Below, piece by piece: positions 1 through 64,000 of a stretch of DNA of 64,000 nucleotides. Numbering within the stretch: position 1 is the stretch's first letter; the number at the start of each line of letters is the position of its first letter. Source of the DNA: Candidatus Didemnitutus sp. (lineage in GTDB: Bacteria > Verrucomicrobiota > Verrucomicrobiia > Opitutales > Opitutaceae); NCBI GenBank assembly GCA_019634575.1, contig JAHCAY010000001.1, positions 2,852,001 through 2,916,000 on the forward strand, given 5' to 3'. Under the pieces are notes generated by a model that saw nothing but the letters and a program-made list of their open reading frames with translations, was not told where the DNA came from and made no database searches. The translations under genes were made by a program, and so were the position numbers.

Positions 1-11
1 CGGAGGAAGTT

Positions 12-1028
12 TCACTTTCCGGCCTCCGATTTCTCCCGCAGCTGTTTCTCCGCCGCTTCGAGTGTGGCGAGGTCCGCGCGGTCGGCTTCGAGGGCTTCGG
101 TGGCGCGGCGGCGGGTGTCGAATTCCTCGTAGCGGTTTTCGGCGACGTGGCGGGCGTGTTCGTGGCTGACGGAGCCGGCGCTCGCGAGCACGGAGCGCTC
201 GTTGAGCTGGAGGAGGCGGTCGACGTGGGTGCGCCAGTCGGCGAGTTGGAGCGGTTGTTTCTGCAGCGTGCGCAGTTCGCCGAAGTCGAGGAACATGACG
301 ACGAGGCGGTTGAGCACGTCGATCTCGTCGCGGGTGAGGTAGTTCTTGGCCACGATGACGTCGTGTTTGCGCACGCGGGAGCCGCTCCAGGTTTGGAGGG
401 CCATGTTGGGGCGGGCGGGATCGGCGCGGGCGACGATGAGCTCGGCGGCGGTCTGGCGGGTGACGGCGAAGAGCATCTTGTTCTGCACCTCGGCGAAGAA
501 GCGGGTGGCGGCGTCGGGGTCGGCGGCGTAGTCGGTGCTGAGGGCGAAGAGGTCGCGGACTTTTTGGTAGAAGCGTTTCTCGGAGGCGCGGATCTCGCGG
601 ATGCGCGCGAGCAGTTCGTCGAAGTAGTCCCAGCCGCCGGGGTTTTTGAGGCGTTCGTCGTTCAGGACGAAGCCCTTCACGAGGTATTCGGCGAGGTGGG
701 CGGTGGCCCATTGGCGGAATTGGGTGCCGCGGGGGCTTTTGACGCGGTAGCCGACGGCGAGGACGGCCTCGAGGTTGTAGAGCTTGGTGCGGTAGGCCTT
801 GCCGTCGGCGGCAGTGATTAAGGATTCCTTAAGAACTGAAGGTTCCTGCAGTTCACCGTCCTTGAAGATGTTGCGGAGGTGGATGTTGACGTTGGGCACC
901 GAGGTGTCGAACAGGTCGGCGATCTCGGCTTGGGAGAGCCAGACGGAGCCATCCTCGGCGCGCAGGCGGATATCCGGCCGGCCATCGGCGGTGGAGTAGA
1001 GGATGATCTTGGAGCCAGCGGCGGTCAT
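12..1028 (-). CDS. RhuM family protein
   Basis: This 338-aa protein matches the RhuM (virulence RhuM) family. It has the N-terminal segment with WLSQAEIADLFDTSVPNVNIH, a phage-antirepressor/KilA-N-like DNA-binding pattern, followed by the YRTKLYNLEAVLAVGYRVKSPRG region conserved in the family. The C-terminal 60 residues are rich in charged helix and may be coiled coil. RhuM genes are known to sit inside type I restriction-modification loci, and their biochemical role is not settled. The ATG at 1028 overlaps the stop of the upstream gene by ATGA, so it is probably translationally coupled as the fourth gene of this locus. The stop lies only 11 bases from the window edge. Confidence 0.85.
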   Translation of the reverse strand: MTAAGSKIILYSTADGRPDIRLRAEDGSVWLSQAEIADLFDTSVPNVNIHLRNIFKDGELQEPSVLKESLITAADGKAYRTKLYNLEAVLAVGYRVKSPRGTQFRQWATAHLAEYLVKGFVLNDERLKNPGGWDYFDELLARIREIRASEKRFYQKVRDLFALSTDYAADPDAATRFFAEVQNKMLFAVTRQTAAELIVARADPARPNMALQTWSGSRVRKHDVIVAKNYLTRDEIDVLNRLVVMFLDFGELRTLQKQPLQLADWRTHVDRLLQLNERSVLASAGSVSHEHARHVAENRYEEFDTRRRATEALEADRADLATLEAAEKQLREKSEAGK

Positions 1029-1867
1029 CGAGGAATCCCCTGCGAAGGGCCCTTGGGTTTGAGCGTCGGCAGCGGCCGCGCAGACGGAGCGTTTGGCTCG
1101 TCAGGCCCGCGGGATGGCCGAATCGGATTTTGCGGTGGATCCAGCTCTGAGCCGATCGAGTGGTAGACGGCGGGGTTGGGAATGATCTCAGCCAAGCTCA
1201 GCTGGACGGCGTGCGCGTAGCTGATGTGGGCGGCGATGAGGTGCCGGTAAGGTTTCGCGCCGGCCTTGGCCTCTTTCACGACGTCGCCGGCGAAGTCGAG
1301 ATCGTGGCCGAGGAGGTAGCGCTCGAATTGTGCGGCGAAGCGGACGCCGGAGGCTTCGATCGCGGCGGTTCGGGTATGTAGTTCGATGACCAAATCGGTC
1401 GGAACAACCAGAGCCCGAACCGGGTTTCCGCCGGATTTGAGCGGCACCGGCGTCTGAGAGTAGAGCAAAACGTGATGATGCCGGGTGGCCTCGCGATGGC
1501 GCTTCAACTGATCGAATCGGATCTCGGCGTATTTCTCTTTGCCCGATTCCGCGTAGGAGCGCTTGGCCTCGAGGGAGGTGAAACCGATGAGGGTTTTCCC
1601 CGGAGAGAGCGTGAGTTTCACGAGAATTCCGATGTCGCCGTAGATTTTCTCCTCACCGCCGATGAAATCGTAGCAATCGAAGAGCACGCGGGCGCCACCG
1701 ACGGTGGAAATCGCCTGAGTGGCGAACGCGAGTTTCAGCTCGACGAGCAATGCGGCAGTGAGCGGGGGTTCGCGTCGCCACACACCTGTGACGGCGTATT
1801 TCGCCAACGCGTCTTCGACGACTTGCTCGAGCGTTTCGGGAGTGGGTTGGGATGGAACGGTGCTCAT
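1025..1867 (-). CDS. uncharacterised protein in type I R-M locus, possible PD-(D/E)XK nuclease fold
   Basis: This 280-aa protein is not recognised as a named family. The ATG at 1867 overlaps the hsdM stop (ATGA) and its own stop overlaps the RhuM start in the same way, so it is a real coupled cistron. Residues 76-102 contain G-D78-IGILV and, after a predicted strand and turn, TSLE100-A-K102, with FDQLKRH near residue 120. This resembles the D-x(n)-ExK plus trailing Q pattern of PD-(D/E)XK nucleases. The C-terminus is proline-rich and low complexity. An accessory nuclease or restriction-associated factor is the likeliest role, but that is inferred from motif spacing and neighbourhood only. Confidence 0.75.
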   Translation of the reverse strand: MSTVPSQPTPETLEQVVEDALAKYAVTGVWRREPPLTAALLVELKLAFATQAISTVGGARVLFDCYDFIGGEEKIYGDIGILVKLTLSPGKTLIGFTSLEAKRSYAESGKEKYAEIRFDQLKRHREATRHHHVLLYSQTPVPLKSGGNPVRALVVPTDLVIELHTRTAAIEASGVRFAAQFERYLLGHDLDFAGDVVKEAKAGAKPYRHLIAAHISYAHAVQLSLAEIIPNPAVYHSIGSELDPPQNPIRPSRGPDEPNAPSARPLPTLKPKGPSQGIPR

Positions 1868-3351
1868 AGTCCGAGTTCCTTGAGGTAGCTGTCCATTTTC
1901 CGGCGGACGGCGTCGAGGTCGTGTTCGAGGGTGGCGATTTCCTGTTTCACGGCGGCGAGGTCGATCTCGGCTTCCTCCTCGAAGGTGTCCACGTAGCGCG
2001 GGATGTTCAGGTTGTAGTCGTTGTCGGTGATTTCCTGCGGCGTGGCGCGGTAGGCGTATTTTTCGACGGTCTTGAAATCCCGGTAGGTGGCGACGATGCG
2101 GGCGATGTGGTCGTCGGTGAGCCGGTTCTGGTTCTTGTCCTCGGCGTAGTCGCGCGAGGCGTCGATGAAGAGGACGTCGCCGTGGGTCTTGCCCTTGTTG
2201 AAAAGTAGGATGGCGGCGGGGATGCCGGTGCCGAAGAAGAGATTGGCGGGCAGGCCGATGACGGCTTCGAGGAGGTTTTCCTGAATGAGCTTTTGGCGGA
2301 CGCGGCCCTCGGCGGCGCCGCGGAAGAGCACGCCGTGGGGGACGATGACGCCGACGCGGCCGGTGCCGGGGCGGGCGGTCTCGATCATGTGGGTGATGAA
2401 GGCGTAGTCGCCTTTGCTGCGCGGCGGGAGGCCGCGGTGGTAGCGGTTGAACGGGTCGGCGCCGGCGTCTTCGTGGCCCCATTTTTCGAGCGAGAAGGGC
2501 GGGTTCGCGACGACAATGTCGAACTTCAGGAGCCGGTCGCCTTCGACGAGGCGCGGGTGGCGGAGGGTGTCGCCCCACTCGATGCGGAAGCTGTCCATGC
2601 CGTGCAGGAACATGTTCATGCGGCAGAGGGCGTGGGTGGTGCCGTTGGATTCCTGGCCGAAGAGGGCGAAGTCGCGCTCGTCGGCTTCGCGGCCGACCTT
2701 GATGAGCAGGGAGCCGGAGCCGCAGGCGGGGTCGCAGATGGTGTCGCCCTTCTTGGCGGCGAGGAGTTTGGCGAGGAGCGTCGAGACCTGGCCGGGCGTG
2801 TAGAATTCGCCGGCTTTCTTGCCGGCGTCGGAGGCGAATTTTTCCAGGAGGTATTCGTAGACGTTGCCGATGACGTCCTCGGAGCCGACGACGGAAGGGC
2901 GCAGGTCGAGGCGCTCGTCGTTGAAATCCTCGAGGAGGTGCTTAAGGCGCGCGTTGCGGTCCTTGGTCTGGCCGAGCTTGTTTTCGGAGTTGAAGCTGAC
3001 CTCGCGGAAAACGCCTTCGAGTTTGGCCTTGTTGGCTTCCTCGATCTGGTCGAGGGCAATGTCGATGCGCTGGCCGATGTCGGGTGCGTTGCGCTGGGTG
3101 TAGAGGCTGTCGAAGTCGGCTCCGGCCGGCAGAACGAAGCGCTCGCGGGAGAGGCGGCGTTGCACGCGCTCCTCGTCGCCGCCGAACTCGGCGAGGTAGC
3201 GGGCGCGGTGATCTTTCAGGACGTCCGAGACGTATTTCAGGAACAGCATCACGAGGATGTAGTTCTTGTAGTCCGACGGATCGATGACGCCGCGGAAGGT
3301 GTCGCAGGCGCGCCAAGCGACCTCGTTGATTTCGCGTTGGGAAAATTTCAT
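1864..3351 (-). CDS. hsdM: type I restriction-modification DNA methyltransferase subunit
   Basis: HsdM transfers a methyl group from S-adenosylmethionine to adenine N6 in the M2S complex of type I restriction systems. The 495-aa protein has the N-terminal helical HsdM domain (about 5-140), the SAM-binding motif DPACGSG at 207-213 and the catalytic NPPF motif at 283-286, all intact and at usual family length. It follows the specificity gene by 13 bases and overlaps the next gene by ATGA. No hsdR is visible in the window; it could lie to the left of position 1. The intact motifs indicate an active methylase. Confidence 0.95.
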   Translation of the reverse strand: MKFSQREINEVAWRACDTFRGVIDPSDYKNYILVMLFLKYVSDVLKDHRARYLAEFGGDEERVQRRLSRERFVLPAGADFDSLYTQRNAPDIGQRIDIALDQIEEANKAKLEGVFREVSFNSENKLGQTKDRNARLKHLLEDFNDERLDLRPSVVGSEDVIGNVYEYLLEKFASDAGKKAGEFYTPGQVSTLLAKLLAAKKGDTICDPACGSGSLLIKVGREADERDFALFGQESNGTTHALCRMNMFLHGMDSFRIEWGDTLRHPRLVEGDRLLKFDIVVANPPFSLEKWGHEDAGADPFNRYHRGLPPRSKGDYAFITHMIETARPGTGRVGVIVPHGVLFRGAAEGRVRQKLIQENLLEAVIGLPANLFFGTGIPAAILLFNKGKTHGDVLFIDASRDYAEDKNQNRLTDDHIARIVATYRDFKTVEKYAYRATPQEITDNDYNLNIPRYVDTFEEEAEIDLAAVKQEIATLEHDLDAVRRKMDSYLKELGL

Positions 3352-3364
3352 GGGGAACAGCGGG

Positions 3365-3961
3365 TCAGGAAGAGTGGCCGGCGAAAGCGCGGTGATGGAG
3401 GAGTTCGTCGAAATAACGGGAGCGAAGGTCGGCGAGGCGGGCGGAGAGGGCGCGCTCCTCGGCGGTGAGACGGGCGAACTCGACGAGCTTTCGCTGGACG
3501 TCGAGCGGCGGCAGCGGAACGTCGATCTCGGCGAGATCGGTCAGCTGGATCAATTGCACGTGGCTGCCTTTGCGGCGGGTGTCGAAGTAGCGGCGGATCC
3601 GTTCCGAGCGCAGGAACCACGCGACAAAGTGGGGATCGACGGCGGGATCGACCTCCAACACGAAGAATTGCGTGCCGACGATCGCGTTGGAGAAGGGCAG
3701 GTCGTAGGCGGCGGCGGTATTGCGGCCGCCCCGCGCCGCCACGATGACGTGGCCGGCATGGAGGAATTGCTCCGGGGCAACGCGATCGCGCGGCTGGATC
3801 GAAATCACGGACCCTTCTGCGATCGTCCCATCCTCCGACACATCACCAATGCGGATCAGGCGGAGTCGGCCGTTTTCGGAAGGGCGCGCCGAGTCTTGCC
3901 CTCGAAGGGTCACTCCGGCGCGAACGCGACAGAACTGGGAGATGAACGGCACGACAGACAC
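3365..3961 (-). CDS. hsdS: type I restriction specificity subunit, single target-recognition domain
   Basis: The 198-aa product looks like one half of a normal HsdS, which is about 400 aa with two target-recognition domains (TRDs) and two helical spacers. It has a single TRD (about 1-160: GDVSEDGTIAEG, GHVIVAARGG, WFLRSERIRRYF, IPLPPLDVQ-like end VPLPPLDVQRK) and one helical dimerisation segment (161-190: QRKLVEFARLTAEERALSARL). Half-size S subunits can pair as homodimers and then recognise symmetric bipartite sites. It is first in the locus, upstream of hsdM. Truncation of a full-length gene is possible, but no second TRD remnant is seen in the 70 bases upstream. Confidence 0.85.
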   Translation of the reverse strand: MSVVPFISQFCRVRAGVTLRGQDSARPSENGRLRLIRIGDVSEDGTIAEGSVISIQPRDRVAPEQFLHAGHVIVAARGGRNTAAAYDLPFSNAIVGTQFFVLEVDPAVDPHFVAWFLRSERIRRYFDTRRKGSHVQLIQLTDLAEIDVPLPPLDVQRKLVEFARLTAEERALSARLADLRSRYFDELLHHRAFAGHSS

Positions 3962-4030
3962 TCAGTAGTGTCAGTCGTGCGTTGTAAAGCTACAAATCAG
4001 TATTTATGCATCACGAGCACCGCTACTGAT
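3962..4030. promoter_or_regulatory. A+T-rich intergenic segment upstream of the R-M locus
   Basis: This 69-bp gap separates the glyS stop from the hsdS start and is much richer in A+T than its surroundings. It contains an 8-bp inverted repeat, AATCAGTA at 3995-4002 and TACTGATT at 4024-4031. It is the only place for an R-M promoter on the minus strand, unless the locus is read through from glyS. No convincing -35/-10 pair could be assigned. Confidence 0.35.
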
Positions 4031-5665
4031 TCAGTAGACCTGCTCTTCGAGCAGCGCGAAGAGTTCGGCTTCGGTGATGCGTTTCTGGCTCATCGAGTCG
4101 CGCTCGCGGAGAGTGAAGGTGTCGCCGGGCTTTTCGATCGTGTCGAAGTCGATCGTCACGCACCACGGCGTGCCCGCCTCGTCCTGACGGCGGTAACGCT
4201 TACCGATGGCGCCGCCGTCGTCGTATTGCACGGCGTAGCGTTTCTTGAGTTTCGTGTAGAGTGCCTTGGCGCGGCTGGTGAGCGCTTCCTTGTTCTTGAG
4301 CAGCGGGAGCACGGCGACCTTCGTCGGGGCGATGCGCGGGGAGAGGCGGAGCACGGTGCGCTGCTCGACGTTGCCCTTCTCGTCCTTCACGTCCTCGACG
4401 TCGTAGGCGGAGGCGAGCACGGCGAGGAAGATGCGATCAACGCCGACCGCAGGCTCGATGACGTGCGGGACGACTTTGGCCTTCGCGGCTTCGTCGAAGA
4501 ACACCTGCGGCACGCCGGAGAATTTCTGGTGCTGCTGCAGATCGTAGTCGGAGCGCGCGGCGATGCCCCAGAGTTCCTGCACGCCGAACGGATACTTGAA
4601 CATGATGTCCACCGTGCGGCGCGAGTAGAACGCGAGTTTCTCCTTCGGGTGCTCGTGCAGCGAGAGGTGCGACTCGGGCAGGCCGATGGACTTCAACCAG
4701 TCCTGGCACCACTTCAGCCACTCCTCGTGGCAGGCGAGCCAGTCGGCGTCGGGGTGGATGAAGTATTCCATCTCCATCTGCTCGAACTCGCGGGAGCGGA
4801 AGATGAAGTTGCGCGGCGTGATTTCGTTGCGGAACGACTTGCCGATTTGCGCGATGCCGAAGGGGAGCTTCACGCGCGTGGTGTCCACGACGTTCTTGAA
4901 ATCGACAAACATGCCCTGCGCGGTCTCGGGGCGGAGGTAGGCGACCGACGAGGCGTCCTTCAGCGCGCCGACGTTGGTCTCGAACATCATGTTGAAGGCG
5001 CGCGGCGGCGTGAGGCTGCCGGGCTCGCCGGTGGCGGGCGAGGGGATGAGCGGGATCTCCTCGGCGGTCGCTTCGGTGAACTCGCGGATATGGACAGGAC
5101 GTAGTTTGCCGCGAATGCCTAGCTTACGTTTAAGCTTCTCCGCGTTTTCTTGAAGTTCCTCCGCAGTGCGTTCGCTTTCGAGAGCCGAAACATAGCCAAT
5201 GCGAGCGTGTAGGTCGCGTTCTGGCCCGAAGAACACGTTAGCGGCTTTGCTTTCGGACATGAGTCCTTTGTGAAACAGAGCTTCCGCGGCATCGAAGGCC
5301 TCTTTGCTTTCGAACTCCACAACGACCGCCGCGAAAAACAACTGGTCCGCGCGATACCGCTGCTTGCTCGCCTTGCAGTCCACGAGCGGGTCGGTGAAGC
5401 CGGCGACGTGGCCGGAGGCTTCCCAGACCTTCGGGTGCATGATGATCGAGGTCTCGATGCCGACGACGTCGTCGCGGCGGTGCACCATGTCGCGCCACCA
5501 GCACTCGCGGATGTTGCGCTTGAGCTCCACGCCGAGCGGACCGTAGTCGAAGAATCCGTTGAGGCCGCCGTAGATTTCGGACGACTGGTAGATGAAGCCG
5601 CGGCGCTTCGCGAGCGACACGAGGGCTTCCATGAGATTCGGGTTTTCGGTGGAGTTGTTGGACAT
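4031..5665 (-). CDS. glyS: glycine--tRNA ligase (alpha2 type)
   Basis: This enzyme charges tRNA-Gly with glycine. The 544-aa protein is the single-chain homodimeric class II type also found in eukaryotes and Gram-positives, unlike the alpha2beta2 enzyme of E. coli. Motifs seen include [57 protein letters not shown] and an anticodon-binding domain near the C-terminus ([21 protein letters not shown]). The start chosen is the ATG at 5665, giving [10 protein letters not shown]; longer in-frame starts add non-conserved sequence. Residues about 109-188 (5101-5340) are encoded by DNA of about 53% G+C by hand count, clearly below the flanks, and form an insertion between the RYRADQ motif and the catalytic core. 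Confidence 0.95.
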
Positions 5666-5785
5666 GGTTGGATTTCCGCCCTGCACTGGATGTGACGAGC
5701 GGTCGGCCAACAAAGCCGGCGCGCCGAGGGCGGTCAATGCCGCTGTCGGTCAGCGCACGGCGCCAAGCGCACCCCGCGGTCGCGG

Positions 5786-6649
5786 CTACTTTTGCGCGGT
5801 TGCGGTCTGCGCGAGGATTTCGCGGATGGCGGCGATCACGAGATCGGGGCGCTCTTTCTGGATGTAGTGCCCGCTGTCGGGCACGAGGCGGAATTGCGTG
5901 CTCGGCGTGCCGGCGACGAGTTCGCGCTGATGGCGGACTTTGAAGGCCACGAAGGACTCGGACTCGCCCAGTTGCGGGCGTTGGGCGGAGAGCAGGATGG
6001 CCGGGCAACGCGGCGCGGGCGCGGCGTGCCATTGGCGCGAGGTCTCGGGGAGCGAGCGGAATTCGGCTCCGCCGGTCGTGGCGGCTTGGAGCGTGAGGAG
6101 GGTTTGCAGCAGCGCGTATTGCGCGGGCTGCTCGGCTTTCATGTTCGTGGTGTGGTCGGGCGGCGTGGGATCGACCAGCACGAGGCCGGCGACCTCGTCG
6201 GGATGGAGCTTGGCGAAGAGGTGCACGTAGAGCCCGCCGAGCGAGTGGCCGACGAGCACATAGGGCGGATGCAGCCCCTCGGCGCGCAAGCGCTCGCGCA
6301 GCTCCTCGATGGCGCGCGCGCCGCTGCGGTCGCCCAGAGCGGGCAGGCTTACGCCGTAGCCGCGCCGGCTGTAGGTGTAGATGCGCGTGTCGTTCGCGAT
6401 GGCGGGCGCGACTTGGCTCCAGACCGAGGCGCCGTCGCCCAAGCCCGCTTCGAAGACCACGGTCGGGCGGCCGGTGTCGCGGCCCGCCGTGCCGGAGCAG
6501 GAGTCGGCTGCGGCACTGCCGGCGGTGGCGGTTTGGCAGCCGCCCAGAGCGAATACGAGCAGCGCAACGCCGCCAAGAAAGAGGCCGCGCGACACGCCGG
6601 CGCGGGTGAAGGGAACGCCGGCGACGGACGCCGCGGAGGAACGATTCAT
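5786..6649 (-). CDS. alpha/beta-hydrolase lipoprotein
   Basis: This 287-aa protein begins with a lipoprotein signal peptide ending in the lipobox LGGC (Cys near residue 38), so it should be anchored in a membrane facing the periplasm. The mature part is an alpha/beta-hydrolase: oxyanion region FEAGLGDGASVW, nucleophile elbow GHSLGG, acid region LVLVDPTPPDHT and catalytic His in PDSGHYIQKE. The substrate cannot be read from the sequence; esterase or lipase-like activity is likely. The ATG at 6649 was chosen because it gives the complete signal peptide. It lies upstream of glyS on the same strand with 120 bases between them. Confidence 0.85.
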   Translation of the reverse strand: MNRSSAASVAGVPFTRAGVSRGLFLGGVALLVFALGGCQTATAGSAAADSCSGTAGRDTGRPTVVFEAGLGDGASVWSQVAPAIANDTRIYTYSRRGYGVSLPALGDRSGARAIEELRERLRAEGLHPPYVLVGHSLGGLYVHLFAKLHPDEVAGLVLVDPTPPDHTTNMKAEQPAQYALLQTLLTLQAATTGGAEFRSLPETSRQWHAAPAPRCPAILLSAQRPQLGESESFVAFKVRHQRELVAGTPSTQFRLVPDSGHYIQKERPDLVIAAIREILAQTATAQK

Positions 6650-6808
6650 AGCTGGTGGTGTAGGACTCGCTGCGACCCGCTCCTCCGTGAAAGGTTGCGT
6701 GAAGAAACGCACGCGTTCGCGCGGGTCGCGCCGATCGGCGCGTGGCCCCGATAGTCGAGACGAGTGCCGCGATTTTTGCGTGAAGGATCGGGCACCGGGC
6801 ACGGCGCG

Positions 6809-7696
6809 CTAATTTTTCTTCGGAGCGGGCTGCGTCGAGCTGCCGGAGCGGTCGCGCGCTTCCGAGGAGGAGCTGCTGAGGTATTCGACGACCTGCAATT
6901 CGCCGTAATGCACTGTGCCGCGCGGGCCGAGCGGGGTGACGGTGCGCACGGGGCGCGGCGTTTCGCGGCCGAGGTGTGGACCGGCGATGGCGAGCATGGC
7001 GGGCAACACGTCGGGCAGCGTCACGCCGTTGGTCGGGCAGGCGATGCGGGTGATCCAGAGGTGGTCGAGCGTCACGGTCGGGTTGCGCTCCATCGCGGCG
7101 AGGTCGTAGGCGGTGACGACGGCGATGTAGTAGCTGTCGGCGCCGGCGGCGTAGAAATCCCGCGCCTCGTGATCCATCAGCCGCATGGAGAAAGAGGACG
7201 GCATCAGGCTGCCGTTGTAGTTATCCTTCGTGATGCCGAGCTTCTCGCCGCCGAGGAAGCGGACGATCTGCTGGCGGTTCATTTGCGCACTCGGGAAGCC
7301 GAGTTTCATCGACGGGCGGATGTCGGCGTTGAGCGTGCCCCAGGCGAACACGAGCACGAGCGTGGGCGGCGGAGTTTTGTCGGAGGCGGGGAGGTAGCCG
7401 AGTTTGGCGAGTTCGCGGGCGATGATCTGCACGGCGACGTCATCCGGCGGCGTGGGGTCGCCGGCGATGGCGGCGCCGATGTCGCGGTGGCCGAGGCTGA
7501 CGGCGCGGTAATACTGCGGCTGTTGCGGCGTGGGTGACGGGTAGGCGCGGCCGCTCTCCGTCATGTCGGTGACGGTGTAGATATCGAGCGCGCGCGGCCC
7601 GTGGAGAAAATCGAACGGGCCCGCGTGCGCCGCCGGCGCGAGGGCGAGGGAGAGCAGAGCGAGATTCGCGACGAGGAGTTGGGGCAGGCGGGTCAT
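6809..7696 (-). CDS. secreted protein of unknown function, tandem paralog 1
   Basis: This 295-aa protein has a signal peptide (MTRLPQLLVANLALLSLALAPAAHA). It shares clear full-length similarity with the gene just upstream: common segments include VTDMT, QYYxxVSLGxRDxGA, ELAKxGYLPA, PPPTLVLxxxWGTLN, QIVRFLGG, LAIAGPHxGRET and the end GELQxVEYL. No catalytic motif of a known enzyme was recognised. The last 20 residues are serine-rich and probably disordered. Only 9 bases separate it from paralog 2, so the two are co-transcribed. A periplasmic or surface role is inferred from the signal peptide. Confidence 0.8.
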   Translation of the reverse strand: MTRLPQLLVANLALLSLALAPAAHAGPFDFLHGPRALDIYTVTDMTESGRAYPSPTPQQPQYYRAVSLGHRDIGAAIAGDPTPPDDVAVQIIARELAKLGYLPASDKTPPPTLVLVFAWGTLNADIRPSMKLGFPSAQMNRQQIVRFLGGEKLGITKDNYNGSLMPSSFSMRLMDHEARDFYAAGADSYYIAVVTAYDLAAMERNPTVTLDHLWITRIACPTNGVTLPDVLPAMLAIAGPHLGRETPRPVRTVTPLGPRGTVHYGELQVVEYLSSSSSEARDRSGSSTQPAPKKN

Positions 7697-7705
7697 GGGG
7701 TGTTT

Positions 7706-8560
7706 TCAGCGTTTCGGTTTCCGGGCGTCCTTGGAGCGGTCGAGCACTTCGAGCGGCGCGTTGCCGAGGTATTCGACGAGCTGCAACTCGCCGAGCTTCA
7801 CGTTCGGTTTGAATTTCTCGGAGGCCGACATCCAGACGGGCCGCTCGGTCTCGCGGCCGAAATGCGGGCCGGCGATTGCGAGCATGGTGGGCATCGACTC
7901 GCCGAGGACGAAGCCGAGCGACGGTGTGGCGATGCGCGTCATCCAGAGCAGGCGCTTCTGTTTGTCCTTCAGCGCGTGGAGATCGTAGGCTCTGACGACG
8001 ATGATGTAGAAATCTTCCTGCGAAATCTCGTAGAGGTTCCGGGCGTCGTAGCTCATCGTCATCAGGCCGGTGACGGGCGTGGTGAGCGGGTCGAAGAAGT
8101 CCCGGGTGAAGCCGACCTTGGCGCCGCCGAGGAAGCGGACGATTTGCGGGCGGTTGCGGATGACGCCCGGAGCATCGGGGTCGGTTGGCAGGACGTCGCT
8201 GTTGAGCGTGCCCCAGGTGTAGGCGAGGACTAGCGTGGGCGGCGGGGATTTGGGCGTGGCGGGCAGGTAGCCTTGCTTGGCGAGTTCCGTCGCGATGAAG
8301 CGCAGGGCGTCGTGGGTCGGCGGCTCCTTGATGCCGCCCATGGGGGCGCCGAGATCGCGGAAGCCGAGGCTGACGCCGACGTAGTATTGCGGGTGCTCTT
8401 TCGAGGCGGCGGCGATTTTTTTGCCGGCCGGCGTCATGTCGGTGACGGTGATGACCTCGAGATCGCGCTGGCCGAGGAGCAAATCGAAGAAGCCGCGAGC
8501 GCGCAGCTCGCCGCCGGCGAACAACAGGACCGCGACAGAGACAGGCCGGACCCAATGCAT
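7706..8560 (-). CDS. secreted protein of unknown function, tandem paralog 2
   Basis: This 284-aa secreted protein is the upstream member of a duplicated pair with the gene at 6809-7696. The start at 8560 (MHWVRPVSVAVLLFAGG) gives a short signal peptide; an in-frame ATG at 8614 would add 18 non-hydrophobic residues and is less likely. It shares the conserved blocks VTDMTPAGKK, PPPTLVLAYTWGTLNSD, QIVRFLGG and AGPHFGRETERPV with its partner. It is divergent from the TonB-domain gene at 8725, with a 164-bp shared upstream region. No function is assigned. Confidence 0.8.
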   Translation of the reverse strand: MHWVRPVSVAVLLFAGGELRARGFFDLLLGQRDLEVITVTDMTPAGKKIAAASKEHPQYYVGVSLGFRDLGAPMGGIKEPPTHDALRFIATELAKQGYLPATPKSPPPTLVLAYTWGTLNSDVLPTDPDAPGVIRNRPQIVRFLGGAKVGFTRDFFDPLTTPVTGLMTMSYDARNLYEISQEDFYIIVVRAYDLHALKDKQKRLLWMTRIATPSLGFVLGESMPTMLAIAGPHFGRETERPVWMSASEKFKPNVKLGELQLVEYLGNAPLEVLDRSKDARKPKR

Positions 8561-8724
8561 GGCTGGAGAAAGTTGACGGCGGCGATCTTCCTCCGGTTTC
8601 GCGGGCGACGCCATCCTGAAGACGCGGCAGAGCGAGCGTCGTGCGGCGCGCGTTTTCGGCGGGAGCTTGCCAGCGCCGCGCGGGTGCCGCTACGGTTCGG
8701 GCGCGCTTTGGGCCAGGCGCGCGC

Positions 8725-10104
8725 ATGATCTCCTTTCGTTTCCGGTTTGTGCCGGGATTTTTCGGGTTTTGCCTGGGCGGTATTTTTCTTCCGGTTTGCG
8801 GGGCGGACGCTCCGGTCGCAGCCGATGCGGCGTTCGCCGTGTCGGGCGAGCCGCTGTTGAGCGCGTGGGTGCCGCCAGTCTATCCGGTCGCGGCGCGCGC
8901 CGCCAAACAGGAGGGGCGCGTGATCGTGGACATGCTGGTGGACGAACACGGCGTCGTGACCGAGGCGCGCGTGGCGCACTCGGACAACGCGGTGTTCGAC
9001 GAGGCGGCGCTCGCGGCCGTGCGCCAGTGGCGGTTCAAGCCGGGTCTCGACGAGGGGAAGCCGGTGCCGTTCGGGCTCGTCGGTCCGGTGGAATTCCAGC
9101 TGGCGCCGAAGACAAAGATCGCGCCCGGCGCGTTGCCGCCCGAGCGCGTGTGGCCGCACCCGGCGAAGCGACGGGCCGCCAAGATCGTCAGCGCCGTCGA
9201 TCCGGATTACCCCGAGGAACTCGATCCGCGCAAATTGCCCGGCCGCGTCGATCTGCGGATCCAGCTCGGTGCGGACGGCAAGATCGCCGGCACGCGCGTG
9301 CTGTGGGCGTCGCACGCGGCGTTCGTGGCGGAGGCGTTGCGCGTGTCGCGCACTTGGACGTTCGAGCCGGCGCGGCAGGGTTTGCTGGCGCTCGGCTCGG
9401 AGATGGAGGCGCCGGCGGAATTCGTCAGCGTGGGCGCGAAGCGCGCGGAGATGCTCGCGGCGAACGGCATTCGCGTCGTCGACGCGGAGCCGGAGGTGTT
9501 GCCGGAGCCGTTCGTGATCACGGAGCCGGTTTATCCGTTGGAAAAGCTGCTCGCGGGCGAGGAAGGCACGGCGGAGGCGGCGTTCACGGTCGATGCGCGC
9601 GGCGTGGCCACGGCCCTCGCGCTCACGTCGTGCTCCGCGCCGGAGTTCGGCGCGGCGCTCGTGGCGGCGGTCGATGGGTGGACGTTTCGCCCGGCGATGC
9701 AGGGCGGTGCGCGCGTGCCGGTGAAACTCGCGGTGACGTGGAGCTTCGCGCGGCCGACAGAGGGCGCGTTGAAGCGGCTCGCGGAGGCGCTGGCGCCCGG
9801 CGGCGAAGGCGTGCCGTCGGCGAAGGGCCTGGATCGTCCGCTGGCAGTGGTGTGGCGCGGTTTTCCGGTTTATCCGAGTGCGTTGGTGGAGTCGGCGGCG
9901 GAGGGGAAGGCGGACATCGAGTTCATCATCGATCGCGACGGGCGCGCGCGGCTGCCGCGGGTGTTGGCGGCGACGCAGCCGGAGTTCGGCTGGGCGGCGG
10001 CGACCGCGGTGAGCCAGTGGGTGTTCGAGCCGCCGCAGCGCGGCGGCGAAGCGGTGGCGGTGCGCGTGCAGATCCCGATCGGATTCACGCCGCCGCAGAA
10101 GTGA
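8725..10104 (+). CDS. secreted protein with four TonB C-terminal-like domains
   Basis: This 459-aa protein has a signal-like N-terminus (MISFRFRFVPGFFGFCLGG) and then four copies of the TonB C-terminal fold at about 51-127, 158-225, 267-340 and 380-455. Each starts with a YP motif (PVYPVAAR, DPDYPEEL, EPVYPLEK, FPVYPSAL), continues with a G-x-V/A strand and D-x-x-G turn, and ends with W-x-F-x-P. Classical TonB has a single such domain after a proline-rich periplasmic arm; that arm is missing here, so this is probably a periplasmic protein rather than a standard energy transducer. The downstream gene has the same architecture with three copies, 26 bases away. Confidence 0.85.
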   Translation: MISFRFRFVPGFFGFCLGGIFLPVCGADAPVAADAAFAVSGEPLLSAWVPPVYPVAARAAKQEGRVIVDMLVDEHGVVTEARVAHSDNAVFDEAALAAVRQWRFKPGLDEGKPVPFGLVGPVEFQLAPKTKIAPGALPPERVWPHPAKRRAAKIVSAVDPDYPEELDPRKLPGRVDLRIQLGADGKIAGTRVLWASHAAFVAEALRVSRTWTFEPARQGLLALGSEMEAPAEFVSVGAKRAEMLAANGIRVVDAEPEVLPEPFVITEPVYPLEKLLAGEEGTAEAAFTVDARGVATALALTSCSAPEFGAALVAAVDGWTFRPAMQGGARVPVKLAVTWSFARPTEGALKRLAEALAPGGEGVPSAKGLDRPLAVVWRGFPVYPSALVESAAEGKADIEFIIDRDGRARLPRVLAATQPEFGWAAATAVSQWVFEPPQRGGEAVAVRVQIPIGFTPPQK

Positions 10105-10130
10105 ACGCAGTCGCGCGGAAAGATTTTCCC

Positions 10131-11201
10131 ATGAAAAAACTGACAAGGATGTGGCTGGCCAGCGCGTGCCTGGCGCTGGCGGCTTGGGCGCAGGCGCCCG
10201 AAGAATTCCCCATCGGCCAGCTCGACGAAGTGCCGCGAGTGAAGCGGCAGGTCCCGCCGGTCTATCCCTACGACATGCGCGCGGCCGGCTTGGTCGGGCG
10301 CGTCACGATCGCCTTCATCGTGAATTCCGAGGGCCGCGTGGTGGCGGCGCAGGTGAGGCGGTCGAACAATCCGTATTTCGAGCGACCGGCGCTGGACGCC
10401 GTGAGCAAGTGGACTTTCACGCCGGGCAAGAAAAACGGCCGACCCGTGAACACGCGTTGCGAGATCGATATTCCGTTCATGCTCGATGGTTCCGGTCAGA
10501 ATCTCTGGCAGGTCGGCAAGTCGAAGAATCACGCGAGCCTCCCGCCGGCGTTGCAGTGGGATATCGCGCCCGAACCGCTCAACACGGCTTACCCAGTTTA
10601 TCCTTTCGACGACCTGATGAAGGGAACCCATGGCAAAACGCACGTGGGCTTCGTCGTGGGGACCGATGGCCGGGTGATCGCCGCCAAGGTCCGGGAAGCA
10701 ACCACGCCCGCGATGGGACTGGCGGCGCAGGCGGCGATCGACGCCTGGGAGTTCCAGCCGGCGCGCAAGGCCGACGGTTCGCCGGTGGGCGCCTCGCTCG
10801 GATTGGAACATAAGTTCTACCCGCAACTCGGCGATGTGCCAGTGAGCGACTCGGCGTTGGCGATCGTCCGCGCGCTGCAGAAGGGCAGGACTTTCGCGAC
10901 GTTGAAGGACCTCGACGGCCGTTTGCAACCGCTGACGCGGCGGATGCCGGTTTATCCGAGCGCGTTGCGCGCAAGCGGCCAGGATGGCGAGGCGGAGATC
11001 GAGTTCTACGTCGACGAGAAAGGCGATGCGCAGCTGCCGCGGATCGTGTCGGCGACGGCGCCGGAGTTCGGCTACGCCGCCGCGCAGGCAGTGGCCGCGT
11101 GGCGGTTCTCCGTGCCGATGAAAGACGGCAAGCCCGTCGTCGTGCGCGCGCAGATCCCGATCACCTTCAAGCTCCACGACGCCCCGGCGCCGAAGCCTTG
11201 A
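10131..11201 (+). CDS. secreted protein with three TonB C-terminal-like domains
   Basis: This 356-aa protein begins MKKLTRMWLASACLALAAWA, a typical signal peptide, which fixes the ATG at 10131. TonB C-terminal-like repeats lie at about 43-117 (PPVYPYDMRAAG to WTFTPGKKNG), 150-228 (YPVYPFDD to WEFQPARKADG) and 273-348 (MPVYPSALRAS to WRFSVPMKDG). Like its upstream neighbour it lacks a proline-rich arm and a long transmembrane anchor. The last repeat of each protein is most alike (VYPSAL, PEFG, AAAxAV, VRxQIPI), so the pair arose by duplication with loss or gain of one domain. The partner is unknown. Confidence 0.85.
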   Translation: MKKLTRMWLASACLALAAWAQAPEEFPIGQLDEVPRVKRQVPPVYPYDMRAAGLVGRVTIAFIVNSEGRVVAAQVRRSNNPYFERPALDAVSKWTFTPGKKNGRPVNTRCEIDIPFMLDGSGQNLWQVGKSKNHASLPPALQWDIAPEPLNTAYPVYPFDDLMKGTHGKTHVGFVVGTDGRVIAAKVREATTPAMGLAAQAAIDAWEFQPARKADGSPVGASLGLEHKFYPQLGDVPVSDSALAIVRALQKGRTFATLKDLDGRLQPLTRRMPVYPSALRASGQDGEAEIEFYVDEKGDAQLPRIVSATAPEFGYAAAQAVAAWRFSVPMKDGKPVVVRAQIPITFKLHDAPAPKP

Positions 11202-11304
11202 GCGCGGCGGCGGCGCTCTGGACCGACGGGGCGGATGATTGGCGTCCGCCGCGCCCACTTCGCGCTTGCGGGGCGCGGGGCGCGGGCAACGGTTGGCCCT
11301 CGCC

Positions 11305-11769
11305 ATGAAAGTCTCGTTCACCGCGAAGGAATACCGCCAGCTCCTCGAACTCGCCCACCTCGGCATGTGGGTCGTCACCGGCTACCAAGGCGAGGACACC
11401 GCCGCGGCGAAACGCTACTTCGATCTCGACCAGCGCCTGATGGAGATGGCGACCGAGATGGGTTGCGCCGACCTCGTCGAGGAGCGCACCGACGGCACGC
11501 TCCAGCCCGCGCCGAAACTCGCCGAGGACGAGCGCATGAAGGAGATCCAGCTCGATTTCCAGAACGACGCCTTCTGGCACGAATTCGTCCAGCGCCTCGC
11601 CGACCGCGACCAGGCCGGCGCCGCGGCGAAGCGTGCGATCGAGACGCCCGGCGTCGAGCCGCCGCCCTCGGCCGAGGACGAGTTGAAGAAGATCGAGGAG
11701 CGCTACTGGCAGGAGTTCGAGAAGAACGACCTCGCCAACGTCGTCATCCTGCGTGGCGGGCGCGGTTGA
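11305..11769 (+). CDS. hypothetical cytoplasmic protein
   Basis: This 154-aa acidic protein has no signal peptide and no membrane segment. It starts MKVSFTAKEYRQLLELAHLGMWVV, and the second half is mostly charged helix (DELKKIEERYWQEFEKNDLANVV). No known domain was recognised. The ATG at 11305 is preferred over an upstream in-frame ATG at 11239 because the extra residues are low complexity and the conserved-looking part starts at MKVS. It stands alone, after the TonB-domain pair and before a repeat-containing gap. Confidence 0.65.
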   Translation: MKVSFTAKEYRQLLELAHLGMWVVTGYQGEDTAAAKRYFDLDQRLMEMATEMGCADLVEERTDGTLQPAPKLAEDERMKEIQLDFQNDAFWHEFVQRLADRDQAGAAAKRAIETPGVEPPPSAEDELKKIEERYWQEFEKNDLANVVILRGGRG

Positions 11770-11802
11770 GACGACCGAATGTATCGCCGTCGGATTGAGG
11801 TG

Positions 11803-11882
11803 GGCGCCGACGTCTCGGCGGCGCCTTAGCAGCGGAGCCGGGAGAGACGTTCGTGTCGCCGCCGGGACGTCGGCGACCACCG
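11803..11882. repeat. REP-like inverted doublet
   Basis: Two related GC-rich palindromes face each other: 11803-11825 and 11855-11882. The first matches the reverse complement of the second at 20 of 23 positions, giving the paired layout of bacterial REP doublets. The second unit (core GCCGGGACGTCGGCGAC) is repeated exactly over 28 bases at 20190-20217. The pair lies in the 236-bp gap between two plus-strand genes. Confidence 0.75.
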
Positions 11883-12005
11883 ACACCCCGCCAACTGGCG
11901 GGAAACTGTCCCGCGGGTTTCGCGCGCTCCGGGGCGCGGGACGCTGATGTTCATTAGCGAACCGTCCGTTCACTCGCGGCATTGCGGAGCGGCGCGTGGT
12001 GGACT

Positions 12006-13508
12006 ATGGATCTCGCCACGATGCAGACCCCGCACCCCACCCCGGGCGCCGCGATGGCGCGGCGCGATTTCCTGAAAACCGTTTCGGTCGCCGGCGCGGG
12101 CCTCGCGTTGGGTGGCGCGCAACTCTTCTCGGCGGAGCCCACGACCTCGCGCCGCCGCTATGCCATCGTGGGGCTCGGCTCGCGCCACTTCATGTATCAG
12201 GACGCGATCGAGAAAACCTACCGCGAGCACGCCGAGCTCGTCGCCGTCTGCGACCTCAACCCCGGCCGCATAAAGGTCGCGCAGCTCCGCTCCGGCAAAA
12301 ACGATGCTCCGATCCCGCGCGGCTATCTCCACACCGATTTCCTGAAGATGATCGCCGAGACGAAGCCCGACGCGGTCATCGTCACGACGGTCGACGCCAC
12401 ACACGTCGATTACCTCGTCGCCGCGCTCGACGCCGGCGTCGACGCGATCACTGAGAAGCCGATGACGACCGACGCGGAGAAATGCCAGCGCATCATCGAC
12501 GCCTGCGCCCGCTCCGGAAAACACCTTCGCGTGCTTTTCAACTACCGCTACTCGCCGCACCGCACGCAGGTGAAGGACCTGCTCATGTCCGGCGTCATCG
12601 GCGAGGTGCGTTCGGTGGATTTCCACTGGATGCTCAACACCCACCACGGCGCGGACTACTTCCGCCGCTGGCACGGCGAGAAGAAGAACTCCGGCGGCCT
12701 CATGGTGCACAAGGCCACGCACCACTTCGACCTCGTGAACTGGTGGCTCGGTGCCGTGCCGGTGAGCGTCACCGCCGCCGGCAAGCGCGAATTCTACACG
12801 CCGGAAATGGCGAAGCGCTTCGGCCTCGAGTCGCACCACGAGCGCTGCCACACGTGTCCCGAACAGGAGAAGTGCGGGTTCTTCCTGAGTCTCGCGGCCA
12901 GCCCGAAACTCAAGGAGCTCTACCTCGATCAGGAAGGCTACGACGGCTACTTCCGCGACCGCTGCGTCTTCCATCCGCGCATCGACATCGAGGACACGAT
13001 GAACGTCATCGTCGGCTACGACGATCGCACGACGCTCAGCTACTCGCTCAACGCCTTCAACGCGTGGGAAGGCTACCACGTCGTCTTCAACGGAACGCTC
13101 GGCCGCCTCGAACACAGCGACGTCGAGTCCGTCTACACCGGCGCCGGCGATTCGCCCGACGGCAAGCTCGCGGGTGGCGGCGTGACCACGCGCGTGATTC
13201 CGCTCCGCGGCACCGCGCGCGACATCGAGCCGTGGACCGGCACCGGCGGTCACGGCGGCGGCGACAAGGTGATGCTCGACGATCTTTTCCTCCCGCATCC
13301 GCCCGCCGACAAATACCTCCGTGCCGCCGATGAACGCGCCGGCGCGGCGTCGATGCTCATCGGCGCGTCCGCGAACCTCTGTTTCAAGACCGGCCAGCCG
13401 GTGGACGTCACCAAGCTCGTTGCCGGCCTCGGCCGCCCGGTTTACGCGCCGATGCCCTCGCGAAGCGGCCCGCTCCCGATGCCGCCGAAGCGTGCCTGGT
13501 CGCCGTGA
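12006..13508 (+). CDS. Gfo/Idh/MocA family oxidoreductase, Tat-exported
   Basis: This roughly 500-aa protein carries a twin-arginine signal (ARRDFLKTVSVAGAGLALGG), so it is folded in the cytoplasm and exported. The Rossmann NAD(P)-binding domain follows (YAIVGLGSRHFMYQ, VAVCDLNPGR, AVIVTTVDATHVDYLVAALDAG, EKPMTT), with the EKP motif that carries the catalytic-region lysine of this family. A C-terminal beta-sheet domain contains the HKATHHFDLVNWWLG block. A CxxCxxxxxC cluster (HTCPEQEKCG) is seen in many Planctomycetes and Verrucomicrobia members. The family oxidises sugars or glycosides; the substrate is unknown. Alternative starts at 12021 and 12054 exist. A terminator follows the stop directly. 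Confidence 0.9.
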   Translation: MDLATMQTPHPTPGAAMARRDFLKTVSVAGAGLALGGAQLFSAEPTTSRRRYAIVGLGSRHFMYQDAIEKTYREHAELVAVCDLNPGRIKVAQLRSGKNDAPIPRGYLHTDFLKMIAETKPDAVIVTTVDATHVDYLVAALDAGVDAITEKPMTTDAEKCQRIIDACARSGKHLRVLFNYRYSPHRTQVKDLLMSGVIGEVRSVDFHWMLNTHHGADYFRRWHGEKKNSGGLMVHKATHHFDLVNWWLGAVPVSVTAAGKREFYTPEMAKRFGLESHHERCHTCPEQEKCGFFLSLAASPKLKELYLDQEGYDGYFRDRCVFHPRIDIEDTMNVIVGYDDRTTLSYSLNAFNAWEGYHVVFNGTLGRLEHSDVESVYTGAGDSPDGKLAGGGVTTRVIPLRGTARDIEPWTGTGGHGGGDKVMLDDLFLPHPPADKYLRAADERAGAASMLIGASANLCFKTGQPVDVTKLVAGLGRPVYAPMPSRSGPLPMPPKRAWSP

Positions 13509-13516
13509 AAAAGACG

Positions 13517-13548
13517 AAGGCCCGCCCGGCGGCGGGCCTTTTGCTTTT
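13517..13548. terminator. bidirectional rho-independent terminator
   Basis: A perfect 10-bp stem, AAGGCCCGCC (13517-13526) with GGCGGGCCTT (13531-13540), has a four-base loop. T-rich DNA follows on the plus side (TTGCTTTT), and the minus strand reads CGTCTTTTTC beyond the stem. It lies between the convergent genes ending at 13508 and 13548, so it can serve both. Confidence 0.9.
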
Positions 13549-14030
13549 CAATACCGCCAGCCGAGCCGCCGGTAGACGAAGTGCATCAGCCACGCCGGGC
13601 CGATGAGCAGGAACACCACGTCGTGGAAGAACGACGGTTTCTTGCCCTCGATCTTGTGCCCGATGAACTGCCCGATCCACGCCAGCACGAAGAGCGCGAG
13701 GCAGCTTTTCCAAATCGGCACCGGGCAACCCGAGCCTGCCTGCCACTCGATCAGCGCGTAGCACGCGCTCATGAACAGGAACATCCCCATCGCGAGCGGG
13801 ATCGAGAGTCGCAGATAGAAGAACAGCACCGCCACCGCGACCGGCTGCGTCCAATTGAATCCCGGCATAGCCGTGGCGAACGCGCCGCCGACCGGGATCG
13901 ACCAGATCAGGCCGAGCACGCAGTAGAAAATCGTGGGCACGCAGATCCAGTGGATGGTTTCGTTGATGTGGTTCTGGTGACTCTCGCCGTATTCGGCGAA
14001 CCATTGGTCGGCTGTCTTGCGCTCGCTCAT
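13548..14030 (-). CDS. Mpo1-like (DUF962) membrane protein
   Basis: This 160-aa protein has the DUF962/Mpo1 pattern: an early FAEYGESHQNHINETIHWICVP segment with conserved histidines, followed by four to five transmembrane helices and a late GHKIEGKKPSFFHD segment. In yeast, Mpo1 is a dioxygenase that alpha-oxidises 2-hydroxy fatty acids using those histidines as iron ligands; the bacterial function is mostly untested. The ATG at 14030 gives the conserved N-terminus. It is divergent from the yceI-like gene. Confidence 0.85.
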   Translation of the reverse strand: MSERKTADQWFAEYGESHQNHINETIHWICVPTIFYCVLGLIWSIPVGGAFATAMPGFNWTQPVAVAVLFFYLRLSIPLAMGMFLFMSACYALIEWQAGSGCPVPIWKSCLALFVLAWIGQFIGHKIEGKKPSFFHDVVFLLIGPAWLMHFVYRRLGWRY

Positions 14031-14150
14031 GGGGTCGTGGAGTGGGGGCGGCGCGGCGGCATGCCGCACCGTGGGCCTTGAATAACTCTCCACGCACGCA
14101 ACACCACTGCGGATTTGCGGTCCATGGAGATTCGCCCTCATTCTCGCCCC

Positions 14151-14732
14151 ATGAAACTGCTCCGCTGGCTCCCCGTCCTCGCCCTCCTCGGCATCGCGCT
14201 CGCGCGCGCCGCCACCGTCGACGCCTCGGCCGAGCGCGCGCTCAAGCTCGACCGCTCGAAGTCCTACGTCGACGTCGACGTGAAGGCCACGATGCACTCG
14301 TTCGTCGCCCACCTCGACCGCTACGAACTCACCCTGCCGCTCGACACCAACGGCAAGATCAAGGATGCCCTCCTGAAGTTCAAATTTACCGACCTCAAGA
14401 CCGGCAATCCCGACCGCGACGCCGAGATGATCAAGTGGCTCGGCGGCGGCGAACCCGAAGGCAGCTTCGATCTCGGCCTGCTCGCACTCGCGCCCGATGG
14501 CCAGGGCCAGGCCAGCGGCAAGCTCACGTTCCACGGCCAGACGCAGCTCGTCGAGTTTCCCGTCCTCGTGAAAATGCAGGACGGCGTCTACACCGTCACC
14601 GGCAAGACGACGATCGACTATCGCAACTGGGGCCTGAAGAAGTTCCGCAAGTTCGGTCTCGCGAGCGTCGATCCCGACGTGACGATCCGTTTCCAATTCG
14701 TCGGCGCGCTGCCGGTGGCCGCGTCGGAGTGA
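14151..14732 (+). CDS. YceI-like periplasmic protein
   Basis: This 193-aa protein has a signal peptide (MKLLRWLPVLALLGIALARA) and the layout of the YceI lipocalin-like family: an opening strand (LDRSKSYVDVDVKATMHSFVAHL), a central GKLTFHGQTQLVEFPV and a closing strand (VTIRFQFVGAL). Family members bind isoprenoids or other amphiphiles in the periplasm. Matching is moderate rather than strong. The ATG at 14151 fits the signal peptide; upstream in-frame ATGs at 14115 and 14124 add only polar residues. Confidence 0.75.
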   Translation: MKLLRWLPVLALLGIALARAATVDASAERALKLDRSKSYVDVDVKATMHSFVAHLDRYELTLPLDTNGKIKDALLKFKFTDLKTGNPDRDAEMIKWLGGGEPEGSFDLGLLALAPDGQGQASGKLTFHGQTQLVEFPVLVKMQDGVYTVTGKTTIDYRNWGLKKFRKFGLASVDPDVTIRFQFVGALPVAASE

Positions 14733-14823
14733 CACGCTCATGCCGAGGTAGCGGTATGCGCAGGCATTTCGCCACCGGCGGCCCAAGCGAAAACCTCCCG
14801 GCTTCCTCCACCCGGACAAACCG

Positions 14824-15234
14824 ATGACGAAGAACAAACTCGAGCTGATCGCCACGCTGCTCGCGCTCGGCGCGGGCGCGCTGGATTTCGGCACGGGCCT
14901 CGGCCTCGTTTTCCTGCCCGACCTGATGCTGAAGCTGATGGGCGCCGCCACGCTCGCGGCGGAGCCGACGATCTACCTCCGCTGGGTGGGCGCGTTCGTC
15001 GCGGCGGTGGGGTTCAGTTATCTCTGGGCGCTCTGGCGGCGCGACGTCGCGCGGCTGCGGCATGTGCTGGAACTGACGATCTTCTTCCGCCTCGCCGCCG
15101 GCGCCTACAGCGCCTGGGCCATCGCGAGTGGCGCGCTGCCGATCGCGTGGCTCAGCGTGCCGCTGACGGACTTTTTCCTCGCGGCGGCGCAGGCGTGGCT
15201 GGTGCGCCGCGGCGTATTCACGACAGCTCGCTGA
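14824..15234 (+). CDS. small membrane protein, unknown function
   Basis: This 136-aa protein has four predicted transmembrane helices (about 8-30, 45-65, 75-95 and 100-125). The N-terminus MTKNKLELIATLLALGAG is inside-positive. No enzyme motif is seen. It overlaps the convergent GNAT-aminotransferase gene by 17 bases at the 3' ends, so it is not part of that minus-strand cluster. Confidence 0.7.
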   Translation: MTKNKLELIATLLALGAGALDFGTGLGLVFLPDLMLKLMGAATLAAEPTIYLRWVGAFVAAVGFSYLWALWRRDVARLRHVLELTIFFRLAAGAYSAWAIASGALPIAWLSVPLTDFFLAAAQAWLVRRGVFTTAR

Positions 15235-16969
15235 GCACCTCGCGCAGGATTGCGAGCATCCGGGCGTTCGTCGCGGCGTCTTTGACGGCAAGGCGAACCG
15301 TGTGCGTGCCGAGGCTGCGGCTCATGGTCGCGGCATCGCGCAAAAACAGGCCGTGCTCGCGACATTGCGCGACGACCGTCGCGGCGCCCGGGCCGCCCGC
15401 GGGCAAATGGCAGAGCAGAAAGTTCGCGACGCCCGGCAGCACCTCCCAGCCGAGCTCGTGCAAACCGGCCGCGAGTTCGGCCCGCAGCGTGTGCGTCTCG
15501 CGATACCGCGCGGCGTAGTAGGACGGATACTGCAAGGCCCGCACGGCGGCGACCTGCGCGGGCAAACCCACGACCCACGGCGGCGTGATGGCGCGCAACG
15601 CCTCGAGTTGGTGCGGCCCCGCGCATAAGTAGGCGGCGCGCGCGCCGCTGAGCGCGTAGACCTTCGACAGGGATTTGCACACGACGACATTCTCCGAACC
15701 AGCGGCGAACGTCTCCAGCGACTCCGCTCCGCCGCCGGCGTATTCGATGTAGGTCTCGTCGATCCACACGCGCGTGGAGGGCGGCGCGCTGCGGAGCAGC
15801 GGCTCGAGCACCGCGCGCGGCAGATGCCGGCCGGTGGGACTGTTTGGATTGACGATGACGACGAGATCGTAACCCGCGCCGAGCGCGGTCGCGAGGCGTG
15901 CGGGATCGACGGCGTAACCGTCGGCGCGATGCAGCGCGAACCGATCGACGTGACAACCGATCACGCGTTCGAGCACGTGGGCGTATTCGCCGTAGGTCGG
16001 GTCGAGAATCAGTGCATGTGCAGAGGGCGTGAGCCATTGCCGGAAGGCGCGGAAAATCAGGTCCGAGGAACCGCCGCCGACGAGGATGTTGGCCGGTTGC
16101 ACGCCGCGCGCGGACGCGAGCGCCGCGATGAGTCCGGCGCAGGCGGTCGGAGGCGAGCTGCGCAGCAGCCACGGGAGGTGTTCGTGCAATGTCGTCAGCA
16201 CCTCCGGTGCGGGGGCGAACCACGCGTCGAGCACGTCGGCGTTGATGACGTCGCGCCGCCGTTCGAGCGCGGCGAAATCCTCGCCGATGGCCTGGAAGAA
16301 CGCGCCGCCGTGAAAACAGGCCGCGGGTTTGCGAAACGGAAAGGCGAGCCGCCACTCGGTCGCGCTTTCCAGGCGATCCAGCAGCGTGGCGTGTTCCGTG
16401 GCGCGGACGCGCAGCTCGTCGGTCGTGCCGAGCATGAGTTCGTAGGTCACGGCGCCGGCGCGCGTCGTCAGGCCGAGCGGGCGGAGGCCGACATGGCGAT
16501 AGAGTTCGAGCACTTCGCGGCGGCCGATGGCGGCGATGCGGGTGCCGCCGTGCGCCTCGACCCAGCGGAGCGCGGCATACATCAGCAGCAGCGCGATCTC
16601 GCGGCCGCGATGGGGTTTCAACACCGTGAGCAGGCGGACTTCGTGGAGTTGGGCGTCGATGCGGAACGGCAGGGCGTCGCGCGTGAAGTATTTGTCGAGC
16701 GAGAGCGAGGGCGCGGAGGGCGGCGTGATGCTGACGAAGCCGGCGATGGTGTCATCGATGCGCGCCACGAGATTGAAGACATGCGGATCGAGCGCATCGC
16801 CGAGGCGGCCGGTGGCGTTGGGCGTGTGCTGGCCGAGCTCCTGCGCGTAGACATCGTGGCGCAAGCGGGCGAGTTGCCCGCGGTCGGAAGCGTCGGCGAG
16901 TTCGAGGGAGAAGCGTGCGGCGGTCTCGCGGCGGCGCGGTGCAGTGGGGTGGACAAGCGCGGTGTTCAT
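15218..16969 (-). CDS. GNAT N-acyltransferase - PLP aminotransferase fusion protein
   Basis: This 583-aa protein joins two enzymes. Residues 20-185 form a GNAT acyltransferase-like domain with RHDVYAQELGQH and LHEVRLLTVLKPHRG, more like autoinducer- and N-acyl-amino-acid-synthase GNATs than small acetyltransferases. Residues 215-583 form a HisC-like fold-type I aminotransferase: NPNSPTG at 374-380, DETYIEY at 404-410, and SLSK with PLP lysine K436. It is probably a producer of an acylated amino compound, but no substrate is visible. It is the last gene of a minus-strand run with a membrane protein, Aas and LplT, all pointing to lipid chemistry. The ATG at 16969 starts the conserved part. Confidence 0.85.
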   Translation of the reverse strand: MNTALVHPTAPRRRETAARFSLELADASDRGQLARLRHDVYAQELGQHTPNATGRLGDALDPHVFNLVARIDDTIAGFVSITPPSAPSLSLDKYFTRDALPFRIDAQLHEVRLLTVLKPHRGREIALLLMYAALRWVEAHGGTRIAAIGRREVLELYRHVGLRPLGLTTRAGAVTYELMLGTTDELRVRATEHATLLDRLESATEWRLAFPFRKPAACFHGGAFFQAIGEDFAALERRRDVINADVLDAWFAPAPEVLTTLHEHLPWLLRSSPPTACAGLIAALASARGVQPANILVGGGSSDLIFRAFRQWLTPSAHALILDPTYGEYAHVLERVIGCHVDRFALHRADGYAVDPARLATALGAGYDLVVIVNPNSPTGRHLPRAVLEPLLRSAPPSTRVWIDETYIEYAGGGAESLETFAAGSENVVVCKSLSKVYALSGARAAYLCAGPHQLEALRAITPPWVVGLPAQVAAVRALQYPSYYAARYRETHTLRAELAAGLHELGWEVLPGVANFLLCHLPAGGPGAATVVAQCREHGLFLRDAATMSRSLGTHTVRLAVKDAATNARMLAILREVLSELS

Positions 16970-16991
16970 GGGCGGGTATTTTTCGCGGCGG

Positions 16992-17660
16992 TCACTCAGT
17001 GGTGGCGGCGGCGCGGCAGGTTTTGCGGAGCAGGAGGTGTGTCGGCACGTGGACGAGGCCGACGAGCGTGGCGATCCACGCGCCGAGATAGGCCAGTGGT
17101 GGGAGCCAGGTTTGCGGCGTCTCCTCGCTGAAACCGAAAACATAGTTCACGTTGCGCGGGATCTTCGGATCGGCGACGGAGGCGCCGGCGGCGGGCAGGA
17201 AGAAATACGCGACGACGCACAGCGCCGCGGCGAGGGTCGACCACGCGGGCAGCGCGCGGCGATCGTAGCCGACCCGGCGCACGGCGTAGAACAGCAGGAA
17301 CGGCAGCCAGCCGTGGAAGAGCGACAGCCCGCGCAGGAAGACCGAGCGGTGCGCGTCGAACATGTAGTCGGTCATGCCGGTGAGTTTCCAACCGCCCAAG
17401 TGAGCGGCGAAGTCCACGCACCAGACCAGTTGCGGCAACAGGATGCCGACGGCGGGCAGCGAGAGGAGGAGCGGACTTTCGCGCCACATGCCCACGAGCG
17501 TGAGCAGCAGGGCGACGTCGCAAAAATAGAGAAAGTTGGTCGGCCCGTAGTTGGCCCAGTAGACCGGAATGAGCACGGCGAGGAACGCCGTGTAGGCGAG
17601 CTTGAGCCAAAGCGGCAGGCGCGGGACGCCACCGGGAGTTTTGGGAGCGAGCGTGTTCAT
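16992..17660 (-). CDS. multi-pass membrane protein, unknown function
   Basis: This 222-aa protein has about six hydrophobic segments. It has conserved-looking polar residues between helices (VWCVDFAAHLGG, DYMFDAH, GLSLFHGWLPFLLFY). No named domain was recognised with confidence; carotenoid- or lipid-associated membrane proteins are possible relatives. It is 22 bases upstream of the GNAT-aminotransferase gene and 113 bases downstream of aas on the same strand, so it likely belongs to the same lipid-related cluster. Confidence 0.75.
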   Translation of the reverse strand: MNTLAPKTPGGVPRLPLWLKLAYTAFLAVLIPVYWANYGPTNFLYFCDVALLLTLVGMWRESPLLLSLPAVGILLPQLVWCVDFAAHLGGWKLTGMTDYMFDAHRSVFLRGLSLFHGWLPFLLFYAVRRVGYDRRALPAWSTLAAALCVVAYFFLPAAGASVADPKIPRNVNYVFGFSEETPQTWLPPLAYLGAWIATLVGLVHVPTHLLLRKTCRAAATTE

Positions 17661-17773
17661 GGGAGGGAAGAGGAGGAGAAGAAGCCTGACCGAGCTTCGT
17701 TGGTTTTGTGGTGGAGCGGGCCCAGCGGTCCTGCCCTACCGCACGCGACGAGCATTCAACGTGAAATCGTGCA

Positions 17774-20080
17774 TCAGGAGGCGGCGCCCGGCGTGACGCT
17801 CGCGGCGAGGGTGCCCGGGGCGATTGGCGCAATGTTCGTATGGCGAACCTTGTTGGCCGGCTCGGTGGCGAGGTCCCGCGCGAGCGTGCGGTGATCGGTT
17901 TTGCCGGTGCCGAGTTTCGGGATCGCGCGGACGACGCGCAGCTCGCGCGGCGCGCAGAGGTTCGAGAGGCCGCGGCTGCGGATCGCGGCGCGGATCTCGG
18001 CGAGCGTGAGGCGCTGGTCGTTGGTCGCGGCGAGGAGTTTTTCACCCTTGTCCTCGTCGGGCACGGCGACGACGGCGACCTGACAGCGCGGGCCGAGGTG
18101 CGGGAACGCGCCGGCGAGCGCGTCTTCGACGGCGGTCAGGCTGACCATTTCGCCGCTGACCTTGGCGAATCGCTTCATGCGTCCGAGCAGGTGGAGAAAG
18201 CCGCGTGCGTCGACGACCGCGAGGTCGCCGGTATCATACCAGCCGTCGAGGGCCCGGAAGGCGGCGTTCGCGTCGGGATTGAGGTAGCCTTTCATGACGT
18301 TCGGGCCGCGCACGAAAAGCCGTCCGCCCTCGGCGATGCCGTCGACCGGTTCGAGACGGTAGTCCATGCCCGGCACGAAGCGCCCCGCGCTGCCCGGTGC
18401 CGAGTCGAGGCGCGTGTTCGCAGTGATGAGCGGGCTGCACTCGGTGGCGCCGTAGCCTTCGAGGATGCGCACGCCGAATTTGCGGGCCCAGAGATCGAAC
18501 GTGGCGCCCTGCACTTTTTCCGCGCCGGCGAGAAGGAAGCGCACCGAGTTGAAATCATAGGCGTGCGCCTTGCGCGCGTAGCCGTTGAGAAAGGTGTTCG
18601 TGCCGAGCAGCACGGTGCACGCGCGGTCGTAGACGATGGTCGGCACGACGCGGTAGTGCAGCGGCGACGGATAGAGGAACGTGTAGCAGCCGCGCACGAG
18701 CGGGAAAAGCAGGCCGCCGGTCAGGCCGAAGCTGTGGAAGAGCGGAAGGGCGTTGAAGAAGCGGTCGTCGTCCGTGAGGTCCAGGCTCGCGCGCGCCTGA
18801 TGGACGTTCGCGAGGAGATTGCGATGCGAGAGCTCGACGCCCTTCGGCGTGCCTTCGGAACCGCTGGTGAAGAGGATGACGGCGGTGTCGTCGCCGCGCA
18901 GCGACGAACGGCGCTGACGCGCGCCGCACGCGAGCAGGTGTTCGAGTCCGGCGACGAGTTTCGCGAACAAACCGACGCGGGAGCGGACGTCCTCGAGAAA
19001 AATGAATTCGAGTCCGGCGGCTTGCAGCGGCGCGAGGTCGAGCTTGGCCTTTTCTACGAAAAGCCGCGACGTGACGATCTGCCGCAAACCCGCGAGACGC
19101 GCGCAGGCGAGCATCGTGGCGGAGCCGGTCGAGTAGTTGAGCAGCGCCGGCACGCGGCCGACGCGCCAGAGGCTGAGCAGCACGAGCGGGGTGGCGTTGG
19201 CGTTGGGCAGGAGGACGCCGATGCGGCTAGGTGCATCGTCGGCATGTGGGAGCGAGCTTGCTCGCGACTCGCTCGCGGAATGTCGCGAGCGAGCGAGCTC
19301 CCACACACGCGTCGGAGCCGGAGAGAGGGGCCTTTGCCACTGACGCGCGAGCAGGTCGGTGCCGATCAGCACGCGGCGATAGCTGAGCGAGGCTAGCGAG
19401 TGGTCCTGCAACGCGACGCGCGACGGGATGGCCGCAGCGGCTTCGGCGACGGCGGCGAGGAGGTTTTGCGGCCCGAAGGCCAGATCGGTCTCGAACTGTT
19501 GGAGCATGAGCGCGTCGCGCAGCCAGGTCGTGAGGTGGATGCGCGCGTCGTGTCCGGGCAGATCGTCGCAGCGCGGCGGCGTCAGCACGTCGCTGAAATG
19601 CGCCGTCACGCGCGGGAACCATTTCGTCCAGCCGCGATGGCGGACGAAGCGCAGGCGGTTCGCGCCGCGCAGGTAGCAGGTGATGACGCGCGCGCCAGTG
19701 CGGCCGATGAGAAAGCCGGTGCCATCGAAGAGCTTCATCATCGAACCGGTGAGCGAGATGCGTCCCTCGGCGAAGAGCACGAGCCGGCCGCCGCGCGCGA
19801 GGTGCTCGGCCATGTCACGGACGGCGTAGGGCGAGGCGTGGTCGACGGGAAACGTGCGGCGGTTGACCATCATGCGCCGCGTGAGCCAGTTGGTTTCCGC
19901 CGTGGTGGACGAGGTGACGAACTTCCAGTCGTCGTCGAGCACGACGTAGAGGAACAGCCAGTCGAGCCACGAGACGTGGTTCGGCACGAGCAGCACCGGG
20001 CCGGGCGCAGTGAGGCCGGCGGTGTTGTAGGCGCGGAAGCGGAACAGCAACCGAAGGAGCCAGCGCGCGAAGGTTTTCAT
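17774..20080 (-). CDS. aas: bifunctional acyltransferase / acyl-ACP (AMP) synthetase
   Basis: In E. coli, Aas re-acylates lysophospholipids: an acyltransferase domain uses fatty acid activated by an AMP-ligase domain. Here a PlsC-like domain (1-190) has NHVSWLD and FAEGRIS. The ligase domain (about 225-768) has LFTSGSEGTPKGVELSH, GYGATECSP, WYDTGDLA and GRMKRFAKVSGEMVS. At 768 aa it is longer than E. coli Aas (719). About 20 extra residues (259-279) come from an imperfect palindrome inserted in frame at 19245-19305. It sits directly downstream of lplT, the standard partner. Confidence 0.9.
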   Translation of the reverse strand: MKTFARWLLRLLFRFRAYNTAGLTAPGPVLLVPNHVSWLDWLFLYVVLDDDWKFVTSSTTAETNWLTRRMMVNRRTFPVDHASPYAVRDMAEHLARGGRLVLFAEGRISLTGSMMKLFDGTGFLIGRTGARVITCYLRGANRLRFVRHRGWTKWFPRVTAHFSDVLTPPRCDDLPGHDARIHLTTWLRDALMLQQFETDLAFGPQNLLAAVAEAAAAIPSRVALQDHSLASLSYRRVLIGTDLLARQWQRPLSPAPTRVWELARSRHSASESRASSLPHADDAPSRIGVLLPNANATPLVLLSLWRVGRVPALLNYSTGSATMLACARLAGLRQIVTSRLFVEKAKLDLAPLQAAGLEFIFLEDVRSRVGLFAKLVAGLEHLLACGARQRRSSLRGDDTAVILFTSGSEGTPKGVELSHRNLLANVHQARASLDLTDDDRFFNALPLFHSFGLTGGLLFPLVRGCYTFLYPSPLHYRVVPTIVYDRACTVLLGTNTFLNGYARKAHAYDFNSVRFLLAGAEKVQGATFDLWARKFGVRILEGYGATECSPLITANTRLDSAPGSAGRFVPGMDYRLEPVDGIAEGGRLFVRGPNVMKGYLNPDANAAFRALDGWYDTGDLAVVDARGFLHLLGRMKRFAKVSGEMVSLTAVEDALAGAFPHLGPRCQVAVVAVPDEDKGEKLLAATNDQRLTLAEIRAAIRSRGLSNLCAPRELRVVRAIPKLGTGKTDHRTLARDLATEPANKVRHTNIAPIAPGTLAASVTPGAAS
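19245..19305. repeat. REP-like palindrome inside aas
   Basis: Left arm 19245-19268 begins TGTGGGAGCGAGC; right arm 19282-19305 is its imperfect reverse complement, with mismatches only in the middle of the 24-bp arms. The motif resembles the GTGGGAGCGAGCTTGCTCGC palindromes common between genes in other bacteria. Here it is read through in frame as Arg/Ser/Ala-rich sequence. Confidence 0.8.
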
Positions 20081-20176
20081 GGTGGAGAAAGCAGAGATGG
20101 TTCGGACGGAGCGGAAGCGGTGAGGCTTTCGCCGTGGGAGTGGCGGTGGCAGCGCGGCAGGATCCTGCGGGTCTCG

Positions 20177-21457
20177 CTACGCGGCTTTGGTCGCCGCCGG
20201 GACGTCGGCGACCACCGGGGAAGCGGACCTGATGCGCAGAGCCACCGAGGCGACCGCTAGCGCGATGGGCAACGCGATGAAGACTTGCGTGGGCGAGAGG
20301 CCGGCGGCGGTCAGTGCGCCGAGGAAGCCCGCGCCGACGAGCATCGCGAGGTAGTCGGTGAAATTCTGAATCGCGATCGTCTTGCCGAGCTGGCCGGGGT
20401 CGCTCTCGTGCTGGAGCGCGGCGTTGAGCGGCACGATGAGCAGGCCCGCGAAAACGCCGGCGGCGACGAGAGCGGCGATGACGACGGCGAGCCCGGCGTG
20501 TCCGCCGAGCAAGCCCAGCGCGAGCACGGCGGCGGCCATCAACCATCCGTAGCGGCGCGTCCACGAGAGATCGCCGAGGCGGTGGAGGCGGCCGGCGAGC
20601 ACGCTGCCGGCGACGATGCCGAGCACGAGGCCGAGCTTGAGGAGCGCGAGCCGGGTGTTGGTGACGTCGTGGCGTCCGGCTTCGTGGAAGACTTGCAGAC
20701 CCCAGCCCTGGAGGTTGCTGCGCAGCGTGGCGCCGGCGAACCAGAACAGCGCGCAGCCGAACAGCACGCGTCCGAGGCGCGCGTGCGTGACGAGGCGGCG
20801 GAGGCTCGCGGCGAATTCACCGGCGCTGTGGCGCAGCGAGGCGGCGGCGTTGTGCGGCGTGCGTTCCATGCGGCTGTTGCAGATGAGGGCGGCGACGTAG
20901 AGCACGGCGCTCGCGAGGTAGCACGCGGGCAGCGAGCGCGTCGCGTCGTAGAGTGCGGCGCCGCCGCCGAGTCCGCCGACGATGGCGATGAGGGTGAGCA
21001 TCTCGACCATGCCGTTCGCTTTCACGAGGCGTTCGGCGGGCAGGATTTCGGGGAGGATGCCGTATTTCGCCGGCGAGTAGACGCAGGCGCCGAGTCCGAT
21101 GATCGCGTAGCCGACGACCTGCCAGGTGCGGCTGGCGTGGAAATCGCCCGCATGCAGCCAGACGCCGGCGAGCGCGAGCAGCGTGCCGAGGAGTTTCACC
21201 ACGTTGCCGCCGAAGAGCCACGCGGTCTTCGGCAGGCGGTCGTTGAGCCAGCCTGCGAGTGGCGCGAGGACGATGAAGGGGATGAAGAACACGGCGCTGA
21301 AGAGCGCGTTCTGGGCGTTCACCTCGCGTTCGGTGATCGCGCCGCTGGCGAGGCTGAACGTCAGCGGTCCGAGCGCGGCGGCGAGGACGAAGTTGTCGCC
21401 GAAGGCGCCGAGGAATTGGCCGGCGAGGAGGCGGCGGTAGTTGCGGGGGGAGTTCAT
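20177..21457 (-). CDS. lplT: lysophospholipid transporter (MFS family)
   Basis: LplT flips lysophospholipids across the inner membrane to Aas. This 426-aa protein has the MFS layout of about 12 helices and LplT-like segments: FLGAFGDNFVLAAALGPLTF, LNDRLPKTAW, YSPAKYGILPEILPAERLVKANGMVEM and ALQHESDPGQLGKTIAIQNF. Its start (ATG 21457) overlaps the rhombosortase stop by ATGA. Its C-terminal residues VVADVPAATKA are encoded by a REP-like repeat (20190-20217), so the original stop may have been displaced. Aas follows 97 bases downstream. The pairing supports the assignment of both. Confidence 0.88.
   Translation of the reverse strand: MNSPRNYRRLLAGQFLGAFGDNFVLAAALGPLTFSLASGAITEREVNAQNALFSAVFFIPFIVLAPLAGWLNDRLPKTAWLFGGNVVKLLGTLLALAGVWLHAGDFHASRTWQVVGYAIIGLGACVYSPAKYGILPEILPAERLVKANGMVEMLTLIAIVGGLGGGAALYDATRSLPACYLASAVLYVAALICNSRMERTPHNAAASLRHSAGEFAASLRRLVTHARLGRVLFGCALFWFAGATLRSNLQGWGLQVFHEAGRHDVTNTRLALLKLGLVLGIVAGSVLAGRLHRLGDLSWTRRYGWLMAAAVLALGLLGGHAGLAVVIAALVAAGVFAGLLIVPLNAALQHESDPGQLGKTIAIQNFTDYLAMLVGAGFLGALTAAGLSPTQVFIALPIALAVASVALRIRSASPVVADVPAATKAA
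20190..20217. repeat. REP-like palindrome at the 3' end of lplT
   Basis: This 28-base segment is identical to 11855-11882. Its core is the imperfect palindrome GTCGCCG...CGGCGAC. It lies just inside the lplT stop and supplies the last few codons of that gene. Confidence 0.8.
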
Positions 21458-22038
21458 GAGGCGAAGGTGCGTGGGGAAGGGAGAAAAGCCGGGGTGCGCG
21501 ACGCGAGGTGGTAGGCGAGGGCAGCGGCTGCGCCCAACACGTGCGCTGCGACGGACGGGCGGATTGCCGTGGAGCCGAAATCGCTGAAGAGGGCGGCGCC
21601 GCCCTGGGACTCCCAGACGAGTTTTGCGACGACGAGCGTGAGCGCGGCGAGCCACCAGGCGCGTGCGGCGGGAGCGGTCGCGAGTTGTGTCAGCGCCAGC
21701 AGCAGCACGATGCCGACGGCGAGTCCGGAAAGGCCGCCGTAGATGGCCATGGTCGGAGCGAGGGCAAAGAGACCGAGGCCGATCGCGGGTGCAGCGAGCA
21801 CCGTGTAGCGCAGCAGCACGCCGGGCCGCGTCCGTTCGAGCCACGCGCCCGCGACGAGGAGGACGAGCAGGTTCCAAGCGGCGTGCGAGGCGGAGAAGTG
21901 CACCCAGTGACCGGTCGCGACCCGCCACCATTGGCCCGCGGAGATGGCGGCGCGGTCGTAGATGAACCACGCGGGCGCAAGCGCGGCGGCAAGGGCGGGG
22001 AGCGCGAAGAGGGCGAGCGGGGAGCGGAGAGTTTTCAT
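21454..22038 (-). CDS. rhomboid-family protease, rhombosortase-like
   Basis: This 194-aa protein is a six-helix rhomboid intramembrane serine protease of minimal size, as in rhombosortases. The pattern GQWWRVATGHWVHFSASHAAWN contains the HxxxN element (H52, N56). The nucleophile is S104 in YGGLSGL, and H166 in VAAHVLGA completes the Ser-His dyad. Rhombosortases cleave C-terminal GlyGly-CTERM signals at the membrane; the gene directly upstream encodes a protein with such a tail. The ATG at 22038 gives the shortest form with a complete first helix. The stop overlaps the lplT start. Confidence 0.8.
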   Translation of the reverse strand: MKTLRSPLALFALPALAAALAPAWFIYDRAAISAGQWWRVATGHWVHFSASHAAWNLLVLLVAGAWLERTRPGVLLRYTVLAAPAIGLGLFALAPTMAIYGGLSGLAVGIVLLLALTQLATAPAARAWWLAALTLVVAKLVWESQGGAALFSDFGSTAIRPSVAAHVLGAAAALAYHLASRTPAFLPSPRTFAS

Positions 22039-22129
22039 GCTCGGAAGAGGCGAAAAGGCGACGTTGCGTGGAGGAGGACGGGATCGCGACGAGTGCGGCG
22101 GCCTCGGCGGCTGGGCCGCCGCGTGGTTG

Positions 22130-23017
22130 TCACCACATTCGCGGCGCGCCCAGCGGTCGCGCTTTGCCCGCGAAGGCGGCACCGACGAAGAGCAGCGCGA
22201 GCGCGGCGGCGAAGGCGCCATCGAACGCGCCGCCGCCGATGTAGCCGGGCTTGTGCTCGATGCGGATGTTCTGCGGTTCCTCCTTGGCGCGCACTTTGAA
22301 GAGTTCGAGTTCCTGGGAGAGATTGGCCGTCATCTGCGCGGCGGCGTCGGTGATGCCCTTGGCAGAGGCCTCGCGGAGGAAATCGTCGGTGCGGAACAGC
22401 GTGGAGTGGTTCTGCACGGTGCTGGTGCCCGGTGCACGGAAGAGCAGGCTGCGGCTGGAGATGTCGTAGACGACCGCTTCCATCAGCGTGTGCGTGGTGT
22501 TGCGCTGGGCGGGCACGATGTAGGCGCCGACGATGGTCCAGTAGGCGATGCTCGCCTCGGTGTCCGAAGAGTTTTGCGACTGGTCGTAGGAGAGGAGCGC
22601 GATCACATCGATGCCCATCATGGCGCGGAGCTGGTCGAGGTTTTCGAAGCCGCCGCCGGGGCGCAGGTAGGTCGTGGGGATGATCTCGATGGATTGGACG
22701 AAGGGGAGGGTCTTGAATTGGCCCGCGACCTTGCGGAGCAGCTCGGTTTTCTGCGCCTCGGAGATATTGCCCGGCGTGCGGTAGAAGGAGCCTTGGCCGT
22801 TGCTGACGCCGGTCGGCACGAACGCCACGCCGACGCGCAGTGGCAGGCGCAGCGTGGGGATGGTCGGTTGGACGAAGGGCGTTTCCTTGTTCGGATAGAG
22901 GAATTGCACGATGCTGCTCGCCTCGTGGTGCGAGCGTTCGCCGAAGAAGCCGACGCAACCGGTGAGCAGCGCGAGGGTGAGGGCGGCGGGGAGGAGGAGC
23001 AGGCGGCGGGAGTTCAT
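22130..23017 (-). CDS. rhombotarget-like lipoprotein with C-terminal GlyGly-helix tail
   Basis: This 295-aa protein has two sorting signals. The N-terminus is a lipoprotein signal (MNSRRLLLLPAALTLALLTGC, Cys21). The C-terminus has GGG at 261-263, a hydrophobic helix (AFAAALALLFVGAAFAG) and a basic K-A-R tail. That is the GlyGly-CTERM layout processed by rhombosortase, and the protease gene follows 91 bases downstream. The family known as rhombotarget lipoprotein fits this architecture. The middle part (VGVAFVPTG, LRKVAGQFKTLPFVQSIEIIPTTYL) has no known activity. Confidence 0.8.
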   Translation of the reverse strand: MNSRRLLLLPAALTLALLTGCVGFFGERSHHEASSIVQFLYPNKETPFVQPTIPTLRLPLRVGVAFVPTGVSNGQGSFYRTPGNISEAQKTELLRKVAGQFKTLPFVQSIEIIPTTYLRPGGGFENLDQLRAMMGIDVIALLSYDQSQNSSDTEASIAYWTIVGAYIVPAQRNTTHTLMEAVVYDISSRSLLFRAPGTSTVQNHSTLFRTDDFLREASAKGITDAAAQMTANLSQELELFKVRAKEEPQNIRIEHKPGYIGGGAFDGAFAAALALLFVGAAFAGKARPLGAPRMW

Positions 23018-23118
23018 GGCGCGCAGGTTACCCGAGCGCGTCGCGTCGGCGTTAATTGATAAACTTGATGCGGATATTGAGGCAGGGCGTTGGCACCGGC
23101 GCGGACGCCTGGTCGGCT

Positions 23119-23193
23119 GTAGGGGCGCTGTCTTGCTGCGCCCGGAACAGCGCCGCGAGCGGATGACGGGCGCAGGCAAGACTGCGCCCCTAC
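23119..23193. repeat. 25-bp-arm inverted repeat
   Basis: Arms at 23119-23143 (starting GTAGGGGCGC) and 23168-23193 (ending GCGCCCCTAC) are near-perfect reverse complements with one substitution and one extra base, around a 24-base centre. It lies in the 257-bp gap between the divergent rhombotarget lipoprotein and LysR genes. It would form a strong hairpin and resembles interspersed intergenic repeats. Confidence 0.8.
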
Positions 23194-23274
23194 CGAGCGG
23201 AATCCGCGTCGGCAGCTTGCGGCGCGCGCGGGATTGCCAGTGGCGGCGGTGCGCCGCACGCTGCCGGGCGCGCG

Positions 23275-24165
23275 ATGAACATCCATCACCTCGAACTTTT
23301 CTACTATGTGGCGAAGCACGGCGGCATCAGCCGCGCGGTGCGCTCGATGCCCTACGGCATCCAGCAGCCGGCGGTGAGCAGCCAGATCCTCCAGCTGGAG
23401 CAGGATCTCGGCGCGAAGCTCTTCGAGCGCACGCCGTTTCGCCTGACCCCGACCGGCGAGGAGCTGATGACGTTCATCACGCCGTTCTTCGAGAACGTCG
23501 GGGCCGTGGGCGCGCGCTTGCGCAAGAGCGCCGCGCCGCAGTTGCGCATCGGCGCATCGGAGCTGGCCCTGCGCGATCACTTGCCGGCGATCATCGGGCA
23601 TCTGCGCCGGCATGAGCCGAAGGTGCGATTGAGCCTGCGCTCGGGCTTCCAGCCGCAGATCGAGCGCTGGTTGCTCGACAAGGAAATCGATCTCGCGATC
23701 ACGCCGATCGACAGCCGCCCGCCGGCCGGCGTGGAGCACAAGCTCCTGTTGCGCGTGCCGATCGTGCTGCTGGTGCCGAAAAAATCGCGGTGGAAGAAGG
23801 CCGAGGAACTGTGGGCCGGCGGCATACCCGAGGAGTCGCTCATCTGCCTGCCGGCGAACGAGTGCATGAGCATGATTTTCCAACGACACTTGAAATACCA
23901 TCGCACGGCGTGGACGCCGGCGATCGAGGCGAGTTCGCTGGAACTCATCACGCAATACGTCGCGAGCGGCTACGGCGTCGGCGTGAATGTGGCGATTCCC
24001 GGCGTGATCAAGCATCGCGACGTGCGCGCGCTGCCGCTCGAAGGCTGCGATCCGGTCGAGGTGGCGGCATTGTGGCGGGGGCAACCGGCGCCGCTCGTGC
24101 AAGCCGTGCTCGACGCGGCCGGCGGCTACATCCGCAGCCAGTGGCCGGACTGGGCGTGCGCGTGA
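23275..24165 (+). CDS. LysR-family transcriptional regulator
   Basis: This 296-aa protein has the LysR wing-helix N-terminus (MNIHHLELFYYVAKHGGISRAVRSM, QPAVSSQILQLEQDLGAKLFERTPFRLTPTGEEL) and a C-terminal LysR-substrate domain (about 88-290). It is divergent from the rhombotarget lipoprotein gene, which makes that gene or its cluster a candidate target, although LysR regulators can also act elsewhere. The effector cannot be read from the sequence. It converges with the histidine operon and ends 74 bases before hisIE. Confidence 0.92.
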   Translation: MNIHHLELFYYVAKHGGISRAVRSMPYGIQQPAVSSQILQLEQDLGAKLFERTPFRLTPTGEELMTFITPFFENVGAVGARLRKSAAPQLRIGASELALRDHLPAIIGHLRRHEPKVRLSLRSGFQPQIERWLLDKEIDLAITPIDSRPPAGVEHKLLLRVPIVLLVPKKSRWKKAEELWAGGIPEESLICLPANECMSMIFQRHLKYHRTAWTPAIEASSLELITQYVASGYGVGVNVAIPGVIKHRDVRALPLEGCDPVEVAALWRGQPAPLVQAVLDAAGGYIRSQWPDWACA

Positions 24166-24217
24166 GGCGGTAGAGGGGAGCGCCAGCGACCTGTCGGATC
24201 GCTCTGCGCTACGGCGA

Positions 24218-24250
24218 AATCTAGCGTATTACGCTAGATTCACTTTTTTC
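24218..24250. terminator. A+T-rich terminator hairpin between LysR gene and hisIE
   Basis: A perfect 9-bp stem, AATCTAGCG (24218-24226) and CGCTAGATT (24232-24240), has loop TATTA. On the plus strand it is followed by CACTTTTTTCCC, a good U-tract for the LysR transcript. On the minus strand it follows the hisIE stop directly. The low G+C is unusual for this genome. Confidence 0.75.
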
Positions 24251-24857
24251 CCGTGTGGCGTTTCTCGAGAACGCTGAGGGCGTCTTGGAGCGAGAGGCCT
24301 TTGACGCGGAGGAGCACGATGAGGTGGAAGAGCAGGTCGGCGGCTTCGTTGGCGAGCTCGACGTTGTCGCCGGCGGTGGCGGCGAGCGCGGTTTCCACGC
24401 CTTCCTCGCCGACTTTCTGCGCGACGCGCTTCACGCCTTCGCGGACGAGTTTGGCGGTGTAGCTTTTCTCGTCATCGGAGGCGATGCGCCGGTTCACGGT
24501 GCGTTCGAGCTGGGCGAGGAAACCGGTGCCGGTGGCGCCGCCGCCTTCGCCGAAGCACGAGCAGGTGCCGCGGTGGCAGGTGGGGCCGTTCGGGCGCGCG
24601 CGGACAAGCAGCGTGTCGTTGTCGCAGTCGCCCTCGACGCTCACGAGGTCGAGGAAGTGGCCGGACGATTCACCCTTGATCCAGAGGCGGTTCTTCGAGC
24701 GCGAGAAGAAGGTGATGCGCTTCGTCGCGAGCGTCTGCTCGAGTGCGGCGGCGTTCATGTAGCCGAGCATGAGGACTTGCTGCGTGTCGGCGTCCTGGAT
24801 GATGGCGGGGAGGAGGCCGTCGCCTTTCTGCCAGTCGAGAGCGGAGAGAGCGGTCAT
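24240..24857 (-). CDS. hisI: bifunctional phosphoribosyl-AMP cyclohydrolase / phosphoribosyl-ATP pyrophosphatase
   Basis: HisIE catalyses steps 2 and 3 of histidine synthesis. The N-terminal cyclohydrolase part (1-115) has [29 protein letters not shown], the metal-binding CDNDT and the zinc cysteines in CHRGTCSCF. The C-terminal pyrophosphatase part (about 125-205) has KSYTAKL..EG and [13 protein letters not shown] followed by [14 protein letters not shown]. The 205-aa fusion is the usual length. The ATG at 24857 was chosen; the longer frame (13 more residues) is translated repeat DNA. It is the last gene of the his operon, separated from hisF by a repeat-filled 175-bp gap. Confidence 0.95.
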
Positions 24858-24870
24858 GGGAAATTTTGGA

Positions 24871-24960
24871 AACCACGAATGGACACGAATGAACACGAAT
24901 CAGGAAAAGCTGAATCGTGAGCCGGAGTCATTCGTGTGAATTCGTGTCCATTCGTGGTTA
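24871..24960. repeat. CACGAAT inverted repeat in the his operon
   Basis: Arm 24871-24900 contains three CACGAAT units in tandem (ACCACGAATGGACACGAATG...). Arm 24929-24960 is its reverse complement (ATTCGTGTCCATTCGTGG). The loop is about 28 bases. The element lies between hisF and hisIE, would fold as a long hairpin in the his mRNA, and is lower in G+C than the flanks. Confidence 0.85.
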
Positions 24961-25005
24961 AGTTTGTTTGGGTGTGGGTGAGAAGGTTCGGTCTCTGGCC
25001 TGACT

Positions 25006-25026
25006 GGGCCAGTCGGAGACTGGCCC
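25006..25026. repeat. GGGCCAGTC hairpin after hisF
   Basis: A perfect 9-bp stem, GGGCCAGTC (25006-25014) and GACTGGCCC (25018-25026), has a three-base loop. It begins 7 bases downstream of the hisF stop on the coding strand. There is no U-tract, so it looks like a REP-type palindrome rather than a terminator. Confidence 0.7.
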
Positions 25027-25032
25027 TACTTT

Positions 25033-25800
25033 TCAGGTGCGGACGCAGACGCCTTCGCGGGCGAGGTAGGATTTCAGGTCGGGGATCGGGATGGTGCCCT
25101 TGTGGAAGACGGACGCGGCGAGCGCGCCGTCCACGCCGGCTTGTTGGAAAACGTCGCGGAAATGCTCCGGCGCGCCCGCGCCGCCGGAGGCGACGAGCGG
25201 GATCGTCAGCACGGCGCGGACGAGTTTGAGCTGCGCGAGGTCGTAGCCGGCGCGCACGCCGTCCTGGTTCATGCAATTGAGCACGACCTCGCCGGCGCCG
25301 CGCTTCTGCGCCTCGGCGGCCCAGTCGATCGTGCGCCAGCGCGTGGACTGCGTCTTGTCGGGATTGCCGGTGTAGGCCTTCACGAAGTAGTCGCCGTTTT
25401 CCTGGCGGGAGTCGATGCCGACGACGACGGCTTGCGAGCCGAATTCGTCGGCCAGTGAGGTGATCAGATCCGGGTTTTCGAGGGCGGGCGAGTTGAGCGA
25501 GACCTTGTCGGCGCCGCTGTGGAGGATCACGCGTGCGCCGTCGAGCGAGCGGATGCCGCCGGCGACGCAGAAAGGGATGTCGATCACGCGGGCGACGCGC
25601 TCGACCCACGCGGCGGAGACGGTGCGGCCGTCGGAGCTGGCGGTGATGTCGTAGAAGACGAGCTCGTCGGCGCCGGCGTCGCGGTAGCGTTGGGCCAGCT
25701 CGATGATGTCGCCCATGTCCTCGTGGTTGCGGAACTGGACGCCTTTGACGACGCGGCCATCGCGGACGTCGAGGCAGGGGATGATGCGGCGGGCTAGCAT
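25033..25800 (-). CDS. hisF: imidazole glycerol phosphate synthase, cyclase subunit
   Basis: HisF is the TIM-barrel half of IGP synthase; it uses ammonia from HisH to form IGP and AICAR from PRFAR. The 255-aa protein starts [23 protein letters not shown] with the catalytic Asp in CLDV, and has VGIDSR with the second catalytic Asp. [12 protein letters not shown] and [13 protein letters not shown] are the phosphate-binding loops. The ATG at 25800 lies inside the end of hisA (7-base overlap), a coupling arrangement. All residues needed for activity are present. Confidence 0.97.
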
Positions 25801-26522
25801 ACGAGCGCCTCCTGGAGCGTGAACTTCTTCTCGTAGAGCGCGCGGCCGACGATGGCGCCGGGGGCACCTTCGCGCTTGAGGCGGCGGAGGTCGTCGAGCG
25901 AGGAAACGCCGCCGGACGCTTGCGCGTCGATGGTCGGAAAATCGCGGCGCAGCTGCGCGTAGAGCTCGAAGTTCGGACCGGTCAGCTTGCCGTCGCGCGA
26001 GATGTCGGTGCAGAGGATGTGTTTCAGTCCGCGCGGGATAAACGTGCGCAGCGTGGCGTCGAGTGTGACGCCGCTGTCGGCTTGCCAGCCGGCGACGGCG
26101 ATCATCGGCACGCCGGCGGCGTTGAGGCGGACGTCGAGCGCGAGGACGATTTTCTCCGGGCCGAATTTCTCGAGCCAGCCGCCGACGAGGTCGGGTTGTT
26201 TCACGGCGAGGCTGCCGACGATCACGCGCGTGACGCCGGCGTCGAGGAGCGTGCGAACGTGCGACTCGTCGCGGACGCCGCCGCCGGATTGGACGCGTAG
26301 GCCACAGGCTTGGACGATGGCGGCGACGAGCGCGGTCTGGCGCTGCGCGGGGTCCTTGGCGCCGTCGAGGTCGACGAGGTGCAGCCACGGCGAGCCCGCG
26401 GCGGCGAAGTCGCGCGCGACGGCGGCGGGGTCGTCGAAGTAGGCTTTCTCGGCGTCGAAGCTGCCCTCGGTGAGGCGCACGACGCGCCCGCGGCGGAGGT
26501 CGATGGCGGGATAAAGGATCAT
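25794..26522 (-). CDS. hisA: ProFAR isomerase
   Basis: HisA converts ProFAR to PRFAR, step 4 of the pathway, in a TIM barrel related to HisF. The 242-aa sequence has the catalytic Asp in [13 protein letters not shown] and the second Asp in [11 protein letters not shown]. The phosphate sites are [13 protein letters not shown] and [14 protein letters not shown]. The start overlaps the hisH stop by ATGA and the end overlaps hisF. No anomaly was seen. Confidence 0.97.
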
Positions 26523-27112
26523 GCGGTGATGGCCAAAAAATTCTTCAGCAGCTGTGCGCCCGCGAAACCGGAGCGCTCGGGATGGAATTGCACGCCGTAG
26601 AAGTTGCCGCGCTGGACGACGGCGGCGAAGGGCGTGCCGTGCGTGGCGCTGGCGAGTGTGTGGGCGTTCACCGGGCCGGCGTAGCTGTGGACGAAATAGA
26701 AACGCGCGTCGCGGGCGATGCCGTGGAGGAGCGGTGTGTCGCGCAGGACTTCGAGGGTGTTCCAGCCCATGTGCGGCACGGTGATGCCGGGCGACTCGGG
26801 AATTCGGGCGACGCGGCCGGGGATGAGGCCGAGGGAGGTGGTGTCGCCCTCGTCGGAGGAGTCGAAGAGGAGCTGCTCGCCGAGGCAGAAGCCGATCACG
26901 GGTTGTGTGAGGCTGCGGATGGTGTCCACGAGATCGCGCGCGCGGAGTTTGCGCATGCCTTCCTGCGCGGAGCCCACGCCGGGCAGGATCACGCGGTCGG
27001 CCGAGCGGATGGTCGCGGGATCGGCGGTGAGCTGGCTGGCGATGCCGAGGCGCTCGAGCGCGAAGCGCACCGAGGCGATGTTGGCGCCGCCGCTGTCGAC
27101 GATGGCTAACAT
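26519..27112 (-). CDS. hisH: imidazole glycerol phosphate synthase, glutamine amidotransferase subunit
   Basis: HisH hydrolyses glutamine and channels ammonia to HisF. The 197-aa class I amidotransferase has the nucleophile Cys in [10 protein letters not shown] and the His/Glu of the triad in [10 protein letters not shown]. The oxyanion strand is [13 protein letters not shown]. The usual CLGMQ reads CLGEQ here, a mild change next to the nucleophile. The start shares one base with the hisB stop (TGATG). Confidence 0.96.
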
Positions 27113-28179
27113 CAGAGCACTCCCTTCGAACTCGGAATGTCGCTGCCGGCGGTGCGGGCGACGGCAGGGCGCAAGGCGCGGCCGAAACCCTTGAAGAGCG
27201 CTTCGATCATGTGGTGGGTGTTGTCGCCCGTGACCTTCATGTGGAGCGTGGCGGCGAGCGTATCGCTGAGCGATTTGAAGAAGTGCGAGACCATCTCGGT
27301 CGGCAGTTCGCCGACATTTTCGCGCGGGAAATCCGCTTCGAAGACCAGCCAGGCGCGGCCGCTGAGATCGAGGGCGACGTCGGCGCGCGCCTCGTCCATC
27401 GGCATGACGAAACCGTAGCGGCCGATGCCGCGTTTGTCGCCGAGGGCCTGCTTGAGCGCGGTGCCGAGGGCGAGGCCGACGTCCTCGATGGTGTGGTGTT
27501 CGTCGATGTGGAGATCGCCGTCGCAGGTGATGACGAGGCTGATGCCGGCGTTGCGGGCGATTTGCTCGAGCATGTGGTCGAAGAACCCTAGGCCGGTGCG
27601 GAACGAGACGGGCGCGGTGGCGTCGAGGTCCACGGTGACGGTGATCTTCGTTTCTTTGGTCTCGCGTTTGATGGTGGCGCGGCGCGGGGCGTCGACGAGC
27701 TGGCGGGCGAGTTCGGTCCAATTGAGCTTGGTGCGGTCGTAGCGCAGGCCGCGGATGCCGAGCGTCTCAGCGAGTTGCAGGTCGGTTTCGCGGTCGCCGA
27801 TGACGGCGGAAGCGGCGCGGTCCCACGCGGTGTCGCGCAGATAGTCCATGACGAGGCCGGGTTTCGGTTTTCGGCAATCGCAACGGTCGGCGGCGGTGTG
27901 CGGGCAGACGCGGACGGCCTCGAATTTGATGCCCTGCGAGGCGAGGAGGTTGATCAACAGGTCTTGTAGCGGGCGGAACTCGCTCTCGCGGAAGCTCGGC
28001 GTGCCGAGGCCATCCTGATTCGTGACCATGACGAAGGTGTAGCCGGCATCGCGCAGGCGGCGGAGCGCAGGGATGACCTCGGGTTCGAGGGCGAATTTGT
28101 CGAGGCGGTCGATCTGCTGGTCGACGGGCTCGGCGATGAGCGTGCCGTCGCGGTCGAGGAAGAGGAGTTTCTTAGACAT
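27112..28179 (-). CDS. hisB: bifunctional histidinol-phosphatase / imidazoleglycerol-phosphate dehydratase
   Basis: Fused HisB performs the dehydratase step and the histidinol-phosphate phosphatase step. The N-terminal HAD phosphatase (1-165) has FLDRDGTLI, VTNQDGLGTPSF, the zinc cluster CPH...CDCRKPKPG and the GDRETD motif. The C-terminal dehydratase (about 168-355) has the manganese-binding FFDHMLEQIARNAG, DEHHTIEDVGLALG and GDNTHHMIEALFKGFGRAL. At 355 aa this equals the E. coli type. Many bacteria have only a monofunctional dehydratase. A purine-rich repeat separates it from hisC upstream. Confidence 0.97.
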   Translation of the reverse strand: MSKKLLFLDRDGTLIAEPVDQQIDRLDKFALEPEVIPALRRLRDAGYTFVMVTNQDGLGTPSFRESEFRPLQDLLINLLASQGIKFEAVRVCPHTAADRCDCRKPKPGLVMDYLRDTAWDRAASAVIGDRETDLQLAETLGIRGLRYDRTKLNWTELARQLVDAPRRATIKRETKETKITVTVDLDATAPVSFRTGLGFFDHMLEQIARNAGISLVITCDGDLHIDEHHTIEDVGLALGTALKQALGDKRGIGRYGFVMPMDEARADVALDLSGRAWLVFEADFPRENVGELPTEMVSHFFKSLSDTLAATLHMKVTGDNTHHMIEALFKGFGRALRPAVARTAGSDIPSSKGVL

Positions 28180-28211
28180 CGGAGCGTGGGAGCGAACGCG
28201 CGGATTTGGCG

Positions 28212-28250
28212 GAAGAAAGAGAAAGATTAAGAGAAAGAGGAAAGATTTCG
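28212..28250. repeat. purine-rich interspersed repeat, single unit (hisB-hisC gap)
   Basis: This segment reads almost purely A and G on the plus strand with one TTA interruption (GATTAAGAGAAAGAGG). It is one unit of a family also found at 46286-46393, 60210-60286, 63965-64000 and, in variant form, at 30613-30689. It fills the 72-bp gap between hisC and hisB. Confidence 0.85.
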
Positions 28251-28251
28251 C

Positions 28252-29313
28252 TCAGACACGGGCGAGGGTCTCCAGGGCGAAGTCGTTTTCGGCGCGCGTG
28301 CCGATGGTGATGCGGACGGTGTTGGGGACATCCTTGCTGCGGTCGCGGATGACGAGGCCAGCGGCGCGGGCGATGTTCATGACGCGGGCGGAGTCGGTGA
28401 CTTCGACGAGGAGGAAGTTGGCGTCGCTCGGCCAGATTTTGCGGACGTGCGGGAGCTTCACGAGGGCGGCGGTGAGGCGGCGGCGTTCACCGACGAGATC
28501 GAGGGCGGACTGGCGCGCGGCGGAGATGCCGGCGGGAGTGAGTGCATCGAGCGCGGCGCGGACGACCGGTGCGGGGATCGGGTAGGGCGCGATGATTTTT
28601 TGCAGGACGCCGATCAGTTGCGGCGAGGCGAGAGTGACGCCGACGCGCGCGCCGGCGAGGCCGTAGGCTTTCGAGAGCGTGCGGAGGACGACGAGGTTGG
28701 GGTTGGCGTCGAGTTCCTGCACGAGACTCGGTTCGGTGGAGAACTCGGCGTAAGCTTCGTCAACCACGACGACGGCGCGCGTGGCGAGGGCGGTGACGAC
28801 TTTGAGGACGGCGTCGCGATCGAGGAGCTGGCCGGTGGGGTTGTTGGGCGAGCAGAGGAAAACGAGTTTGGTTTCGGGCGTGATTGCGCGGATGACGGCG
28901 TCGGGATCGACGGCGAAGTCTTTTTCGCGGACGAGCGGAACGGTGAGGGCGCGGGCGCCCTGGATGGCGGCGGCGACGGAATACATGCCGTAGGTCGGCG
29001 GAGTGGTGAGAATCGAATCCTGGCCGGCGCGGCAGAAGGCGCGGAGGAGGAGGTCGATGCCTTCGTCGGAGCCGCGCGTGACGAGGATGCGGTCGGGTTT
29101 GACGCCGTAGAGCGAGGCGAGGCGCGCGACGACTTCGGCGGGTTGCGGCTCGGGGTAACGGTTCAGGCGCGGTGCGCCGGCGTGCGGGGTCGAGGGATTT
29201 TCGTTGGCGTCGAGCCAGACTTTGCCGCCGGAGGCTTCCTTGCGGGCCGATGAATACGGCGTGAGCGCGAGGATTTCGGCGCGGACGAGAGAGAGCACGG
29301 GGTCGGAGGTCAT
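28252..29313 (-). CDS. hisC: histidinol-phosphate aminotransferase
   Basis: HisC transfers an amino group from glutamate to imidazole acetol phosphate with PLP. The 353-aa fold-type I protein has WLDANENPSTP, YGVKPDRILVTRGSDEGIDLL, the FLCSPNNPTGQ loop, VVDEAYAEF and the PLP lysine in RTLSKAYGLAGARVG. RIT near the C-terminus (VRITIGT) carries the conserved Arg. The ATG at 29313 overlaps the hisD stop (ATGA). It is the third gene of the operon. Confidence 0.96.
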   Translation of the reverse strand: MTSDPVLSLVRAEILALTPYSSARKEASGGKVWLDANENPSTPHAGAPRLNRYPEPQPAEVVARLASLYGVKPDRILVTRGSDEGIDLLLRAFCRAGQDSILTTPPTYGMYSVAAAIQGARALTVPLVREKDFAVDPDAVIRAITPETKLVFLCSPNNPTGQLLDRDAVLKVVTALATRAVVVVDEAYAEFSTEPSLVQELDANPNLVVLRTLSKAYGLAGARVGVTLASPQLIGVLQKIIAPYPIPAPVVRAALDALTPAGISAARQSALDLVGERRRLTAALVKLPHVRKIWPSDANFLLVEVTDSARVMNIARAAGLVIRDRSKDVPNTVRITIGTRAENDFALETLARV

Positions 29314-30611
29314 CGGGAGAGTTTCTGGAGGCGGACAGTGACGGCGCGGCGGTGGGCGACGAGGCTCTCGGCGTCGGCGAGGCGGGCGACGGTGCCGCCT
29401 AGGCGGGCGAAGCCGAGCGGCGTGGCTTCCTGCACGGTCATCGTGCGCGAGAAGTCGGCGAGGCCGAGGCCGCTGAACGAGCGCGCCCAGCCGTAGGTCG
29501 GCAGGACGTGGTTCGTGCCGCTCGCGTAGTCGCCGAGCGACTCGGGCGTCCATGGGCCGACGAAGACCGAGCCGGCCGCGGTGATCTGCGGGAGCAGGCG
29601 GCGTGGGTTGGCGAGCTGGAGGATGAGGTGCTCGGGCGCGTAGGCGTTGGCGATTTTGACGGCTTCGGCGGGCGAGGCGGCGAGGAGGACGCGGCTCTTT
29701 TTCAGCGCGACTTCGGCGATCTCGCGGCGGGGGAGGAGGCGAAGTTGCACGGCGACCTCGGTGGCGACGCGCGCGGCGATTTTTTCGGAGAAGGTGACCA
29801 GCACGACCTGCGAATCGGGGCCGTGCTCGGCTTGCGAGAGGAGGTCGGCGGCGACGAAGGCCGGATCGGCGGTGCGATCAGCGATGACCATGACCTCGGA
29901 GGGGCCGGCGGGCATGTCGATGGCGGCGCCGGCGGCGGAGCGCGAGACTTGGAGCTTCGCTTCGGTGACAAAGGCGTTGCCGGGGCCGAAGAGTTTGTCG
30001 CACTTCGGAATCGTTTTCGTGCCGGCGGCCATGGCGGCGATGGCCTGCGCGCCGCCGACCTTGAAGACGTCGGTGATGCCGCAGAGCTGCGCGGCGAAAA
30101 GGATCCAGGGGTTCACGCGGCCGTCGCGACCGGGCGGCGTGCAGAGCACACGCGTCGGGCAACCGGCGAGCTGCGCGGGGACGCCGAGCATGAGCGCGGT
30201 GGAGAAGAGCGGCGCGCTGCCGCCCGGGACGTAGAGGCCGACGCGTTCGATGGGGCGAGTGACTTTTTCGCAGACGATGCCGGGCATCGTCTCGACGCGG
30301 ATAGATTTCGCGGCCTGCGCGGCGTGGAAGCGGCGGATGTTGCGGTAGGCGGTGCGGAGGGCGGCCTTGTCGGTGGGAGCGAGGGCTTTTTCGGCGGCGG
30401 CGAACTCGGCGGGGCTGACGCGCAGCGAAGTGAGTTTGGTGCCGTCGAATTTTGCCGTCAGGCGCTTCAACGCGGCGTCGCCGTCGTGGCACACCTCCAT
30501 GATGATGCGGGAGACGGCGCTCGCGATGTCGGTGCGGCGCGTCTGCGCGGGCCGTTCGAGAGTGGCGGCGCGGCGGGCGGGCGAGAGTTTTTTCCAGACG
30601 AGCGTTTGCAT
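29310..30611 (-). CDS. hisD: histidinol dehydrogenase
   Basis: HisD oxidises histidinol to histidine in two NAD-dependent steps. The 433-aa zinc enzyme has GLYVPGGSAPLFSTALMLGVPA, FGPGNAFVTEAK, the IDMPAGPSEVMVIAD block, DLLSQAEHGPDSQVVLVT with the conserved EH pair and NAYAPEHL, and ends with the DYASGTNHVLPTYG region. Length is normal. Its start lies two bases from a purine-rich inverted repeat that may contribute to the ribosome-binding region. hisC follows with an ATGA overlap. Confidence 0.97.
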   Translation of the reverse strand: MQTLVWKKLSPARRAATLERPAQTRRTDIASAVSRIIMEVCHDGDAALKRLTAKFDGTKLTSLRVSPAEFAAAEKALAPTDKAALRTAYRNIRRFHAAQAAKSIRVETMPGIVCEKVTRPIERVGLYVPGGSAPLFSTALMLGVPAQLAGCPTRVLCTPPGRDGRVNPWILFAAQLCGITDVFKVGGAQAIAAMAAGTKTIPKCDKLFGPGNAFVTEAKLQVSRSAAGAAIDMPAGPSEVMVIADRTADPAFVAADLLSQAEHGPDSQVVLVTFSEKIAARVATEVAVQLRLLPRREIAEVALKKSRVLLAASPAEAVKIANAYAPEHLILQLANPRRLLPQITAAGSVFVGPWTPESLGDYASGTNHVLPTYGWARSFSGLGLADFSRTMTVQEATPLGFARLGGTVARLADAESLVAHRRAVTVRLQKLSR

Positions 30612-30612
30612 G

Positions 30613-30689
30613 ATCTCGTTCTCGTTCTTCTTTCTCGTTCCTCGTTCTCCTCCGAAGAGAACGAGAACGATTACGAGAAAGAGAACGAG
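30613..30689. repeat. GAACGAG inverted repeat between hisG and hisD
   Basis: The pyrimidine arm (30613-30652) and purine arm (30654-30689; GAACGAGAACGATTACGAG...) are inverted copies. The purine arm shares the GATTA-C/A-GAGAAAGAG core with the family at 28212, 46359 and 60250, but carries ACG where the others have AAG. The element fills the whole hisG-hisD gap. Confidence 0.85.
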
Positions 30690-30693
30690 TCGT

Positions 30694-31611
30694 TCACATC
30701 ATCATCTTTTCGATCGGGAGCACAAGGATGGCGCTGGCGCCGGCGCGCTTGAGGGACTCCATGGTCTCCCAGAAGACGGCTTCCTGGCAGACGGCGTGGA
30801 GGGCGACCTTGGTGTCGTCGCCGGCGAGAGGGAGGATGGTCGGGTTCTCGGAGCCCGGGAGGAGTTTCTTGATCTCGGGCAGCGCGCTCTTCGGGGCGTG
30901 GAGCATGATGTATTTCGCTTCGGCGGCGAGCTGCACGCCGTCGATGCGGCGGAGCAGGATGTCGAGGGCGTGGCGCTTGGCGGCGTCGAGTGGGCGGTCG
31001 CAGCGGAGGAGCGTGGCCTTGGACTTGAAGATGGTTTCGACGGCGCGGAGGCGGTTGGCCTCGAGGGTGGATCCGGTGGCGACGAGGTCGCAGATGGCGT
31101 CGGCGAGGCCGAGGCGCGGGGCGATCTCGACCGAGCCGGTGAGGAGGACGACGTCGGCTTTCACGTTTTGCGCGGCGAGCCAGCGCTTGGTGAGGCGCGG
31201 GTAGGAAGTCGCGATGCGCAGGCCGGCGAGGTCGGCGGAGGAGGCGTAGCCGCGCTCCTCGGGGAGGGCGACAGCGAGGCGGCAGCCGCCGAAATCGAGG
31301 CGACGGTCGACGACGTAGGGGTTGTGCGTGCCGCCGGAGGTGCGCTCGAGGGCGGTTTCCTCGAGGACGTTCTCGCCGACGATGCCGAGGTCGCACACGC
31401 CGTCCATGACGAGCTGCGGGATGTCGTCGTCGCGGACGAAGAGGATGTCGATGGGGAAGTTCTCGGCGTGGAGGAGGAGTTTTTCCTTGGGGGCCTTGAC
31501 CTTGATGCCGCAGCGGTTGAGCAGGTCGAGGGAGTCGGTGGAGAGGCGTCCGCTCTTCTGGATGGCGAGGCGGAGGCGGTCTTTGGAGGCGGGAGTGACG
31601 ACGGGTGACAT
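30694..31611 (-). CDS. hisG: ATP phosphoribosyltransferase, long form
   Basis: HisG joins ATP and PRPP, the first and feedback-inhibited step of histidine synthesis. The 305-aa protein is the long form with a catalytic part (1-225: [64 protein letters not shown] with the PRPP loop) and an ACT-like C-terminal regulatory domain (about 230-300). Such enzymes need no HisZ. The ATG at 31611 gives [18 protein letters not shown]. It is the first structural gene, 151 bases downstream of the leader peptide stop. Confidence 0.97.
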
Positions 31612-31620
31612 GGGCGGAGG

Positions 31621-31655
31621 AAGTAGCGAGTAGCGGGTGGTGAGTAGCGAGTAGA
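31621..31655. repeat. AGTAGCGAG repeat upstream of hisG
   Basis: Three AGTAGCGAG-like units in a 35-base stretch begin 10 bases upstream of the hisG start. A closely similar stretch lies at 46228-46260, 11 bases upstream of the DsrE-like start. On the coding strand both read as repeated CTACTCGCTAC. Confidence 0.75.
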
Positions 31656-31669
31656 TGGTAGGCGGTGGG

Positions 31670-31706
31670 AAAAGAAAAACCCCGGGGGCGAGTGCCACCG
31701 GGGTTT
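31670..31706 (-). terminator. his attenuator terminator
   Basis: On the minus strand a 9-bp stem (arms AAACCCCGG and CCGGGGTTT, plus coordinates 31698-31706 and 31677-31685) with a 12-base loop is followed by TTTTTCTTTT. It is a rho-independent terminator placed between the His-rich leader peptide and hisG. With no other gene to terminate here, its place fits an attenuator that stops transcription when histidine is plentiful. Confidence 0.85.
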
Positions 31707-31720
31707 CAGAAATTGGGTTT

Positions 31721-31763
31721 CATCACCACGGGAAGGCACGCTGCCTTCCCGGGCAGGGAAGGC
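31721..31763 (-). promoter_or_regulatory. his leader alternative-pairing segments
   Basis: Downstream of the leader codons the RNA holds three mutually exclusive arms: GCCTTCCC (31756-31763), GGGAAGGCA (31742-31750) and TGCCTTCCC (31730-31738). The second can pair perfectly with either the first or the third. Next, GTGGTGATG (31721-31729) is exactly complementary to the CATCACCAC of the leader His codons. This is the switchable pairing expected of attenuation control. Confidence 0.75.
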
Positions 31764-31798
31764 TAGGAGGAGTGGTGATGGTGGTGGTTGAGAACCAT
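31763..31798 (-). CDS. hisL: histidine operon leader peptide
   Basis: This ORF reads ATG GTT CTC AAC CAC CAC CAT CAC CAC TCC TCC TAG, that is MVLNHHHHHSS. Five consecutive histidine codons lie 151 bases upstream of hisG and just before a rho-independent terminator. In enterobacteria, a leader peptide of this kind senses charged tRNA-His: a ribosome stalled at the His codons favours the antiterminator. The peptide itself has no other known role. No strong Shine-Dalgarno is visible; GGCGG lies about 10-14 bases upstream. Identity of composition, position and downstream hairpin makes chance unlikely. Confidence 0.85.
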   Translation of the reverse strand: MVLNHHHHHSS

Positions 31799-31902
31799 GA
31801 CGAAGCGGACCGCCAAAAAGCCGGGATGGGCCGAAAGCGGCAAGCGATTTCTTTTGCCCGCCGCGGCATAAGTCCCGACAACGGGGCGCTCCCCCGACGC
31901 GA

Positions 31903-33159
31903 ATGAGTCACCCTTCGCACAACGCCGGCGACGATCGCGGGCATTACCATGAAGAATTTACGCCGCAACCCAGCGCGTGGGCCGGCGCGGCCGTGACGGT
32001 GGGCGCGACCTACGTCATCTTTCTGATTTTCGCGCAGTTCGGTTTCCTGAAGCTCGTGCAGAGCGTCGTGGGCGAGGGAAGCCCGCTGATGAAAGCGATC
32101 CTCGGGGTGATGGCCGTGGCGGGATTGGGCGGCAGCGCGTGGGCCGGCTGGACGTTCACGGATAGCCGGAGCCAGCGCCGGTTGGTGGCGATGTTCGCGA
32201 TCTGTGGGGCGGCGGCGGGTTTGAGCCTCGTGGCGCGCTCGGCGTGGCCGCTCTTCCTCGTGTCGCTCCTGATCGGGCTGGGCCTCGGCGGACTCACGGT
32301 CACGCTCGCCGGCACGTTGCGGCGGGTGACGGGCGGTGATCGGCTCGGTTCGGCGATCGGCCTCGGCACGGGCGCCGCCTACGCGATCTGCAATCTGCCG
32401 TTCGTCTTCAACGGCGGCCGGGAAACCCACGGGTTCGTCGCGCTCGCAGCGGCCTGCGTGGGCCTGATCGGCGTGCACCTGCTCGATGCGCGGGCGCCGC
32501 GGCAGGTGCCGAATAATTTCGACTATCAAACGCCCGGCCTCGTCGCGTGGGTGCTGGTGCTCCTGGCGCTCGTGTGGCTCGACAGCGGGGCGTTCAACAT
32601 CATCCAGCATTCGCCCTACCTGAAGGAAATGACGTGGGGCAGCGGACGTCTCTACGCGAACGCCGCGATCCATTTCGCGGCCGCGTTGCTGGCCGGCTAC
32701 ATGATGGACAAGCGCTGGATCGGTCGCGCCGTGCTGCTGGCCACGATGATGTTGCTCGCGGCCTGCCTGCTCATCGAGCCGAACCGCGCCAAGCTCACCG
32801 AGGGCGTGTTGCTCTACACCGCCGCGGTTTCGATCTACTCGACCGCGCTCGTTTTCTATCCCTCGCGCAGCAGTCGCGCGAAATGCGCCGCGATCGTCTA
32901 CGGTGTCGCCGGCTGGATCGGCTCCGGGCTGGGCATCTCGATGGTGGAGGGGCTTTCCGCGATCCCGCGCTGGCTGGTGGTGACGGCTGGCGCCGTGGCC
33001 ATGGTGGGGCTTTTGATTCGCGGATGGATGTTGCGCCGCGAGGCGCGGCGGTTTGCGGCGGGATTGCTGGTGCTGGCGTTGCTTGCCGCCGGCGCGGCTT
33101 CGCCGGCGATCACCGGAAAATTTCCCGTTCGTTTAATGGAGTTGCCCACTCTGACATGA
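31903..33159 (+). CDS. MFS-like multi-pass membrane protein
   Basis: This 418-aa protein has about 12 transmembrane helices, with a short histidine-rich cytoplasmic start (MSHPSHNAGDDRGHYHEE). Major-facilitator-like glycine-rich helices (LIGLGLGGLTVTLAGTLRRVTGG) are visible, but no substrate-specific motif. The tail after the last helix (ASPAITGKFPVRLMELPTLT) is short. It lies upstream of the LTA-synthase-like gene with 65 bases between them and could be co-transcribed. The region upstream also carries the divergent his leader. Confidence 0.8.
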   Translation: MSHPSHNAGDDRGHYHEEFTPQPSAWAGAAVTVGATYVIFLIFAQFGFLKLVQSVVGEGSPLMKAILGVMAVAGLGGSAWAGWTFTDSRSQRRLVAMFAICGAAAGLSLVARSAWPLFLVSLLIGLGLGGLTVTLAGTLRRVTGGDRLGSAIGLGTGAAYAICNLPFVFNGGRETHGFVALAAACVGLIGVHLLDARAPRQVPNNFDYQTPGLVAWVLVLLALVWLDSGAFNIIQHSPYLKEMTWGSGRLYANAAIHFAAALLAGYMMDKRWIGRAVLLATMMLLAACLLIEPNRAKLTEGVLLYTAAVSIYSTALVFYPSRSSRAKCAAIVYGVAGWIGSGLGISMVEGLSAIPRWLVVTAGAVAMVGLLIRGWMLRREARRFAAGLLVLALLAAGAASPAITGKFPVRLMELPTLT

Positions 33160-33224
33160 AGGGAAATGAATCGCCGTTCATCGGCGGTTCATCGCCGATT
33201 CATCTCCGCTCCCCAACTTGCGCC

Positions 33225-35264
33225 ATGTCCCGCACTTCACCGACGCCCGCTGACGGGCGCCGCTCGCTCTGGTCTCGACTCCTCTCGCGCCGCCACGGCG
33301 GCGTAGCCATCTTTTTCGCGGTCTTTCTGATCGCGGCCTTCGTCACGCGGGTGGCGCTGCTGATCCAGGCGCGGCACGACGTGGTGTGGACCCCGTCTTT
33401 GCTCGCGGCATTTTTCTGGGGCGTGCTCTACGACCTGGGCGCGGCGGCGTGGGCTTCGCTGCCGCTGACGCTTCTGCTCGCGGCGCTGCCGGCGCGGTTC
33501 TTCGAGTGGGCATGGGCGCGCTGGCTGGCGGCGCTCGGTGCGTTCGCGATCGTCTACGCGCTGTTTTTCGGCACGGTTTCCGAGTGGACGTTCTGGGAGG
33601 AGTTCGGCGTGCGGTTCAACTTCATCGCGGTCGACTACCTCGTCTACACCACCGAGGTCGTAGGCAACATCCGCGAATCCTACAATCTCCCCGCGATCAT
33701 CGGCGGCGTCGCCGCCGTGTCCGCGCTCGGGGTGTGGCTGCTCGCGCGCGCGGGTTGGCCGCAGACATGGTTCGCGCACGCGACCGAGCCGATGGGCCGG
33801 CGCTGGAAGGCGGCGGCGATCTGGTTCTGCGCCGCGATCGCGTTCGGCTCCATCCAGGACGAGCGGCTGCTGCCGACCTTCAAAAACAATTTCAACCGCG
33901 AGATCGGCAAGAACGGCCTCTGGGCGCTCTTCGCGGCGTTCAAGAACAACATCCTCGATTACGAGCAGTTCTACAAAACTCTCCCGATCGACGAGGCGTT
34001 CGCCCAAGTGCAGGCCAAACTCGTCGTCGACGGCTCCACGCTGCTGCGCCCCGGCGAGCGCGACACGCTGCGTTTCGTGAAAAACGACGGCGGCCCCGAG
34101 CTGCGTCCGAACGTCATCCAGATCACGGTCGAGAGCCTGAGCGCCGACTTCGTCGGCATCTTCAACCACGCCTCGAAGCTCACGCCGCATCTCGAGGCGC
34201 TCGCGCGGCACAGTCTGGTGTTCGATAATTTCTATGCCACCGGCACGCGCACCGACCGCGGCATGGAGGCGCTCACGCTCTCGCTGCCGCCGACACCCGG
34301 CCGCTCGATGATCAAGCGCCCGAACAACGAGAACATGTTCACGCTCGGCTCCGTGTTCCAGGCGAAGGGCTACGACACCGCGTTCATCTACGGCGGCTTC
34401 GGCTACTTCGACAACATGAACTACTTTTTCGGCCACAACGGCTATCGCGTCATCGACCGCAACAGCCCCGAGGCCGACGTCACCTTCGCCAACGTCTGGG
34501 GCGCGTGCGACGAGGACCTCTATCGCTGGACGATGCGAGAGGCCGACAAGTCCTTCGCCACCGGCAAGCCGTTCCACTACTTCGTCATGACGACGTCGAA
34601 TCACCGCCCCTACACGTTTCCCGAGGGCAAGATCGACCTGCCGTCGAAGATCTCCGGCCGCGCCGGCGCGGTGAAATACACCGACTTCGCCATCGGCCAG
34701 TTCCTCAAGGACGCGGAGTCGAAGCCGTGGTTCAAGAACACCGTGTTCGTCATCGTCGCCGACCACTGCGCCTCCAGCGCCGGCCGCGCCGAGCTGCCGG
34801 TGCAGAACTACCACATCCCGCTCTTCATCTACTCGCCCGGCGGCCACATCGCACCCGGCCGCATCCAGGCGCTCACCAGCCAGGTCGACTACGCGCCCAC
34901 GCTGCTCGGCCTGCTCAACTGGAGCTACGTCTCGCGCTTCTTCGGTCACGACATCCGCCGCACCCCGCCGGAAAACGCCCGCGCGCTCATCGGCAACTAC
35001 CAGAAGCTCGGCCACCTCGAGCATGGCCACTTCGTCGTGCTCCGCCCGCAGCGCGGCGCCAATTCCTACACCGTGGACCTGCGCACCGGCGGCCTCACAC
35101 CCGCCCCGCGCGACGAGGCGAACGAGAACGCCGCCATCGGCTACTACCAGAGCGCAAATTACCTCTACGAACACCGCGCCTACAATGCCCTCACGCCGGA
35201 AGAGCTGGCGAAGTTCACCGCCGAGGGTGAAAAGCGCGCCGCCGAAAAAACGACCGGCAAATGA
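33225..35264 (+). CDS. LTA-synthase-like membrane sulfatase-family transferase
   Basis: This 679-aa protein has five transmembrane helices (about 25-230) and an extracytoplasmic alkaline-phosphatase-superfamily domain (about 300-600). Its metal and nucleophile residues are visible: ITVESLSADFVG, the nucleophile Thr region ATGTRTDRGMEA, and VIVADHCASS near the end. Relatives transfer glycerophosphate or phosphoethanolamine from phospholipids to envelope glycans or lipids. True lipoteichoic acid is not expected in a Gram-negative, so an envelope-modifying phosphotransferase is likelier. It overlaps the next gene by ATGA. Confidence 0.85.
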   Translation: MSRTSPTPADGRRSLWSRLLSRRHGGVAIFFAVFLIAAFVTRVALLIQARHDVVWTPSLLAAFFWGVLYDLGAAAWASLPLTLLLAALPARFFEWAWARWLAALGAFAIVYALFFGTVSEWTFWEEFGVRFNFIAVDYLVYTTEVVGNIRESYNLPAIIGGVAAVSALGVWLLARAGWPQTWFAHATEPMGRRWKAAAIWFCAAIAFGSIQDERLLPTFKNNFNREIGKNGLWALFAAFKNNILDYEQFYKTLPIDEAFAQVQAKLVVDGSTLLRPGERDTLRFVKNDGGPELRPNVIQITVESLSADFVGIFNHASKLTPHLEALARHSLVFDNFYATGTRTDRGMEALTLSLPPTPGRSMIKRPNNENMFTLGSVFQAKGYDTAFIYGGFGYFDNMNYFFGHNGYRVIDRNSPEADVTFANVWGACDEDLYRWTMREADKSFATGKPFHYFVMTTSNHRPYTFPEGKIDLPSKISGRAGAVKYTDFAIGQFLKDAESKPWFKNTVFVIVADHCASSAGRAELPVQNYHIPLFIYSPGGHIAPGRIQALTSQVDYAPTLLGLLNWSYVSRFFGHDIRRTPPENARALIGNYQKLGHLEHGHFVVLRPQRGANSYTVDLRTGGLTPAPRDEANENAAIGYYQSANYLYEHRAYNALTPEELAKFTAEGEKRAAEKTTGK

Positions 35265-36190
35265 ATCTCCGTCGCAACCTCCCCGCGCTCGTCGTGCTTT
35301 GCCTCGCGCCGCTCGTGCGCGCGGAGGAGCCCACTCCGCCCGTCGCGACCGAGCCGGCGAAAGTCCAAAAGGCGACCGACGACGACCTGCGCATCCAAGG
35401 CATCTTCAACAGCGCGCTCCCCGGCACCGAGCGGAAGAGTTCGTTGCGCCTGATCGTGCACCCGCACCTCGGCGACCTCACGAAGCGCGACGAGATCCGC
35501 ACCGCGCTGGGATTGCGCTACGGCCTCACCGCGGAATGGGAAGCCACCGCGGAGACCGACGCCTACTTCACGCACGGTTTGAAGGGCGGCAATTTCGGCG
35601 AAGAGGCGGGCTTTGCCTCGATTCACCTCGGCACGAAATATCGCCTCGGTGACCCGCTGAAGCTCGGCGTCGATACGTCGATCGGCCTCGATTGGTCGCG
35701 CCCGCTCGGCACGCCGCCACCGGATGTCACCGATGGCCTGAAACACGTCTCGCCCTACTTCACCATGTCGCGCCCGCTCCAGTCGCATCCCGGCTGGCGC
35801 GTGTTCTGGGGGCTCGGCTACGACGACGTCACGCAGACCGACGTCATCGGCAAGCTCGAGAAGAACGACCTCCGCGACGACTCGCTTGGTCTCTCCGGCG
35901 GCGTGCTCTGGGAGCGCGGCCCGACGACTTACACGCTCGAGACGACCTACCAGACGACGCGCTTCACCAGCGACAGCGACCGTTACGTGCTCGGCATTCG
36001 CCCCGGCGTCGTGTGGACGATTCCGCCGAAATACACCTTCCACGCCAAAGGCAAGTGGCTGCTCGGTGTCGGCTTCCGTTTCACGCACGGACCGGACGGC
36101 AACGACGTCGGCCTCAACGCCAAGCTCCGGGTGAACTTCGATTTCAAGCGCTTGCTCGGTCGGAAAAAAGACCCAGCGTCGGCGCCATGA
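35261..36190 (+). CDS. probable outer-membrane beta-barrel protein
   Basis: This 309-aa protein has a signal peptide (MNLRRNLPALVVLCLAPLVRA) and a mature part of alternating short beta strands with aromatic girdle residues (LRLIVHPHLG, LGLRYGLTAEWEATAETDAYF, GLGYDDVTQ, YTLETTYQTTRF). It ends in FDFKRLLGRKK rather than a terminal Phe. It is sandwiched by ATGA overlaps between the sulfatase-like transferase and the PAP2 phosphatase, so the three are one translational unit. No specific substrate can be proposed. Confidence 0.75.
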   Translation: MNLRRNLPALVVLCLAPLVRAEEPTPPVATEPAKVQKATDDDLRIQGIFNSALPGTERKSSLRLIVHPHLGDLTKRDEIRTALGLRYGLTAEWEATAETDAYFTHGLKGGNFGEEAGFASIHLGTKYRLGDPLKLGVDTSIGLDWSRPLGTPPPDVTDGLKHVSPYFTMSRPLQSHPGWRVFWGLGYDDVTQTDVIGKLEKNDLRDDSLGLSGGVLWERGPTTYTLETTYQTTRFTSDSDRYVLGIRPGVVWTIPPKYTFHAKGKWLLGVGFRFTHGPDGNDVGLNAKLRVNFDFKRLLGRKKDPASAP

Positions 36191-36900
36191 CGCTGCGCGC
36201 GCCCGAATTTCTCGATCGCACGCTCTGGCCAGCGGTGCTGCTGCTCGCCGGCGCGCTGGCGATTTTCGAGTTCACGGACGTCGACCTGGCGTTGCAGGAC
36301 CATTTCTACGACTTCGCGCAGCAGCGCTGGATTGTCGACGGCACCGAGCCGGTCGGCCGCGCCTTGTTCTACAACATTCCGAAGATCGGCGTGATGGTCA
36401 CCGGCGTGGCGCTGCTCGCGCTCGCGCTCGGCCCGGCGCGCTGGCGCGAGCGGTTGCGCCTGGAGCGGCGCGGTTTGTGGGTCGCGGTCGCGACGCTCGC
36501 GACGGTGCCGGCGCTCGCCGGCCTCGGGAAGAATTTCACCAACGTCCACTGTCCGTCCGAGATCCGCCGCTACGGCGGCGATGTGGCCTACGCGAAGCTC
36601 TGCTCGCCGTATCCCGCGGACGACCAGCCGAAGCAAAAAGGCCACTGTTTCCCCGCCGGCCACGCCAGCGGCGGCTTCGCCCTGCTCGCGCTCGCGTGGC
36701 TGCGGCCGTCGCGGCGCATGCGTGCTGTCGGCCTCGCGCTCGGCCTGGGCCTCGGTTGGTATATGGGTGCGTATCAGATGCTAAAGGGGGCGCACTACCT
36801 CAGCCACACCGTGACGACGATGTTGCTCGCGTGGATCGTGGCGCTGGCCTGGCGCCGGATGCTGTGGCGCGGCTGGGGAGTAAGTTCCTCCGCTAATTGA
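36187..36900 (+). CDS. PAP2-family membrane phosphatase
   Basis: This 237-aa integral membrane protein is a type 2 phosphatidic-acid phosphatase. Motifs are GKNFTNVHCPSEIRRYGG (C1-like), CFPAGHASGG (C2, with the catalytic His) and GAHYLSHTVTT (C3, where the usual SRxxxxxHxxxD is degenerate but His is kept). The CPxxxRRYGG region resembles lipid-A/undecaprenyl-type phosphatases. With an adjacent envelope phosphotransferase, removal of a phosphate from lipid A, lipid carrier or a released diacylglycerol product is plausible. It is the third gene in the coupled set. Confidence 0.85.
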   Translation: MTLRAPEFLDRTLWPAVLLLAGALAIFEFTDVDLALQDHFYDFAQQRWIVDGTEPVGRALFYNIPKIGVMVTGVALLALALGPARWRERLRLERRGLWVAVATLATVPALAGLGKNFTNVHCPSEIRRYGGDVAYAKLCSPYPADDQPKQKGHCFPAGHASGGFALLALAWLRPSRRMRAVGLALGLGLGWYMGAYQMLKGAHYLSHTVTTMLLAWIVALAWRRMLWRGWGVSSSAN

Positions 36901-37018
36901 GTAGTTTCGAGGCAGACGCGCGCTTGACGCCGTCGGGCACTGGCGGTCCGCTCCTTTTATCCGCGCAACCACCCTGTGGGCCTCGGGGCGATCCAAGCGG
37001 AGCTTACCAGCGCCCTCC

Positions 37019-37501
37019 ATGAACCTTCGCACGCCCATGAACGACGGCACGCCGCATGTGTTGGTGGTCGAGGATGACGAGAACGACGTTTTCTTCCTGC
37101 GGCGCGCGCTGCAAAGCGCGGGTGCCGTCATCGATCTCCACGTGGCAAGCGACGGCCGTCAGGCGTTGGATTATCTCCTCGGTTGCGACGGTTTCAGCGA
37201 CCGCGTGAAGCACCCGCTGCCGAACGTCGTCCTGCTCGACCTGAAAGTGCCCTACATCTCCGGTCTGGACGTGCTGCGGCAGATCCGCGCGACGCCGGAG
37301 CTGCGCAAGCTGATCGTGGTGATCCTCACGTCGTCGGCGCTCGAGTCCGATGTCACGCAAGCCTACGAGATCGGCGCGAATTCATTCCTCGTGAAGCCGA
37401 GCCGGCTCGAGGATCAGCGGGAACTCGCGCTGCGCATCGTCGGCTACTGGCTCCGTTCGAATCTCCCGCCGCCGCTGCGATCCAGCCGCGACGGGGCGTG
37501 A
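37019..37501 (+). CDS. single-domain response regulator
   Basis: This 160-aa protein is a stand-alone receiver domain of the Rcp1/CheY-like class. Phosphoacceptor Asp74 is in NVVLLDLKVPYISG; acidic DDEND near the N-terminus, the Thr/Ser in VVILTSS and the Lys in SFLVKPS complete the active site. There is no output domain, so it acts by binding another protein. No kinase gene is adjacent. An ATG at 37037 is an alternative start with a six-residue shorter N-terminus. Confidence 0.92.
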   Translation: MNLRTPMNDGTPHVLVVEDDENDVFFLRRALQSAGAVIDLHVASDGRQALDYLLGCDGFSDRVKHPLPNVVLLDLKVPYISGLDVLRQIRATPELRKLIVVILTSSALESDVTQAYEIGANSFLVKPSRLEDQRELALRIVGYWLRSNLPPPLRSSRDGA

Positions 37502-37556
37502 GCGGGTGAACCGCGCCGCGTTTCCGGAGTAACGCGGCGGGCGCGCGGCGTTACGC

Positions 37557-38006
37557 TTACGGCAACTTGGCCTGGATGGCCTTGCTCGCGGCGGCGAAGT
37601 CGATGAGCGGCGCCTCCGGGCGCTGTTTGAGCGCGCCGATCACCTTGCCCATTTCCTTCTTCGAGGCGGCGCCGGTGGCGGCGATCACCTCGGCGATGAG
37701 CGCGTCGAGCTTGGCGGGGTCGAGGCCTTGCGGGAGATATTTCTCGAGGTGGCCGATCTCGGCGGTGTTGGCGGCGACGAGGTCGGCGCGGCCACCCTTC
37801 TCGAACTCGGTGCGGGCGTCGGAAAGATTTTTCACGGCCTTGCGGATGGCCGTGATCGCGAGGGCGTCGTCGATCGGCTTGTTCGCGTCCATCGCGGCGC
37901 GCTGGATCGCGGCGTCCATGGTGCGGAGCGCGGTGGAGCGGGCGGTGTCGCGCGCCTTCATGGCGGTGACGATGTCGGCACGGAGAGTTTCGTAGACGTT
38001 GGCCAT
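37557..38006 (-). CDS. GatB/YqeY domain protein
   Basis: This 149-aa protein is a stand-alone YqeY domain, related to the C-terminal tRNA-binding tail of GatB. The conserved pattern is MKARDTARSTALRTMDAAIQRAAMD, IRKAVKNLSDARTEFEKGGRADL, EIGHLEKYLPQ and TGAASKKEMGKVIGAL. The specific role in bacteria is not established; it may bind tRNA. The ATG at 38006 gives the standard length. It is convergent with the response regulator gene. Confidence 0.93.
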   Translation of the reverse strand: MANVYETLRADIVTAMKARDTARSTALRTMDAAIQRAAMDANKPIDDALAITAIRKAVKNLSDARTEFEKGGRADLVAANTAEIGHLEKYLPQGLDPAKLDALIAEVIAATGAASKKEMGKVIGALKQRPEAPLIDFAAASKAIQAKLP

Positions 38007-38159
38007 GGGGCGGAAGATGCCGCTTTCGCGCCAAAGCGAAAGCGTGGAGTGTGTCGCGTCCAGATCGCCGCTTGTCCCTTCGAGGGGAAGGGGGCAAAAG
38101 AGATTCCCGGGCCACGCTTGTGCGAGTCCGCACGAGCGCAATCGAAGCACTTGCCTCCC

Positions 38160-39563
38160 ATGAATGCGCCCCGCTACGACCGATTGTCCCACCGCATGCT
38201 GCAGGCGTTGAGCCGGAATGCATGGCTCAGCGTGTCCGCTCTCACCGAAGCGGCCGCTCGCGACGCCCGCTTTATCAAAGTCAGAGTGCGCGCCGCACTC
38301 ACCCTGCTCTTGGATTGCGGCGCAGTTGTCGTCGTGAAGAAGGGGGGAGAAAAGGGGTTCAGCCTGACCGAAGCCGGGCGCGCTCTGCTCGCCGAATGGG
38401 ATCGCACCGCGCCGCCGCCGGATGAACTCGCGCGCAGGCTATCCAAGCCGGAGATACCTTGGGTGGCCCACAAACTGAGAAGGCCGCCAGCCGACCTCGA
38501 GGAGGGGGAGGCGGAAACCTCGGCGGATGAGGCCCCCGCATTTTCGTTGGGCACCGCGCGTCCGCCGGCTGCACCATTGCCGGATGATCTGCTGAGCGAC
38601 CCGCGCATCGTGCCGGTGTGGTATGGCACGAACCGCCGGCCGGAAAACGCGGCGGACGAACACGATGGCTATGGCGGTGCCACCGATGATCGCATGCATT
38701 ACGGCTATTGCACCGTGAACGTGCCGAAGCGCTACGTGAAGGGCGGCTCGGGACGCGGCTGGCTCGGCCGCCTGATCCATCGCGAGCAAACCGAACTTGA
38801 GCTCGGCAGCATCATGCCGCTGGCGGAGGCGGATTTTTTGTCCCGGCTCGCGAGCACGCTCAGCGCCATCAAGGAGGCACCGGCGATGCTCCTGTTCGTG
38901 CACGGCTTCCGCACGACCTTTCGTGCCGCGGCGGAGAGTGCGGGACAGTTGAGCTACGAACTGGATCTGCCGGTCGCGCTTTTCAGTTGGCCATCACGCG
39001 GCAAGCTCGCCGGCTATCTCGCGGACGAAGAAGCCGCGCGCGAATCCGTCGCCGCCTTGAAGGATTTCGTGCGGACGCTCGCCGCCACCGCGGCGGCGCA
39101 AGGCCGTCGACTCCACGTGATCGCGCACAGCATGGGCAATCGGGCGCTGCTCCAGGCGCTGCATGAGGTCGCATTGCAGGGTGCCGCCGGCGGTCCGCAG
39201 ATTGGCCAGGTGATCTTCGCCGCCCCCGACGTGCCTCAACGTGAATTCCTGCGCCAGCTGGCGCGGGTTGCGGCGGCGCCGGGACTGACGGCCGGGCACA
39301 CGCTCTACGCCGCGAAGGACGACCTCGCCCTGTTTGCCTCGCAGGAACTGCATGACAATCCGCGCGCCGGCATCTGCCCGCCGGTCACGACCGCGCCGAA
39401 TTTGGAGACGGTGGATGTTTCGCACTACAATCTCTCGGTGCTGGGCCACGGCTACTGCTTCAATATCGGTCCTGTGCTGGAAGACATCTCGGTCGTGTTG
39501 CACGGCGGCAAGTTCCGCCTGCGCAGCCGTGCCACGGGCGGCGGTCACTGGGTCCTCGGTTGA
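38160..39563 (+). CDS. winged-helix - DUF900 alpha/beta-hydrolase fusion
   Basis: This 467-aa protein combines an N-terminal winged-helix-like domain (about 1-85: LSVSALTEAAARDARFIKVRVRAALTLLLDCGAVVVVKKGGEKGFSLTEAGRALL) with a DUF900 hydrolase domain (about 145-440). The hydrolase part starts at VWYGTNRRP and shows the oxyanion strand MLLFVHGFRTTF, nucleophile elbow IAHSMGNRA and the late VDVSHYNLSVLGHGY, with the probable catalytic His. The pairing of a DNA-binding-like domain with a hydrolase is unusual. Role and substrate are unknown. No signal peptide is present. Confidence 0.85.
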   Translation: MNAPRYDRLSHRMLQALSRNAWLSVSALTEAAARDARFIKVRVRAALTLLLDCGAVVVVKKGGEKGFSLTEAGRALLAEWDRTAPPPDELARRLSKPEIPWVAHKLRRPPADLEEGEAETSADEAPAFSLGTARPPAAPLPDDLLSDPRIVPVWYGTNRRPENAADEHDGYGGATDDRMHYGYCTVNVPKRYVKGGSGRGWLGRLIHREQTELELGSIMPLAEADFLSRLASTLSAIKEAPAMLLFVHGFRTTFRAAAESAGQLSYELDLPVALFSWPSRGKLAGYLADEEAARESVAALKDFVRTLAATAAAQGRRLHVIAHSMGNRALLQALHEVALQGAAGGPQIGQVIFAAPDVPQREFLRQLARVAAAPGLTAGHTLYAAKDDLALFASQELHDNPRAGICPPVTTAPNLETVDVSHYNLSVLGHGYCFNIGPVLEDISVVLHGGKFRLRSRATGGGHWVLG

Positions 39564-39634
39564 ACCGCCAAAGGTTGTCCGAAAACCGGGCTTCCGCCGT
39601 CGACAGCGTGCTGGCGCGCGCCCGTTGCTCTCTG

Positions 39635-39656
39635 GGGCGCGATCAAGATCGCTGCC
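39635..39656. repeat. GCGATCAAGATCGC palindrome between convergent genes
   Basis: The 14-base perfect palindrome at 39639-39652 extends imperfectly on both sides (GGGGC / GCTGCC). It lies in the 127-bp gap between the DUF900 hydrolase stop and the radical SAM stop. No U-tract follows. It could be a weak terminator hairpin or a REP-like element. Confidence 0.4.
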
Positions 39657-39690
39657 TACCGCTTCGGCAAAGCGCGCTTTGGGATCGCGT

Positions 39691-40779
39691 CTAGAGCAAT
39701 TCCAGCTGCACGCCGCCGGGCCGGCGGAAGTGCGCAGTCGAGAGCGTGAACTCCTCGCGGTTCAGGCCGAGACGGCGCGTCGTCACCGCGAATACCTGCC
39801 GCAACTGCTCGGCAAAAATGCCTTCGCCGCGCCCACGCACGCCGAAGCGCGCATCGTAGAGCTTGCCGCCGCGCATCTCGCGCACGCGGGCGAGCACGCG
39901 CTCCTTTTTGCCCGGCTCGTGGGCGTCGAGCCAGTCGATGAACACGTCCTTCACCGCGTGCGGCAGGCGCAGCGTGATGTAGTTGGCGCGTCGCGCGCCG
40001 GCGTCGCGCGCGGCCTCGAGGATGGCGGGCAGTTCGTGGTCGGTGAGGCCGGGAATCACGGGCGCGACGTTCACGCTGACCGGCACGCCAGCCTCCGCGA
40101 GCAGGCGAATCGCGCGCAGGCGATGCTCGGGACGCGCGGCGCGCGGCTCGAGCTTGCCGGCGAGCGCGGCGTCGAGCGTCGTGACGCTGAGCGTGACGGA
40201 GACGCAATGCCAGCGTGCGAGCTCGGCGAGCAGGTCGACGTCGCGCGTGATGAGGAAGTTTTTCGTGATGAGGGCGACGGGGTTCCGGAACTCCGCGAAC
40301 ACCTCGAGGCAGGCGCGCGTGAGGCCGAAGCGCCGCTCGGCGGGCTGGTAGCAGTCGGTGACGCCGCTGAGCATGACCGGCTGCGGCTGCCACTTTTTCG
40401 CCGCGAGCTCGCGCCGCAGCAATTCGGGCGCGCGGCGCTTTACCAGAATCTTCGTCTCGAAATCCAGGCCGCTGCTCCAGCCGAGGTAGTCGTGGAACGG
40501 CCGGGCGAAGCAATAGGCGCAACCGTGCTCGCAGCCGCGGTAGGGATTGAGGCCGAAAGCCGCGCCGACGTCGGGGCTGTCGTTGGCCGAGAGCACGGTC
40601 TCGCTCGCATCGTCGAAGAACTGCGTGCGCGGAAGCGGCCGCTCGATGGGCACGCCGTGGTCGTCGAACTCGACGAAGTCGGGGTCGGCCTCCACCGCGA
40701 TGGGCTCGAAGCGGTTGGCGGGATTCACGCGCGCGCCGCGGCCGATGGGAGCAGGCGACGGGGCGGGCGCGGTGGACAT
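39691..40779 (-). CDS. radical SAM protein, PA0069/SplB-like family
   Basis: This 362-aa protein has the radical SAM cluster motif CEHGCAYC, which binds a 4Fe-4S cluster that cleaves SAM, within NPYRGCEHGCAYCFARPFHDYLG. FETKILVKRRAPELLRREL and LSGVTDCYQPAERRFGLTR follow, characteristic of the PA0069 family, which is related to spore photoproduct lyase. The substrate is unknown. The ATG at 40779 gives MSTAPAPSPAPIGRGARVNPANRFE with the conserved GRGA.xNPxNRFE opening. It is divergent from the YdcF-like gene. Confidence 0.92.
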   Translation of the reverse strand: MSTAPAPSPAPIGRGARVNPANRFEPIAVEADPDFVEFDDHGVPIERPLPRTQFFDDASETVLSANDSPDVGAAFGLNPYRGCEHGCAYCFARPFHDYLGWSSGLDFETKILVKRRAPELLRRELAAKKWQPQPVMLSGVTDCYQPAERRFGLTRACLEVFAEFRNPVALITKNFLITRDVDLLAELARWHCVSVTLSVTTLDAALAGKLEPRAARPEHRLRAIRLLAEAGVPVSVNVAPVIPGLTDHELPAILEAARDAGARRANYITLRLPHAVKDVFIDWLDAHEPGKKERVLARVREMRGGKLYDARFGVRGRGEGIFAEQLRQVFAVTTRRLGLNREEFTLSTAHFRRPGGVQLELL

Positions 40780-40891
40780 GCGGCGAAGGTATGCAAGCGG
40801 TCCGCGCCGCCAGCACGAAGTGGAAATCGCGGGCGAAAAATCGCCGCGCGCGGCGTTGATGTCGTGCCGCGCGCGCGATGAGATGGTCGCC

Positions 40892-41548
40892 ATGTCCGCC
40901 GCCGCCGATTCCCGCGCGCTCGAGCTTGCCTTCGCGTATCTCGCCGCGGCGGACGCGTTGCCGGCGGAAGCGGCGGACGTCGTGCTCGGCCTCGGGCATT
41001 TCGACCGGACGATTCCGCGGCTGTGTGCGGAGCTGGCGCTGGCGGGGCGGGCGCGCTGGATCGTTTTCTCCGGCGGCGTCGGCGCGGGCAGTGGCGATTT
41101 CACGCAGGCGGAGGCGTTGGAATTCCGCGACGACGTGCGGCGACACTGGCCAGCGGTCGAGGCGCGGATCGCGCTGCTTGAAACGCGTTCGACGAACACG
41201 GGTGAGAATCTCGCGTTTACCACCGCCGCGCTCGCGGCGGCGCGGCCGGATTTGCGGCCGGGCGACGGGCTGCGTTCGGCGATCGTCGTGGCGACGCCGT
41301 GCCGGTTGCGTCGCGCGCTAGCGACGGTGCGGCGGCATTGGCCGGAGGTGCGGAGCGTCGGCACTTGCGCCGTGCGGTCGCTGGCCGAGGAGGAAGCGTT
41401 CTACGCGCGGCACGGGTTGGCGCTGCGCACGCAGGTCGCGGGCGAGTTCGAGCGGTTGGCGAGTTATCCGGCGCGGGGCTTCATGGCACCGATCGAGGTG
41501 CCGGCGGACGTCTGGTCGGCGGCGCGGCAGCTCGGTGCGAAGGTTTAG
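40892..41548 (+). CDS. YdcF-like (DUF218) protein
   Basis: This 218-aa protein matches DUF218/YdcF: VVLGLGHFDRTIPR, WIVFSGGVGAGSGDFTQAEALEFRD, LETRSTNTGENLAFTTAAL and AIVVATPCRLRRALATVRRHWP. The family has a Rossmann-like fold; E. coli YdcF binds SAM, while some members act in envelope glycan metabolism. No membrane anchor is present here. The ATG at 40892 follows GAGATGG at a reasonable distance; 40883 is an alternative. Confidence 0.85.
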   Translation: MSAAADSRALELAFAYLAAADALPAEAADVVLGLGHFDRTIPRLCAELALAGRARWIVFSGGVGAGSGDFTQAEALEFRDDVRRHWPAVEARIALLETRSTNTGENLAFTTAALAAARPDLRPGDGLRSAIVVATPCRLRRALATVRRHWPEVRSVGTCAVRSLAEEEAFYARHGLALRTQVAGEFERLASYPARGFMAPIEVPADVWSAARQLGAKV

Positions 41549-41620
41549 AAAAACGTCGCCCGCCGGCGTAAAACTGGCGCAGCATTGAACGAATTCCCGC
41601 CGCCTGTGTCCTACTGCCGC

Positions 41621-42484
41621 GTGTCCCATCGTCTCCTTGCCTTGTGCGCCTTGTTGGCTGTGTGCGTTGCCCCGTCGTTCGCGGCGGAGACGCTGGCCGA
41701 AAAATCGTTGAAGGAAATCGTCGAGCGACAGAAGCAGCTCTTCGAACGCGCCGAGAAGGAAGGCGACCAGCTCGACGAGGCGCGCTTCGCCGGCGAGGCG
41801 AAGGGCATCGCGAGCAGCTACGACGTCTTTATCCTGAATAACCCCGACTTCGCCGCCGGCTACGTCGCCTACGGCGTGTTCCTCGGCAAGATCGACATGA
41901 CCAAGGCGGCGGTCGCGATGCTGCTGAAGGCCAACAAGCTCGACCCGAACATCCCGCTGGTGAAAAACCAGCTGGCAAAGCACCTCGCGGAGGACGGCAA
42001 GCCGCTCGAGGCGCTGCCGTATCTCACCTCGGCCATCGACCTCGCGCCGAATGAGCCGCTTTACCACTTCCACCTCGGGCAGCTGCTGCTCGCCGCGCGC
42101 GACGACTTCCTGCACGAAGGCACGTGGACGCGCGCGTCCCTCGATAAGGCGATGCTCGAGGCGTTCCAGCGCGCGGCCGACCTCGCGCCCGCCGACCTGT
42201 CGCTCGCCTATCAGCACGCCAAGGCCTACTACGAGATCGAGCCGCCGCGCTGGGACGAGGCGCTCGCGGTCTGGGAAAAACTCGGGGGCCGCGCCACGAC
42301 CGAGTCGATGCGGCAGCTGATCAAGCTCCAGCGCGCCAACATCCTCGTGAAGCTCGACCGGCGCGACGAGGCGCGCGCGCTGCTCGATCAGGTCACGGAC
42401 CTGAAGCTGACCGACGAGAAGCAAAAGGTCATCGACGCGCTGGCCGGGACGAACGCACCCGCGGCGGCCAAAACCGCGAAATAA
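41621..42484 (+). CDS. secreted TPR-repeat protein
   Basis: This protein of about 287 aa has a signal peptide (MSHRLLALCALLAVCVAPSFA) and tetratricopeptide-like helical pairs between residues 60 and 260, for example AAGYVAYGVFLGKIDMTKAAVAMLLKANKLDPN, PLEALPYLTSAIDLAPNEPLYHFHLGQLLL and ALLDQVTDLKLTDEKQKVI. TPR arrays mediate protein-protein contacts. No ATG is available in a suitable place: GTG at 41621 gives the cleanest signal peptide, while TTG at 41585 and GTG at 41606 are possible. The next gene starts 66 bases downstream. Confidence 0.8.
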   Translation: MSHRLLALCALLAVCVAPSFAAETLAEKSLKEIVERQKQLFERAEKEGDQLDEARFAGEAKGIASSYDVFILNNPDFAAGYVAYGVFLGKIDMTKAAVAMLLKANKLDPNIPLVKNQLAKHLAEDGKPLEALPYLTSAIDLAPNEPLYHFHLGQLLLAARDDFLHEGTWTRASLDKAMLEAFQRAADLAPADLSLAYQHAKAYYEIEPPRWDEALAVWEKLGGRATTESMRQLIKLQRANILVKLDRRDEARALLDQVTDLKLTDEKQKVIDALAGTNAPAAAKTAK

Positions 42485-42549
42485 GCGACGAATTTCCAAC
42501 TGGCCGCTCGGCGCTTGCGCGCAGCGGGCCGGACTGGCAAGTCCCACGC

Positions 42550-43326
42550 ATGCCTTTGCTCAATCGCCTCGAACGCACGCTCGGGCGCTTCGCGATTCCC
42601 AATCTCTCGCTCTACCTCGTCATCGGCCAGGTCTTCTTCTGGAGCGTCAGCTTCCTAGGCTATTTCGATCTCGAGCGCATCGCCCTGCTGCCGATTGCGG
42701 TGCGTCAGGGCGAATTCTGGCGACTGGTGTCGTTCCTGTTTTATCCACCGAGCTCGCATCCGGTGTTCATCGCGTTCGCGTGGTATCTGTTCTGGATGAT
42801 GGGCAGCGCGCTCGAGGGTTACTGGGGCGTGTTTCGCTACAATCTCTTCATCTTCACGGGCTGGGCGCTCACGGCCGGCGTGGCGTTTCTTTTTCCGGGG
42901 ACGTATGCGATCAACGTCTTCCTCGCTGGCAGCGTGTTCCTGGCGTTCGCGTTCCTGAATCCGGATTTCGAGATGATGCTCTTCTTCATCCTGCCGGTGA
43001 AGATCAAGTGGCTCGCGCTGATCCAGTGGCTCTTCTACGGCTACGCGGTCGTCTTCGGCCCGTGGCCGGTCAAACTCGCGACGCTCGCCGCCGTCGGCAA
43101 CTTCCTGCTCTTTTTCTCCAGCGACATCGTGCAACGGGTCAAAACCGGCCGCCGGCGCATGGAGCATCAGGCCCGCGCCGCCGCCGCCCGGGCCGACGAG
43201 CGCGAGCCGCGCCACCGCTGCGTGGTCTGCGGCAAGACCGAGCTCACGCATCCGATGGAGGACTTCCGCTACGGCGACGACGACAAGTGTTATTGCTCGG
43301 AGCATCGCGGCGGCAAAAAGAGCTGA
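42550..43326 (+). CDS. rhomboid-like membrane protein with C-terminal zinc-ribbon-like motif
   Basis: This 258-aa protein has the helix pattern of rhomboid-family proteins (about six helices up to residue 200) including the GEFWRLVSFLFYP region. The protease nucleophile motif GxSG and the catalytic His are absent, so it is probably a catalytically dead rhomboid homologue. The cytoplasmic tail has CVVCGKTELTHPMEDFRYGDDDKCYCSEH, a CxxC...CxC arrangement likely to bind zinc. It is 4 bases upstream of prmB and likely co-transcribed with it. Confidence 0.8.
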   Translation: MPLLNRLERTLGRFAIPNLSLYLVIGQVFFWSVSFLGYFDLERIALLPIAVRQGEFWRLVSFLFYPPSSHPVFIAFAWYLFWMMGSALEGYWGVFRYNLFIFTGWALTAGVAFLFPGTYAINVFLAGSVFLAFAFLNPDFEMMLFFILPVKIKWLALIQWLFYGYAVVFGPWPVKLATLAAVGNFLLFFSSDIVQRVKTGRRRMEHQARAAAARADEREPRHRCVVCGKTELTHPMEDFRYGDDDKCYCSEHRGGKKS

Positions 43327-43329
43327 ACC

Positions 43330-44223
43330 ATGCCCGCGCGCCCGCACACCGTCGGTGAATGGCTCGAGTGGGCCGTGCGGCGCTACGCCCGCGAGGACGT
43401 CGCGCTCGGCCAGGTGGCGGACAATGCGCACGACGAAGCGCTCTACCTTTTGCTCCGCACACTCGAGCTGCCGCTCGAAAGCCCACGCAGCGTGCTGCGG
43501 CGCAAGACCACACCCGAGCAGGCCGCCGCGCTCACGGAGGTTTTCCGGCGTCGCATCGACGAGCGCACGCCGGCGGCGTATCTCACGCGCGAGGCATGGC
43601 TCGGCGGGCACAAGTTCTACGTCGACGAGCGCGTGATCATCCCGCGTTCGTATTTCGTCGAGCTGCTGCCGGAGGCGATTCCGCAGTGGTTGCCGGCCGG
43701 CAAGCCCGTGAAACGCGTCGTCGATGTCTGCACCGGCAGCGGGTGTCTCGCGGTGTTGCTCGCGGATCGTTTCCCGGAGGCGAAGGTCGACGCGATCGAG
43801 CTCTCGCCGGATGCCGCGGCGGTGGCTCGGTTCAACTTCGCCCAGAACGAACTCGGCGCGCGCATCAAGCTGCACCGCTCGGACGTCTTCGACGCCGTGC
43901 CGCCGGTGAAATACGACGTCATCCTCTCGAATCCGCCCTACGTGCCGTCGCGGGAGATGAAAGGCCTGCCGGAGGAATTCCGGAAAGAACCGGCGATGGC
44001 GCTGGACGGCGGCGCGGACGGGCTCGACATCGTGCGCAAGTTGCTGCGTCAGGCGCGCGAGCGACTGCAACCGCACGGCATCGTGACGCTCGAGGTCGGT
44101 CAGGCGAAGGCCGCGCTCGCGGCGAAATTATCCGAGCTCGACCCGCACTGGCTGTCGACGCAGGACGGCGAGGATTGCGTGTGCGTGATCACCGCCGCGC
44201 GGTTGCGCGCATGGGGCGGTTGA
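43330..44223 (+). CDS. prmB: ribosomal protein L3 N5-glutamine methyltransferase
   Basis: PrmB methylates a glutamine of ribosomal protein L3. The 297-aa enzyme has the PrmB-specific N-terminus (GQVADNAHDEALYLLLRTLELPLE), the RVIIPRSYFVELL segment, the SAM-binding loop VVDVCTGSGCLAVLLA and the catalytic NPPYVPSREM. Related PrmC/HemK lacks the DNAxDEA segment, which separates the two. It is the third of four closely spaced plus-strand genes. Confidence 0.93.
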   Translation: MPARPHTVGEWLEWAVRRYAREDVALGQVADNAHDEALYLLLRTLELPLESPRSVLRRKTTPEQAAALTEVFRRRIDERTPAAYLTREAWLGGHKFYVDERVIIPRSYFVELLPEAIPQWLPAGKPVKRVVDVCTGSGCLAVLLADRFPEAKVDAIELSPDAAAVARFNFAQNELGARIKLHRSDVFDAVPPVKYDVILSNPPYVPSREMKGLPEEFRKEPAMALDGGADGLDIVRKLLRQARERLQPHGIVTLEVGQAKAALAAKLSELDPHWLSTQDGEDCVCVITAARLRAWGG

Positions 44224-44226
44224 AAT

Positions 44227-44460
44227 TCACGCCCAGGACGGCGGGAGGGCGACGGTGCCGTGGGCACCCGGTGCGTAGCGGGCGCAGGGGCGGCCGGGAT
44301 GCACGAGACGCGTGGCGCGCGCGGGATGGGCGCACCAGAGCCACTCCTCGGCGAACGGATCGGTGCGGATCGTGCGTGCGAAGCGGCAGTCGCTGCCGCA
44401 GGGCTGGCCGTCGTCGGGGGGCAGCAGGGCGGCTTCGGTCTCCCGGAAAAACTCGCTCAC
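44227..44460 (-). CDS. small cysteine-containing protein, unknown function
   Basis: This 77-aa protein starts with GTG at 44460. A GAGG Shine-Dalgarno-like element sits 7 bases upstream, overlapping the end of the rhodanese gene, which supports it as a real coupled cistron. Cysteines at 21, 25, 43 and 59 (CGSDC, LWCAHP, GRPCARY) could bind metal. No family was recognised. It converges with prmB, ending 3 bases from its stop. Confidence 0.6.
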   Translation of the reverse strand: MSEFFRETEAALLPPDDGQPCGSDCRFARTIRTDPFAEEWLWCAHPARATRLVHPGRPCARYAPGAHGTVALPPSWA

Positions 44461-44467
44461 GCGGACC

Positions 44468-44869
44468 TCATTTCTTGGTTTCGAGCTGGCGCACCGGGAG
44501 ACCGGCGTCGATCCAAGCCTGCAGGCCGCCGGCGTTCACGACTTTGTAGCCTTTCTCGGCCAGCGCGGCGCCGACATTGCCGGCGCGTTTGCCGGAGCGG
44601 CAGTAGAGGATGAGCGTCTTGTCCTTCGCGGCTTTGGCGAGGAAGGGCTTCCACTCGAACTGGGCGTTCTCGAAATCGCTCTGCGGCAGCAGCACGGCCG
44701 GCGCGGCGACGCCGGTCTGGAACCACTCGGCCGGCTCGCGGACGTCGATGAGCGTGGCCTTGCCGTCGGCGACGAGTTTCGCGGCCTCGGCGGGAGTGAT
44801 GCGGGCGACTTCGGCGCCGCACAACGTCAGGGCACCGAGGAGGAAGAGGACGGCGAGTTTCTGGAGCAT
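44468..44869 (-). CDS. secreted rhodanese-domain protein
   Basis: Rhodaneses transfer sulfane sulfur through a catalytic cysteine. This 133-aa protein has a signal peptide (MLQKLAVLFLLGALTLCGAEV) and a single rhodanese domain: TLIDVREPAEWFQTGVAAPAVLLPQSDF, with active-site loop YCRSGKRAGNV and GLQAWIDAGLPV at the end. It is therefore periplasmic. It lies downstream of the sulfur-metabolism genes on the same strand, which fits handling of sulfane sulfur from sulfide oxidation. Confidence 0.92.
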   Translation of the reverse strand: MLQKLAVLFLLGALTLCGAEVARITPAEAAKLVADGKATLIDVREPAEWFQTGVAAPAVLLPQSDFENAQFEWKPFLAKAAKDKTLILYCRSGKRAGNVGAALAEKGYKVVNAGGLQAWIDAGLPVRQLETKK

Positions 44870-44908
44870 GCCCCGAGCTTGCGCGGAATCGCGTGCGGGG
44901 CAAGCGGC

Positions 44909-45568
44909 TCAGTCTGTCTTCGGCGGAGTAGCCGCGGGGGCGGGAGGCGGATTTTCGTAGGAGACGCGGATGAGGCCGCGCCATTCCCACGCCTGGTAGC
45001 CGGTCGCTTTGTCCTCCGGGTAGAGGCGCTCGAGCATGTGCAACACCTGGGGTTGCAGCGACTCGACCTGGCCGTGGCAGAGCAGGCATTTCGGGTTCAC
45101 GGCGATGGGGCGGTAGACGCGCCACTCGAGCGGGGCGCCGGGCTGCTCGACTTTTTGCACGATCAACTTCGGTGGCGATTCACCGGATTGCATGGCGATG
45201 CGCACGAGGTCGAGGGCGGCGAAGTCGGCTGCGTCGGGCGCGTTCTTCGGGTCGCGGACGCGGAAGCTCGTCAGCTTGATCGCGGTGACGACGGGCTTGC
45301 CGGCGACGGGCTTCGGTGGCGCGAGGGACTTGAGGTGCAGCAGCTCGACGGCTTCGTCGAGGCCCTTCGCCGCGAGCGTGCGCTCGACTTCGACCATCAG
45401 CGAGCCGCCGACGCGATCGATGAGGCGTTCGCCGGATTGGCTGATGGCGGCGGCCTCGGGATCGCTGCCGGCGGCCCACGAGAATTTCATTTCGGGTTTC
45501 GCGGGTTCTTGCGCGGACAACAGCGCGCACAGGCCGACGAGCACCGCGGGGTAGCGGGAGTGCTTCAT
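44909..45568 (-). CDS. periplasmic DUF3365 family heme-binding protein
   Basis: This 219-aa protein has a signal peptide (MKHSRYPAVLVGLCALLSA) and the DUF3365/Tll0287-like layout: QSGERLIDRVGGSLMVEV, FRVRDPKNAPD and a c-type heme attachment motif CLLCH in VNPKCLLCHGQVE. A heme-carrying periplasmic sensor or electron carrier is likely. The ATG at 45568 starts the signal peptide. It is 40 bases upstream of the rhodanese gene. Confidence 0.88.
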   Translation of the reverse strand: MKHSRYPAVLVGLCALLSAQEPAKPEMKFSWAAGSDPEAAAISQSGERLIDRVGGSLMVEVERTLAAKGLDEAVELLHLKSLAPPKPVAGKPVVTAIKLTSFRVRDPKNAPDAADFAALDLVRIAMQSGESPPKLIVQKVEQPGAPLEWRVYRPIAVNPKCLLCHGQVESLQPQVLHMLERLYPEDKATGYQAWEWRGLIRVSYENPPPAPAATPPKTD

Positions 45569-45647
45569 GGGGAAAGTATACACCCGGTGCGGCGCTTTGC
45601 CTACGGCGGCAAACTTTCGCAAGAGATGCGCAGGGTGAAAATGGTAA

Positions 45648-45675
45648 GGCCCCGCCGACGGGAGTCGACGGGGCC
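45648..45675. terminator. candidate terminator hairpin downstream of the DsrE-like gene
   Basis: GGCCCCG (45648-45654) and CGGGGCC (45669-45675) pair as a 7-bp stem that extends with CGAC/GTCG inside. On the minus strand it follows the DsrE-like stop at 45720 by 45 bases. A weak T-containing stretch (TTACCATTTTC) comes next. A second GC-rich palindrome (GCGCGGCG/CGCCGCG) lies at about 45687-45708. Confidence 0.5.
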
Positions 45676-45719
45676 CGCCATGTGAACGCGGCGCGTGAAC
45701 GCCGCGCACCCACCTGCGC

Positions 45720-46217
45720 TCAGGTGAAGATGATCTGGCCGCCCGCGGCCAATTCGTAGAAGTCACCGACGGTGAGAACTTTTTCCATCGCGGGCACGAA
45801 GTCGGCCTGCGTGAGGTGGAACATGTCGACGGTGGCCTTGCAGGCGTAGAGGTGGCCGCCGGCGTCGGAGATCATTTGCACGAACTCGGAGACGGGCGGG
45901 ATGTCGAGGGCCTCCATCTCCTTTTTCATCATGTTCGTGGCGAAGGAGGACATGCCGGGCAGCGCGCCGAGGATGGTCGGCAGCGGGAAGCCTTTCGCGT
46001 CGGGCACGCGCATGGCGGCGTTGCCGACGGTGGAGATCTTAATTTTGTCCTGATAGTCCTTCATCACGGCGTAGAGGCCGAAGAAGGTGAAGAAGAGGTT
46101 GGCTTCGATGCCCTCCATGCGGGCGCCGTTGGCCATGATGAGGCCGGGATAAACGCCGTCGAGCGAGCCGCGCGAGACGATGATCGAGACCTTCTTGATT
46201 TTTTCGGGTGAAGACAT
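45720..46217 (-). CDS. DsrE/DsrF-like family protein
   Basis: This 165-aa protein belongs to the DsrE-like fold group, probably the DsrE2-type branch: VSIIVSRGSLDGVYPGLIMANGARMEGIEANLFFTFFGLYAV, then a central GALPGMSSFATNMMKKEM and a late LYACKATVDMF with a conserved Cys. Such proteins carry sulfane sulfur or assist DsrC/TusE relays. It lies 189 bases downstream of the DsrC-like gene, with a repeat-filled gap, and a CTACTCGC-type repeat sits just before its start. Confidence 0.85.
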   Translation of the reverse strand: MSSPEKIKKVSIIVSRGSLDGVYPGLIMANGARMEGIEANLFFTFFGLYAVMKDYQDKIKISTVGNAAMRVPDAKGFPLPTILGALPGMSSFATNMMKKEMEALDIPPVSEFVQMISDAGGHLYACKATVDMFHLTQADFVPAMEKVLTVGDFYELAAGGQIIFT

Positions 46218-46227
46218 GGCGGAAGAA

Positions 46228-46260
46228 GTAGCGAGTAGCGGGTAGTGGGTAGCGAGTAGA
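46228..46260. repeat. AGTAGCGAG repeat upstream of the DsrE-like gene
   Basis: This stretch carries tandem AGTAGCGAG / AGTAGCGGG units and is nearly the same as 31621-31655. It starts 11 bases upstream of the DsrE-like start codon, the same placement as the copy before hisG. Confidence 0.75.
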
Positions 46261-46285
46261 CGGGAGCGCAGTGTGCGGAGGATGA

Positions 46286-46393
46286 TCTTTCCTCTTAATC
46301 TTTCTCTTTCGTCTTTCTCCCTCCGGCTGCTCGTTATGCGCGAGCGCGACTGAAGCGGGGAGAAAGAGAAAGATTAAGAGAAGGAGGAAAGAG
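46286..46393. repeat. purine-rich interspersed repeat, inverted pair
   Basis: The pyrimidine arm (46286-46320; CTTAATCTTTCTC inside) and purine arm (46359-46393; GAAAGATTAAGAG inside) are reverse complements, separated by 38 bases that contain GC-rich sequence. The pair sits between the DsrC-like and DsrE-like genes and belongs to the same family as 28212-28250 and 60210-60286. Confidence 0.88.
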
Positions 46394-46406
46394 TCGGGCG
46401 GCTGGC

Positions 46407-46724
46407 TCAGATGCAGCCGTGGGGCTTCTTGATGCCGGCGATCTTGGCGGCTTTCTTGGCGGGGCCGCCGGGGAAGAGTTCGTAGAGCTCCTTGGTCGGG
46501 ACGCCGCTCTCCTTGGTGAGCTTGCGCATGGAGGGGCCGTCGCCCTTCGTCTCGAATTCCTTGCGCATGTAGTTCAGCACGACGAAGTGCCGATCGGTGA
46601 GGGCGGCGATGCCTTCCTCGGTGGCGAGGACCTTGGCGATTTCGGCGTCCCAGTCCTTGGAGTTGGTCATGAAACCCTCGGCGTCGAAGTCGATGGGCTT
46701 GTTGTTGATGGTGCGGATGGCCAT
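46407..46724 (-). CDS. DsrC/TusE-like sulfur-carrier protein
   Basis: This 105-aa protein is a member of the DsrC/TusE family, small helical sulfur carriers with a C-terminal active cysteine. It has DFDAEGFMTNSKDWDAEIA, RHFVVLNYMRKEFETKGDGPSMR, LYELFPGGPAKKAAKIAGIKKP and the C-terminal HGCI, where Cys104 is the carrier (CysA). The second Cys found in true dissimilatory DsrC is replaced by Ala, which points to a TusE- or RspA-like role. It is next to DsrE-like, DUF1641 and SQR-like genes. Confidence 0.9.
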   Translation of the reverse strand: MAIRTINNKPIDFDAEGFMTNSKDWDAEIAKVLATEEGIAALTDRHFVVLNYMRKEFETKGDGPSMRKLTKESGVPTKELYELFPGGPAKKAAKIAGIKKPHGCI

Positions 46725-46757
46725 GGCGATGGTGGGTTGGCGGTTGAAGAAATGGGG

Positions 46758-47465
46758 TCAGGATTTGACGGGCAGGCGTGCGGCGCTGCCGGGGGTGTGC
46801 GCGCTGAGGTTGCGGAGGAAGACGATGAGGAAGCCGAGGCCGCGGCGCATCTCGGGCTTGTTGACCTCCTTGAACGCGGTCCAGAGGGAGAACTCCTCGA
46901 CGCGGTCGAAATCGATCTTCTTGTAGACCTCGACGGCGTTGTTGATCGCCAGGAGCATCTCCGGTTGCGTGAGGTTTTTCACAGTGGAGAGGATCGCGAC
47001 GACGTTCTCCGAGAGGAGGCGGATGTCCTCGATGGAGAAGTTGGCGACGACGTTGTCGAGGACCTTGGTCATCTCGCGGCCTTTCTCGAAGTAGCCCTTG
47101 CGGTCGAGCTCATCGAGTTTCGCGATGGCGTCGTTCATGAGCTCGCGCGCGATGGGGGTGGCGTCGGTGACGAGTTCGCGCGCGCCGTGGAGGGCGACGA
47201 GCGAGGCTTGGAGGTCGTCGACGCTGCGGAGAACCTGCTTGAGGAGGGCCGCGACGTCGTCGGGGCGGAGGTGCGGCGAGACGTCGTCGAGCTCGGTGGC
47301 GAGGGCGGGGAGCATTTCCTTGCCGACGCGGGTGAGGTCGTCGCGGAGCTCGTCGATCTCGCGGCGGACGCGGCGGACGGCGGCCAGTTCCTCGAGCACG
47401 AGGTCCATCTTGCGGTCGAGCGCCTCGAGGCGTTCGGCGAGCGCGGTGTCGGGCGTGGCGTTCAT
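46758..47465 (-). CDS. DUF1641 family protein
   Basis: This 235-aa protein is mostly alpha-helical. An N-terminal coiled-coil-like segment (ERLEALDRKMDLVLEELAAVRRVRREIDELRDDL) is followed by helices and a conserved glycine-rich C-terminus (KPEMRRGLGFLIVFLRNLS). DUF1641 proteins are often encoded next to sulfide:quinone oxidoreductases or formate dehydrogenase-related genes; their function is not known. Only 5 bases separate it from the SQR-like stop, so the two are coupled. Confidence 0.88.
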   Translation of the reverse strand: MNATPDTALAERLEALDRKMDLVLEELAAVRRVRREIDELRDDLTRVGKEMLPALATELDDVSPHLRPDDVAALLKQVLRSVDDLQASLVALHGARELVTDATPIARELMNDAIAKLDELDRKGYFEKGREMTKVLDNVVANFSIEDIRLLSENVVAILSTVKNLTQPEMLLAINNAVEVYKKIDFDRVEEFSLWTAFKEVNKPEMRRGLGFLIVFLRNLSAHTPGSAARLPVKS

Positions 47466-47470
47466 GGCGG

Positions 47471-48700
47471 TCAGCGGCGTTTGCCCGCCATGCTCAGGGC
47501 GGAGTCCATGGGGAGTTCGAGGCCGCGGAGGAGGACGTTCCAGTAGACCCAGCGGAACATCATCTTGCCGTAGTGGTTCATCCGCGTCTCCTCGAGGAGC
47601 GCGAGCGGGCCGACGCCGGGGAACGGGAAGAGGCCGGGGAGAGGCTCGGTGTCGTAGTTGAAGTCGATGAGGAAGGCCTTGCCGAAGCCGGATTCGATGA
47701 AGCAGTTGGCGTGGCCGTCGAAGTGGCCGTGCAGCGGGCGCTCGTCGATGGCGGCGAGGAGGTTTTCGACCAGGATGTCGGCCTGGAAGTGCACGACGGA
47801 GCCGGCCTTGGAGGCGGGCAGGTCGGTGGCGTCGCCGAGGGCGAAGATGTTGTCGCGGACCTTGGTGCGAAGCGTGTGCTTGTCGGTGGGGACGTAGTTG
47901 AGCTCGTCGCCGAAGCCGGAGCGGGCGATGGACTCGTCGCCCATGTTGGTGGGCACGGTGACGAGGAGGTCGTAGGGGACCTCGCGTTCGTCCCACGAGA
48001 AGAGCTTGCGCTCCTCGGTATCGACGCGGCCGACGGAGTAGTCGGCCGTGAGCTTGATTTTCTTCTGGTCGAGGACGCCGCCGAGCAGGGCGGAGGCCTT
48101 CGGCTTGGTGAAGGCTCCGGGGAGCGGGGTGACGTATTCGATCTCGACCTTGTCGCGCAGGCCGCGGGTGGTGAAGAACCAGTCGGCGAGGAAGGCGAAT
48201 TCGAGCGGGGCGACCGGGCACTTGATGGGCATCTCGACGATGTTGATGACCATGCGGCCGCCTTCCCAGGTCTGGAGCTTGCGGGCAAGGGCGACGGCGC
48301 CCTCGAGGGTGTAGAAGTCGAAGGCGTTCTTCTGCCAGCCCGGGCCGGCCAGACCCTCGGTCTGCGTCGGGACGGGGCGCGTGCCGGTGGCGATGATGAG
48401 ATAATCGTAGGCGAGGATGCGGCCGTTGGTGAGGCGCACCTGATTCTGGTCCGGCTCGATGACGTCGATCGGGGAGATGACGATGTCGATGCCCGGCGCG
48501 AGGTAGTCCTTGCGGGGCTTCACGACGTCGCGGGCGGTGTAGACGCCGAAGGGGACGAAGAGGTAGCCCGGCTGGTAGTGGTGCGTGCCGTCGCGGTCGA
48601 CGATCGTGATCTGCCATTCGGAGCGGTCGAGCGCGTGGGCCATTTTGTTGGCCATCATGGTGCCCGCGGTGCCGGCGCCGAGGATGAGGAGTTTTTTCAT
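47471..48700 (-). CDS. sulfide:quinone oxidoreductase-like flavoprotein
   Basis: SQR oxidises sulfide to sulfane sulfur or polysulfide and passes electrons to quinone at the membrane. The 409-aa flavoprotein has the FAD motif ILGAGTAGTMMANKMA, HHYQPGYLFVPFG, IIATGTRP, and FALGDATDLPASKAG near the second FAD site. Cys161 in PIKCPVAPLEFAF and Cys333 in HANCFIESGFG are the candidate redox pair. Assignment to SQR rather than to another NDH-2/FCC-like enzyme rests on these cysteines and on the adjacent sulfur-carrier genes. The upstream promoter is described at 48777-48805. Confidence 0.85.
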   Translation of the reverse strand: MKKLLILGAGTAGTMMANKMAHALDRSEWQITIVDRDGTHHYQPGYLFVPFGVYTARDVVKPRKDYLAPGIDIVISPIDVIEPDQNQVRLTNGRILAYDYLIIATGTRPVPTQTEGLAGPGWQKNAFDFYTLEGAVALARKLQTWEGGRMVINIVEMPIKCPVAPLEFAFLADWFFTTRGLRDKVEIEYVTPLPGAFTKPKASALLGGVLDQKKIKLTADYSVGRVDTEERKLFSWDEREVPYDLLVTVPTNMGDESIARSGFGDELNYVPTDKHTLRTKVRDNIFALGDATDLPASKAGSVVHFQADILVENLLAAIDERPLHGHFDGHANCFIESGFGKAFLIDFNYDTEPLPGLFPFPGVGPLALLEETRMNHYGKMMFRWVYWNVLLRGLELPMDSALSMAGKRR

Positions 48701-48732
48701 GGCGAAGGTGGGGTGGCGGAGGAGACTATCCG

Positions 48733-48767
48733 AAAAGCGGGGCGGTCTCGCCAGTGGAAACCGCCCC
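48733..48767 (-). terminator. hairpin with U-tract just before the SQR-like gene
   Basis: On the minus strand GGGGCGGT (48760-48767) pairs with ACCGCCCC (48739-48746) as a perfect 8-bp stem. It is followed by GCTTTTCGG. It lies downstream of both the FadL-like stop and the predicted promoter of the SQR-like gene, so it could terminate read-through or act as a leader attenuator. Confidence 0.5.
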
Positions 48768-48776
48768 GGATTAGAT

Positions 48777-48805
48777 GTTATATGCGCATATGCGCATACA
48801 GATTA
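48777..48805 (-). promoter_or_regulatory. promoter with ArsR-type operator, SQR-like operon
   Basis: On the minus strand TAATCT (48800-48805) and TATAAC (48777-48782) are 17 bases apart. The spacer holds the perfect inverted repeat TGCGCATATGCGCA (48783-48796). The same arrangement, with the same flanking hexamers and spacing, occurs upstream of the FadL-like gene. A 6-2-6 repeat is typical for ArsR/SmtB repressors; the regulator is not in the window. Confidence 0.75.
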
Positions 48806-48828
48806 GAAATGCTTTCGCGGGACCGGCC

Positions 48829-50232
48829 TCAGAACCGGTAGCTATACATCAGCTGGGCGTTGTTCTGCCCGTGGGTGATGTGGATGCCGTAGCCGTTGGT
48901 CTTGCCGACCTCGAAGCCGTGGGTGAACGAGAAGTCGACGCTCGAGCGGTCGTCGAACTTCCAGCCGCAACCGACCATCAGGTGCTTCTCGATCGTGGCG
49001 GGGAAAAGGCAGTTGAGGAACTTGTCCGGGATCGGGTCGGTCGAGTAGGAGCCGCCGAAGCGCACGGTGAACCGGTCGGTCGCCTGGTAGGCGGCGCCGA
49101 ACTGCGCGACGAGCTGGTCGTCCCAATTCTGGAAGAGCACCGCGCTCAGCTGCTGGCCGGCGAAGTTGCCGTTGCTGGCGGCGGACGACGCGGTGAAGGT
49201 CATCGCGAACTGGTTCATCACGCTCGCCCAGTAGATCTGGCGGAGATCGGCGGCGATGAGCCAGCGCTCGTTCGGGCGGTAGGCGAGGCCGGCGCCGAGC
49301 ATGGCGGGCCACTCGAAACCGTTCACCTTCATCTCGCCGTGGAGTGTCTGCGCCATCGCGCCCATGCCGGGGATGTTCAGCTGGAAGCTCAGCGCGGCGC
49401 GGCTGGTCTTCAGGTCGCTGAGCGAGGACTTCGTGTGGTAGGTGAGGCCGAGCGTGAGTTGCGGGCTGGCTTGGTAGACGAGGCCGATCTTGCCGGCGTA
49501 GCCGTAGCCCTTGGCCTCGCCGGTCATGGCGTTGCCGTTGGAGAAGTTGAAATAGGCGTAGTCGACGTTCGTGCCGGCGGGCAGCGTGGCCAACATGCCG
49601 CTGAAGCTCTGCACGATCGTGCCGGAGGCGCGGCCGAACTGCTGGCTGGTCGGCATCACGAGGTCGAAGAACTGCGTGCCGCTCATCGCCATCTTCAGAT
49701 CCATGCCGGCCCACATGAAATCGGCCGTCGCGGCGACGTGGAGGCGGTCGTTCACCTTCCAGACGAGCGGGGCGATGACGCGGCCGACGGAGACTTCGGT
49801 GCGGTTCTCGAGGCCGAAGCCGAGGCCGCGCCAGGAATTGGCGTCGTATTGGCAGCCCATGCCGCCCTGGCCGAAGATGCCGAGGCCATAGGTAAAATCG
49901 CCTGAGCGGCGCGCATAGCCGAAGGCCGGCATGTAGAACGCCGTGAGCTGCGAATCGGCCGATGCGCCGGCGGGATTGGTTGCCGTGATATCGGGCCCGA
50001 GGACGCCGAGGGCGACATCGAGGCGGGCGCGCTCGGCCATGAGGCCGAGCGTCGCCGGGTTGTTGATCACGGCGGCGGCGCCGTTGTCGAAGGCCATCGA
50101 GGTGCCGCCCATCGCCGTGGCGATGGGGCCGTAGCCCTCCATGTTCATGCCGTTGGTCGCGACCAGCGGGCTCGTTAAACCGACTGCCGCGAGCGTGGCC
50201 GCGAGCGGGAGAAGGGTGCGCAGGGATTTCAT
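48829..50232 (-). CDS. FadL/OmpP1-like outer-membrane transporter
   Basis: This 467-aa protein has a signal peptide (MKSLRTLLPLAATLAAVG), the FadL N-terminal plug-like region (NGMNMEGYGPIATAMGGTSMAFDNGAAAVINNPATLGL) and a beta-barrel ending in the aromatic residue F (AQLMYSYRF). FadL-type proteins import hydrophobic compounds across the outer membrane. Here the neighbouring sulfur genes and the shared promoter module suggest uptake or release of a hydrophobic sulfur species, which is inference. The ATG at 50232 begins the signal peptide. Confidence 0.9.
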   Translation of the reverse strand: MKSLRTLLPLAATLAAVGLTSPLVATNGMNMEGYGPIATAMGGTSMAFDNGAAAVINNPATLGLMAERARLDVALGVLGPDITATNPAGASADSQLTAFYMPAFGYARRSGDFTYGLGIFGQGGMGCQYDANSWRGLGFGLENRTEVSVGRVIAPLVWKVNDRLHVAATADFMWAGMDLKMAMSGTQFFDLVMPTSQQFGRASGTIVQSFSGMLATLPAGTNVDYAYFNFSNGNAMTGEAKGYGYAGKIGLVYQASPQLTLGLTYHTKSSLSDLKTSRAALSFQLNIPGMGAMAQTLHGEMKVNGFEWPAMLGAGLAYRPNERWLIAADLRQIYWASVMNQFAMTFTASSAASNGNFAGQQLSAVLFQNWDDQLVAQFGAAYQATDRFTVRFGGSYSTDPIPDKFLNCLFPATIEKHLMVGCGWKFDDRSSVDFSFTHGFEVGKTNGYGIHITHGQNNAQLMYSYRF

Positions 50233-50329
50233 GGGGTTGGTTGGGCGGCGTGGCCGATCCGGCGGCATTCTCGCACATGTGCCGCCCCGCTGGCTGCGCA
50301 CGGATTGCGCCAAGGAACACGCATGGCTA

Positions 50330-50358
50330 GTTATATGAGCAAATGCTCAAATAGATTA
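50330..50358 (-). promoter_or_regulatory. promoter with ArsR-type operator, FadL-like gene
   Basis: On the minus strand TAATCT (50353-50358) and TATAAC (50330-50335) are spaced by 17 bases that carry the inverted repeat TGAGCAAATGCTCA (50336-50349). It lies about 100 bases upstream of the FadL-like start. The match to the SQR promoter is close in sequence, spacing and polarity, which indicates co-regulation. The rest of the 261-bp divergent gap shows nothing else clear. Confidence 0.75.
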
Positions 50359-50494
50359 ACACAGCTTACGCTGCCGGTGCGGCACAGTAGCCGGGCGAAT
50401 TCCGTCCGAAAGTTCTCCTCTCATCCGCGGGCCCGCGGCAAGGGGTTGTAAATGTCGCGGCGGATGTGCCGTTGAGAAGGTGGTCACCTTTCCC

Positions 50495-52426
50495 ATGAAA
50501 AACCTCAGCCTCCGCGTCCAGCTGCTGCTGGCCTTCGGCGTTGTTGCGTCCATCGCCCTCGTCGTCGCCAGCATCGGCTATCTCGCCACCCATCGCGTCA
50601 GCGGTTACGTCGAGCGCATTGGCGAGCACACGATGCCCGCGATGGAGGGATTGCTCGATTCCCGCTTCGAGCTCGAAAGCCTGAGGGTCGCCCAGCGCAC
50701 CCTGCTTTCCCCGAACCTCAAGCCCGACGACCGCGCGCGGCAATTCACCAACGCGCGTGACGCCCTGGAGCGCTACCAGAAGGAATTCGGCTTCTACGCC
50801 GCGGAGGCGAAACACGGACCGCACGCCGCCGAGATCACGCAGCTCGAACGGCAGGTCGCCGAATGGAAACAGGCGAACGACAAATTCTTCGCTACCGTGC
50901 GCGTGCTCGAGCAGATGGACGTCACCAATCCGGTGGCGCTCGAAGCGCAGCAGGAGGGCTTTCGCGGCGATCACCATCAAGCCATCGCCCGCGCCGCCAC
51001 CCACATCTTCGGCGGCAAGACCTACACGGGAGGCGCCGACCCCACAGCCTGCCGCTACGGCAAATGGCTCGCCAGCTACCAGACCAGCAATCCAGCGATC
51101 AGCGGCCTCATGGAGAAATCGCGCGATCCGCACACCCGCTTTCATGCCGCGGTCGCGAGTATCCAGGCCAGGCTCGCGGCCGGTGAAACGGCCGAGGCGC
51201 AAAAGATCTACACCGAAAACCTCGTGCCGGCCGCCGACGAGACCATCGGCATGTTCGGCTCCCTGCTGGCCGAGACCGCCAAGGCGCGCACCATCTACGA
51301 TCAGCTCGATCACATCACGATGACCGAAGTGCGCGACAAGCAGCGCGTTGTGCAGGCCTCCTACGCGGCGTTGGTCGACGCTTCCAGGCAGGACGCAAAC
51401 AAGGCGGTCGATACCGCTCAGGATGACGCGCGAGCTTCCGGTCGAGGGGTCGCTCTCGCGGCGCTCGTCGGCGTCGTGCTCGCGCTGGCCTTCGGTTTCG
51501 CGCTCGCGTTCTCGCTCTCCCGCCGCGTCGGCGAAGTCAGTGCGACGCTCGATGCCGGGGCCGATCAAACCGCCGCCGCTGCCGGACAGATTGCCAGCGC
51601 CAGCTCCAATCTCGCCGCAGGCGCCAGCCGCCAGGCCGCCGCGCTCGAAGAGACCTCCGCCACGCTCGCCGAGATCTCGAGCATGACGAAACGCGCCGCC
51701 GATCATGCGCGGGACGCTAAAGCCGTCGCCGGCGAAGCCCGTGGCGCCGCCGAGACCAGCGAGAGCGACGTCGCGCAAATGAGCCAGGCAATGGACGACA
51801 TCGGCCGCGCCACGCGCGAAGTCGAAGCCATCGTGAAGACGATCGACGAGATCGCCTTCCAAACGAACATCCTCGCGCTCAACGCTTCCGTCGAGGCCGC
51901 GCGCGCTGGCGAGGCCGGCGCCGGTTTCGCCGTCGTGGCCGGCGAGGTGCGCACGCTCGCGCAGCGCGCCGCCGATGCCGCCAAGGACACCGCGCAGCGC
52001 ATCACCGCCGCCAGCACCGCCAGCAAATCCGGCCGCGACTACGTCGAGCGCGTGCAGGGCCGGTTGACCGAGATTCTCGCCAAGACCCGCCAGGTCGACG
52101 AAGCCATGGAGGCGATCGTCGTTGCCGCGCGGGAACAGGATGCCGGCCTCACCCAGGTGAACACGGCGATGGCGGAGATGGACAAGCTCACGCAGGAGAA
52201 CGCCGCCTCAGCGGAGGAATCCGCGTCCGCCTCGGAAGAGTTGCACGCGCAAACCGAGGAACTCCGCGCCGCGATGGGCCGACTGCACGCGATCATCCGC
52301 GGCGCAAAAGCCGCGCGGGTGGAGGAGGACGCGCACTCCGCTGAGCTGGCGGCCCACACCGGCCGGCAAGCGGTTCGCGAAGCCGCACCGGCCGCGGTCG
52401 ACCTCGCGCCCGCTCGCTCGGTGTGA
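50495..52426 (+). CDS. methyl-accepting chemotaxis protein with CZB-like zinc motif
   Basis: This 643-aa chemoreceptor has a first membrane helix (about 11-33), a periplasmic sensor part (about 34-312), a second helix (about 318-342) and a cytoplasmic signalling part with the canonical hairpin [37 protein letters not shown]. No HAMP domain is evident between the second helix and the signalling part. The sensor part contains H160, C186 in ACRYGKW191 and H213/H217 in [10 protein letters not shown], which resembles the chemoreceptor zinc-binding (CZB) motif. Start: ATG 50495; a GTG at 50480 is an alternative. It is divergent from the FadL-like gene. Confidence 0.9.
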
Positions 52427-53007
52427 GTCGTCGGGACGGATCGCGGCGTGGCTGGAGTGGGGGTGGCCGTCGATACGATGTGCAAGCACTCCCAGCCTGT
52501 TCCACGGCTGGGATCACGGCGATTGCCGGTGACGCGACGATTCGGTCGCGCGATGCGGCCGAGCTTCTTGGGGTCGAAGTGGAGCAACTAACCGGGATGC
52601 TCTCGCTTGTGGTGCACCGCCGGACTTCACAGTGCCGTTCTACGGGATCCTTATCGGAGTGCGGGCCGGTCGCGCCGTCGGCCTCGAACCGGCTCATCCA
52701 CTTGCGCACGGTCTTCGGCGTCTGCTTCCCGACCAAACCAAACGCGCGATGTCCTCTCAACTACGCGGGGTAGTCCGAGTATTGGTGTGCCTGTCCTTCC
52801 GGTGCCTCCAGAGTGGGCTGCTTTGTTTCCAACCCATCTCTCTCAGCTTCGCACCAGAGGGACAACGTCCTGAAAAGTTCGCAGCCCGGCTCTCGGGTCG
52901 GTGCGCGACGGAGCGGGCGGGGCCCTGCGGCCGCCGGTGAGCAAGATCTGCGCACACTTGGCGCTTGCCGCGGGGCGGTCGTAGCCGGGAATGGTTCGGA
53001 TGTTCAC
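52427..53007. other. 580-bp gap with degraded sequence
   Basis: Between the chemoreceptor and the CHASE2 cyclase there is no intact gene. The only recognisable content is a transposase helix-turn-helix fragment on the minus strand (about 52650-52760). Composition is less G+C-biased in codon position than in the genes. No repeat, terminator or promoter could be assigned. Confidence 0.6.
52650..52760 (-). pseudogene. transposase helix-turn-helix remnant, IS481-like
   Basis: A minus-strand stretch encodes RAFGLVGKQTPKTVRKWMSRFEADGATG, which matches the N-terminal HTH of IS481-family transposases (KTVRKWxxRFxAEG). Neither the catalytic DDE domain nor terminal inverted repeats are visible around it. 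The element has decayed to a fragment. Confidence 0.5.
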
Positions 53008-55095
53008 GTGAGAAATCCACGCTCCAGCTCCGTGTCTTCCGGTCGCCGTGCCATCGTGTTGTGCGCGTTCGCGGCGGCGGGCTTTTTCGCGCTCCCCTGG
53101 ACGTGGCTCCGCCATTGGGAAGCGGACACGGCGGACTTCCGGCTGCGGTTGCGCGGGGTGACGCGTGACGCGTCTCCGGTGGTCATCGTAAGCATCGAGG
53201 AGTCGAGTTTTTCGCTGGCGGAGCGGGCGCCGGACGCTGCGCGACGCGAGCCCGTGCTCGCACGCATGGGGCAGCCGTGGCCGTGGGATCGGCGGGTGTT
53301 CGCCGCGGTGCTCGACCAGCTTGCGCGGGCCGGGGCTCGCGCCGTGGTGTTCGACGTCGTGTTCGCGGCGGAGACGGCGGGCGATCCCGAATTCGCCGCG
53401 GCGCTCGCGGCGTCGCCGGTGCCGGTCATTTTGGCGCGGGAATACGTGGTGAGCGAGACGCTCGAGGGGGAGCGAAGTGTCTCGACGATCGAGCCGCGGA
53501 CGGAGTTTGCCGGGGCGGCGCCGCGGGTGCGCACGGGTTTCGCGAACGTCTGGCCTGACGACGATGGCGTCGTGCGCGATACGCGGCTGGCGCTGGCGCC
53601 GGGCGAGTTGCTCGGAGATGCGCCGGGCGGCGAGGCGGCGGAGCCGTCGCTCGCGCTCGCGGCGGCGCGCGTGTTGGGGGGCGGGGCGGCCGTGGAAGCA
53701 CGGGACGGACTCATCAACTTCCTCGGTCCCGATGGCACGGTCCCGCGCGTGCCGATCGAAAACCTGTTCCTCCCGGACCGCTGGAACGGCTCCGTGCTCG
53801 CGCGCGGCGAGTTTTTCCGCGATCGCATCGTCGTCGTCGGGCCATGGTCGGAGGTGCGGTTCAAAGACTACCACGCCACGCCGTTCGGCCTGATGGCCGG
53901 CGCCGAATTGCAGGCCAACCTCATCGCATCGCTGTCCGGCCGCGGATTGCTCTGGGCCGCGCCCGCGTGGCTCGGCTGGCTGGCGGTGGCGGTGGCGGCG
54001 GCGCTCGCCGGCGTGGTCTGCGTGCGCGCCGCGGGCGCGGTGCGGCAATCGCTGACGTTGCTCGCCATCCTCGGGGCGTGGCTGGTGCTCGCGCAAGGCG
54101 TGCTACTCGCGGCCGGCGGGGTGTTGCCGGTGGCCGCGCCGGTGCTGGCGCTGCTCACCGCCGGCGTCGGCGGCATTGCGGTGCGCTACGCCGGCGAACA
54201 GCGCCAGCGGCGCCGCCTGCGGACGCTGCTGGGCAGCTACGTCTCGGAGCAGATCGCCGAAGTGATCGTCAACCAGCCGGAATCGCTCGCGGCCGCGATG
54301 CGCGGCGAGCGCCGGCCGGTGACGGTGTTGTTTTCCGATTTGCGCGGCTTCACCCGGCTCTCCGAGGAGCGGCCGCCGGACGCGTTGGTCGCGCAGCTGA
54401 ACGAATACATGCACGCGACCGTCGACTGCATCCTCGCCGAGGGGGGCACGGTGCAGAAATTCATCGGCGACGCGATCCTTGCCGTCTGGGGCGACACGCA
54501 TTCGGCGGGCGCCGCCGAGGACGCCTCGCGCGCCGTCGCCGCGGCGCTCGCGATGGACGCCGCCCTCGTCCGCCTCAACGCCGAGTGGGCCGCGCGTCCC
54601 GACCGCGTGCCGCTGCGCATGGGCGTGGGCCTGCAGCACGGTGTCGTCACCGTCGGCAACATCGGTCATCCTCGCCGCATGGAATTCGGCGTGCTCGGCG
54701 ACGCCGTGAACACCGCCTCGCGCCTCGAGGGCGCGACAAAGCACCTCGGCCTGCCGTTGCTCGTCGGCGCGCCGGTCGCGCGACTCGCGGCGGGGCGGTT
54801 CCGTTTCGCGTTCGTCGCGCGCGTGCGACTCGCCGGCCGCGCCGCGCCGGAAGAGGTGTTCACGCCGATCGGTCGGGCCGATGAGCCTGAGCCATTGTGG
54901 CAAAATGGTTACCAAAAAGCCGTCGCGCTGCTCCAGGCGGGCGACTTCGCTGCGGCGCGAGCGAGCCTTGCCACCCTCGTCCCCGACACGCCGCGAGCGC
55001 GCGAGCTGGTTGCGTTTCAGGCCCAACGTGCCGACGCCCTGGCCGCGCACCCGCCCGCGTCGTGGGACGGCACGCTCCGCCTCGAAGAAAAATGA
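53008..55095 (+). CDS. CHASE2-domain adenylate cyclase (class III)
   Basis: This 695-aa protein has an N-terminal helix, an extracytoplasmic CHASE2 sensor domain (about 30-330: WDRRVFAAVLDQLARAGARAVVFDVVFA, FRDRIVVVGPWSEVRFKDYHATPFG), three membrane helices (about 345-430) and a cytoplasmic class III cyclase domain (about 465-640). Metal-binding Asp lies in VLFSDLRGFTRLSE, and KFIGDAILAVWGD and FGVLGDAVNTASRLEG hold the Lys and Asp that select ATP. A roughly 50-residue tail follows. The GTG start at 53008 was chosen because it precedes the first helix. The FecR gene overlaps its stop by ATGA. Confidence 0.9.
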   Translation: MRNPRSSSVSSGRRAIVLCAFAAAGFFALPWTWLRHWEADTADFRLRLRGVTRDASPVVIVSIEESSFSLAERAPDAARREPVLARMGQPWPWDRRVFAAVLDQLARAGARAVVFDVVFAAETAGDPEFAAALAASPVPVILAREYVVSETLEGERSVSTIEPRTEFAGAAPRVRTGFANVWPDDDGVVRDTRLALAPGELLGDAPGGEAAEPSLALAAARVLGGGAAVEARDGLINFLGPDGTVPRVPIENLFLPDRWNGSVLARGEFFRDRIVVVGPWSEVRFKDYHATPFGLMAGAELQANLIASLSGRGLLWAAPAWLGWLAVAVAAALAGVVCVRAAGAVRQSLTLLAILGAWLVLAQGVLLAAGGVLPVAAPVLALLTAGVGGIAVRYAGEQRQRRRLRTLLGSYVSEQIAEVIVNQPESLAAAMRGERRPVTVLFSDLRGFTRLSEERPPDALVAQLNEYMHATVDCILAEGGTVQKFIGDAILAVWGDTHSAGAAEDASRAVAAALAMDAALVRLNAEWAARPDRVPLRMGVGLQHGVVTVGNIGHPRRMEFGVLGDAVNTASRLEGATKHLGLPLLVGAPVARLAAGRFRFAFVARVRLAGRAAPEEVFTPIGRADEPEPLWQNGYQKAVALLQAGDFAAARASLATLVPDTPRARELVAFQAQRADALAAHPPASWDGTLRLEEK

Positions 55096-56942
55096 AACCA
55101 CTTTCCGCCATGAAAACCGCCCTCCGCCACTGCGTCTTCGCGTTGGCCGCCTCCGTCGTGTCCGTCTCCGCGGCGCCGCTCGTGTTGGACCACTCGACCG
55201 TCATCGAGGTGGTCAACCATGTCGACCACCTCGCCGTGCCGACCGACGCCGTGACGCCGGCCGTGGTGCAGATGGAGCTGCGCGCGCCGGACCGCCTGCG
55301 CACCGGTCGCGACTCCCGCGCCGAACTCCGCGCCGAGGACGGCACGATCACGCGCGTCGGCGCGAACACGCTTTTCGCGTTCGACCCGCGCGGACGCGAG
55401 CTGCGCCTCGAGCGCGGCAGCCTGCTCTTCCATTCGCCGACCGGCAAAGGCGGCGGCACGATCCGCACCTCGTCGGCCTCGGCCACCGTGCTCGGCACGA
55501 CGCTCATCGCCGCGACGACGCCCGACGGCGGCTACAAGCTGCTCGTGCTCGAAGGCCGCGCCGAGGTGAAATTCGCCTCAGGCAACGCACTCCAGCTCGA
55601 GGCCGGCCAGCTCACGTTCGTGCGCCCCGGCACCGGCGGCGTCGGCGTGCCGGGACCGGTGGTGCCGTTCGATCTGGCGCGGCAGGTGAAGGGCTCGAAG
55701 CTCGTCCAGGGTTTCTCGCGTCCACTCCCGTCGCAGGCGCGCATCGACCGCGCGATCCAGACGCAGGGCAAGGCCGTGGGACTCGGCCGCTACGTCACCA
55801 CCGGCTTCCTCGTCTTTGCCGCCAGCAGCGACACGCAGGTCAACGGCATCGAGACCTCCGGCCCCGACGCCGACAACAACCTCGTCGGCGAATTCACCGC
55901 CGCGCAGCGCCTCGCGCTCAACACCTCTGCGACGCTCTCCACGCCCACGCTGCCTGAGGCGCGCGTGTTCCGCTCGCCGCTGCTCGTGCCGAAGAGCGAG
56001 AGCCCGTATCTCAACGCCCAATCCGACACGCTCATCACCGGCCTGCTCGCCGACACGCTCACGATCACCACGCCGACGCTCAGCCTCTCGACGTGGGGCG
56101 GTCCGACGGATTTCCAGCTCGTCGGCAAGACCCGCATCGACGTCACCGGCGGGCTGAAGTTCACGGACCTCGGCAAGGTGAACTTCCTGCGCCTCTTCAG
56201 CCCGCAGGTGAACCTGCCGTCGAGCGGCACGATCTCGGCCACGTTCACCAGCGCGACGCACGGCACGTTCTATTTCGACACCGACGAGACCTTCACGCTC
56301 GGCGCCGTCACCTTCGAGTCGCACGGCGGCGGCGTCATCCTCCAATCCCACAGCGGCGACGTCGTGCTCGACGGCACGACTTTCCACTCCGACGCGCCCA
56401 TCGGCGCGCTCGCGACCGTCGCCGGCGCTGTGAACCTCGACGCTCGTGTCGGCAACGTCTCCGTGACGCGCGCGCTCGTCGACGCCCCCGGCGGCGCCTT
56501 CGCGATCTCGGGTGCCGCGGGCGTCACGATCCGCCAATCGAACTTCGCGCTCGGCGGCAATTTCTGGGCCGACTCCGGCAAATCGCTCACGTTCGACACG
56601 CTGACGTTCACCGCGCCCGCCGGCAGCGTTTTCCAAGGCACGGGCAACGACACGATCACGGCGCGCGCGTTGGATTTCCGCGCGTTTGCCGAGGTCAACC
56701 TCGGCGCCCGCACGCTCGTGCTCGAGTCCGTGCACTTCGCCTCCGGCACGACGGTGCGTCTCGTCAGCGAGAACGGCCTCCTCGCGCCGAACCCCAACAC
56801 CGGTGCCTCCGCGGCGACCGGCTACGTGAACTTCATCCGCGACGTCACCTACGCCGACAAACCCGCGCAGGACTTCGTGTCCGTCGCTGCCGGCGGCACC
56901 GGCGCGCAACCCACCGCGATCCAGATCTCCAAGCCCAACTGA
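55092..56942 (+). CDS. FecR-domain surface protein with beta-helix-like body
   Basis: This 616-aa protein has a signal peptide (about 1-27) and a FecR domain (about 45-170: LRTGRDSRAELRAEDGTITRVGANTLF, RGSLLFHSPTGKGGGTIRTSSASATVLGTTLIAA). The rest is rich in repeated short beta strands with T/S/G (TFYFDTDETFTLGAVTFESHGGGVILQSH, DSGKSLTFDTLTFTAPAGSVFQG), typical of beta-helix or filamentous surface proteins. FecR-domain proteins normally transmit signals or bind glycans in the periplasm. It is coupled to the cyclase, and a barrel gene follows 11 bases downstream. Start: ATG 55092; the ATG at 55110 may be the real signal-peptide start. Confidence 0.8.
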   Translation: MKPLSAMKTALRHCVFALAASVVSVSAAPLVLDHSTVIEVVNHVDHLAVPTDAVTPAVVQMELRAPDRLRTGRDSRAELRAEDGTITRVGANTLFAFDPRGRELRLERGSLLFHSPTGKGGGTIRTSSASATVLGTTLIAATTPDGGYKLLVLEGRAEVKFASGNALQLEAGQLTFVRPGTGGVGVPGPVVPFDLARQVKGSKLVQGFSRPLPSQARIDRAIQTQGKAVGLGRYVTTGFLVFAASSDTQVNGIETSGPDADNNLVGEFTAAQRLALNTSATLSTPTLPEARVFRSPLLVPKSESPYLNAQSDTLITGLLADTLTITTPTLSLSTWGGPTDFQLVGKTRIDVTGGLKFTDLGKVNFLRLFSPQVNLPSSGTISATFTSATHGTFYFDTDETFTLGAVTFESHGGGVILQSHSGDVVLDGTTFHSDAPIGALATVAGAVNLDARVGNVSVTRALVDAPGGAFAISGAAGVTIRQSNFALGGNFWADSGKSLTFDTLTFTAPAGSVFQGTGNDTITARALDFRAFAEVNLGARTLVLESVHFASGTTVRLVSENGLLAPNPNTGASAATGYVNFIRDVTYADKPAQDFVSVAAGGTGAQPTAIQISKPN

Positions 56943-56953
56943 ACGGGTCCGCG

Positions 56954-57910
56954 ATGAAACCGCTTTTCCATTTCGCTCTCCTCTCACTCGCTGCCGCCAC
57001 GCTGCCGCTCGCCGCGCCCGCCGCCGCACCAGCCGGCCCCCCGGCTGCCGCCACCGTCGAGGAGCTCTATCGCGGCGAGCTCGACGACACCGGCCCGCAA
57101 TACCTGCTCCAGCCCGCCGCCGGCCGCCCCACGCGCTTCGCCGTCTGGTCGCGCGTGGATGCCTCGTGGACCGACAACGCCACATTCACCGAGACCAATT
57201 CCGGCGAGACGACCGTCTCGTCGTTCCAGCTCGGCGGCGATGTGAACTGCCTCGAACGCACGGTCGCCGCCGGCAAGCTGCGCCTCGCCGCCGGCGCGCA
57301 CGGCCAGATGTTCCGCTACGGCTTCGCCAGCGACGACGACCGCGTGATCGATTACCTTCAGGTCGACCGCAACAACTTCGACCTGCTCGGCACGCACCTC
57401 CGCGCCACCTGGCAACGCGGCCCGTGGCTCGCCGCCAGCGCGCTCCAGGGCACGTTGCTCCACAACCGCAGCGCCGGCCGCACGTTTTATCGCGAACTCG
57501 CCTGGGACGCCGCGCTCTACCGCCAATGGACCGTCGCCGGCAAAGCGACCGTCCTCGTCGGCGCCGATCTCGCGCGCCGCTGGTCGACCACCGAAACCTA
57601 CGGCCTGCTCCCGCGCAGCTGGAACGACCGCGCCGAGGCCGGCCTCACCGCCGCCTGGCAGCAACCGATCCGCGGCAAACTCGCGTGGCGCGCCACCGCT
57701 CGCGTGACCGGGACCGACTACACGCACGCCGACCGCTCGCGCCGCGACGTCACCGGCTCGCTCGGCGCGGAGCTGCTCTACACCTGGCGCGAGCGCTGCG
57801 ATTTCCGGGTGTTCGTCAGTCACGAACGCCGCGACAGCACCGAGCCCGCCATCGCCGACTACGCCCGCTGGGAAGCCGGCGCGGGTGCCGGCGTGCGGTG
57901 GGAGTTTTGA
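56954..57910 (+). CDS. probable outer-membrane beta-barrel protein
   Basis: This 318-aa protein has a signal peptide (MKPLFHFALLSLAAATLPLAAPAAA) and strand-rich mature sequence ending in the aromatic VRWEF, the classic C-terminal signal for outer-membrane barrel insertion. Strand-like units include FAVWSRVDASWTDNATF, LRATWQRGPWLAASALQG and GELLYTWRERCDFRVFVSHER-type patterns. It sits third behind the cyclase and the FecR-domain gene and is likely co-transcribed. No family was recognised. Confidence 0.8.
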   Translation: MKPLFHFALLSLAAATLPLAAPAAAPAGPPAAATVEELYRGELDDTGPQYLLQPAAGRPTRFAVWSRVDASWTDNATFTETNSGETTVSSFQLGGDVNCLERTVAAGKLRLAAGAHGQMFRYGFASDDDRVIDYLQVDRNNFDLLGTHLRATWQRGPWLAASALQGTLLHNRSAGRTFYRELAWDAALYRQWTVAGKATVLVGADLARRWSTTETYGLLPRSWNDRAEAGLTAAWQQPIRGKLAWRATARVTGTDYTHADRSRRDVTGSLGAELLYTWRERCDFRVFVSHERRDSTEPAIADYARWEAGAGAGVRWEF

Positions 57911-57961
57911 GCGAGCCCGCGTGCTTGCCAGCGCATCGCGGATGCGTTGGCTGTTTCGCCG

Positions 57962-58435
57962 ATGCCCTCGAAACCCATTCCCGGCTCCAGCGGCGAAGTG
58001 CTCACGTGTCTTCCGTCGGCTTACGTGCCGCATGCGGCGACCGGCTTGCTGCACCTGCCGCGCTTTCTCGCGAAGGCGAGATACGTGAAAGAGCACGGCG
58101 CGCTCCCCGCGAGTTACGCGAAAAACTACAAGCGCGGGATGGACCGGTTTCTCTGCCTGCACCTCGGTATCGACCCGGCGGCGGTGGAGAAAATCGTCTT
58201 CGAATGCATCGATGCCGGCCTCGACGACGCGGAACGCGACCGGCGCCTGCTCGCGCTTTTCTCCGCCGATCTCCGCGTGGCGAAATGGAACCGCGACTAC
58301 GTGCAAAAAGGCATGACGCCGAGCGGCCGCGAATTCCTCAAGGAAGCGCTGACCAACATGGGTTGCGCCGACCGCGTGGACCAAATCGTGAGCGTGGTCG
58401 ACCTGATCGAGTTCGACGAAGGCCGGATCGAGTGA
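57962..58435 (+). CDS. DUF5069 domain protein
   Basis: This 157-aa soluble protein matches DUF5069: LHLPRFLAKARYVKEHGALPASYAKNYKRGMDRFLCLHLGI, with the end VDLIEFDEGRI. The family is common in Verrucomicrobia and relatives and has no assigned function. The ATG at 57962 is preferred over TTG at 57947. It is alone between the barrel gene and the convergent methyltransferase gene. Confidence 0.85.
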   Translation: MPSKPIPGSSGEVLTCLPSAYVPHAATGLLHLPRFLAKARYVKEHGALPASYAKNYKRGMDRFLCLHLGIDPAAVEKIVFECIDAGLDDAERDRRLLALFSADLRVAKWNRDYVQKGMTPSGREFLKEALTNMGCADRVDQIVSVVDLIEFDEGRIE

Positions 58436-58470
58436 GTCGTCGATCCGCGACGGCGCTTCTTGGCTGACGT

Positions 58471-58992
58471 TCAGCGCTCGACGTTGGTCGGATCGGGCGC
58501 GAAGGCGGAGGCTCGCGGGCGGCGCGGCAGCCAGCGCGGCACGACGCGCTTGTAGTCCTCATACATCGCGCCGAAGCGGAAACCCAGTTCGGGCTCCTCG
58601 TGCAGCACGACTGCGATCTGCGCGATGCACGCGAGACAGAGCAGGTAGAGCGCGATGCGCCATGATTCGAAATAGACCGCTTCGCTCGCGACGACCGTCC
58701 CGAGCGAGAGATACATCGGGTTGCGCACCCAGCGATAGAGGCCGCGCTGGACGAGCTTTCGCGGCGCGTCGAACGGAGCCACCGTGCCGCGGCCCTTTTG
58801 CAGGAAATGCCACGCGCATTGGAAGTAGCTGCCGAGCCCGAAGGTCGCCACCGCGATGGCGGCGTATTCGTGCCAATGCAGCGCTTCCTCGAGCCACACG
58901 GGATGGCGCTCGAACATCACAATGGGCACCCAACCCGCGACGACGGCGGGAAACAGGCACGCAAACAAGAGGCTTCGCAGGCGCAGGAGCAC
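58471..58992 (-). CDS. isoprenylcysteine-carboxyl-methyltransferase-like membrane protein
   Basis: This 173-aa integral membrane protein has four hydrophobic segments and the ICMT/phospholipid-methyltransferase pattern GPFDAPRKLVQRGLYRWVRNPMYLSL (actual opening TVAPFDAPRKL), with the late HEEPELGFRFGAMYEDYKRVVPRWLP. Such proteins use SAM to methylate lipids or small molecules. GTG at 58992 (MLLRLRSLLFACLFPAVVAGW) is preferred; TTG at 59046 would add 18 residues. It lies downstream of the sensor kinase on the same strand. Confidence 0.82.
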   Translation of the reverse strand: MLLRLRSLLFACLFPAVVAGWVPIVMFERHPVWLEEALHWHEYAAIAVATFGLGSYFQCAWHFLQKGRGTVAPFDAPRKLVQRGLYRWVRNPMYLSLGTVVASEAVYFESWRIALYLLCLACIAQIAVVLHEEPELGFRFGAMYEDYKRVVPRWLPRRPRASAFAPDPTNVER

Positions 58993-59074
58993 AGGGGTGG
59001 TTGGGCCGCCGGGAAAACACCCTATAGCCCGCACCGGCGCAAGCAAATGTCCTCCTTACGCCGACACCCGCGCG

Positions 59075-60145
59075 TCAGACGCCGCCGATTGGCAATTCGA
59101 ACCAGAACACCGCGCCGCCCTCCGCCGGAAAGTCGGCCCCGACCGCGCCGCCCTGCGACTCGACCAGTTGTTTCACGATGCTCAGGCCGACGCCATGGCT
59201 CTCCTCGCCGCCCGTGGGGCGGGGTGAGAGACGGGCGAATTCCGTGAACAGCGCGGCGCGCTCCGCCGCGGGCACGCCCGGGCCCGAGTCGGCGACCTCG
59301 ACCCGCGCGCGCGCACCGGCTTCGCGCGTGCGCACCGTCACGCGGCCGCCGCGCGGCGTGAATTTCAGCGCGTTGCTCACGTAGTTCGTGAGCGCCTGGT
59401 AGGCGTGGCCGGCGTCGGCGCGAACGGGCGGCATCACCTCCGCGAGTTCGAGCGAGAGCATGGTATGCTTGATCTCGGCCGCGGGCTCCTGTTGCGCCAC
59501 GACGGCGGCGGCGAGGAGATTCAGGTCGCAGCGGTCGGACGCCGTCTGCGCGCCTGAGCGGCGGAGATTCAGGAAGGTATCCACGATGCGCTGCATCTGC
59601 TTCGCCGAGTCGTGGATGCTCTCGAGATATTCGGTCACCTCGGGCGACGCGCCTTTGCGCTTCGCGAGCTCGCCGGACATGAGGATCAGGCAAAGGGGAT
59701 TGCGCAGGTCGTGGCTCGCCACGCGCATGAAACGCTCCTTCAACGCCAGCTGCTGCTCGAGCTCGTGGCGGAGGCGGCGGATCGTGAGATGGGTGTTCAC
59801 GCGCGCGAGCGCCTCCTCGTGCTGAATGGGCTTGGTGATGTAGTCGACTGCGCCGGCCTCGAAGGCCTTCAGTTTTTCCGCGGTGTCGGTCAGCGCGGTC
59901 ATGAAGATCACCGGGATGTCGCGCGTCTCGGCGCGTTCCTTGAGGCGACGGCAGGTCGCGAAGCCGTCGATGCCGGGCATCATCACGTCGAGGAGGATCA
60001 GGTCGGGGGCGTTGCGCGCGGTGAGCGCAAGCGCGTCCTCGCCGTCCTCGGCCACGAGCAGCGCGTAGCCGGCGTCGCTCAGGCACTCCGCGAGCACGCT
60101 GAGATTGGCGGGGGTATCGTCGACGAGGAGGATGGTCTCGGGCAT
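59075..60145 (-). CDS. receiver-histidine kinase hybrid protein
   Basis: This 356-aa protein has a receiver domain (1-120) with phosphoacceptor Asp53 in LILLDVMMPGIDG and Lys105 in DYITKPIQ. A HisKA domain follows, with His145 in VASHDLRNPLCLI, and then a HATPase domain (about 240-355) with NALKFTPRGG, DSGPGVPA and GVGLSIVKQLVESQGG. An N-terminal receiver means that kinase activity is governed by an upstream phosphodonor, probably another kinase. The hybrid kinase at 60287 is adjacent and co-directional, so it is a natural candidate partner. Confidence 0.92.
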   Translation of the reverse strand: MPETILLVDDTPANLSVLAECLSDAGYALLVAEDGEDALALTARNAPDLILLDVMMPGIDGFATCRRLKERAETRDIPVIFMTALTDTAEKLKAFEAGAVDYITKPIQHEEALARVNTHLTIRRLRHELEQQLALKERFMRVASHDLRNPLCLILMSGELAKRKGASPEVTEYLESIHDSAKQMQRIVDTFLNLRRSGAQTASDRCDLNLLAAAVVAQQEPAAEIKHTMLSLELAEVMPPVRADAGHAYQALTNYVSNALKFTPRGGRVTVRTREAGARARVEVADSGPGVPAAERAALFTEFARLSPRPTGGEESHGVGLSIVKQLVESQGGAVGADFPAEGGAVFWFELPIGGV

Positions 60146-60209
60146 GAAGAAGCGGGGAGCGGGGGGCGGGGAGAATTGATAGCGGAGGACGGAAGACAGA
60201 GCGCGGGAA

Positions 60210-60286
60210 TCTTTCCTCTTTCTCTTAATCTTTCTCCTTCTCGCGGCGGAGAGGAGGAAGATTAAGAGAAAGAGGAAAGAGAAAGA
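60210..60286. repeat. purine-rich interspersed repeat, inverted pair
   Basis: The pyrimidine arm 60210-60240 (TCTCTTAATCTTTCTC inside) and purine arm 60250-60286 (GAAGATTAAGAGAAAGAGG inside) are reverse complements with a short GC-rich loop. It fills the gap between the two sensor-kinase genes, up to the stop of the large one, and belongs to the same family as 46286-46393. Confidence 0.9.
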
Positions 60287-63856
<3,570 letters not shown>

Positions 63857-63964
63857 CTTTGCCGCGCGACGCGCGCGGGCAATGCCGGAAGCGGGGGGGG
63901 CGCGCGGAGGGTCTTTCGCCGTTGGCCGGATCGAACGCGAACGGAAGTGAGCGGTCCCGTGGAT

Positions 63965-64000
63965 CTTTTCCTCTTTCTCTTAATCCTTATCTTTCCTCCG
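63965..64000. repeat. purine/pyrimidine interspersed repeat, partial at window edge
   Basis: A pyrimidine-rich stretch containing CTCTTTCTCTTAATC matches the arms at 46286 and 60210. It ends at the window boundary, so the inverted partner, if present, lies outside. The remaining sequence between 63857 and 63964 shows nothing recognisable. Confidence 0.75.

Follow-up and report, generated by a model that had tools for sequence, protein, structure and literature searches.

Gene content of the locus

In this study, we analysed a window of 64,000 nucleotides, by which we mean the whole stretch of DNA, and found a run of six minus-strand genes reaching from 23017 to 15218 with intergenic gaps of no more than 113 bp. 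In the direction of transcription, the run comprises a rhombotarget lipoprotein, a rhombosortase, LplT, Aas, an unnamed membrane protein (MEM) and a GNAT-PLP fusion (Table 1). The first-pass annotation had placed six genes here, and all of them are present; the family assignments in the cluster are far beyond chance.

Table 1. Genes of the cluster and the adjoining regulator, in window positions
Feature	Position	Strand	Family matches
Rhombotarget lipoprotein	22130..23017	-	TIGR04179 298 bits, over cut-off 150
Rhombosortase (rrtA)	21454..22038	-	TIGR03902 107.7 bits, over cut-off 84
LplT-like lysophospholipid transporter (MFS), 426 aa	20177..21457	-	PRK11195 214 bits, under cut-off 297
Aas-like 2-acyl-lysophospholipid acyltransferase / acyl-ACP ligase, 768 aa	17774..20080	-	PF01553, PF00501, PF13193 over cut-off
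Unnamed multi-pass membrane protein (MEM), 222 aa	16992..17660	-	without Pfam/NCBIfam match
GNAT-PLP fusion, 583 aa	15218..16969	-	PF00583, PF13444, PF00155
LysR-family regulator, divergent from cluster	23275..24165	+	PF00126, PF03466

The proposed rhomboid protease and its probable lipoprotein target were borne out, since both pass the cut-offs of their family models. The rhombosortase carries the rhomboid GGLSG serine motif, and the rhombotarget lipoprotein has an N-terminal lipobox (LLTGC), a Gly-rich stretch and a C-terminal transmembrane segment with a basic tail. The start of lplT and the stop of rrtA overlap by 4 bp. The Aas-LplT pair named earlier also stands, by the PRK11195 match and by the PlsC and AMP-ligase domains combined in one chain with their motifs (HX4D motif NHVSWLD; AMP-ligase motif TSGSEGTPKG), with both proteins under the NCBIfam equivalog cut-offs. 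The acyltransferase matched PRK06814 (E = 1e-211) and PRK08043 (E = 7e-171; 570 bits), and because it misses the equivalog cut-off of the latter (886) we call it Aas-like. MEM gave zero matches to Pfam and NCBIfam; among 188 genomes of the class, 11 have homologues of it, with identities of 36-91%, and these lie mostly away from the fusion. The longest fusion ORF begins at 17143, and the ATG at 16969 agrees with the homologues. Promoter and terminator scans yielded nothing decisive.

The two halves of the fusion protein

The GNAT domain occupies approximately residues 16-207 (window 16924-16349) and the PLP domain approximately residues 210-583, and AF2 models of the fusion reached pLDDT values of 93-94. 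Alignment of 44 full-length homologues gave 62 invariant columns, including K436 of the SxSK motif. Within the GNAT half, R37, E44, L45, Q47, E110 and R112, among others, are invariant across phyla, and the RxxVYxxELG pattern reported for this domain is indeed there, as RHDVYAQELG at residues 37-46. In the PLP half, N376, D404, Y407, K436 and R444 are invariant in the same 44 homologues, PF00155 is matched over its cut-off, and the Schiff-base lysine and PLP-binding residues that define a fold-type I PLP enzyme are in place.

The isolated GNAT domain matched the FeeM family PF21926 with 39.2 bits (E = 7.6e-10; cut-off 27), and its model best matches acyl-homoserine-lactone (AHL) synthases and FeeM, in agreement with its earlier description as N-acyltransferase-like. 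VIA-align gave Z 18.4 to RpaI/BjaI over 182-184 residues (184 of the 211 of BjaI) and Z 17.2 to the FeeM structure 2g0b over 167 residues, and BjaI came first in Foldseek (E = 1.4e-10). The overall fold of an AHL synthase, including the C-terminal extension, is present in the model, with the proviso that a shared fold shows no function. The match to PF13444 (22.8 bits for the full protein, 25.9 bits for the domain; cut-off 22.4) is weaker than that to FeeM. Among the 44 homologues, 36 matched PF21926 (E 0.01), 26 the TIGR03694 exosortase-associated acyltransferase model and three the LuxI models including PF00765, to which the window protein has no match. These data support a relationship of the GNAT domain to N-acyl amino acid synthases, and with it the acyltransferase idea.

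It is nevertheless conceivable that the GNAT half is an ordinary short-chain (acetyl) transferase acting on the amine made by the PLP half, which would yield a soluble N-acetyl metabolite unrelated to lipids. PF00583 (Acetyltransf_1) matches all 44 homologues, Foldseek places PaiA and other acetyltransferases close behind BjaI, and the Z of 18.4 reached by the AHL synthases is equalled by one small acetyltransferase. Furthermore, a sequence-profile search of solved structures retrieved arylalkylamine (E = 4e-4) and serotonin acetyltransferases instead of acyl-ACP enzymes and, at E up to 1, neither AHL synthases nor FeeM, unlike the Pfam and fold results. This profile search counts against an acyl-ACP-dependent synthase and leaves room for an acetyl donor. 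However, the domain passes the FeeM cut-off, and the AHL synthases align over a length that includes a C-terminal part small acetyltransferases do not have. We consider a plain acetyltransferase unlikely.

As for the PLP half, the first-pass annotation had described a GNAT fused to a HisC-like aminotransferase: the fusion is confirmed, and the HisC-like label needs correcting in that CobD scores above HisC. The domain obtained 178 bits with TIGR01140 (CobD; equivalog cut-off 290.55) and 157.6 bits with TIGR01141 (HisC; 276.55). The best structural match is CobD, the L-threonine-O-3-phosphate decarboxylase (Z 42.2 over 354 residues, 25% identity), with HisC, the histidinol-phosphate aminotransferase, tied at 41.8. 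Placed between CobD and HisC, the PLP domain stays under every curated cut-off. It shares an HGG motif with CobD and differs from CobD in the fusion itself, in its own ADVLDAW and TSPP segments and in the low bit score; no cobamide genes were noticed beside the fusion in the inspected loci. A separate HisC-like gene lies in the his region of the same genome (window ~28261-29208), and is a second match in that genome, at 34% identity.

The PLP domain could also be the main enzyme, a CobD-like amino acid phosphate decarboxylase or a HisC-like transaminase, with the GNAT domain as a regulatory or protective extra. PLP-only homologues with 51-60% identity and no GNAT nearby are found in several lineages, in one case (L043) a few bp after a Trp/Tyr permease gene, and they are nested among the fusions, which shows that the acyl step is dispensable and also speaks against a synthase. 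The PLP half is also the more conserved, with 72 columns conserved to at least 95% against 20 in the GNAT half. Yet a vestigial domain would not keep the six named GNAT residues invariant across phyla, and this explanation appears improbable to us.

Distribution and gene neighbourhoods of the fusion

The fusion belongs to an unnamed family for which neither NCBIfam nor Pfam has a dedicated model; the family is single-copy and patchily distributed over many phyla, including Poseidoniales archaea. Members occur in isolates (Carboxylicivirga marina, Terracidiphilus gabretensis, two Actinoplanes and Bailinhaonella) as well as in MAGs, some of them archaeal. A search of literature mostly outside subscription journals found no paper on a GNAT-aminotransferase fusion, and to that extent the fusion is undescribed. 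Stieleriacine biosynthesis was considered as a known home of the fusion and rejected, as the two papers on it name N-acyl amino acid synthases and never an aminotransferase.

Conservation of the gene order in Opitutaceae, the check proposed at the outset, largely fails. The six-gene set is confined to two genera, with both sampled genomes of one and three of four of the other; the membrane protein is present in three of these five genomes, and the fusion proteins of the two genera are 66-69% identical. Seven further Opitutaceae genomes carry lplT-aas as a stable pair that lacks the fusion, and most relatives with LplT-Aas have no fusion beside the pair. The rhombotarget gene is unlinked and located elsewhere in other Opitutaceae, and the rhombosortase adjoins the fusion in five Opitutaceae genomes only and at none of the other loci inspected. 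Since the modules separate in relatives, we rejected, as a general reading, that all six form a single conserved pathway; the set is a local, lineage-specific arrangement. A second independent origin of this arrangement would have strengthened a functional link, but a single origin is compatible with the data (p-AU 0.154).

The complete cluster has a LysR orthologue at its flank in five genomes. In two others the regulator adjoins only lplT-aas, and in one genome each it adjoins only rhombotarget-rrtA or only the fusion. That LysR adjoins such varied combinations of modules speaks against a grouping by pure chance, and the neighbourhood suggests that the divergent LysR probably regulates the cluster.

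In most genomes the fusion gene stands alone without a lipid gene beside it. No conserved neighbour was found across phyla, and none of the Planctomycetota fusion loci of the second sample has an adjacent lipid gene. Lipid genes nevertheless recur in some distant lineages: in a Spirochaete, PlsC overlaps the fusion start and an MMPL exporter follows 32 bp after; in Pontiellaceae, a fused MFS-PlsC-AMP ligase lies near the fusion; and in Gemmatimonadota, PlsC, Aas or an acyl-ligase is a neighbour. Outside Opitutaceae the enrichment is weak, with five lipid genes within 3 kb versus one beyond (p ~0.03, from a hand tally and a hand binomial over related sequences, with the distance chosen afterwards). 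Taken together with the LysR neighbour, the recurrent PlsC, Aas and acyl-ligase neighbours point to a possible functional link. The coupled pathway proposed earlier is thus upheld in part, by the shared LysR and these neighbours, and contradicted by the lack of a conserved order and the mostly solitary fusion.

It is quite possible that the genes are chance neighbours under one regulator, i.e., that an independent fusion enzyme making an N-acyl amino acid signal, a surfactant or another metabolite was inserted beside the LysR/lplT-aas/rrt locus and shares its transcription but no pathway. The solitary fusions and the separable modules agree with this, and the poor conservation of the membrane protein suggests assembly by insertion. 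The lipid-gene neighbours in distant lineages are harder to reconcile with it, as is the fact that two genera with such diverged fusions have both kept the arrangement.

Proposed function and relation to known systems

The chemistry, acyl length, coupling and regulation given below are our inferences from the genes present, their domain families and predicted folds, and their distribution and neighbourhoods. Our preferred but tentative proposal, held at somewhat below even confidence, is that the fusion is a bifunctional N-acyl-amine synthase, coupled in two Opitutaceae genera to a LysR-linked envelope-lipid locus; the conservation of both halves across the 44 homologues is counted in its favour. 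The CobD/HisC-like PLP domain would use transamination or decarboxylation to make or modify an amino compound, and the FeeM/AHL-synthase-like GNAT domain, going by family and fold, would acylate the amine with acyl-ACP or acyl-CoA as donor, giving a single-chain amide lipid. In the two genera the fusion gene may have joined two older modules, lplT-aas and the rhombotarget/rhombosortase pair. The former would flip and re-acylate lyso-lipids, in line with a report that lysophospholipid is flipped by LplT and acylated by Aas (PMC11416262). The known aminolipid route consists of N-acylation followed by O-acylation (PMC11631085); by that logic, the PlsC domain of Aas could plausibly add a second chain, or LplT could move the product. 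The divergent LysR probably regulates the whole locus, and for the rhombosortase pair this co-regulation is probably the only link.

A broader form of this proposal, which we regard as rather doubtful, is a self-contained, widespread class in which the amine made by the enzyme's own PLP domain is N-acylated to an acyl-amide lipid or signal in several bacterial phyla and marine archaea. In Opitutaceae and, separately, in the Spirochaete, the enzyme would then act together with a lipid transporter and an acyltransferase of the PlsC type to give a new membrane aminolipid.

The interesting part is the fusion rather than the six-gene set, and the cluster matters less. If the fusion makes and acylates its own amine, a new N-acyl compound could come from one gene alone, and expressing that gene would be a way to find the product. 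Quorum signals, surfactants and membrane aminolipids are all found among the N-acyl amides, and the LysR and lipid-gene neighbours of the cluster suggest where to seek the product. Two membrane-maintenance gene pairs at the locus are known; the undescribed element is a two-part enzyme that probably combines amine synthesis with fatty-acid attachment.

In LplT-Aas repair and in the rhombosortase/GlyGly-CTERM pair, the gene content is as known and only the junction with the fusion is unusual. An adjacent GlyGly-CTERM/rhombosortase pair has been reported in Opitutus terrae (PMC3237569), and here the pair lies in the same gene run as the fusion. NAS genes have been linked to PEP-CTERM/exosortase (Craig et al. 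2011, as cited in PMC7293339). The GNAT domain resembles BjaI/RpaI, the CoA-dependent AHL synthases, most closely in structure, at ~17% identity. LuxI proteins have an ExxR spacing, and the window GNAT differs from them in its E110xR112 as well as in lacking PF00765. FeeM-type N-acyl amino acid synthases share its family and fold; the window domain differs in being fused to a PLP enzyme, and the known FeeM/NAS proteins are, to our knowledge, stand-alone. The OlsBA/GlsBA aminolipid pathways are alike in their logic, in which N-acylation by a GNAT is paired with O-acylation of the PlsC type, and the window GNAT matches PF13444 just over its cut-off. A PlsC-type partner for such a GNAT is nearby here in Aas and adjoins the fusion in L037 but is missing beside most homologues. 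The window GNAT fits FeeM better than OlsB/GlsB, the O-acyltransferase at the locus is Aas-like, a type known for phospholipid repair, and the PLP domain has no counterpart in those pathways.

The six-gene cluster and its neighbours in Opitutaceae

Gene calls and family matches recovered all six minus-strand genes that the first-pass annotation had described as a cluster, with no additional gene among them. The intergenic gaps, from the rhombotarget gene to the fusion, are 91, −4, 96, 113 and 22 bp, a spacing that is operon-like.

Features of the cluster and its flanking regulator (window positions)
Feature	Coordinates	Strand	Remarks
LysR gene	23275-24165		Divergent from cluster
Rhombotarget lipoprotein	23017-22130	minus	Passes curated cut-off
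Rhombosortase (rrtA)	22038-21454	minus	Passes curated cut-off
LplT-like transporter	21457-20177	minus	Strong family match, under equivalog cut-off; 4 bp overlap with rrtA
Aas-like enzyme	20080-17774	minus	Strong family match, under equivalog cut-off
Unnamed membrane protein	17660-16992	minus	
GNAT-PLP fusion	16969-15218	minus	

Because both matches fall under their equivalog cut-offs, the names LplT-like and Aas-like are preferred; domain scanning and the sequence revealed both domains and the expected motifs in the Aas-like enzyme. Two extra Aas homologues are present in the same genome (C1:2335700-2337826 and C4:243791-245218), one 57-64% identical and the other distant, lying within a 1284-codon frame and probably an MFS-fused Aas. 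Histidine biosynthesis genes (24240-26522 and about 28261-29208), namely hisIE, hisF, hisA and a homologue of HisC that shares 34% identity with the fusion's PLP domain, are found on the same strand a few kb upstream of the cluster.

All six genes are found together in both genomes belonging to the window's genus and in one genome of a neighbouring genus (g6); two further g6 genomes lack only the membrane protein. The expectation that gene order would be conserved in Opitutaceae largely failed, the genes being mostly scattered in relatives: lplT-aas is paired without the fusion in seven other genomes (G015, G432, G435, G440, G141, G467 and G472), and the rhombotarget gene lies on different contigs or in different places (e.g., G015). 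The membrane protein belongs to an independent family, found in 11 of the 188 genomes of the class; its members adjoin an exosortase gene in two genomes (L100/L101, about 1500-3600) and an MlaD (MCE) gene in another (L099, 1498-3263). The cluster is a lineage-specific arrangement of known modules.

In all five genomes carrying the whole cluster, a LysR orthologue flanks it; elsewhere, orthologues sit next to only lplT-aas (G141 and G472), only rhombotarget-rrtA (G433) or only the fusion (locus L005). The link is not exclusive, since in most other Opitutaceae with this LysR other genes adjoin it. Within one orthologue group (the window's gene and those of L005, L110, L124 and L125), lplT-aas, rhombotarget-rrtA and the fusion appear as neighbours in varied combinations, which suggests an envelope regulon.

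The two domains of the fusion protein

Scanning the full-length protein gave general GNAT matches only, whereas the GNAT domain alone scored 39.2 bits to Pfam FeeM (N-acyl amino acid synthase), above the cut-off of 27. Among the 44 full-length homologues, 36 matched FeeM, 26 the exosortase-associated acyltransferase model and three LuxI-type models. In the AlphaFold2 model (pLDDT 94), the top Foldseek match of this domain was BjaI, a CoA-dependent acyl-homoserine-lactone synthase (E 1.4e-10). In VIA-align, RpaI and BjaI aligned over 182-184 residues with Z 18.4, ahead of LasI (17.5) and FeeM (17.2); the small acetyltransferase SACOL1063 also reached 18.4, but over 141 residues. Taken together, the family and fold matches place the domain, as predicted, among the acyl-transferring GNATs. 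In contrast, a sequence-profile search of solved structures yielded arylalkylamine acetyltransferases, so that use of an acetyl donor is conceivable, although family and fold argue for an acyl-transferring GNAT.

The other half had been called a HisC-like aminotransferase. Structurally, CobD (Z 42.2) and HisC (Z 41.8) are tied, but by sequence CobD scores higher (178 versus 158 bits, both far below their own cut-offs), so the domain may be either a transaminase or a decarboxylase. Homologue alignment showed that K436, the PLP lysine, is retained together with the usual PLP-contacting residues, and that the domain has invariant ADVLDAW-like and TSPP-like segments of its own; it also keeps the HGG motif of CobD. 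In a gammaproteobacterial single-cell genome (L043:7675-9915), a PLP-only homologue begins a few bp past a gene for a Trp/Tyr permease, which hints at an aromatic amino acid as a possible substrate of the PLP domain.

Distribution and genomic context of the fusion

Scanning 84,980 species genomes gave 48 loci, the majority of them carrying the full fusion, whose record titles name Verrucomicrobiota, Planctomycetota, Bacteroidota, Acidobacteriota, Actinomycetota, Spirochaetota, Gemmatimonadota, Kiritimatiellota, others and Poseidoniales archaea, although MAG labels are partly doubtful (a 'Proteobacteria' record nests in the verrucomicrobial clade). The gene is rare. In the window's phylum, 9 of 288 genomes contain a strong match (one of them PLP-only); the corresponding figures are 18 of 392 (six PLP-only) for the phylum of the Planctomycetota record L025 and 3 of 395 for that of L020 (Carboxylicivirga). 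The gene is single-copy in 9/9 genomes checked. PLP-only homologues occupy several separate tree positions nested among fusions, and no GNAT domain was found near them. Repeated loss of the GNAT domain is the simplest reading, its direction being inferred, as change counts do not separate gain from loss; the PLP reaction would therefore be able to stand without the GNAT domain. The PLP-only form also occurs in two single-cell records titled Prochlorococcus (L045:8284-9441 and L046:416-1540).

The most operon-like lipid context outside Opitutaceae is that of a spirochaete (L037, 9268-14142), where a PlsC gene overlaps the fusion start and an MMPL exporter follows after 32 bp. A fused MFS-PlsC-ligase lies upstream of the fusion in Pontiellaceae (L035) and likewise of the PLP-only form in its sister L147; an acyl-CoA-ligase-like gene lies 137 bp downstream at L044 and a fused Aas 2.3 kb downstream at L010. 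Around fusion loci, 19 domain hits fall within 3 kb and one beyond. Outside the Opitutaceae clusters, five genes fall in about 282 kb (the ≤3 kb zone) versus one in about 490 kb (p ~0.03, hand binomial), which is weak evidence of enrichment because the distance limit was set post hoc, the loci are related to one another and a later Planctomycetota sample added no acyl-handling neighbour. One group of Planctomycetota loci (L021, L022, L026, L029, L031 and L132-L137) has a fairly constant neighbourhood of a homocysteine methyltransferase-like gene, a TPR protein and a peptidase-type ABC exporter. In Poseidoniales (L048 and L050), too, the fusion has a TPR protein of similar kind beside it.

Proposed function and comparison with known systems

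Most likely, the PLP half would supply or edit an amine that the GNAT half would N-acylate. The coupled lipid pathway first proposed, which would make, activate and move an acylated amine, is partly supported: it gains from the LysR linkage and from acyl-handling neighbours in distant genomes, but loses from the scattering in relatives. Within the literature and family libraries searched, the fusion is an undescribed architecture inside known superfamilies. Known aminolipid pathways proceed by N-acylation and then O-acylation, the latter by a PlsC-type enzyme (PMC11631085). LplT is a flippase for lyso-lipids, which are re-acylated by Aas (PMC11416262). Coupling of Aas and LplT to the fusion product is therefore a chemically sensible hypothesis. 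Rhombosortase and rhombotarget are already known to form a dedicated pair, which has been reported from Opitutus terrae (PMC3237569), and are probably only co-regulated here. N-acyl amino acid synthases are located beside exosortase genes, according to work cited in PMC7293339, a parallel that is worth noting but is seen here in one lineage.

Follow-up and report, generated by a model that had tools for sequence, protein, structure and literature searches.

The window analysed here, a 64,000-nt stretch of a Candidatus Didemnitutus genome, carries a complete histidine operon, hisGDC(NB)HAF(IE), on the minus strand at 24240-31611, with a curated family match for each gene (Table 1). Judged by its gene order (hisGDCBHAFI, as in Enterobacterales), its long-form HisG and its fused HisB, the operon is of gammaproteobacterial type. 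The host itself had been called a Verrucomicrobium in a preliminary description of this DNA, and that call was supported.

Ahead of hisG lies a leader ORF, which reads ATG GTT CTC AAC CAC CAC CAT CAC CAC TCC TCC TAG on the minus strand (31798-31763). It is followed by three pairing arms and an intrinsic terminator, the latter positioned between the ORF and the hisG start at 31611. Direct reading of the sequence confirmed the ORF, arms and terminator at the coordinates first proposed for them. Three competing arms had been listed correctly, but the set was incomplete: it missed an antiterminator in which GTGCC of arm 3 pairs with GGCAC in the ascending side of the terminator. The pairing of GTGGTGATG with the His codons, also proposed at that stage, was present in the minimum free energy (MFE) fold and in 90% of cells among relatives. 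The first base of arm 1 is the G of the leader stop codon (31763), and the arm ends 7 nt past that codon, within an assumed 9-nt ribosome footprint; a ribosome modelled at the stop codon masks arm 1, as is expected of a ribosome-mediated his attenuator.

Table 1. Features of the his operon and its leader, with positions in the window unless another sequence is named
Feature	Position	Strand	Family match, partner or remark
hisIE, bifunctional	24240..24896	-	NF002747; true start may be internal
hisF	25033..25800	-	TIGR00735
hisA	25794..26522	-	TIGR00007
hisH	26519..27112	-	TIGR01855
hisB, fused histidinol-phosphatase / IGP dehydratase, E. coli type	27112..28179	-	NF003937 (536 bits, cut-off 443)
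hisC	28252..29313	-	TIGR01141
hisD	29310..30611	-	TIGR00069
hisG, long form with C-terminal regulatory domain	30694..31611	-	TIGR00070, TIGR03455, PF01634, PF08029
Intrinsic terminator hairpin, AAACCCCGG...CCGGGGTTT	31677..31706	-	U tract to ~31672
Antiterminator core, 3' side, GGCAC	31692..31696	-	within ascending side of terminator; pairs with GTGCC of arm 3 (31739-31735)
Complement of the His codons, GTGGTGATG	31721..31729	-	9-bp helix with CATCACCAC in the MFE fold
Arm 3, GTGCCTTCCC (region D)	31730..31739	-	3' side of the 2:3 hairpin, 5' side of the antiterminator
Arm 2, GGGAAGGC (region C)	31743..31750	-	arm 1 or arm 3
Arm 1, GCCTTCCC (region B), overlapping the stop codon	31756..31763	-	arm 2
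Leader ORF, MVLNHHHHHSS, stop TAG	31763..31798	-	direct reading
Sensor, five His codons in a row, CAC CAC CAT CAC CAC (region A)	31772..31786	-	
TTGC box upstream of the leader ORF	31840..31843	-	candidate -35 element of a promoter
Membrane protein, divergent, adjoining the leader	31903..33156	+	weak MFS similarity
Leader MTSSTKLSLHLFTALIIAVVILLTPSTGRLSHN and terminator before ilvD	G000:C1:1493554-1493717 = L261:2055-2218	-	same genome, outside the window

Folding of the 136-nt leader gave -55.0 kcal/mol, compared with -34.3 +/- 3.5 in 200 dinucleotide shuffles (z -5.9, 0/200). A simple promoter and terminator scan was uninformative and did not list the terminator, probably because its loop exceeds the tool's 3-8 nt limit. 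Despite this miss, folding and conservation support the hairpin as a predicted terminator.

Conservation of the leader and its alternative pairings

The leader, the three arms and the terminator are retained in each of the 17 relatives that have a long-form HisG operon. Their leader ORFs contain 3-5 His codons each, and the stop codon, TAG (TGA in one), lies at or beside arm 1. The preliminary description had staked its reading on the His run and the terminator persisting in close relatives, and both were present in 17/17. We built a covariance model, R1, from the 17 Opitutaceae leaders only and searched 150 genomes of the family. This resulted in 13 matches above 108 bits, all in three genera with the long-form his operon; the next match scored 32 bits. 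A held-out 18th leader, L184 (genome G660), lay outside the training set and was found at 108.7 bits, with the leader peptide MVSYHHHHHVC upstream of a HisG 77% identical. As every element recurs in the 17 relatives and again in this 18th sequence, the leader is not a product of chance. The original identification as a his leader and attenuator is thereby backed by conservation, covariation and position before hisG. L184 also has a similar membrane protein at the same place as the one adjoining the leader here, so the neighborhood is at least partly conserved. We also looked for a Trp leader before trpE and found none in the 12 relatives' loci.

In 18/18 sequences a TTGC box stands 43-47 nt ahead of the leader start codon, with A-rich DNA before it; this box argues for transcription starting before the leader. 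The box fits a candidate -35 element, with a predicted start shortly before the leader. No clear Shine-Dalgarno sequence was seen before the leader ORF.

We then considered the pairings themselves. Across the 17-sequence alignment, helix 1:2 was paired in 99.3% of cells, helix 2:3 in 100% and the antiterminator GTGCC:GGCAC in 97.6%; controls with slid partners brought pairing down to 33-59%. The antiterminator shows one compensatory double change from U-A to C-G, in three related sequences, along with several G-U changes, and one of its pairs is broken in 2/17 sequences (L032 and L035).

To model ribosome stalling, we placed a ribosome on each His codon and folded the pre-terminator RNA, which lacks the 3' half of the terminator; such folds describe equilibrium, with kinetics outside the model. 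In the modelled stalls, 17/17 sequences held the ascending side of the terminator in an upstream helix of ~10-16 bp (P about 1), and all eight gammaproteobacterial controls, E. coli among them, gave the same stalled outcome. When the ribosome was modelled at the stop codon, upstream pairing dropped in most sequences, though not in all, with E. coli among the exceptions. The equilibrium contrast between the stalled and at-stop states was modest in several sequences, and E. coli performed no better. Upstream pairing in the stalled state was moderately above that of middle-segment shuffles (mean 13.2 vs 9.6 bp), with individual shuffle fractions of 0.02-0.30. In these models, an exclusive antiterminator would thus form on His-codon stalling, by a moderate margin over shuffles. 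The modelled stalls, together with the reciprocal search presented below, in which R1 matched gammaproteobacterial his leaders, lend support to the attenuation mechanism that had been put forward from the letters alone.

The proposed switch would work as follows. With charged His-tRNA, the ribosome would complete the 11-aa peptide, halt at TAG and cover arm 1, leaving arm 2 to pair with arm 3 and the terminator to form. When His-tRNA is scarce, the ribosome would stall on the His codons, and arm 1 would be free to pair with arm 2. This 1:2 pairing would release arm 3, whose GTGCC could pair with GGCAC before the other side of the terminator is made; with the antiterminator formed, RNA polymerase would continue into hisG. 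If the leader were left untranslated, the His codons would pair with GTGGTGATG, stabilising the 2:3 hairpin and favoring termination. We infer that the leader regulates the operon in this way in vivo, from the promoter predicted above.

Origin of the operon and relation to known his attenuators

Among 388 genomes of the phylum, covering 198 sampled genera, a HisG this similar (E <= 1e-60) occurred in 14 genomes from only three genera; a separate search of relatives found a similar HisG in one further genus (G021). Protein identity between the three operon-bearing genera is 65-80%. Elsewhere in the order, the native HisG is of the short form and ~27-34% identical, and in the three loci examined it is encoded apart from the other his genes. 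The nearest HisG proteins outside the phylum, 58-62% identical, belong to Gammaproteobacteria, where all eight operon proteins have equivalents encoded in the same order. Concatenated trees place the Opitutaceae operons in a single clade (support 100) among or beside Gammaproteobacteria. This clade groups with GC-rich gammaproteobacterial MAGs at support 83/82, in trees with family f23 as the only non-proteobacterial outgroup and with uneven composition; in the AU test, placement as sister to all gammaproteobacterial sequences keeps p 0.23. Given the uneven composition and this p value, the tree names no donor. The computation itself shows that the leader elements are present and conserved, that they can pair in alternative ways and that the operon has gammaproteobacterial affinity; from these results we infer the direction of transfer and the kind of donor.

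The operons of the tree-nearest gammaproteobacterial MAGs have a TrpR-family gene, YerC/YecD, directly before hisG and no attenuator (L043, L059, L098, L111, L113, L114 and L120; HMM-confirmed for L059). One regulator here takes the place of another on the same operon. The presence of this gene in the nearest MAGs indicates that the source of the leader was not that branch in its present-day form.

Two further groups carry comparable operons. Family f23, of the same class, also has an operon of gammaproteobacterial order, hisGDCBHAFI. Two closely related genomes of this family (L040 and L041, from G105 and G343) have a His leader, MIWQVTIHHLHHHHVR, and a terminator before it, possibly a separate acquisition; no His leader was found in the other f23 operons examined. 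A Candidatus Neomarinimicrobiota MAG also has a his operon of gammaproteobacterial type; its His-rich leader, MNHHHINNHHMI, comes with a terminator (L074:5812-5949) and may represent a further phylum with a his leader, or MAG contamination.

We compared the leader with the Rfam His_leader family (RF00514), a search that the preliminary description had proposed as a check. RF00514 aligned over its full length (model positions 1-126, E 1e-4), but the gathering cut-off was not reached: the window scores 38.3 bits against a cut-off of 49 bits, and a scan of the window at the Rfam gathering thresholds gave no match. Sequences from E. coli, Yersinia, Aeromonas, Photobacterium and Bowmanella pass this cut-off, and none of the 388 phylum genomes has a match above it. 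Elsewhere in the phylum, the model reaches as much as 46.8 bits on unrelated loci, near the cut-off, so the RF00514 score alone is weak and sub-threshold matches need context. The reciprocal search with R1 is stronger evidence: it recovered the his leaders of 60/69 non-verrucomicrobial loci at E <= 0.01 (best 2e-11); these matches lie immediately upstream of hisG and extend across the full length of the model. The leader is best read as a divergent, horizontally acquired member of the His_leader kind, by homology and mechanism, that falls under the Rfam cut-off.

The likeness to gammaproteobacterial hisL leaders extends to their architecture. Both have a His-codon peptide whose TAG stop lies at arm 1, competing arms 1:2 and 2:3, a stretch complementary to the His codons that follows arm 3, an antiterminator that uses the ascending side of the terminator, and a site before hisG of a hisGDCBHAFI operon. 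The Opitutaceae leader differs from them in its shorter, G+C-rich arms, its 11-aa peptide with five His (versus 16 aa with seven), its antiterminator core (GTGCC:GGCAC versus ATCTTCC:GGAAGAT in E. coli), its lack of an obvious Shine-Dalgarno sequence, its sub-threshold RF00514 score and its host in another phylum.

His attenuators are known from Proteobacteria and, independently, from some Firmicutes (PMC9413887, PMC2965389), where His leaders occur in the Bacillus cereus group, Peptostreptococcaceae and Erysipelotrichales (PMC9413887) and leaders also precede hisS*/hisZ (PMC2965389). The Firmicutes leaders resemble the one described here in having a His-run peptide and an alternative antiterminator and terminator before his genes, outside Proteobacteria. 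However, the Bacillus leaders have no sequence similarity to proteobacterial ones (PMC2965389), whereas the Opitutaceae leader does and stands on a gammaproteobacterial-type operon. Another parallel is the lysine riboswitch and operon of Thermotogales (PMC3766115), likewise a biosynthetic operon crossing phyla with a cis-regulatory RNA, though theirs is a metabolite-binding riboswitch and ours is predicted to act by ribosome-mediated attenuation. Among open-licence papers, we found none linking his attenuation to Verrucomicrobia or Opitut*.

The reading we favor, at a probability of roughly 0.9, is that a his attenuator of the Salmonella/E. coli type and the complete operon were acquired together, horizontally, by an ancestor in Opitutaceae from a gammaproteobacterial-type source. 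It is improbable that the attenuator instead arose independently in Opitutaceae and resembles its gammaproteobacterial counterparts by convergence. The sub-threshold RF00514 score would agree with convergence, as would the TrpR-family gene and missing leader in the tree-nearest operons and the repeated origins of His leaders outside Proteobacteria, for example in Firmicutes without proteobacterial sequence similarity (PMC2965389, PMC9413887). Convergence does not readily account for a model trained on Opitutaceae recovering outside his leaders at full length, nor for an order of elements (TAG, arm 1, ...CTTCC.GTGGTG.ATGA, terminator) that is the same as in E. coli. It also sits poorly with distribution: the leader accompanies the long-form operon in 18/18 cases, and no His-run ORF was found within 500 nt upstream of the native short HisG at any of 18 loci (0/18).

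Distribution bears as well on vertical descent, in which operon and attenuator would be ancestral in Opitutaceae and lost in most genera. The operon clade is indeed old, as its spread over three genera and the protein identities between them indicate, but the leader is present in only 3/49 sampled genera of the family, the other genera have the dissimilar, separately located short HisG noted above, and the nearest relatives are Gammaproteobacteria. We consider such descent very unlikely. Less credible still is that the hairpin is a mere constitutive terminator or stability element and the His-run ORF no sensor. Such a view could draw on the leader being known from sequence alone and having no Shine-Dalgarno sequence; against it, the His run, both alternative pairings and the overlap of arm 1 with the stop codon persist together over 17 sequences, and an essential biosynthetic operon behind a terminator needs a way through. 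Joint acquisition of operon and attenuator also qualifies the preliminary view that the locus would broaden the reach of his attenuation: the phylum is new, but an independent verrucomicrobial origin does not hold up, as the attenuator most likely came with the operon.

Ile/Val/Leu leaders and probable attenuation in Verrucomicrobiota

The same genome has a second putative attenuator of the classic kind outside the window, the leader MTSSTKLSLHLFTALIIAVVILLTPSTGRLSHN with a terminator before ilvD, followed by ilvB and leuA. In the model of this leader, an antiterminator GGGCGGC:GCCGCCC, with GCCGCCC lying in the terminator, pairs unless the ribosome reaches the stop codon. A model of the ilvD leader matched 8/160 family genomes, in two genera, and no Rfam family reached its cut-off at this site.

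Different Ile/Val/Leu leaders occur in other members of the phylum. In family f51, four loci (L235, L237, L238 and L239) share a conserved ILV-rich peptide, MSISLANxxIVIIxSVxVLLGVSALRVLP, and a terminator before ilvB (TIGR00118), with ilvC downstream of ilvB in three of the four. The R1 matches in f51 had been taken as noise, a reading rejected once they were shown to be ILV leaders; the f51 leader is a candidate ilv attenuator in another class. In L253 (G039, of the same order and another family), a leader ending MLNVIRLVVVNVVVVVTNVVSAR and then a terminator lie upstream of ilvB, and the leader resembles an ilvB-type attenuator. Where tested, none of the Verrucomicrobiota Ile/Val/Leu leaders scored above a curated Rfam threshold.

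The presence of such putative attenuators in the lineage suggests that the attenuation machinery is probably in use beyond the his operon. We lean slightly toward the broader view that Verrucomicrobiota make regular use of leader-peptide attenuation as a control, with an imported, still-functional his attenuator beside distinct Ile/Val/Leu attenuators; this view spans ilvD and ilvB leaders from this genus, from another family of the order and from another family of the phylum.

A 2013 survey traced amino-acid attenuators to Gammaproteobacteria and held that they had seldom been transferred horizontally, in very few cases (PMC3766115). Set against that conclusion, the his leader of Opitutaceae is a well-supported transfer that the Rfam model missed, and it is a known kind of device, of predicted function, in a new phylum. 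Attenuation depends on fine timing of the ribosome, RNA polymerase and RNA folding. A transferred attenuator that keeps its alternative pairings across three genera is evidence for a recipient in which transcription and translation are coupled tightly enough for such a device to work.
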